Made by a program: the position numbers and the translations under genes | Virus record (IMG/VR): IMGVR_UViG_3300030109_001854 | Location: 4,300-33,742 of that record | From: a virus | DNA: 29,443 bases | Strand: one strand, 5' to 3' | The notes under the pieces: model-generated | The model's database searches: none | What the model was told of the DNA's origin: nothing | The model's input: only the letters and a program-made list of their open reading frames with translations | In this document: one piece after another, positions 1 to 29,443 of the stretch | How positions within the stretch are numbered: position 1 is the first letter of the stretch | Layout: each line of letters opens with the position of its first letter

Positions 1-1629
1 TCAAGTGATAGTAGATATGGGATACTTTCTAAAACTGGTGCTGATGCTAAAAAAATGTTTACAGATAAAGTTGTACCAATTAGTATTAACTATCCTTTTT
101 TCTTTAAACCGATACAAGATGGTATGGATAGACCTAAAACAGAGTTAGCTTATAGGGTGCCAGCTAGTAAATTTACACGAAAGAAAATAACAAGTGGTGA
201 AAAACTTGAAGAACTAGAAGGTTTAGATACAACTATTGATTGGAAGAATACAGGAGATAATAGTTATGATGGTGAAAAACTTTCTTTATTAGTACATGAT
301 GAAAGTGGTAAGTGGGAAAGACCAGATAATATATTAAACAACTGGCGAGTTACAAAAACATGTTTACGATTAGGTAGTAGAATTATTGGTAAATGTATGA
401 TGGGCTCAACCAGCAACGCTCTTGATAAAGGAGGTGATAATTTTAAAAAACTTTACAATGACTCGGACGTTACGAAAAGAAATAGAAATGGACAGACTAA
501 AACTGGTTTATACTCTTTGTTTATCCCAATGGAGTGGAACTATGAAGGATTTATTGACGAATACGGAATTCCTGTCTTTGACAGCCCAGATCATGATGTT
601 CTCGGACCCGACGGGGAATTAATAGATATTGGTATAATAGAACACTGGGACAATGAAGCTGAAGGTTTAAAAGGAGATCAAGACGCTTTAAACGAGTTTT
701 ACAGACAATTTCCAAGAACTGAAGAGCATGCGTTTAGAGATGAAACAAAAAATAGTATATTTAATTTAGTAAAAATATACGAACAAATAGATTACAACGG
801 TAGTAGTAGGCATAATGCTAGTACTAATGTAGGAAGTTTTCAGTGGGTTAATGGAGTTAAAGATACACAAGTTGTGTTTTATCCAGATCCTAATGGTAGA
901 TTTAATATTAGCTGGGTACCTTCTACCAACTTACAAAATAATATAATAATAAAAAACGGTATTAAATATCCAGGTAACGAACACATGGGCGCTTTTGGCT
1001 GTGATAGTTATGATATATCAGGAACTGTTGACGGCAAAGGTTCTAAAGGAGCTTTACACGGTTTAACTAAGTTTTCTATGGAAGATGCTCCTGCTAATCA
1101 CTTTTTCTTAGAATACGTAGCTAGACCACAAACAGCTGAAATGTTTTTTGAAGATGTGTTAATGGCTTTAGTTTTTTATGGTATGCCAATATTAGCAGAG
1201 AACAATAAACCTCGATTATTATATTATTTAAGAAGAAGAGGTTATAGAGGTTTTAGTATGAACAGACCAGATAAAGTTTGGAATAAATTATCTACAGCTG
1301 AAAAAGAAATAGGTGGTATGCCAAACTCAAGTGAAGATATTAAACAAGCTCACGCGGCGGCTATTGAAATGTATATACAAAATCATGTAGGTGTTTTAAA
1401 TAACGATGCTTATGGTAGTATGTACTTTAACAAAACGCTTAACGATTGGAGTAGGTTTGATATAAACAAAAGAACTAAATTTGATGCAACTATAAGTTCT
1501 GGTTTAGCTATTATGGCTTGCAATAGACATTTATACAAACCAAACCCTAATGTGCAAAAACAAAAATTAAATTTAAATATCGCTAGATACAATAATAAAG
1601 GATTTACATCCAGATTAATTAAAAAATAA
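1..1629 (+). CDS. terL: Terminase large subunit, 5'-truncated (nuclease domain complete)
   Basis: The DNA-packaging motor subunit: it translocates DNA into the procapsid and cuts the concatemer. The frame is open from base 1, so the gene starts before the window; the ATG at 55 is an internal methionine, not the start. The visible part has 542 residues and lacks the Walker A/B ATPase motifs. Counting from base 1, the RNase H-like nuclease shows its acidic triad: GCDSYD (D335 and D338, bases 1003-1014), AENNKP (E400, base 1198) and TKFDAT (D495, base 1483). Upstream, GSTSN (about base 406) fits the ATPase coupling motif. Three bases separate its TAA from the portal ATG in the same frame. The call rests on motif order and on the portal following directly; it resembles crAss-like and marine podovirus terminases. 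Confidence 0.9.
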   Translation, partial: SSDSRYGILSKTGADAKKMFTDKVVPISINYPFFFKPIQDGMDRPKTELAYRVPASKFTRKKITSGEKLEELEGLDTTIDWKNTGDNSYDGEKLSLLVHDESGKWERPDNILNNWRVTKTCLRLGSRIIGKCMMGSTSNALDKGGDNFKKLYNDSDVTKRNRNGQTKTGLYSLFIPMEWNYEGFIDEYGIPVFDSPDHDVLGPDGELIDIGIIEHWDNEAEGLKGDQDALNEFYRQFPRTEEHAFRDETKNSIFNLVKIYEQIDYNGSSRHNASTNVGSFQWVNGVKDTQVVFYPDPNGRFNISWVPSTNLQNNIIIKNGIKYPGNEHMGAFGCDSYDISGTVDGKGSKGALHGLTKFSMEDAPANHFFLEYVARPQTAEMFFEDVLMALVFYGMPILAENNKPRLLYYLRRRGYRGFSMNRPDKVWNKLSTAEKEIGGMPNSSEDIKQAHAAAIEMYIQNHVGVLNNDAYGSMYFNKTLNDWSRFDINKRTKFDATISSGLAIMACNRHLYKPNPNVQKQKLNLNIARYNNKGFTSRLIKK

Positions 1630-1632
1630 AAT

Positions 1633-4050
1633 ATGGCTGATTCGGTTTATGTTAATTTTCCTTCTCAAGTTGTTAGTGACTTGGAAAAAATGAGTCCAGA
1701 GTATGGACTTAAAGTTGCTAAAGCTATAGAGCAAGAGTGGTTTAGAGGAACACAAGTAAGTAAATACATAGATACAAACTCTAAATTTCACAACTTAAGA
1801 TTATACGCTAGAGGCGAGCAACCTGTACAAAAATATAAAGATGAGTTATCTATTAATGGTGATTTATCTTATTTAAACTTAGACTGGAAGCCAGTTCCTA
1901 TAGTTTCTAAATTTGTTGATATAGTAGTAAACGGTATGTCTGAAAGAATGTTCAACGTTAAAGCTTACTCTCAAGATCAATATGGCGTAAGCAAAAGAAC
2001 AGAATACATGGAGTCTATATTAAGAGACATGAAATCAAAAGAGTTTAATGATTTTGCGGCAGATAGATTTAACATGAACTTGTATGAAAATGATAAAGAA
2101 ATATTACCAGATACAGAGGAAGAATTAGCGTTGCACATGCAACTAAATTATAAGCAAGCAGTTGAGTTAGCAGAAGAACAAGCTATAGATGTATTACTAC
2201 AAGGAAACAAATATGATTTAACAAGAAGAAGATTACTTTATGATTTAACTGTATTAGGTATAGCTTGCGTAAAAACACGTTTTGATTTTAGCGAAGGAGT
2301 AACTGTAGATTACGTTGATCCTGTTAATATTGTTTATTCTTATACTGAGTCTCCTTACTTTGATGATTTATATTATATAGGTGAAGTTAAAACTATACCT
2401 ATAAACGAACTGGTAAAACAATTTCCTAATTTAACTAATGAAGATTTAGAAGAAATACAAAAAACAGGTAATTATCATGTAGCTAATAAACACAATTATA
2501 AAAACGCTGGAGATAAAAACAAAATACAACTTTTATATTTTAATTATAAAACTTACACTAATGATGTTTATAAATTAAAAGAAGTTTCTAGTGGTGCTGA
2601 AAAAATAATACAAAAAGATGACAGCTTTAATCCACCTGAAAGCAAAGAAGGTGGTTATTCTAAATTACAAAGATCAGTAGAGTGTGTTTTTGAAGGTGTT
2701 TTAATTTTAGGTACAAATAAATTATTACAGTGGAAAAAAGCTGATAATATGATGCGTACTAAAAGTGATTACAATAAAGTAAAAATGAATTACGCTTTAG
2801 TTGCGCCTAGAATGTATAATGGTAGAATAGAGTCTTTGGTTAGCAGAATAACAGGCTTTGCTGACATGATTCAATTAACACATTTAAAGCTACAACAAGT
2901 TATGTCGCGTATGGTGCCAGACGGTGTTTATTTAGACGCTGATGGTTTAGCCGAAATAGATTTAGGTAATGGCACAAATTATAATCCACAAGAAGCTTTA
3001 AACATGTTCTTTCAAACTGGTTCTGTTTTAGGTAGGTCTTTAACTCAAGAAGGAGATCCTAATCCAGGTAAAGTACCTATACAACAAATACAAAATGGTA
3101 GTGGTGGTAATAAAATACAAAGTTTAATAACTACGTATAATTATTATTTACAAATGATAAGAGACGTAACTGGTTTAAATGAAGCTAGAGATGGTACATT
3201 GCCAGATAAAAATTCTTTAGTTGGATTACAGAAGTTAGCGGCGGCTAATTCAAACGTAGCAACTAGACACATATTAAATTCTTCTATGTTCTTAACAGCA
3301 GAAGTTGCAGAGGCACTTTCGCTTAGAATATCTGATATATTAGAATATTCTCCAACAGCTGATGCTTTTGTACAAGCTATAGGCGCTCATAATGTAGCTA
3401 CATTAAAAGAAATGACAGAGTTACATTTATATGACTTTGGTATATTTATAGAGTTAGAGCCAGACGAAGAAGAAAAACAAATGTTAGAAAACAATATACA
3501 AACAGCTTTATCACAACAGTTGATTGACTTAGACGACGCTATTGATATTAGAGAAGTTAGAAATGTTAAGTTAGCTAATCAATTATTAAAAATAAAAAGA
3601 AAGAAAAAGCAAGAAAGAGATCAAGCTATACAACAACAAAATATAAAAGCTCAAGCAGATGCAAACGCTCAAACACAACAAGCAGCAGCTCAAGCAGAGA
3701 TACAAAAAAATCAAGCAAAAGCAGAAGCAGAATTAAACATTGAAACTAAAAAATCTGAAATGAGAATGCAAGCATTGCAACAAGAAGTAATGCTTAAAAA
3801 AGATTTAATGAATCATGAGTTTGATCTTAATATGAAAATGAGAGAATCTGATGAAGCTTTAAAAAAACAATTAGAAACTGATAAAGAAGATAGAAAAGAC
3901 GAAAGAACAAAAATACAAGCTTCACAACAAAGTGAACTTATAGAGCAAAGAAAAACAGGTAAACCACCTAAAAGGTTCGAGTCTTCAGGTAATGATATAC
4001 TAGGAGGCGGATTAGGGTTAGATAGTTTTGACCCGCAAATTGGTAATTAA
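1633..4050 (+). CDS. Portal protein
   Basis: The dodecameric channel at one capsid vertex through which DNA enters and leaves, and the platform for the tail. It has 805 residues, long for a portal but in the range I recall for crAss-like phages. The mixed alpha/beta core includes LGIACVKTRF followed by a VDPVNIVYSY segment (about residues 213-240), a typical portal wing pattern. A conserved helical stretch around residues 510-550 contains RDVTGLNEARDGT. Residues about 655-770 are a Gln/Lys/Glu-rich coiled coil, probably the barrel or a scaffold-contacting tail, and the C-terminus is Gly-rich. The ATG follows the terminase stop as TAA-AAT-ATG. The neighbours (terminase before, scaffold and capsid after) support the call. 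Confidence 0.85.
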   Translation: MADSVYVNFPSQVVSDLEKMSPEYGLKVAKAIEQEWFRGTQVSKYIDTNSKFHNLRLYARGEQPVQKYKDELSINGDLSYLNLDWKPVPIVSKFVDIVVNGMSERMFNVKAYSQDQYGVSKRTEYMESILRDMKSKEFNDFAADRFNMNLYENDKEILPDTEEELALHMQLNYKQAVELAEEQAIDVLLQGNKYDLTRRRLLYDLTVLGIACVKTRFDFSEGVTVDYVDPVNIVYSYTESPYFDDLYYIGEVKTIPINELVKQFPNLTNEDLEEIQKTGNYHVANKHNYKNAGDKNKIQLLYFNYKTYTNDVYKLKEVSSGAEKIIQKDDSFNPPESKEGGYSKLQRSVECVFEGVLILGTNKLLQWKKADNMMRTKSDYNKVKMNYALVAPRMYNGRIESLVSRITGFADMIQLTHLKLQQVMSRMVPDGVYLDADGLAEIDLGNGTNYNPQEALNMFFQTGSVLGRSLTQEGDPNPGKVPIQQIQNGSGGNKIQSLITTYNYYLQMIRDVTGLNEARDGTLPDKNSLVGLQKLAAANSNVATRHILNSSMFLTAEVAEALSLRISDILEYSPTADAFVQAIGAHNVATLKEMTELHLYDFGIFIELEPDEEEKQMLENNIQTALSQQLIDLDDAIDIREVRNVKLANQLLKIKRKKKQERDQAIQQQNIKAQADANAQTQQAAAQAEIQKNQAKAEAELNIETKKSEMRMQALQQEVMLKKDLMNHEFDLNMKMRESDEALKKQLETDKEDRKDERTKIQASQQSELIEQRKTGKPPKRFESSGNDILGGGLGLDSFDPQIGN

Positions 4051-4067
4051 TTATATAATATTTTATT

Positions 4068-5279
4068 ATGGCAGAAAACAAAAGTAAAGACGTAGTTGAG
4101 TCAACTGCGCAAGTAGAGCAACCTAAAATAGATGATAAGGTTGAAAAACTTAAGGTTAAGAAAAAACCTAAAATAAAAAAATTTTCACAACAAGACGATA
4201 TTGTCAAACTAGATTTAACTAAAAAACCAGAAGAAGATGCCGATAGAAAGCAAGAAACAACAGACGTGGTTAGCGATCAACAAGCCCAAGTTGTTGAAGA
4301 AGTGGTTGAAGAAGTACCACAGGAACAAACTACCGTTCAAGATGAAGCCACACCCGTTGTTGAGGAAGTAACAGAAGAAGAGCAAAAAGAAATAGAGCAA
4401 ACTAAAGAAGAAGTTGTTAAAGCTGTAGAAGAAGCTGAAGCAACTGGAAAACCTTTACCAGAAAACATAGAAAAGCTAATGACTTTTATGGAAGAAACTG
4501 GTGGTGATCTAGAAGACTATGTAAAACTAAATAGAGACGTTAATAAATTAGACGATCAAGATGTTTTATATGAATACTACAAAAACACAAGACCTCACTT
4601 AAATGCAGAAGAAATAAACTTTTTAATGAATGATGAGTTTAAGTATGATGAAGAAACAGATGAGGAAAGAACTATTAAAAGAAAAAAACTAGCGTTAAAA
4701 GAGCAAGTTGCCAGCGCTAGGGCCTACTTAGACGGGCAAAAGTCTAAATACTATGAAGAAATCAAAGCTGGTTCAAAGCTTACGCCTGAACAACAAAAAG
4801 CTGTTGACTTCTTTAATAGATACAACAAGGAGTCAGAACAGGCTAACAAACTAGCTAAACAACAACAATCTAGTTTTACTAAAAAAACTAATGAAGTTTT
4901 TACAGATAAATTCAAAGGCTTTGAATATAAAGTTGGCGATAAAAAATTTAGATTTAACGTTAAAGACGCTAGTAAAGTAAAGGAAACACAAAGCGATATT
5001 AATAATTTAACTAAAAAGTTTTTAGATGATAAAAAAGTATTAAAAGACGCTGATGGTTACCATAAAAGTTTGTTCACAGCTATGAACGCTGATGCTATAG
5101 CACAACATTTTTACGAGCAAGGCAAAGCTGACGCGATGAAAGATGTAGTTGCTAAGGGCAAAAATATAAACTTAAATCCAAGACAAGCTCACACAGAGGT
5201 TGAAACTGGTGGTTTAAAGTTTAAAGTTCTAGGCGAAGATTCTAACGATTTCAAGTTTAAAATTAAAAAGAAGAATTAA
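4068..5279 (+). CDS. Putative capsid scaffolding protein
   Basis: Proposed internal scaffold on which the capsid protein assembles. It has 403 residues and is highly charged with no membrane segments. Residues about 1-125 are low-complexity Lys/Glu/Val/Gln, with repeated VVEEV-type blocks and probably disordered. The middle is predicted helical and rich in Lys, Glu and Gln. Near the C-terminus, AMNADAIAQHFYEQGKADAM resembles a segment conserved next to capsid genes in marine podoviruses, and the protein ends in a basic KIKKKN tail. Charged helical composition, a basic C-terminus and a place between portal and capsid genes are the usual marks of a scaffold. No maturation protease motif was seen. 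The function is inferred from position and composition. Confidence 0.65.
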   Translation: MAENKSKDVVESTAQVEQPKIDDKVEKLKVKKKPKIKKFSQQDDIVKLDLTKKPEEDADRKQETTDVVSDQQAQVVEEVVEEVPQEQTTVQDEATPVVEEVTEEEQKEIEQTKEEVVKAVEEAEATGKPLPENIEKLMTFMEETGGDLEDYVKLNRDVNKLDDQDVLYEYYKNTRPHLNAEEINFLMNDEFKYDEETDEERTIKRKKLALKEQVASARAYLDGQKSKYYEEIKAGSKLTPEQQKAVDFFNRYNKESEQANKLAKQQQSSFTKKTNEVFTDKFKGFEYKVGDKKFRFNVKDASKVKETQSDINNLTKKFLDDKKVLKDADGYHKSLFTAMNADAIAQHFYEQGKADAMKDVVAKGKNINLNPRQAHTEVETGGLKFKVLGEDSNDFKFKIKKKN

Positions 5280-5298
5280 CTTTAAAAATTAAAAAATT

Positions 5299-6738
5299 AT
5301 GGCAATTTCAAGTGCAAGTGGACCAGATGCGGCTCCACGTAAACAGACGTTGTCTTCTAACTATATTGACTTCGCAGGAGGTTCAACTGGATGGGAGCAA
5401 CAATACTTACCAGATCTTATGGAAAAAGAAGCAGAGATCTATGGTAAAAGAACAATTTCTGGCTTCTTAGCTCAAGTAGGTGCTGAAGAAGCTTCTGCTG
5501 CTGATAGAGTAGTTTGGTCTGAACAAGGTAGATTACACCTATGTTATACAGCTACTTATGACGACAACAATACTGACTATACTATCGTTAATGATATTGA
5601 CGGTAATGCGGTTGGTGCTAATCACGGTATTAGAGTTGGTGATATAGTTATCATGACTTTAGATGGTGCTACAGCTAAAGGTTATGTTTCTGGTATAGAT
5701 CCTGATGGTGATAATGATGACCAAATCAGAGTTCTTTCTTATACTGCTGCAAACATGGCTACAGCTTTAGGTTCTACAGCTACAACTGCTCAATTAATTA
5801 GAGTATTAGTTGTTGGTTCTGAATTTGAAAAAGGAACTGCTGCTAGATCATCTGCTAATACACCTCAATTCAAATCTTATTCAAACAAGCATCTTATAAT
5901 GAAAGATTACTACGAAGTATCTGGATCTGATGCGTCTGCAATAGGTTGGGTTGAAGTTTCTGGTGAAGCTGGACAAAATGGATACTTATGGTATTTAAAA
6001 GCTGAAGGTGATACTAGAGCAAGATTTACTGACTATTTAGAAATGACTATGCTTGAAGCAGAGCTTTCTATAGCTGGTGCAGGTGCTATTGGTGGTACTG
6101 ACGGAGGTGCTAATAACGATGGTACTCAAGGTTTATTTGCTGCTATCGTTGCTAGAGGACATCAGTCTACTGGTATAACAGGTACTAACCCTGCTACTGA
6201 TTTAGCAGAGTTTGATGCTGCTTTAGCGGTATTTGATCAAAATGGTGCAATAGAAGAAAACATGATGTTTGTTGATAGAACTACTTCGTTAGCTATTGAT
6301 GACATGTTGGCTCATATGAATTCTTATGGAGCTGGTGGTACTTCTTTTGGAGTATTTGATAACTCTGAAGATATGGCACTTAACTTAGGGTTTTCTGGAT
6401 TTAGACGTGGTTCTTACGACTTCTATAAATCTGACTTTAAATACTTAAACGACAAAGGTACTAGAGGAGGTTTAAATGACACAGTTAATGCAATTAGAGG
6501 TGTTATTGTTCCTGCTGGTGTATCTTCAGTTTATGATGAAATGTTAGGTAAAAACATGAAGAGACCTTTCTTACATGTTAGATTTAGAGCGTCTGAAACT
6601 GAGTCTAGAAAAATGAAGACTTGGGTTACAGGTTCTGTAGGTGCTATGACATCTGGAAAAGATACGATGGAAGTACACTATCTATCAGAAAGATGTTTAG
6701 TTACTCAAGGTGCTAACAACTTTATGTTATTGAACTAA
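5299..6738 (+). CDS. Major capsid protein (HK97-fold expected)
   Basis: The subunit that forms the icosahedral shell. It has 479 residues. The N-arm has WEQQYLPDLMEKEAEIYG (about residues 32-50), followed by an E-loop-like stretch. A small beta-rich insert around GIRVGDIVIMTLDG (about residues 110-125) is followed by an acidic DPDGDNDD loop. The C-terminal half has the helix/strand pattern of P and A domains, including GFSGFRRGSYDFYKSDF and GVIVPAGVSS. No protease or delta domain is seen. The gene ends in tandem stops TAA TAA and is followed at once by a terminator hairpin, as expected for the most abundant virion protein. In two 60-base lines counted by hand, GC is about 40%, against 18-35% in lines from flanking genes, which suggests codon selection for high expression. 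Confidence 0.88.
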   Translation: MAISSASGPDAAPRKQTLSSNYIDFAGGSTGWEQQYLPDLMEKEAEIYGKRTISGFLAQVGAEEASAADRVVWSEQGRLHLCYTATYDDNNTDYTIVNDIDGNAVGANHGIRVGDIVIMTLDGATAKGYVSGIDPDGDNDDQIRVLSYTAANMATALGSTATTAQLIRVLVVGSEFEKGTAARSSANTPQFKSYSNKHLIMKDYYEVSGSDASAIGWVEVSGEAGQNGYLWYLKAEGDTRARFTDYLEMTMLEAELSIAGAGAIGGTDGGANNDGTQGLFAAIVARGHQSTGITGTNPATDLAEFDAALAVFDQNGAIEENMMFVDRTTSLAIDDMLAHMNSYGAGGTSFGVFDNSEDMALNLGFSGFRRGSYDFYKSDFKYLNDKGTRGGLNDTVNAIRGVIVPAGVSSVYDEMLGKNMKRPFLHVRFRASETESRKMKTWVTGSVGAMTSGKDTMEVHYLSERCLVTQGANNFMLLN

Positions 6739-6752
6739 TAACATTTTAACTT

Positions 6753-6800
6753 AGAAAAAGGGCGGCATACGCAAACGTTCTCCGCCCTCTTTCTATTTTT
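6753..6800 (+). terminator. Intrinsic terminator after the capsid gene
   Basis: A 13-base arm at 6753-6765 (agaaaaagggcgg) pairs with 6782-6794 (ccgccctctttct) with a single mismatch. The 16-base loop can form a further acg/cgt pair. The tract attttt follows at 6795-6800. The GC-rich GGGCGG core stands out from the AT-rich surroundings. It lies 14 bases after the capsid stop and 24 bases before the next gene, so it may partly stop transcription and raise capsid mRNA relative to downstream genes. Confidence 0.8.
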
Positions 6801-6824
6801 ATTAATTTTATATTATTTTATATT

Positions 6825-7688
6825 ATGACAAAGAAAACAAAAAAAATTGAGGTAGAAGAACCTCAAGTAGAAGATGTTGTTGTTGAACAACCAGTGGTTG
6901 AGGCTGTTAAACCAGAACCAAAACCACAACCAAAAAAAGAACAACCTAAATTATCTAACTCAGAACAAGACTGGGAGATAAAAGACAGGATGTATCTTTT
7001 AAAACATGGTAAAGCACCATTAACGTATTTAATAAGAGGTAGTAATATTTATTACTTTGATGAAAAACTAGGATACGAAAGAGAATTAAAATATACTAAA
7101 AATCAAAGAACTTGTTTTGTTGATGAAATGAAAGGAGAACAAAGATTAGAGCATATTATATTTCAAAATGGAACTTTATTTGTACCTAAAAATAAAACAG
7201 TTTTACAAAAACTTTTATCATTATATCACCCGCATAGAGATAAATTATTTGAAGAACATAAACCTGGTGAAATAGCTGCTAGTGAAATAGATATTTTAGA
7301 ATTAGAAATAGAAGCACTAAGCACGGCTAATAATTTAGAAATAGATATGGCTGAAGCTATCATGAGAGTAGAGGTTGGTTCTAAGGTATCAGAGATGAGT
7401 TCTAAGGAACTTAAACGTGATTTACTACTATATGCTAAGAGAAATCCTAGATTGTTCTTAGATTTAGTTAAAGATGAAAACGTTTTACTTAGAAACGCTG
7501 GTATCAAAGCTACAGAGATGGGTATATTAAAACTATCTCCAGATCAAAGGTACTTTAAATGGGGATCTAATGATAGAAAACTTATGACAGTTCCTTTTGA
7601 TGAGCATCCATATTCAGCTTTAGCCGCTTGGTTTAAAACTGATGAAGGTATGGAAATTTATCAAAACATTGAAAAAAGATTAAACTAA
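6825..7688 (+). CDS. Conserved phage protein of unknown function after the capsid gene
   Basis: I do not recognise a named family. The protein has 287 residues and no signal or membrane segments. Residues 1-45 are a disordered Lys/Glu/Pro/Val tail with a PEPKPQPKKE-type segment. A beta-rich part (about 50-130) contains LTYLIRGSNIYYFDEKLGY. A helical part follows, with SSKELKRDLLLYAKRNPRLF and LLRNAGIKATEMGIL. The C-terminus has WGSNDRKLMTVPFDEHPYSA and WFKTDEG, which resembles proteins I recall after the capsid gene in uncultured marine podoviruses. The place between capsid and neck genes suggests a virion or head-completion role, which is inference. It is flanked by a terminator before and a hairpin after, so its transcript level may be set separately. 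Confidence 0.6.
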   Translation: MTKKTKKIEVEEPQVEDVVVEQPVVEAVKPEPKPQPKKEQPKLSNSEQDWEIKDRMYLLKHGKAPLTYLIRGSNIYYFDEKLGYERELKYTKNQRTCFVDEMKGEQRLEHIIFQNGTLFVPKNKTVLQKLLSLYHPHRDKLFEEHKPGEIAASEIDILELEIEALSTANNLEIDMAEAIMRVEVGSKVSEMSSKELKRDLLLYAKRNPRLFLDLVKDENVLLRNAGIKATEMGILKLSPDQRYFKWGSNDRKLMTVPFDEHPYSALAAWFKTDEGMEIYQNIEKRLN

Positions 7689-7698
7689 TTAATCACAC

Positions 7699-7738
7699 TA
7701 TAGTTGGGTAGCCACTTTAGGGTGGTTACTTTACTATA
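7699..7738 (+). other. Two-part intergenic RNA hairpin
   Basis: In the 64-base gap between two genes, tatagt (7699-7704) pairs perfectly with actata (7733-7738). Inside, gtagccac (7708-7715) pairs with gtggttac (7722-7729) with one G-U pair. A 3x3 internal loop separates the stems and the apical loop has six bases (tttagg). There is no clear U tract after it, so it is not a textbook terminator. A weak terminator, an RNase processing site or an mRNA-stabilising structure ahead of the neck genes are all possible. Confidence 0.6.
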
Positions 7739-7752
7739 AATTAAAAAAAATT

Positions 7753-8445
7753 ATGGCAGTAAGTGTAGATACAGTATATCAAAGAGTTTTAGCTATAGCT
7801 AATAAAGAACAAAAAGGTTATATAACACCACAAGAATACAACTTGTTAGCTAACCAAGCTCAAATGCAAATATTTGAATCTTATTTCTTTGATAAAAACT
7901 TTAGAAATAGGATGGAACCAAACACTGACCCTGTTACTTCTGAAACAGATATAGATCAACTATTATCTAGAAAACTAGCACCCTTTACAACAATATCGGC
8001 TTTAACTAATGGTAATACTTTTCCAACACATTACCAAATAGGTAAAATATTTTATAATGGGTTTGAGTGTAGAAAAGTTGATAGAAATGAAATAAAAAGA
8101 ATGTTGGCTTCACCTAGACATGCTGGCACTGAGCCTATTTATACAGATAATCCAACTACGGCTAGTGTAGATATAGAAGTTTACACTCCTACGACTCTTG
8201 CCGGTGGTGGTGTAACTTGTGAAGTTATAACAAAACCTGCTGCAGCTGAGTGGGCTTACGTTGTGGTAAACGAAAAAGCTTTATATAACAGTAACGGTGC
8301 AACAAACTTTACGTTACATGAATCAGAAGAAGATACTTTAGTTATGAAAATATTAGAATTAGCTGGTATAGTTATGAATAAACCTGGATTAGTACAAATA
8401 GCAGCACAAAAAGATGCGGCTGAAATACAATCACAAAAACAATAA
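7753..8445 (+). CDS. Putative head-tail ring (neck) protein
   Basis: Probably a virion neck or tail-ring component. It has 230 residues. The N-terminal segment VDTVYQRVLAIANKEQKGYI, then TPQEYNLLANQAQMQIFESY (about residues 5-45), is a helical motif I recall as conserved in crAss-like and marine Bacteroidota phages, encoded just before the tail tubular protein. A beta-rich centre follows (about 70-195), and the C-terminal helix (about 195-230) is rich in Ala and Gln. The spacing to the next gene is four bases (TAA-ATAA-ATG), so the two are probably translated together. The ring assignment is by analogy with crAss-like neck gene order; a general structural protein is the safer reading. Confidence 0.6.
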   Translation: MAVSVDTVYQRVLAIANKEQKGYITPQEYNLLANQAQMQIFESYFFDKNFRNRMEPNTDPVTSETDIDQLLSRKLAPFTTISALTNGNTFPTHYQIGKIFYNGFECRKVDRNEIKRMLASPRHAGTEPIYTDNPTTASVDIEVYTPTTLAGGGVTCEVITKPAAAEWAYVVVNEKALYNSNGATNFTLHESEEDTLVMKILELAGIVMNKPGLVQIAAQKDAAEIQSQKQ

Positions 8446-8449
8446 ATAA

Positions 8450-9358
8450 ATGGCAATATTAAAAACAGACGAGCAAGCATATTACGCTACAGGTGGTGAT
8501 CACGGTAGTTATAGATTTTTAAGTTTACAAGACGTTATAAATGCTTTTATGGCTACTTATGTAGGCGAAGGTAAAATATGTGATAAAGTTATAAATAGTG
8601 ATGTGGCTTTTCATGCTACTAGAGCTATGCAAGAATTAAGTTATGATACATTAAGATCTGTTAAAGACTGGGAAATAACTGTTCCTTCTACATTAGTTAT
8701 GGTTATGCCTAACGATTATGTTAATTATATAAAGTTGTCTTGGAGTGATACCGCAGGTATAGAACATATAATTTACCCAACAAATAAAACTTCTAACCCT
8801 AGAGATATTACTGAATCAGTAGAAACTTGGGGAGGTTTTACAACAGGTGGTGCTAATACAGATGTAACATCAGACGAAGATTCAACTACGTGGGGTAATT
8901 ACAGAACACATACTCCTACAGATTATAGAGATGAAGATTACGAAGATGATTACTATTGGAGATTTAAAGGTGAAAGATACGGAATAGATCCACAACACGC
9001 TCAAGTAAATGGTTCTTTTTATATAGACGAAGATGCTGGTAAGTTTCATTTTAGTTCTACTTTAAATGGAGAAACTTTAATATTAAGATATATAAGTGAT
9101 GGATTAGTTACTAGTAGTGGTAAAAACACTTTAGACTTAGAAAATACACTTGTTCCTAAGTTAGCTGAAGAAGCTATATATAAACATATACTATACGGCG
9201 TTTTGTTAGCTAGAAAAGATACACCAGGTGGTTTATTAGCAGAAATTAAAAAACAAAGATATGCCGAAACAAGAAAAGCAAAATTAAGATTATCAAATAT
9301 TAAATTAGAAGAAATAGTACAAGTATTTAGAGGTTCTTCTAAACATATAAAACATTAA
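8450..9358 (+). CDS. Tail tubular protein, P22 gp4-like
   Basis: The head-completion/tail tube ring that binds under the portal and continues the DNA channel. It has 302 residues; P22 gp4 is smaller, about 166. The hallmark N-terminal region is present at about residues 25-98: SLQDVINAFMATYVGEGK, then FHATRAMQELSYDTLRSVK, then MPNDYVNYIKLSW. This helical-plus-beta pattern is shared by crAss-like tail tubular proteins. An acidic Asp/Glu/Tyr-rich insert lies around residues 150-170. The C-terminal helices contain LAEEAIYKHILYGVLLARKD and end in a basic segment (GSSKHIKH). The following gene starts three bases after the stop (TAA-AAT-ATG). The neighbouring ring and stabilization genes support the call. 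Confidence 0.82.
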   Translation: MAILKTDEQAYYATGGDHGSYRFLSLQDVINAFMATYVGEGKICDKVINSDVAFHATRAMQELSYDTLRSVKDWEITVPSTLVMVMPNDYVNYIKLSWSDTAGIEHIIYPTNKTSNPRDITESVETWGGFTTGGANTDVTSDEDSTTWGNYRTHTPTDYRDEDYEDDYYWRFKGERYGIDPQHAQVNGSFYIDEDAGKFHFSSTLNGETLILRYISDGLVTSSGKNTLDLENTLVPKLAEEAIYKHILYGVLLARKDTPGGLLAEIKKQRYAETRKAKLRLSNIKLEEIVQVFRGSSKHIKH

Positions 9359-9361
9359 AAT

Positions 9362-12300
9362 ATGCCAGAGTTGAAACGTAATTTTTCAGCTGCCAAGATG
9401 AACAAAGACCTCGATGAGAGGTTAATTCCACCAGGGCAGTATAGAGATGCATTAAATGTACAAATAGCAACGTCTGATGGTTCTAACGTAGGATCATTAC
9501 AGACTTTGTTGGGTAATACAGTTAAAAATACTATGGCGTCTACTTATGACAGCCCTAACTCTACATCAGCTAACGCTTTTTATGGTGTACCAACTACAGC
9601 TGCTTGTGTTGGTTCTGTAGCTTTACCAGATAAAGATAAAATTTACTATATGGTTGCGGCTGGCTTAGATGTTAGTTCTAACACTACAGTTTCAAATGGT
9701 AAACCTGATGAGTTAGATATTCAAAAAGATTATATACTAGAATACGATTCAGTAGCAAAAACTTTAAAATATGTTTTTGTAGATATATATCAAGTAAAAG
9801 AACAAGTTTCTGTTGTTTCTAATCAATTCCAAGATTTTATTTATATACCAAATTTAGGTTCTGCTACTATTAACAAAACAGGAGTAAGAATAGGTATGAC
9901 TGTGCAAGGTACTTTAGGTAGCACTTCTTATACAGAAGCTGATGGAATAACAGTTTCAGATATACAATATGATGCTACTAACACGGCATTTAAATTGATA
10001 TTACAAAAAGATGGTGAAAGTTTTAAACCTACAACTGGAGCTGCTGTTAACGACACAGTAACATTTAAAGCGCCTAGAGTTTTAAATTTTTATTACAATA
10101 ACTTAATAACGGGTATAAATGTGTTAGATGACATGTTATTTTGGACAGATAACGCGACTGAGCCTAAAAAAATAAATATAAAAAGATCTAAAGCTGGAAC
10201 AGGTGGTGTTGAATATTTAGTTGGTGGTGGAATTTTAGGTAAATCTTTAGGTACACCTACTGATGCTGTTTTTGATGGAGATACTCCTTATTTTCATACT
10301 AGATTAGTTACAGATCCAGACAATGATGGTAACTTACAAGTAGCTAGAACTCCAGATGAAACACAAGCCGTTTATGTAAAAGAAAGTCATGTTACTGTTA
10401 TTAGGAAAGCTCCAACACAACCTTTAGAACTAAAAATGGCTAGAGACGTAGCTGACAGATTAGATTCTAGTGGTAATGTTAATCCTTCTTTTACAACTAT
10501 ATCATCTTTAAATTTCGCTCAAACAGTTAATAGTGTTTCTGTTTTATATGAAAGCGGAGATGAAGTTGATATAACATTTGATGTTGCTGTTGACTATAGA
10601 GTAGGAGATATATTGTATTTTGTTAGTGATGATGATATGACACCTTATCAAGCTAGTAATTTTCCAGTTTCTGGAAGTACCAGTGTATCACAAGTTAGAG
10701 CCGTTGTTGTTAAATCTAAAGTAACAACTGGTGACGCTTTATTTACAGATGGTTTTACAATAAGAATAACTTCAATTGATCAAGACCTACCAACAACAAA
10801 CGAAACATTTCATATAAGAAGAGAATCACAAGATCCTTTATTTGAGTTTAAGTTTGTTAGATTTTCTTATAGATATAAATATGAAGATGGTGAATATTCT
10901 ACTTTTGCACCATTTTCAGAAATAGCTTTTCTACCAGGTACTTATGGTTATCAACCTAAAAAAGGTTACAACTTAGGTATGACAAACACTTTAAAAAGCT
11001 TAACGTTAAAACAATATTATCCTAAACTAGGTATACTACCAGAAGATGTAGTTGAAATTGATTTATTATACAAAGAAACAAACAACCCTACTGTTTACGT
11101 TGTTAAAACAATAAAACCATCAGATGGGCATCCAATGTGGCCAGACACAAAAAACTACACAGGTAGAGGTGAATACAATGTAACAACAGATATGGTTCAC
11201 AACATTGTACCTTCTAATCAACTGCTAAGGCCTTACGACAATGTGCCTAGATTAGCTTTATCACAAGAGGTAACAGCTAACAGGTTAGTTTATGGTAATT
11301 ATCTACAAAATTATAATATTCAAAAAGATCCAATTATAAAACTTTGGTTACAATCAAATCCAAAAGCTAATGTTAACCCAAACAACGGTGTAGCTTCTGT
11401 AAAATCTATAAGAACTTACCAAGTAGGCGTCGTGTTTAGTGACGATTATGGTAGAGAGACACCAGTGTTAACTAGTAAAAACGCTTCTATAACTTTACCA
11501 AAAACATTATCAAATACTAGAAACAGAATAGTAGCGCAGTTACAACAAGGATCATTTATACCTAGCTGGGCTAAATATTTTTCTTGGTATATAAAAGAGC
11601 CAACACCAGAATATTACAATTTAGCTATGGATAGATTTTATCATGCTGCTGACGGAAATATTTGGTTATCTTTTCCTTCTTCTGAAAGAAATAAAATAGA
11701 TGATGGAACATTTTTAATATTGAAAAAAGCGCACGGTAGTAGTGTTTCTGTTATAGAAAAAGCTAGATATAAAATATTAGCTATATCTAATGAAGCTCCA
11801 GATTATATAAAAACAGAAAAGAAAAGTTTAGGTTTACTTTTAAACACTAATAACGACAAGTTTGGTAATGCACAAGAGGGTTTTCCTTTACCAGACCATA
11901 CTTTTATAACAGTAGAAGGTAGTGTGTTTAAAACTATATTTGGTGAAGATATTATTATAAACAAACCAGATAAAATGGTTATGGTTATACGTAGAGGCGC
12001 TGAAAAATCTGACGAATATGAAGTTAGTCATATAAGTGGAGACGTATTAGATAAAGTGAAACTTAAAATAAAAGGAAAGTTTGGTGATGATATGGACTTG
12101 ACTTCTAGTGGTGGAACTTTTAGTACTATTAATTCAAATTTATCATTAGAACTATATGAATTTGAAACTGAAAATAGACCAGAGTTTGATGGTAGATTTT
12201 TTGTAAAAGTATATAATGATGATGTACTTAAAAAGCACATTTTATCTTATAGCGATGATGCTAACGATTATGTTGTAGATGATAGCGAAAAAATATATTA

Positions 12301-15124
12301 TTTAAATAACGCTTATAATACTCAACCTTTAGGCTGGGGATCTTTTATAGAAAAATCAGCTGCTCTTGGAGGTACAGCTACACCTGATGCTAAATCACAT
12401 CCAACTCAAAAATCGCATCATGCAGCTTACACATGGGGGAAAGATGATAATGAAAAATGGGGTTTGACAGCCAGTGATATGGAATCTGCTCCTATAGTAA
12501 ATCTTAATCATGGTGGTGGTGCACCTGATTTTTGGGAACTACTAAGAAAACAAAATAACTTTTTTATAGATGCTTCAAGTGCTTTTTCATTTGATGCAAA
12601 AACCGCAACAGGTCAATACGAGGTGGCTGGTACCGCTTCTGATCAAAATTTTTATCCTTCTAGTAACCCACCTTCTATGGCTTACGATGATGCCACTGGA
12701 GCAAAAGGCAACGATCCTTCTAATACAAAAAGAACATCTAATACAACGGCTAATGTTACTAGCACAGATACTTTTAGATGTTTAGGTCAACCTTCTAGAG
12801 GTATATGGGGACCTGATAATGTTTACATGGATATAGCTTGGGTTGGCATGGGTGATGGTTGGAGTGGTGGCGCTTTAGATCCTGATGGTTATCCGCAAAA
12901 ACTAGAAGACGCACCCACTAGTAAAGTTAGGCATCAAGAAGCTAACACTTTTATACAAAAACTTGTAGTACCTGGTTGTAAATTTAGATTTCAAAGAGAT
13001 CCTGATGAAACAGTGTATACAGTTGAAAGTTTTGGTTACAACACAGAACATCCAGATGGTATAGCGCCTTACAATGATATTCCTTCTAAAAATGGAGCTT
13101 GGGGTATACGTAATTATTTTACTGGTTTCACTGGTTTAGGTAATCAAAATATTAAAGAGCAATATGAAAAAGCTAATGTAAGGCAACGTTGGACAATAAA
13201 AGTTTCGCCTGGTATAGGAACAGGTCCTTCAGGTTATGATCCAACAAGAGGTACTAACGATGGTATAGCTTCTGGTGACGTTAGGACAGCTTTACAGCAT
13301 GATTTTAATGGTTACGATACAATAAAAATATTAGTACCTTACACTGATGTTGAAGCTGGTTCAGATACTTTTTCTGAAAACCCTGCTGTTTGGGAAACAG
13401 AACCTAAAGAATCTGTAGAGTTAGATATATATTATGAAGCTAGTGGTAAAATACCTTTAGTTTTAAATTCTTTAACTAATGAAGAGTACTTACCATTTGG
13501 AACAACCTTTAAAGCTAATGATGGAACTAAAACAGATACATATGAAATAACTGAATGGACTAATGATAACACTATAAAATTTAAACCTAATTTAGCTAGC
13601 GGTGTTTCATTTACAAAAGAAGATGAAATATATTTTACAAAAAGAAATAATTATTCTTTAGATGGTAAATTCGCTGGTGACTCTTTTTCCTCAGCTGGTG
13701 GTGTTGACACTTTAAAACTATTTGGCGATTCATCTACAAACGCGCTTACTTCAACAGCTAATCCACCTAGAAATTTAGAAATGTATGGTAGATACCATGT
13801 GTTAGACTGGAGTAACTGTTTTTGTTTTGGCAATGGTGTAGAATCTGATAGAGTTAGAGATGATTTTAACGCTTCACAAGTAGACAACGGCGTTAAAGCT
13901 TCAACTACTTTAGATGAACCTATACAAGAAGAGAGAAGAAAACATGGTTTAATTTGGTCTGGAATTTATAATTCACAATCAGGCGTAAACAGTACAAATC
14001 AATTTATACAAGCAGAAAAAATAACAAAAGATTTAAATCCAGTATATGGTAGTATACAAAAACTACATGCTAGAAACACAAACTTAATAACGCTTTGTGA
14101 AGATAAAGTTTTAAATATATTGTCTAATAAAGATGCTCTATTTAACGCTGATGGTAACTCTAACGTAACAGCAACTTCTAAGGTTTTAGGATCAGCTACA
14201 CCTTATGCTGGTAACTACGGAATATCAACTAATCCAGAATCTTTCGCAGCAACTCCTTATCAAGTTTTCTTTACTGATCAAATGAGAGGTATGGTGCTAA
14301 TGTTATCTGGTAATGCTATAACACCTATATCAGATTTAGGTATGAAAGATTATTTTTCTGATAACTTAAAAACTTATATAGATAAAGTTATAGGTAGTTA
14401 CGATGCTAAAAAACACGAGTATAATTTAACTATAGCTCAAAGATACTCAAAAACACAGGTTATACCTACTTTTATAACTTTAAGTTATAGTGAAAAATCT
14501 AAAGGTTGGACTTCGTTTAAATCTTTTCATCCAGAAAATGGTGTTAGTTTAAATAATGATTTTTACAGTTTTAAGGCAGGGCAATTATATATACATCATG
14601 ATAACGCAACACGTAATAATTTTTATGGAGTACAATACGATTCAGATGTAACACTAGTGTTTAATGACAAACCTACTATGGTTAAAAGCTTTAATACTGT
14701 TAACTACGAAGGAACACAAGCTAAGATAACAGTACCAGCTACAACGTCAATATCAGATGCAGCGGGTAATACAGTAACATCGACAGCTGTTAAACATAAT
14801 GAATACTTTAACTTAACAGCTAAAACAGGTTGGTATGTTGACAGTATAACAACAAACAAACAAACAGGTGGTGTAGTTGAATTTAAAGAAAAAGAAGGCA
14901 AATGGTTTGGTAGTGTATGTGGAGACACTACTACAGTTACAAATTTAGATGAAAAAGAATTTTCTGTACAAGGACTAGGTACAGCAACGTTTACACACTC
15001 TAGCCCAGTTAGTGCTACAGATCCAGCACAAGGTAGTGTAACAATAACAATAGCAAACAATACATCCACTTCGTATGTTGGTGACGATGGTAGTGGTAGT
15101 GCTTGGGATGCTACAGCAGATTAA
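9362..15124 (+). CDS. Giant tail stabilization / muzzle protein, P22 gp10-like
   Basis: Probably the distal plug and stabiliser of the short tail. It has 1920 residues; P22 gp10 has about 472 and I recall crAss-like versions as much longer than that. The N-terminus carries the family signature AAKMNKDLDERLIPPGQYRD and ALNVQIATSDGSNVGSL (about residues 10-45). RLVYGNYLQNY lies near residue 640. A beta-propeller-like region near residues 1615-1690 includes YGISTNPESFAATPYQVFF, then MRGMVLMLSGNAITPISDLG and MKDYF. IGSYDAKKHEYNLT follows. Residues about 1000-1500 are an aromatic, Gly/Asp-rich region that is probably an insertion specific to this branch. The last about 130 residues are Thr/Ser-rich beta structure with KTGWYVDSITT and KEKEGKWFGSVCG. 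It sits between the tail tubular protein and the appendage genes. Confidence 0.78.
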   Translation: MPELKRNFSAAKMNKDLDERLIPPGQYRDALNVQIATSDGSNVGSLQTLLGNTVKNTMASTYDSPNSTSANAFYGVPTTAACVGSVALPDKDKIYYMVAAGLDVSSNTTVSNGKPDELDIQKDYILEYDSVAKTLKYVFVDIYQVKEQVSVVSNQFQDFIYIPNLGSATINKTGVRIGMTVQGTLGSTSYTEADGITVSDIQYDATNTAFKLILQKDGESFKPTTGAAVNDTVTFKAPRVLNFYYNNLITGINVLDDMLFWTDNATEPKKINIKRSKAGTGGVEYLVGGGILGKSLGTPTDAVFDGDTPYFHTRLVTDPDNDGNLQVARTPDETQAVYVKESHVTVIRKAPTQPLELKMARDVADRLDSSGNVNPSFTTISSLNFAQTVNSVSVLYESGDEVDITFDVAVDYRVGDILYFVSDDDMTPYQASNFPVSGSTSVSQVRAVVVKSKVTTGDALFTDGFTIRITSIDQDLPTTNETFHIRRESQDPLFEFKFVRFSYRYKYEDGEYSTFAPFSEIAFLPGTYGYQPKKGYNLGMTNTLKSLTLKQYYPKLGILPEDVVEIDLLYKETNNPTVYVVKTIKPSDGHPMWPDTKNYTGRGEYNVTTDMVHNIVPSNQLLRPYDNVPRLALSQEVTANRLVYGNYLQNYNIQKDPIIKLWLQSNPKANVNPNNGVASVKSIRTYQVGVVFSDDYGRETPVLTSKNASITLPKTLSNTRNRIVAQLQQGSFIPSWAKYFSWYIKEPTPEYYNLAMDRFYHAADGNIWLSFPSSERNKIDDGTFLILKKAHGSSVSVIEKARYKILAISNEAPDYIKTEKKSLGLLLNTNNDKFGNAQEGFPLPDHTFITVEGSVFKTIFGEDIIINKPDKMVMVIRRGAEKSDEYEVSHISGDVLDKVKLKIKGKFGDDMDLTSSGGTFSTINSNLSLELYEFETENRPEFDGRFFVKVYNDDVLKKHILSYSDDANDYVVDDSEKIYYLNNAYNTQPLGWGSFIEKSAALGGTATPDAKSHPTQKSHHAAYTWGKDDNEKWGLTASDMESAPIVNLNHGGGAPDFWELLRKQNNFFIDASSAFSFDAKTATGQYEVAGTASDQNFYPSSNPPSMAYDDATGAKGNDPSNTKRTSNTTANVTSTDTFRCLGQPSRGIWGPDNVYMDIAWVGMGDGWSGGALDPDGYPQKLEDAPTSKVRHQEANTFIQKLVVPGCKFRFQRDPDETVYTVESFGYNTEHPDGIAPYNDIPSKNGAWGIRNYFTGFTGLGNQNIKEQYEKANVRQRWTIKVSPGIGTGPSGYDPTRGTNDGIASGDVRTALQHDFNGYDTIKILVPYTDVEAGSDTFSENPAVWETEPKESVELDIYYEASGKIPLVLNSLTNEEYLPFGTTFKANDGTKTDTYEITEWTNDNTIKFKPNLASGVSFTKEDEIYFTKRNNYSLDGKFAGDSFSSAGGVDTLKLFGDSSTNALTSTANPPRNLEMYGRYHVLDWSNCFCFGNGVESDRVRDDFNASQVDNGVKASTTLDEPIQEERRKHGLIWSGIYNSQSGVNSTNQFIQAEKITKDLNPVYGSIQKLHARNTNLITLCEDKVLNILSNKDALFNADGNSNVTATSKVLGSATPYAGNYGISTNPESFAATPYQVFFTDQMRGMVLMLSGNAITPISDLGMKDYFSDNLKTYIDKVIGSYDAKKHEYNLTIAQRYSKTQVIPTFITLSYSEKSKGWTSFKSFHPENGVSLNNDFYSFKAGQLYIHHDNATRNNFYGVQYDSDVTLVFNDKPTMVKSFNTVNYEGTQAKITVPATTSISDAAGNTVTSTAVKHNEYFNLTAKTGWYVDSITTNKQTGGVVEFKEKEGKWFGSVCGDTTTVTNLDEKEFSVQGLGTATFTHSSPVSATDPAQGSVTITIANNTSTSYVGDDGSGSAWDATAD

Positions 15125-15127
15125 GAT

Positions 15128-17164
15128 ATGGCAAATTGGTATGTAAATTCGGTAGATCAAACTCAAGTTGTTGGTTCAACTGTTGCTAGTCAACAAGTTG
15201 ATTTAACTATAACTAACGTTGACTCTAATGGTGTTCATAGTGGATATAATTTATCTGCTACTAATTTTAAAATAGGTGGCGCAACAGAAAGCCCTACTAA
15301 TACTTGGACAGGTGGTAATGTTGATACTGAAGTAGCTAAAGTTGTTTTTAGTGATAATGGTATAGCTGGCGATCCAGCTAATACAGTAAACGCTAAAGTT
15401 TATTTAAATTCTTTTACGTGTCCTACCGCCGCTGAAACAATATTTGTAGATATAGACGAAAATACAGTAGCTCCAGCTCTTTCAAAAAGACGTGTTTGTA
15501 TTAATGCTTATTATACATACGATACAACATTAGGAGCAAGTATAGCTGTAACAGATCTGCCTTTTGGTGCTACTGGTGATATAACAGAAACAGCCGTTCA
15601 AACAGGTTCTGCAACTACACCTGGAATAAAAAAACACAGTGGAGTTGTTAATGATAGTGTTTCTACTAAAATAGCAAAATATACTTTTACAGCAGCAACG
15701 GGATATCATTATTCGCCTCAAAATATAGCTATGGCTAATTTAAACTCAAGTGGTTTTGATTATAGCAATAATTATAATGTTAACGTGAGTTATGGTTATA
15801 CTAATAACCTTATAACAAGTATAATAGCAGAAGTTTATTATAACCCACCACAAAACCCACCACTTAATCCAGATCCAGTAGCTGACATGTGTGATCTAGA
15901 CCATAGATTAATTATGGATTTTAAAGTTTACCAAACAACCACTGCTTTAACTAATACTATAAAAAATGTTATTTTTGCACCAACAGCTACACATTTAGCG
16001 CAACAGTTTCCAATAAGAGTAGAAGGCACACCTGGTGCTCAATACACGATAAGAGTAACACGAGCTAATAGCCCTACTGATAGCACTATATCACAGTATT
16101 ATAATTTTTCTACAGATACTTTTGGAGCTGGTTCAGCTGTATCTGGAACTCAAACTATAAACGCTAACGGGTTTTTTAATCATTTTATACAGCTTCAAGC
16201 TCTTTATCTATCGGCTGATTCATCAACAAGTGCTACTCAAGCTTTTCACATAGTAATAGCAGCTGTTGGAACAACTACCTTACAAAGCGTAGTGCCTGAT
16301 GCTTTAGATGAAGCTGTTATAACTCAACTTGGGTTTAATACTTTAACTGTAACACCTAACACGGCAGGTTCTCTTTTTGGTGATATTGATAATGTAACAA
16401 TAAGTTTACCTGTTCAAAAAGAAACAGCCAAAGGACATCCTTATGGTAAAAGTGTTGGTAAATCAGTTACAGCTGAAGGTGGTAATAATAACACCTCTAG
16501 CACAACGCTAACTTTAAACGAAGAAGAATCAGACTTAACAGATGGCATGATTTTAACTGGTTTAGGTCAAGGTACGCACGGTGTTACTATAACTAAAATA
16601 CAAGGCAAAACTTTAACTTTAAGTAAAGCTGTAGCGGTGGCTAATGACACTGTAATTGGTTTTGAAAAAAATGTTCCTAATTTAAAAGCTTTTACACTTG
16701 AAGTGCCAGCTGCTTTTCCTGGAAAAACCGTGTTTAGTTTAGACTACACGGATGCTGATGCTGGCGTACAAGGAAGACAACCAACAGCGGCTGACGTTGG
16801 TGGCCTTAGTTCTTTGTTACAACAGGTTAACGGAGCTGTTAGTAGTAGCACAGGTGTTACACTAAACTCAACTAAAGGTATTGTGCCTGGTATGTTTGTA
16901 ACTGGTACGGGTATATCTGGTACAGTTACAGTAAGTTCTGTGACAAACGCAACGGTTATTGTGTTAAGTTCTGCTCAAACAATAAGTGACGACGTGTATT
17001 TAACCTTCCAGAGCAATAACCCGGCTGTTAGAGTTGTTGATATACAAGCAGATATTGTAGATGGTAAAGTTTCTGTTCAAGGTTATTTAAGAGTAAATGA
17101 GTTAGGAGCTTCAGCACAAGCACGTGTTTATTTAGATGATTTTATTAAAGTAGTAAAAGTATAA
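15128..17164 (+). CDS. Beta-rich tail or appendage protein with duplicated C-terminal module
   Basis: Probably a virion surface or tail protein. It has 678 residues, is almost entirely Thr/Ser/Asn/Val-rich and likely all-beta, with no signal peptide and no catalytic motif seen. A proline-rich linker (NPPQNPPLNPDP) near residues 239-250 separates two halves. Two related modules lie at about residues 445-515 and 561-630. Each follows the pattern SST-TLN...GM-TG-G...V-I...G-T...LS-A...D...F, for example DGMILTGLGQGTHGVTITK against PGMFVTGTGISGTVTVSS. The gene starts three bases after the stabilization gene (TAA-GAT-ATG) and ends three bases before the next (TAA-ATT-ATG), which implies coupled translation. 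Receptor binding is possible but not shown. Confidence 0.6.
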   Translation: MANWYVNSVDQTQVVGSTVASQQVDLTITNVDSNGVHSGYNLSATNFKIGGATESPTNTWTGGNVDTEVAKVVFSDNGIAGDPANTVNAKVYLNSFTCPTAAETIFVDIDENTVAPALSKRRVCINAYYTYDTTLGASIAVTDLPFGATGDITETAVQTGSATTPGIKKHSGVVNDSVSTKIAKYTFTAATGYHYSPQNIAMANLNSSGFDYSNNYNVNVSYGYTNNLITSIIAEVYYNPPQNPPLNPDPVADMCDLDHRLIMDFKVYQTTTALTNTIKNVIFAPTATHLAQQFPIRVEGTPGAQYTIRVTRANSPTDSTISQYYNFSTDTFGAGSAVSGTQTINANGFFNHFIQLQALYLSADSSTSATQAFHIVIAAVGTTTLQSVVPDALDEAVITQLGFNTLTVTPNTAGSLFGDIDNVTISLPVQKETAKGHPYGKSVGKSVTAEGGNNNTSSTTLTLNEEESDLTDGMILTGLGQGTHGVTITKIQGKTLTLSKAVAVANDTVIGFEKNVPNLKAFTLEVPAAFPGKTVFSLDYTDADAGVQGRQPTAADVGGLSSLLQQVNGAVSSSTGVTLNSTKGIVPGMFVTGTGISGTVTVSSVTNATVIVLSSAQTISDDVYLTFQSNNPAVRVVDIQADIVDGKVSVQGYLRVNELGASAQARVYLDDFIKVVKV

Positions 17165-17167
17165 ATT

Positions 17168-17530
17168 ATGGCAACATTAACATTAGGATTTACAGCACCG
17201 CTAAACGTATCTTGTCAAGTAGGAGATACAGCTTATTATGTAAACACTACCGCATCAGGTGGTTTTACAGTTAATAGTAACAATGTAGAAGAAATAGGCA
17301 CAATAACAACTATAACTAATCCAACAAGTAGTACGCCAAGCGTAGTGTGTAATACTAGCTTACCTGGTAGTATAAGTGGCTCTAGTTACTTTGTGTTATT
17401 TAGTAAAGACAATAAAGCAAATTTAAGTAGTATATTAGGTTATTATGCTGACATTAAGTTTAAAAACAACTCTACAACTGAAGCAGAAATGTTTAGCGTG
17501 GGTGTTGATACGTTTGATAGCAGTAAATAA
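17168..17530 (+). CDS. Small conserved virion-associated protein, unknown function
   Basis: The protein has 120 residues, beta-rich and Ser/Thr-rich, with no signal or membrane segment. Its C-terminal third (about residues 78-120) reads FSKDNKANLSSILGYYAD, then KFKNNSTTEAEMFSVGVDTF, and ends SSK. I recall this pattern from small proteins encoded beside tail genes in several marine phages, but not with a function. It begins three bases after the appendage gene. A small tail or fibre-attachment component is the likeliest reading, by position only. Its stop codon forms part of the hairpin that follows. Confidence 0.6.
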   Translation: MATLTLGFTAPLNVSCQVGDTAYYVNTTASGGFTVNSNNVEEIGTITTITNPTSSTPSVVCNTSLPGSISGSSYFVLFSKDNKANLSSILGYYADIKFKNNSTTEAEMFSVGVDTFDSSK

Positions 17531-17568
17531 AGTGTAAAAAGTGTAACTATATAAACACTAACACTTTA
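17528..17568 (+). other. Imperfect hairpin overlapping a stop codon, ahead of the cupin gene
   Basis: The outer arm taaagtgt (17528-17535) pairs perfectly with acacttta (17561-17568). An inner arm agtgt (17540-17544) pairs with acact (17555-17559) around a ten-base AT loop. The left arm begins with the TAA of the upstream gene, and the right arm ends five bases before the ATG at 17574. The structure could act as a weak terminator (aattta follows, not a clean T tract) or could affect initiation at the next start. The 43-base gap holds nothing else visible. Confidence 0.5.
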
Positions 17569-17573
17569 ATTTA

Positions 17574-18044
17574 ATGAAAAAAAATAAACTTACCTTAAGT
17601 AAGAGAAAAGAAATACAAAAATTACAAGACGATCTTATTTCTATGGCTGATGGCGTTAATATAGAAGGCGATGGTCAAACTATATTACATAGCGTAAACT
17701 TTCCGTTAAAACATACATTTGCTGATGGTATTTATGTTAGACAAATGGATATGAAAGCTGGATCAGCTGTTATAGGTGCTATACATAATCATTTGCATGT
17801 ATGGTTTTTATTAACTGGTCGTTTAGCCGTAGCAACAGAAGAACTTGTAGAAGAATATATAGCTCCTTGTTACGTTTTAGCTACACCAGGTAGCAAAAGA
17901 GTTATTTACGCTATGGAAGATTCAATATTTATTAATATACATAAAAATCCAACAAACACACAAAACATAGAAGAATTAGAAAGCGAAATAGTTTCTAAAA
18001 ATTTTAAAGAATATGAAGAATATATTAACAATAAAAACAAATAA
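17574..18044 (+). CDS. Cupin-fold protein
   Basis: A small single-domain beta-barrel protein of 156 residues, with a charged helical N-terminus (1-25) and a Glu/Lys/Asn-rich helical tail (about 128-156). Cupin motif 1 is visible as GAIHNHLHVWFLLTG, residues 68-82, with H71, H73 and H75. The motif-1 glutamate is absent, since the expected positions hold aromatic and aliphatic residues. Motif 2 is TPGSKRVIYAMEDSIFINIH (residues 104-123), with P105-G106 and H123; the usual first histidine of this motif is R109. It could bind a metal through His71, His73 and His123. Cupin-like proteins occur in many phage tail modules, where they may be structural or sugar-related; no substrate can be read here. 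Its TAA is three bases before the next ATG. Confidence 0.72.
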   Translation: MKKNKLTLSKRKEIQKLQDDLISMADGVNIEGDGQTILHSVNFPLKHTFADGIYVRQMDMKAGSAVIGAIHNHLHVWFLLTGRLAVATEELVEEYIAPCYVLATPGSKRVIYAMEDSIFINIHKNPTNTQNIEELESEIVSKNFKEYEEYINNKNK

Positions 18045-18047
18045 AAT

Positions 18048-18776
18048 ATGGCATTTGCAATAGTAGGCGCAGTAGTAGGTGCTGGTAGCGCTGCGTATAA
18101 AATAATAGACGGTGTTAAAAAAGCTAAAGACGCTAAAGCAGAAGCGGCTGAAGCTAAAAAAGAATACGAAAGAAATAAAGAAATGTTTGCTGGGTTAGAT
18201 ACAAGTAACCCTTATGCTAACATGGAAAACACTATGGAAGACTTAACAGTAAACAAACAAGCTGCTGAGTTTCAAAAACAACAACAAATGCAACAGCAAG
18301 CAAATATTTTAGATCAAATGAAAGGCGCTGCTGGTGGTTCAGGTATAGCGGCTTTAGCACAAGCTATGGCTAATCAAGGTGCTTTAGATGCTCAAAAAGC
18401 TTCTGCTGATATAGCACGTCAAGAATCAGCTAATCAACAAGCACAAGCTTCAGAAGCTTCTAGATTACAAAGTATGGAAAGACAAGGTGAAGTTATGTCT
18501 AGAGAAATGGAAAAATCTAAAGTTACAGGTTTGTTAGGTATGGCACAATCAGAAATGCAACAAGCTGAAGCTAGAAGAGCGGCAGCAGTAGACCAAGTGA
18601 TGTCAGGCGTAACAGAAGGTATTGGAGCAGCAACAGGACTAGCAGAACATTTTATGGCTAAAAAACAACTAGGGCAAGCACAACAGGAAAGTGATATTGA
18701 ATTAGCTGGTTTATCTGATGAAGAAAGAGAATATTACGAACAACTACAAAAACAAAGAGAAGAAGAAAAAAAATAA
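18048..18776 (+). CDS. Putative internal virion / ejection protein (coiled coil)
   Basis: The protein has 242 residues. Residues 3-20 (FAIVGAVVGAGSAAYKII) are a Gly/Ala-rich hydrophobic stretch that could insert into a membrane. Lys/Ala/Glu-rich helix follows, then NPYANMENTMEDLTVNKQAA (about residues 56-75). A Gln/Ala-rich region contains GAAGGSGIAALAQAMANQGA, and long Gln/Glu/Ala coiled coil runs to the C-terminus. The MENTMEDLTVN and GGSGIAALAQ segments are conserved, as I recall, in marine and crAss-like podovirus proteins of this type. The place just upstream of two other large helical proteins matches the internal or ejected protein cluster of podoviruses. The role is inferred from composition and order, not from a catalytic motif. 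Confidence 0.6.
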   Translation: MAFAIVGAVVGAGSAAYKIIDGVKKAKDAKAEAAEAKKEYERNKEMFAGLDTSNPYANMENTMEDLTVNKQAAEFQKQQQMQQQANILDQMKGAAGGSGIAALAQAMANQGALDAQKASADIARQESANQQAQASEASRLQSMERQGEVMSREMEKSKVTGLLGMAQSEMQQAEARRAAAVDQVMSGVTEGIGAATGLAEHFMAKKQLGQAQQESDIELAGLSDEEREYYEQLQKQREEEKK

Positions 18777-18782
18777 ATAACT

Positions 18783-20102
18783 ATGGGTAAATTAGAAGGG
18801 TTTAACGAAAGAAGAAGTGAAGGAAGTATGTTTTCTACCACTTTTTTTAATAAAATAAAAGAAAAAGTTAGCGCGTTAAAAGAAAATTTTTTAGAAAATG
18901 AAGACTTAAGGCCATCTCAAACTTTAGACGCTGGTGTTCAAGGGCTTAAAGCTGGTATACAAGCTATTGAAGAAGCAGATAGAGACGGTTTAATAGGTGA
19001 TCATCTTACGCCTGAGCAAAAATACGCACTTAATCAAATAGCAATACAAGGTGATAACGTTGAGCCTACTGTTGACGAGCAAGGTAAATTAACTTTATCT
19101 GTAGACGGTAATCCTATGACTATTGATGAAATAAATGAGTTAGGCGTTAAAGCTATAGCGCCTGAAAAAGAAAAAACAGCCATAAGAAAACTAGCTATGG
19201 CGGTTAGAGAAGCTGGTAAACAAGGTGAAGATTTTAGAAGAGATGAGGTTTTTGGTAGTGTTAAAGCACTTGTAGACAAAGGTGATATAGATGCTTTGCT
19301 TAAAAACGATATAACAGGTACAGGTACCACGCCATTAGAAGATATTTCTAAAAACCACCCTGAGTTCGCTAACTTGTCTTACGCTAATTTAGGTATAGAT
19401 CCTACAGGTGTAGATTTAAATGGCGATGGTATTATAAACGAAAATGAACTAGCTTTGCTAAGCAGTAATGATAGAGAAAAAATTATAAAAGCTGATCCTA
19501 ATATATTAGCAGATTACGTTACTAGAAAAGTAGCACAATCTCACATGGGCGGTAAAAAATATTTTGATGAACAAAACCCAAAAGAGGATAAATTAAAAAT
19601 GTCAGCTGACGAACTTATAGAAAAATATAGCGCAATGGAAGATGTAGCTAAAGATGTTGGAGTTACTCCAGACGCAGCAGTAGATAATTTAAGAGATGAA
19701 ACAAGATCTGCATTACCGTTTACAGATGAAGGTGTATCTACTAAACGTCAACCTGTTGCAGACAGTTTAAGAACAGCCCAAGCTAAAATAAATGTAATTG
19801 AAATAGAAGAACCTATAAACAAAAAATATAATAAATTACGTGATGACGCTTATCAGTTATATTACAATGATGAAATATCTGAAGAAGAGTATGACGATAA
19901 AGTTAAAGAACTTAACAAAGAACATAGAAAAGAAATGTATATGAGTTCACCTAATATAGATGCACAAATAAGGCCTCAAAGAGAACAAATGATGCAAGAT
20001 GATGGTAAATTATATAAAGAAGGCAAATTATCTAAAGAAGATTTAAAACGCCTATACCCAAGATTTTGGCAAGACATAATTAGAATACAAGATAATAAAT
20101 AA
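18783..20102 (+). CDS. Helical, acidic virion-associated protein with an EF-hand-like loop
   Basis: I do not recognise a named family. The protein has 439 residues, is highly charged and mostly helical, and has no signal or membrane segment. At residues 211-222 (bases 19413-19448) DLNGDGIINENE fits the 12-residue EF-hand calcium loop DxNxDGxIxxxE, preceded by a Gly/Pro turn and followed by the helix start LALLSS. Other segments are Lys/Glu/Asp-rich helices, such as EISEEEYDDKVKELNKEHRK near residues 361-380. It lies between the coiled-coil protein (six-base gap) and the giant protein (seven-base gap), so it probably belongs to the internal or ejected protein set. An isolated EF loop can also be structural, as in dockerin-like repeats. 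Confidence 0.6.
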   Translation: MGKLEGFNERRSEGSMFSTTFFNKIKEKVSALKENFLENEDLRPSQTLDAGVQGLKAGIQAIEEADRDGLIGDHLTPEQKYALNQIAIQGDNVEPTVDEQGKLTLSVDGNPMTIDEINELGVKAIAPEKEKTAIRKLAMAVREAGKQGEDFRRDEVFGSVKALVDKGDIDALLKNDITGTGTTPLEDISKNHPEFANLSYANLGIDPTGVDLNGDGIINENELALLSSNDREKIIKADPNILADYVTRKVAQSHMGGKKYFDEQNPKEDKLKMSADELIEKYSAMEDVAKDVGVTPDAAVDNLRDETRSALPFTDEGVSTKRQPVADSLRTAQAKINVIEIEEPINKKYNKLRDDAYQLYYNDEISEEEYDDKVKELNKEHRKEMYMSSPNIDAQIRPQREQMMQDDGKLYKEGKLSKEDLKRLYPRFWQDIIRIQDNK

Positions 20103-20109
20103 ATTAAAT

Positions 20110-23100
20110 ATGGTTGTAGGATTAAAAAAAATAATTCAACGTATGATAGATGATCCTTCTCTTAAAGACAAAGAGAAGATTATTAAAAAAGTAATAGAAG
20201 GGGTAAATAATAATACCGTTTCTACTAGGAGTATGAATATAATACAGCCAACTATTATAGAAAAACCTACAGATGACGCTAGAATTAACCTTATGTTAGG
20301 AGAAGAAATAGATCCAGACAAAAAAATAGAAATAGAAAAGTCTTTAGAAAAAAGAGAAAAAGAAATACAACTTTTAAAAAATCAACAAGAAATAAAACTT
20401 AAAACTGGATTTAAACCAGGAAAATATCCAACTTTAAATACCGGCGAAGTTGAAACCGTAACCTCACCTATTGGTGGACAAACTGTTAATATACCTAAAA
20501 CAAAACAAGCAAATGAAACCGACATGATAGGTATGATATCTGATGCTAGTTTTTTATATAAACAAGAATTCGACAACTACATGTCTGATGATTTAGAAAC
20601 CATAATAAGTTATTCTAGAGATCAATTAAAGTATGAAAAACAGTTACAGCCTTTACATGACAGGGTTTGGCTTACTTTAAACGAAAAATATCCTGGATTA
20701 CAAAAAAGAGATTTTAATAATCTAATAAACAAGGGCGGTAAAGGTATATTTTCAAATTCTTTAGACGCAGCTGTTACAGAATATCAAAAACAAGATAATG
20801 TTAAAAACCTAGAAGGAGCAAAAAATCTAGATCCTTTGTATTACAACACGGTTGTTAGTGATCAAATAAAAAAATTACCTGAAAAACAAAAAAAGAAATT
20901 GTTTTTAAACACTCAAATTAGAGAAAAACAAAGACAGTTAAATAAAGAAGGTATAGACGAAAACGAAGCTAAAAGATTAAAAACTGAAATAGCTAAGCAT
21001 AAAAACGATTTAACAAAACTAGCAACAACATACGGGTTGTCAGCAGATGGCAGCACCTCAGGTAGTGTGGATATAGTAGATCCTAAGTTAGCTAGTGCTT
21101 ACATGGATAATGAAACAACTAAGTATCGTCAACAAAAAATAAATAAAGCTAAAAAAGATTACGAAGCAAATAAAAAATCAGATATAGAAGCATATAGAGA
21201 GCTTAATCCGGGGTTAACTGATTTTGAAGCTCACGATTTAGTTATGAAATCTAAAGCTTACAACTTACAACAATTGTATGTTGCTGGAGAAAAACAAACA
21301 GTTAATCTTAAGTTTAATACATCAGAAGCACAAAATTCAAGTTTGTTTTCTAAGTTAAAAGAAAAAGGTTATGATTTAGAAAAAGGAAAAGAAGAAAATA
21401 GCATAGATGTTCCTTTAAAAACTTTATTTGATTTAGGTTATGATGGTAGAGATTTTAAAGGTATTAGTGATATAGGTATATTTGGAAAACAAAAAGATTA
21501 TATAAGTAAAGACGATGTTGCTAAGTTATTAAATTATGAAGACGCTATCTATAGAACAAAAGGAGAAATTGATATATTATTTAACACTACTTACGTTAAC
21601 AATGATCCTGCTACTTTTGACTATGGTGGGTTTGGCGGTTCTCTTGCTAGAGAAACTGTTAAAGGTATATTAACACACTTTACAGATGTAAGCGCTTATG
21701 AAGCTGATCAAATGATTTCAAAAGGCGGTACAGAAGCTGTTTTATTAGATGGATTTCAGAACATGGTTGTTCAACATAACAAAATATTAAAAGATGAAAT
21801 AGCGGCAGGAGAAGTTGATGAACTTGGTTTTACTGAAGATCAATCTAAAGCTATAGAAAAATTGTTTTCAGAAGAAGTTGGCGAGGGTGTTGGTCATTTT
21901 ATGCCTATGTTGGTAGAGTTAGGAGTTTACTCTGCGGCAACAGGTTATACAATGACAGCTACTAAATTCGCTGGTATGTTATCTAAAATGAAAAAAGCTG
22001 GTGGATGGCAGAAAGCAAAATATCATGCTATATTAGCTATGATAGAAGAAGGAAAAATGTTTGCAGCTGATTTTGATCCTGGCGTTGGTGCCTCTTTTTA
22101 CGGTCTTAACCAAGCTACTTCTGGTATAGGTTTTAAAAAGAAATTTAAAGCATTTGATCCTATTTTTCAAAAAGTTATAAAAGGTGGCCCGGTTGGTGCC
22201 ACAGCATCTCAATTTTCTACCGTAGTATCAGAAGGTGTAAAAGGTTTAAAGGGTGATAAAGATTTTATGGCTACCATGGAAGACTACTTTGGCGATCTTA
22301 AATTTAAAGATTTAATTATAGAGTCTATGGTGTTTGGTATTGTAGGAGGTATGCACGTTAAACCCAAAGACTTTATGTCTACTGGCTCTAAATACAAAGC
22401 TATAGCTGAAATAGATAGTAAGATGAATAAGCTACTACAAACCGTTAAGATTGTAAAAGGAGAAACAGGTCCTGAAAAGGTACCTGGTAAGCCAAAAGGA
22501 TATGAATCTTTAACTGGAAAAGAAAAACAAAGATATGATGCTTTAAATGAAGCTAAAAACACTTTAGAGCAAATGGTTAAAATAGAAACCAATAACATAG
22601 ACTTAGACCCCAATAATAAAAACTTTGAATCTAATGTACAAAAAAAATACTTAGACCCTTATAATGCTATTGTTAAATCTGTTCATAAAAATTTTGAAGG
22701 ATTTAAAGTTGAATTTACTGAAAACGCAAAAGATCCTAGACTTACTGAAGGAGCTTTAGCTAAATATATAGAAACAACACCTGGTCAAGCTGGAACTATA
22801 CTTTTTTTGAAAAGTAAATTTACGCCAGAAAGGCTTATACACGAGATGAGTCATGTTGGTATGGAGTCTTATTTTAAAAGAAACCCAGAGGCCGAAGCGG
22901 TGTTTACTAAAAAAATGTCAACTTTGTTTAAAGACTTTAATTTTGAAGCGTACGATGGCACACCGTTAGGAGAGTTTATAGAAACACATTATAAAAAAGA
23001 AATTGAAAAAGATCCTACTGTAGCTAACAGAGAATTTTTAGCTTACATGTATGAATTACTTATGGATCCTAAAATTTACTACCAACAAACTGCTTCTACG

Positions 23101-26100
23101 TTTTTTAAAGAAGCAAAACAAGAGATGCTTAGTATGATGGAGGAATCTTTAGGTTTTAAACCAAAAATAAGAACAGCTAAAGATTTTGTTGATATGATAG
23201 GTAGGTTCACTAAAGATGCTAGAATGGATTTAGGTTTTGGCGCTAAAGCAGCTAGATTAGCTGACTTAGATGAATTTACTTTTTTGGGTATAGAGTTTGT
23301 AGAAAGCAAAAATAAAAAAATAGCTGAAGATTTAGGTGGTAAAGATTTAAAACAACAAAAAGCAGAGTTAGTAGAGGCTAATAAAGAGCTATATAGAACT
23401 GGAGGAGATCAAGCAAAAATAGACGCCAATGTAAAGAAAATACAAAAATTAAACAAAAACATACAAACATCTGAAACAAACTTAGAAGCTATAACAGAAT
23501 ACAAAAACCGTGAAGAGCAAGGTAAAGACGCTTCAAGACAGTTTACAACACTTAAAGAAAACAACGCTGGTATACTTAATGATTATATAAATAAAACCTA
23601 CAAAGATGTAACTGGTTCTGATTTAACAAAAGCAGAGTTTAAAAATTATGTTGAAAACAACGAGTTGTTAAAAATAATAAGAAGTTATAACCCCAACACA
23701 GGTACTCCTTTTGGCGCTTATTTAAAACAAACGTTACCGTTTAGAACAGGTAATATTTTAGGAAAAGGAGGTTTAGATGTTCGTTTAGACAATAAAATTC
23801 AAACTACTTCTATTGATAATTTAACTAAAGAAATAGTAGCTGAACAAACCGTTGAAGTAGAACAAGCTCCAGGTGGTAAAAAAGGTTCTTATTTATTATA
23901 TGATTTACCTGTTGATAAAAAATCAACTGACAACATTGTTAAAAAAGCTAAAAATTATATTAAAAAAGTAGATGTTGAAAAACTAGATTACAAAAGTACG
24001 CCAAAGTTATTTGATATGAGTATTTTTGGTAAAACAAATAAAGAAAAAATGCAATTTGTGTCAGATAATTTTAAAACTATTTATGACGCTATGCCACAAG
24101 GGTTTTCTAGTGTAACAGGTAAAGCTACTGGTATACCAAATAGCATATTAGCTAAGTTTTACACAAAAACCTCAGAACGAGTTACACAACGTGAAACAGG
24201 TGATCCAGCTGGTTTGTTTATTCAAGAAAAAAATAAATTAAACAAAGATCAATTTTTAAAACTACTTGAAACAAAAATAGACGCTAATGGTAACGTAGAT
24301 ATATCCGCTATGGGTAGAAATACTAAAACGTCATTACTACCACGTTTAATGGACGTTACAAACCAAGCTATAACAAATCAAGTTGTTAGACAGGTTATAA
24401 AAGAAAATCCAAGTTTAGTTTTTAGAACAAATGTTCAAACCGTGCTTAATAGAATAGCATCTGGTAAGTCTAGTAATCTTGCTGGTAAAGATTTAGGTAA
24501 GCAAATAACTTTAGATATATCTAAAAGACCTGGATTTAAAAATAATCCAGATGACATATACGGGTTGTTAAGTGAAAAACAGTATAATAAGTTTCCTACA
24601 TCAGAAATAAATAAATTTAAAAATTCTCTTGCTCGTTTACAAGAACAAATAAAAAGAGAAACCTTAGGCGTGACAAAAGATTTATCTGTACAAGAAAAAT
24701 TAATGGTAGCGGCGGGAGAAGTTAAATCTGACATGTCACTAACAGAGTCTACTGGATTTAAAGGAGGAGTTTTAAAATTAAAAGAAAAATATAAGAAAAA
24801 TAAAGCTATACAAAAACTTAATGAAAACGAAAAGTTAGAAGGCGAATGGATGAAAGATCCCGCGGAAGTTGCTTTACAAAATAAAGTTGAATTAATTTTA
24901 TCAAATAAACATAATAAAGATGTTTTAATAACAAACAAAACGGCTTTTATGTCTAATTACGGTCAAGGCAAAACAAAGTATTGGGATCCAATAGAGAAAA
25001 AATTTAAAAGAAAAAATTTACCAGAAAAAAACTCAACACCAGAGGGTTATTTTGAGTATCACTTTAGTGGAAAATTTGAAGGTTCTAATAAAAAAATGCC
25101 TTATGATCCTAAAGAAGTTAATATAATTAACGATATGGGTGCGGTAAAAACTAAATATGCTAAGTTTGTTGAAAAAACTAAAAACTTACCTAATAAATTA
25201 GAACTAAGACACGCTGAAGGTAGAAGATTATTTACGGGTAAAAGCTCTTCATTTGAAAAAGTACTTGAAAATAACGCAAAACTAAGAGAGTTTGAATTAA
25301 GTAACGTTAGAGATATAATAGTAAATTCTAAAAAATATGGATTAACTCCTGAGCAAGCTCTTAGAGCTGGTTTTAGATATTTAAGAAAGCATACAAATAT
25401 ATCTAATGGTTTAATAAAAGGTACAGCTACAGTTACCTCTATATCTAATGAAGCTGGTATTCCGGTGGGTAAAGACCCTAGTGCTAAAAATTACCTTGGA
25501 ACACAGTTTTGGGGGGAGCATCAACTTCAATTACAAAATCATAATAATACTTTTTTTGATATAGTATTTAGTACTAAAAACAGTAAAAAAGAATTTAATA
25601 AACAATTAAAGTTGTTAAGTAGGGATTTTGAACAATCTTTAACTAAAAAACAAGATCAATTAATTTATGATTCATCTATTTATGGAGGCCCAGCTGGATT
25701 ATTACCGTTGTTTAAAAATAAAAAAATAGGTGAAGTTTCTTCTATATTAAACATAATGTATAGACCAGGTATGGCTTTTGAGCAAATAGATTTAAAAAGT
25801 AAAACACCTAGAACTATAGGAGAAAGCATAATAAGAAACTATACTAAAAAACAAGTTGATGCTTTATTAAGCGAAGTTGGTAAAAAAGGAGAATTTAATT
25901 CACTTTCTCTTGAGCTTAAAATAGCTAACAACAATAGAAAGAATATTGAAAACATAGACAAACGCACTCCATTTAGTGCTGCTACTAAAAACTTGTCTAC
26001 AAATAGAAAACAAGAAATTTTAGAAAACGTAGATAAGGCTATAGAAAATGGTAGAAAAAAGAAAAAAGAAAAACGAGGTATTAGTGTTTGGGATTTTGAT

Positions 26101-28872
26101 GACACTATAGCTAAAAGCAAATCAAAAGTTTTATTTACAACACCCGATGGTAAGAAAGGCAGTTTAACGCCTAAAGAGTATGCAGATAAGTATGTTCAAT
26201 TAGCTGAACAAGGATATAAGTTTGATTTTTCAGAGTTTAATAAAGTTGTTGAAGGTGAAAAAGGACCTTTGTTTGGTGAGTTAGTAAAAAGAATAAAAAA
26301 GTTTGGAGTTAAAGATAATTTTATATTAACAGCAAGACCAGCGGAAGCAGCTCCAGCTATAAAAGAATTTTTAAAATCACAAGGTCTAGATATACCTTTA
26401 GAAAATATAACAGGTTTAGCTAATTCAACAGCTGACGCGAAAGCATTATGGATGACTGAAAAATTTGCAGAAGGTTACAATGATTTTTATTTTGCTGATG
26501 ATGCTATAAAAAATGTTAAAGCTGTTAAAAATGTATTAGATCAACTAGATGTTAAATCTAAAGTACAACAAGCTTTGTCTGCTAAAGATTTAAACAAAGA
26601 CTTTAATAAGATAATAGAAGACACAAGAGGTATTAGAGCTGAAGAAGTTTTTTCTGGAGCTAAAGCTAAAATGCTAGGTAAAAACAAATGGTCAAGATCT
26701 ATTATAGTTCCAGGTGCTCAAGATTTTATGGGTATGATGCAAAACTTTGCTGGTAAAGGTAAAAAAGGTGAAGCACAATTAAAGTTTTTTGAAGACAACA
26801 TGGTTATGCCTTTTGCTAAAGGTATAAATGAAATGAACCATGTAAAACAAAGAGCTACTGAAGATTTTAAAAAGTTATCTAAAGAACTTCCAACTGTTAA
26901 AAAGAGATTAAACAAAAAAATACCTAACTCTGTTTTTACTTATGATCAAGCTGTAAGAGTAAAAATATGGAACGACGCTGGATTTAAAATTCCAGATATA
27001 TCAAAAAAAGAAGTAAAAGAATTAGTAAATAGCGTAATAAGTAATCCGGAGCTACTTGCTTTTACTAATGGTTTACAAAAAATGACAAGAAACAAGTACG
27101 TTGAACCAGGACAACATTGGATAGGAGAAACTATATTGTCAGATGTGCAAAAACTTACACAATTTGTAGGTAGAAAAAAATATTTATCTGAGTGGATAGA
27201 GAATAAAGATATAATATTTTCTAAAGAAAATTTAAATAAAATAGAAGTTTCAGAAGGTAGTAAATTTAGAGAGTCTTTAGAAGATATGCTTTACAGAATG
27301 GAAACGGGTTCTAATAGACCTACAGGTAGCAACAGACTAGTTAACATGCACATGAATTTCATTAATGGTTCTGTTGGTGCTACTATGTTTTTAAATATGA
27401 GATCTGCAGCGTTACAAACAATATCTGCTACAAACTATGTCAACCTTAGAGAAAACAATCCTATCGCCGCTGCTAAAGCTTTTGCAAACACGAGACAATT
27501 TATAAAAGACTATACTTATATATGGAATTCACCTATGTTAAAACAAAGAAGGGCTGGTTTAAAATATAACGTACAAGAAGCTGAACTAGCCGCTGCTGTT
27601 GCTGGATCAAAAAATAAAGCAAAAGCTATGACAGCTAAGTTAATTAAGTTAGGTTTTACACCAACTCAAGTTGCTGATAGTTTTGCTATTGCAGCAGGTG
27701 GTGCTACTTATTACAGGAATAGAATAAATATGTATGAAAAACTTGGTTATTCTTTTGGTGAATCAAGAAAGAAGGCTTGGTTAGATTTTCAAGAAACAAC
27801 AGAAAAAGCGCAGCAGTCTTCTAGAGCTGATTTAATATCACAACAACAAGCTTCTCCACTAGGTAGAACTATATTAGCTTGGGCTAATACACCTATGCAG
27901 TATATGAGAATACAAGAAAAAGCGGCTAGAGATATTATAAATGGTAGAGGAGATTTTAAAGCAAACATGTCTAAAATAGCTTATTACGGTTTTGCGCAAT
28001 CTGTTTTATTTGCTGGTTTACAAAACGCTATGTTTTCTTTTGGTTTAGACGAAGAAGAAGATTTAGATGATGAAGACTTTAACAACAGAATGGAAAGAGT
28101 AATAAATACGGTTGCTGATGGCCAACTAAGAGGCTTAGGTACGCCTGGAGCTTTATTGTCTGCTGTTAAAAACACTGCATTAGAATTTGATAAACAAGAA
28201 GAAAAAGGATACAAAGGTGATCACACTAAAACAATATTGCAATTAACTGGTTATTCTCCAGTATTAGGTTCTAAACTTAGAAAATTATATAGTGCTACAC
28301 AAACTTACAAGTACAATAAAGATGTTATACCAGCAATGGGATTAAGTTTAGATAATCCAGCTAATTTAGCTATAGGTAATGTTATAGAAGCTACAACAAA
28401 TGTACCAGTAGCTAGAATGGTTATGAAATTAGATAATATAAGAGAAGCTGCTGATGATAGAAATCAAAACTGGCAAAGAATAGCTTTACTAATGGGTTGG
28501 TCTAAGTGGGATGTTGGCGCTGAAAGCGAAGAAGTACAGGAAATAAAAGAAAAAATAAAAAAAGAAAAGAAAGAATTTAAAATTGAACAAAAGCTAATAG
28601 AAAAAGCTGAAAAAGCAAAAGAGCAAGAAGCTATAAATTTAGAAAAACAAACTAAAGAAAAAGAAGAAGGCAAAAAGGTTACCTGTATAGCTATGAGTTC
28701 TAGCGGTCAAAGATGCGGTTTACCTGTCGTCGGTGAAGGTAAGTATTGTACTATACATCAAAAAGTAGAACAAGGAACTAAAGAAGTACAGTGTAAAAAA
28801 ATAAAATCCGATGGAAAACAATGTAAAATGAAAACTAAAAATAAATCAGGCTTATGTTATTATCACGATTAA
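20110..28872 (+). CDS. Giant multidomain (polyvalent) virion protein: metallopeptidase, HAD, helical ejection region, zinc knuckles
   Basis: The protein has 2920 residues, about 30% of the window. In order: charged coiled-coil N-terminus (1-550). Hydrophobic or amphipathic helices around 595-760. A metallopeptidase-like motif HEMSH (H911, E912, H915) with NREFLAY (E975) as a possible third ligand. A stretch near 1193 (YNPNTGTPFGAYL) resembling sigma-70 region 2. A HAD phosphatase-like domain about 1991-2150 with DFDDT (D1995, D1997), LTARP (T2074) and FADDA (D2130, D2131). A helical region to about 2810 with membrane-active-looking segments near 2414-2446 and 2624-2646 and the conserved ASPLGRTILAWANTPMQYMR motif. 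A Lys/Glu coiled coil. Two zinc-knuckle motifs at 2859-2919. It is most likely packed in the virion and injected, where its domains would act on host targets; this is inference from known polyvalent phage proteins. The ATG at 20110 follows the previous stop by seven bases. Confidence 0.75.
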   Translation: MVVGLKKIIQRMIDDPSLKDKEKIIKKVIEGVNNNTVSTRSMNIIQPTIIEKPTDDARINLMLGEEIDPDKKIEIEKSLEKREKEIQLLKNQQEIKLKTGFKPGKYPTLNTGEVETVTSPIGGQTVNIPKTKQANETDMIGMISDASFLYKQEFDNYMSDDLETIISYSRDQLKYEKQLQPLHDRVWLTLNEKYPGLQKRDFNNLINKGGKGIFSNSLDAAVTEYQKQDNVKNLEGAKNLDPLYYNTVVSDQIKKLPEKQKKKLFLNTQIREKQRQLNKEGIDENEAKRLKTEIAKHKNDLTKLATTYGLSADGSTSGSVDIVDPKLASAYMDNETTKYRQQKINKAKKDYEANKKSDIEAYRELNPGLTDFEAHDLVMKSKAYNLQQLYVAGEKQTVNLKFNTSEAQNSSLFSKLKEKGYDLEKGKEENSIDVPLKTLFDLGYDGRDFKGISDIGIFGKQKDYISKDDVAKLLNYEDAIYRTKGEIDILFNTTYVNNDPATFDYGGFGGSLARETVKGILTHFTDVSAYEADQMISKGGTEAVLLDGFQNMVVQHNKILKDEIAAGEVDELGFTEDQSKAIEKLFSEEVGEGVGHFMPMLVELGVYSAATGYTMTATKFAGMLSKMKKAGGWQKAKYHAILAMIEEGKMFAADFDPGVGASFYGLNQATSGIGFKKKFKAFDPIFQKVIKGGPVGATASQFSTVVSEGVKGLKGDKDFMATMEDYFGDLKFKDLIIESMVFGIVGGMHVKPKDFMSTGSKYKAIAEIDSKMNKLLQTVKIVKGETGPEKVPGKPKGYESLTGKEKQRYDALNEAKNTLEQMVKIETNNIDLDPNNKNFESNVQKKYLDPYNAIVKSVHKNFEGFKVEFTENAKDPRLTEGALAKYIETTPGQAGTILFLKSKFTPERLIHEMSHVGMESYFKRNPEAEAVFTKKMSTLFKDFNFEAYDGTPLGEFIETHYKKEIEKDPTVANREFLAYMYELLMDPKIYYQQTASTFFKEAKQEMLSMMEESLGFKPKIRTAKDFVDMIGRFTKDARMDLGFGAKAARLADLDEFTFLGIEFVESKNKKIAEDLGGKDLKQQKAELVEANKELYRTGGDQAKIDANVKKIQKLNKNIQTSETNLEAITEYKNREEQGKDASRQFTTLKENNAGILNDYINKTYKDVTGSDLTKAEFKNYVENNELLKIIRSYNPNTGTPFGAYLKQTLPFRTGNILGKGGLDVRLDNKIQTTSIDNLTKEIVAEQTVEVEQAPGGKKGSYLLYDLPVDKKSTDNIVKKAKNYIKKVDVEKLDYKSTPKLFDMSIFGKTNKEKMQFVSDNFKTIYDAMPQGFSSVTGKATGIPNSILAKFYTKTSERVTQRETGDPAGLFIQEKNKLNKDQFLKLLETKIDANGNVDISAMGRNTKTSLLPRLMDVTNQAITNQVVRQVIKENPSLVFRTNVQTVLNRIASGKSSNLAGKDLGKQITLDISKRPGFKNNPDDIYGLLSEKQYNKFPTSEINKFKNSLARLQEQIKRETLGVTKDLSVQEKLMVAAGEVKSDMSLTESTGFKGGVLKLKEKYKKNKAIQKLNENEKLEGEWMKDPAEVALQNKVELILSNKHNKDVLITNKTAFMSNYGQGKTKYWDPIEKKFKRKNLPEKNSTPEGYFEYHFSGKFEGSNKKMPYDPKEVNIINDMGAVKTKYAKFVEKTKNLPNKLELRHAEGRRLFTGKSSSFEKVLENNAKLREFELSNVRDIIVNSKKYGLTPEQALRAGFRYLRKHTNISNGLIKGTATVTSISNEAGIPVGKDPSAKNYLGTQFWGEHQLQLQNHNNTFFDIVFSTKNSKKEFNKQLKLLSRDFEQSLTKKQDQLIYDSSIYGGPAGLLPLFKNKKIGEVSSILNIMYRPGMAFEQIDLKSKTPRTIGESIIRNYTKKQVDALLSEVGKKGEFNSLSLELKIANNNRKNIENIDKRTPFSAATKNLSTNRKQEILENVDKAIENGRKKKKEKRGISVWDFDDTIAKSKSKVLFTTPDGKKGSLTPKEYADKYVQLAEQGYKFDFSEFNKVVEGEKGPLFGELVKRIKKFGVKDNFILTARPAEAAPAIKEFLKSQGLDIPLENITGLANSTADAKALWMTEKFAEGYNDFYFADDAIKNVKAVKNVLDQLDVKSKVQQALSAKDLNKDFNKIIEDTRGIRAEEVFSGAKAKMLGKNKWSRSIIVPGAQDFMGMMQNFAGKGKKGEAQLKFFEDNMVMPFAKGINEMNHVKQRATEDFKKLSKELPTVKKRLNKKIPNSVFTYDQAVRVKIWNDAGFKIPDISKKEVKELVNSVISNPELLAFTNGLQKMTRNKYVEPGQHWIGETILSDVQKLTQFVGRKKYLSEWIENKDIIFSKENLNKIEVSEGSKFRESLEDMLYRMETGSNRPTGSNRLVNMHMNFINGSVGATMFLNMRSAALQTISATNYVNLRENNPIAAAKAFANTRQFIKDYTYIWNSPMLKQRRAGLKYNVQEAELAAAVAGSKNKAKAMTAKLIKLGFTPTQVADSFAIAAGGATYYRNRINMYEKLGYSFGESRKKAWLDFQETTEKAQQSSRADLISQQQASPLGRTILAWANTPMQYMRIQEKAARDIINGRGDFKANMSKIAYYGFAQSVLFAGLQNAMFSFGLDEEEDLDDEDFNNRMERVINTVADGQLRGLGTPGALLSAVKNTALEFDKQEEKGYKGDHTKTILQLTGYSPVLGSKLRKLYSATQTYKYNKDVIPAMGLSLDNPANLAIGNVIEATTNVPVARMVMKLDNIREAADDRNQNWQRIALLMGWSKWDVGAESEEVQEIKEKIKKEKKEFKIEQKLIEKAEKAKEQEAINLEKQTKEKEEGKKVTCIAMSSSGQRCGLPVVGEGKYCTIHQKVEQGTKEVQCKKIKSDGKQCKMKTKNKSGLCYYHD

Positions 28873-29443
28873 TTATACTATTTTTATTAGTATCAAACTT
28901 GGCATACGGCCAAGATTTTTTAAAGAAAACTTTTAAGTTCTCTACGTTTTATGTAGCAGCTAACGGTGGTACATCTATATCAGATGTAGATATTTTTTCT
29001 GTTACTAACGGCTTACAAACACAAACTATTAAAACGCCTTTTGATTACAACTTTACCTTTGGTGTTAGAAAAATAGCACGTTTTGGTTATGAAAACAGAG
29101 CTAATACTTTTTATGATGGTACTGAGTCATCTTTTTCTGATGCAGCTACTATAGGTAAAGTAAAGGGTTTTGAGTTTTTATTTGAAGCAGATATTAAAAG
29201 ACAAGAAGGTGTAGATTATTTAGATCAAAACCATTTTTTAAGGTATGTGGCACCTAAATGGATATTTAAAACAGAGTACGTACAAGACGGGTTTGCTGAT
29301 ATAGAGTATTTTGAAGCATCACAAAGATACAGACATAAAATAAATAATAAACTTTCACTTAATGCTGGTGTACTAGAACGTTTTGCAGAGCCTTACGGTT
29401 ATGATCCGTTAGAAGCATGGACGCTAGCTACAGGTGATATACA
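28854..29443 (+). CDS. Signal-peptide-bearing protein, 3'-truncated by the window end
   Basis: The frame is open from 28854 to the window edge (196 codons visible), overlapping the last 19 bases of the giant gene in another frame. The ATG at 28854 is the only methionine in the visible protein, which fixes the start. Residues 1-20 form a Sec-type signal peptide: a short basic n-region (MLLSR), a hydrophobic core (LIILFLLVSNLA) and a likely cleavage at AYG|QD. The mature part alternates aromatic and polar residues (KFSTFYVAANGG, FDYNFTFGVRKIARFGYE, RYVAPKWIFKTEYV), which could be beta strands of an outer-membrane or periplasmic protein. I recall similar proteins in uncultured marine Bacteroidota phages, without known function. 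Export to the envelope, for lysis, exclusion or adsorption, is inferred only from the signal peptide. Confidence 0.7.
   Translation, partial: MLLSRLIILFLLVSNLAYGQDFLKKTFKFSTFYVAANGGTSISDVDIFSVTNGLQTQTIKTPFDYNFTFGVRKIARFGYENRANTFYDGTESSFSDAATIGKVKGFEFLFEADIKRQEGVDYLDQNHFLRYVAPKWIFKTEYVQDGFADIEYFEASQRYRHKINNKLSLNAGVLERFAEPYGYDPLEAWTLATGDI

Follow-up and report, generated by a model that had tools for sequence, protein, structure and literature searches.

A giant polyvalent-type protein with predicted zincin peptidase, sigma-2-like and HAD phosphatase modules in a clade of marine podoviruses that probably infect Bacteroidota

Background

Polyvalent proteins, as described by Iyer et al. 2017 (PMC5512222), are very large, combine a zincin peptidase with unrelated domains and are encoded in a late-gene neighbourhood; the zincin is described there as their hub domain, common but not universal, and a zincin of the kind discussed below was found in the virion RNA polymerase gp50 of phage N4 (Schitoviridae). 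N4 gp50 is ejected and serves early transcription (PMC12633501). Large, virion-carried proteins related to RNA polymerases and thought to be ejected are also known from the crassvirus phi-crAss001 (gp47, gp49 and gp50; PMC10172136).

Here we analyse a 2,920-aa ORF (20110..28872, ATG to stop) at the end of the late gene cluster of an uncultured virus. The window, i.e. the whole stretch of DNA studied (29,443 nt), corresponds to positions 4300-33742 of the 33.7-kb IMG/VR record IMGVR_UViG_3300030109_001854; all features are on its plus strand and coordinates are those of the window. The giant resembles the polyvalent proteins in its size, in combining a zincin with a sigma-2-like module, a HAD domain and zinc knuckles, and in having terminase, portal and structural genes in line with it; what it adds are the sigma-2-like and HAD modules, as neither a sigma-factor domain nor a HAD or phosphatase is named in the main text of PMC5512222. 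N4 gp50 and the window giant are both giant podovirus proteins with a zincin-type peptidase region, but the latter possesses a sigma-2-like module, while an RNA polymerase domain was not found in it. An earlier, sequence-only reading of this DNA had set the protein apart from the N4 enzyme, which is only partly right: the polymerase domain is indeed absent, but the zincin is common to both. No Pfam match to a lytic transglycosylase domain of the T7 gp16 type was obtained for the giant (P0001). Like the crassvirus cargo proteins, the giant is a large protein of a probable Bacteroidota podovirus, but its modules are sigma-2-like and phosphatase-like and not related to RNA polymerases.

Results and discussion

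The late gene cluster and the virus clade

The large genes of the window all point in one direction and encode the terminase large subunit (1..1629, with the 5' end outside the window; phrog_6681, E-value 1e-124), the portal protein (1633..4050; phrog_6547, E-value 7e-155), a virion structural protein that is possibly the major capsid protein (5299..6738; phrog_13704), a 1,920-aa virion structural protein (9362..15124; phrog_14478, E-value 1e-123) and, as the last one, the giant. Homologues of both structural proteins were found by mass spectrometry (MS) in Cellulophaga phage phi40:1 (Pervagoviridae, Callevirus). A 439-aa ORF just 5' of the giant (18783-20102) is poorly conserved and exhibits a weak EF-hand match (E-value 0.007).

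The window portal is 36-52% identical to the portals of the Flavobacterium elemo phages, Maribacter phage Panino, phi40:1 and the circular genome MW202828 (41-52% for the best annotated relatives), and the gene order 3' of the portal is the same in all of them. It was also present, at 56-77% identity, in 30/30 records checked among the relatives of the giant, which indicates that these form one clade. Homologues of a 242-aa gene of the window adjoin the giant in 69 loci, and those of a 120-aa gene in about 60. A 63-kb contig assigned to a Sphingobacteriales MAG carries one clade member (L105, JAAXIF010000025.1, G037:C28), whose terminase and portal are 83% and 68% identical to those of the window; the contig resembles a near-complete phage. 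This binning is consistent with a Bacteroidota host, bearing in mind that bins may be contaminated. Altogether, the virus probably belongs to an uncultured marine clade of podoviruses infecting Bacteroidota.

Architecture of the giant across the family

The sequence-only reading had described a 2920-residue ORF with an HEXXH motif, a full set of HAD motifs, a helical region and two C-terminal zinc knuckles, all of which are present; it overlooked the sigma-2-like module and a conserved domain at residues ~1259-1460. For the HAD/C-terminal part, more than 404 relatives are present in IMG/VR. We analysed 83 sequences of this part, 75 of them (including the window) within proteins longer than 2,000 aa. 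Among these 75 giants, HEXXH or HEXXXH occurs in 74 and HAD motif I in all, separated by 790-1,395 residues (median 1,008); the sigma-2-like domain was detected in 50, and the peptidase motif, HAD and sigma-2-like domain all together in 49. The order of peptidase and HAD, conserved in 74/75 giants, is thus a fixed architecture. The earlier suggestion that this domain order is undescribed holds for the literature that could be searched, but in nature the order is common.

Scans of the whole protein against Pfam, PHROGs, NCBIfam and PADLOC gave weak matches only, with the exception of PHROG_415 on the HAD domain; in translated searches of annotated phages, neither the giant nor its C-terminal consensus nor its middle module had a homologue; the domain profiles found no real match among PDB sequences; and Foldseek alone reported no PDB match at E<=0.001 for either of the two models. 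The sigma and polynucleotide kinase-phosphatase (PNKP) signals discussed below arise from a second look with VIA together with profile tests.

The zincin peptidase domain

The predicted zincin (gluzincin-type) metallopeptidase domain comprises residues ~830-1000 (22597..23109). Its HEMSH motif spans residues 911-915 (nt 22840-22854) and the third ligand is Glu975 (nt 23032-23034); an alignment of 67 relatives shows no exception to H911, E912, H915 and E975. HEXXH appears by chance in 1% of shuffles of the giant protein; it is the conservation among relatives that identifies the motifs of the giant as real. In the predicted structure a helix and three strands are followed by the HEXXH helix and the Glu helix, a layout that agrees with the one described for zincins in PMC5512222, and the model shows weak fold matches (Z ~5) to aminopeptidase N, anthrax lethal factor and BepA. 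The peptidase profile also detects a homologous domain in elemoE gp18 (hhalign probability 92%, E-value 5e-7). The assignment of the HEXXH motif to a zincin peptidase domain is therefore supported at the level of sequence and model.

The closest relatives L001 (12698-12715), L002 and L003 exhibit HEVLGH in place of HEMSH, which fits the pattern HEXXXH; a set of zincins with HEXXXH is described in PMC5512222. The sole giant longer than 2,000 aa that lacks HEXXH (L056) has HHDAFH nearby instead.

The sigma-2-like module

Between the peptidase and the HAD domain lies a module similar to domain 2 of sigma factors (residues 1119-1221; 23464..23772). The sequence pattern YNPxxGxPFxAYL of the giant suggests sigma region 2.3, and the region 2.3-like motif YNPNTGTPFGAYL is located at residue 1193 (nt 23686). 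In VIA-align comparisons of the predicted, helical model of the module (residues 690-792 of the model), the best five rows were all sigma-2 structures (SigA, Z 9.8; sigma70, Z 9.5 and 8.3; sigma32, Z 9.3; sigmaS, Z 8.1; rmsd 2.7-3.1 across 91-98 residues), followed by the first unrelated row at Z 7.0; for helical folds values below ~13 may reflect only a shared arrangement, hence the sigma-2 case rests on the structural and profile lines jointly. The hhalign comparison with E. coli and phage sigma factors gave an E-value of 2.3e-6 (probability 89%), with an alignment collinear over regions 2.1-2.3; the E-value was 1.3e-5 against E. coli sigmas alone, 3.9e-5 against E. coli and MAG host sigmas, and weak (0.0026) against the MAG host sigmas alone, of which only five sequences were usable. 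The best of 100 column-shuffled controls reached an E-value of 0.26, and other segments of the giant scored at most 17.3 against the sigma profile, compared with 41.8 for the module.

Sigma70 uses the tryptophans and aromatic residues of region 2.3 in promoter melting. Where sigma region 2.3 has its tyrosine, 23/23 aligned modules have an aromatic residue (18 Tyr, 4 Phe and 1 Trp), while the tryptophans that follow it in sigma70 are replaced by other residues. Searches with Pfam Sigma70_r2 left the module unmatched, both at E<=1 across 33 members and at E<=10 in G000; sigma region 4 was not recognised in the giants, with a weak Sigma70_r4_2 match (E-value 0.12) in two members. Thus, the module shares with domain 2 of Sigma-70 proteins (E. 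coli RpoD, M. tuberculosis SigA) the predicted fold and the profile of regions 2.1-2.3, but differs in lacking a recognised region 4 and the region 2.3 tryptophans and in lying below Pfam detection; with Sigma70_r2 unmatched and the tryptophans not kept, we use the name sigma-2-like and refrain from classifying it as a sigma factor. With the sigma HMM, the module went undetected in 25/75 family members and in the giant of the MAG phage. No virion-delivered sigma module or factor turned up in a search of open-access papers.

Stand-alone sigma factors of ~255 aa are encoded far from the giant in at least five clade records (L096-L100, L127) and also on the MAG contig. A T7-type RNA polymerase (PF00940) was found neither in eight clade records of 58-71 kb nor in the MAG, in a search that detected the T7 control; G000 also gave no PF00940 match, in a search in which no control responded.

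The HAD phosphatase domain

The HAD domain (residues ~1987-2160; 26068..26589) is indicated by its motifs (DFDDT, 1995-1999; LTAR, 2073-2076; K2111; DD, 2130-2131), by PHROG_415 and by its predicted fold. The catalytic residues are kept wherever the respective segment is present (DxDxT in 74/74, T in 82/82, K in 82/82 and DD in 83/83 sequences). PHROG_415, annotated as "polynucleotide kinase", matches the domain in 14/33 members (best E-value 5e-7). The best fold match of the model is the 3'-phosphatase of T4 Pnkp (Z 12.4, rmsd 2.5, 127 aligned residues), followed by bacterial Pnkp1 (Z 11.8), with a modest lead over other HAD proteins (Z from 10.7 downward). When the HAD profile was compared by hhalign with only T4 PseT, the alignment was limited to motif I, hence the PNKP link rests on the structure and PHROG_415. 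By eye, [ST]xR, K and DD motifs like those of the domain can be recognised in PseT. On the basis of the model, the HAD domain would be nearest in fold, by that modest lead, to the 3'-phosphatase of polynucleotide kinase. It shares with PseT this fold and the DxDxT, [ST]xR, K and DD motifs, but the giant lacks a recognised kinase domain, and PseT itself is not part of a giant protein. The giant of relative L067 contains a second DFDET near its N-terminus (residue 256), possibly an extra HAD domain.

Other regions of the giant

The N-terminal ~830 residues (20110..22596) are conserved only in the closest relatives (L001-L003), with residues 430-760 conserved also in L004; residues 430-830 were modelled as mostly helical with low confidence. 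The conserved α/β domain at residues ~1259-1460 (23884..24489; TGxxNxxLxxFYxK ... NQxVR), supported by model and profile, is predicted with pLDDT mostly above 90, and its profile matches 36 giants. It is followed by a variable middle region (24490..26067) that aligns in only about two relatives according to the coverage profile. About 15-18 relatives share a GxSxxMFSK motif immediately C-terminal to the middle domain (e.g. at residue 1799 of the L025 giant), a possible cut site; its enrichment is modest and its location a single one, and we do not claim it as a self-cleavage site.

The HAD domain is followed by a ~660-residue scaffold (26620..28599) with an all-helical predicted structure (pLDDT mostly 70-90), and the two together make up the most conserved large part of the giant. 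Searches of BFVD with the model of both revealed a small number of uncharacterised family members (34-48% identity) as well as numerous remotely similar phage proteins (E-values 1.5e-8 to 2.5e-4, TM 0.2-0.45, 10-14% identity), including ones annotated as "PolyVal ADP-ribosyltransferase", "ART-PolyVal-like" and "Large polyvalent protein associated domain". Resemblance of the modelled fold, rather than of sequence, thus supports placing the giant in the polyvalent class. The protein ends with two putative zinc knuckles of the C-x9-C-x10-C-x2-H type, CIAMSSSGQRCGLPVVGEGKYCTIH (from residue 2859; 28684..28758) and CKKIKSDGKQCKMKTKNKSGLCYYH (from residue 2895; 28792..28866), which has a weak DUF5763 match (E-value 0.97). 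Such a knuckle arises in 0/1,000 shuffles of the giant protein, and one or two are found at the C-terminus of 26/84 proteins.

The gene slot and the location of the protein

The slot at the end of the cluster holds a giant in the syntenic relatives as well (1,691 aa in phi40:1, 3,694 aa in elemoE, 3,859 aa in MW202828 and 1,829 aa in Panino). The phi40:1 protein, gp101 (AGO47966), was found by virion MS and the elemoE protein, gp18 (YP_010109083), is annotated as structural. They have in common with the window giant the syntenic slot, and gp18 has a homologous zincin, but neither has detectable homology to the HAD, sigma-2-like or C-terminal module; the virion presence of the window giant therefore rests on gene position, and by analogy with its slot we infer that it is packaged in the virion. 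The slot giant of Panino (L007, 35423-40912) is annotated as a tRNA methyltransferase, and the slot of phi46:3 (L012, 22439-28958) is split into two ORFs.

Possible function and alternative explanations

We propose, with a probability of about 0.7, that the giant is a polyvalent protein of this podovirus clade, whose hosts are probably Bacteroidota, and that it is packaged in the virion, ejected with the genome and active in the host. The helical scaffold would serve packaging and ejection; the peptidase may process the giant into its functional pieces, or cleave host proteins, at about the time of entry; the sigma-2-like module could dock on host RNA polymerase and either favour early phage transcription or restrain that of the host; the HAD domain might strip 3'-phosphates from nicked DNA or from RNA cleaved by host nucleases, while the zinc knuckles would bind nucleic acids. 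Shot into the host with the DNA, such a protein could allow immediate takeover of the cell. This proposal is based on the synteny of the late cluster, the MS detection of phi40:1 gp101, the peptidase of elemoE gp18, the invariant catalytic residues, the sigma-2 matches, the C-terminal PolyVal fold, the stand-alone sigmas of the clade and the T7-type RNA polymerase not being found; against it count the lack of detectable homology between the HAD/C-terminal module and the slot giants of cultured phages, the Sigma70_r2, tryptophan and region 4 results for the sigma-2-like module, and the failure to find a strong transmembrane segment in the giant. The sequence-only reading had likewise proposed a polyvalent protein, which agrees with the disparate domains, the zincin, the HAD fold, the late-gene neighbourhood and the C-terminal fold; delivery with the DNA we infer.

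The mostly helical character of the giant, its maintained late-cluster position and the concentration of conservation in the HAD/C-terminal helical region would also be expected of a purely structural or ejection protein, forming a tunnel or an internal core, in which the enzymatic folds are relics or act only in assembly (e.g. as a maturation protease). We regard this as unlikely, as both enzymatic domains keep their catalytic residues without exception among relatives whose identity is often about 50% or less, which would not be expected of relics. Still less probable is a protein produced late that does not enter the virion and works inside the cell, for instance in nucleic-acid processing or repair at packaging: the slot giants of cultured phages do carry mostly different modules, but the syntenic gp101 is a virion protein by MS, gp18 with its homologous peptidase is annotated as structural, and the predicted C-terminal fold of the giant is shared with polyvalent proteins.

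A different doubt concerns the sigma-2-like module alone and is compatible with the rest of the polyvalent reading. The resemblance could be purely structural, or the module could be a helical domain exapted for binding DNA, the portal or another virion protein instead of RNA polymerase; the unmatched Pfam family, the changed tryptophan positions, the failure to recognise a region 4 and the tendency of helical folds to yield middling Z-scores all leave room for this, and we give it somewhat less than even odds in view of the five sigma-2 top rows, the gap before the unrelated ones, and a collinear profile alignment (E-value 2e-6) far beyond 100 shuffles. Only tentatively, and with rather more doubt, do we suggest that the virion giant delivers a sigma-factor domain that captures host RNA polymerase at entry, as a third route beside that of N4 and the crassviruses, which inject a whole RNA polymerase, and that of T4 Alt, which modifies the host RNA polymerase. 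Phages without an RNA polymerase of their own must win that of the host quickly, and a virion-borne sigma-like part, if true, would be a new way of doing so.

A giant of the polyvalent type is in itself nothing unusual; what is new is that it contains sigma-2-like and PNKP-like modules, arranged in a constant order throughout the clade. The order peptidase/sigma-2-like/phosphatase/scaffold provides a defined architecture for dissecting injected giants in a large, mostly uncultured marine clade. Among the syntenic relatives, L006, L007 and L008 encode GroEL and/or GroES near the packaging genes.
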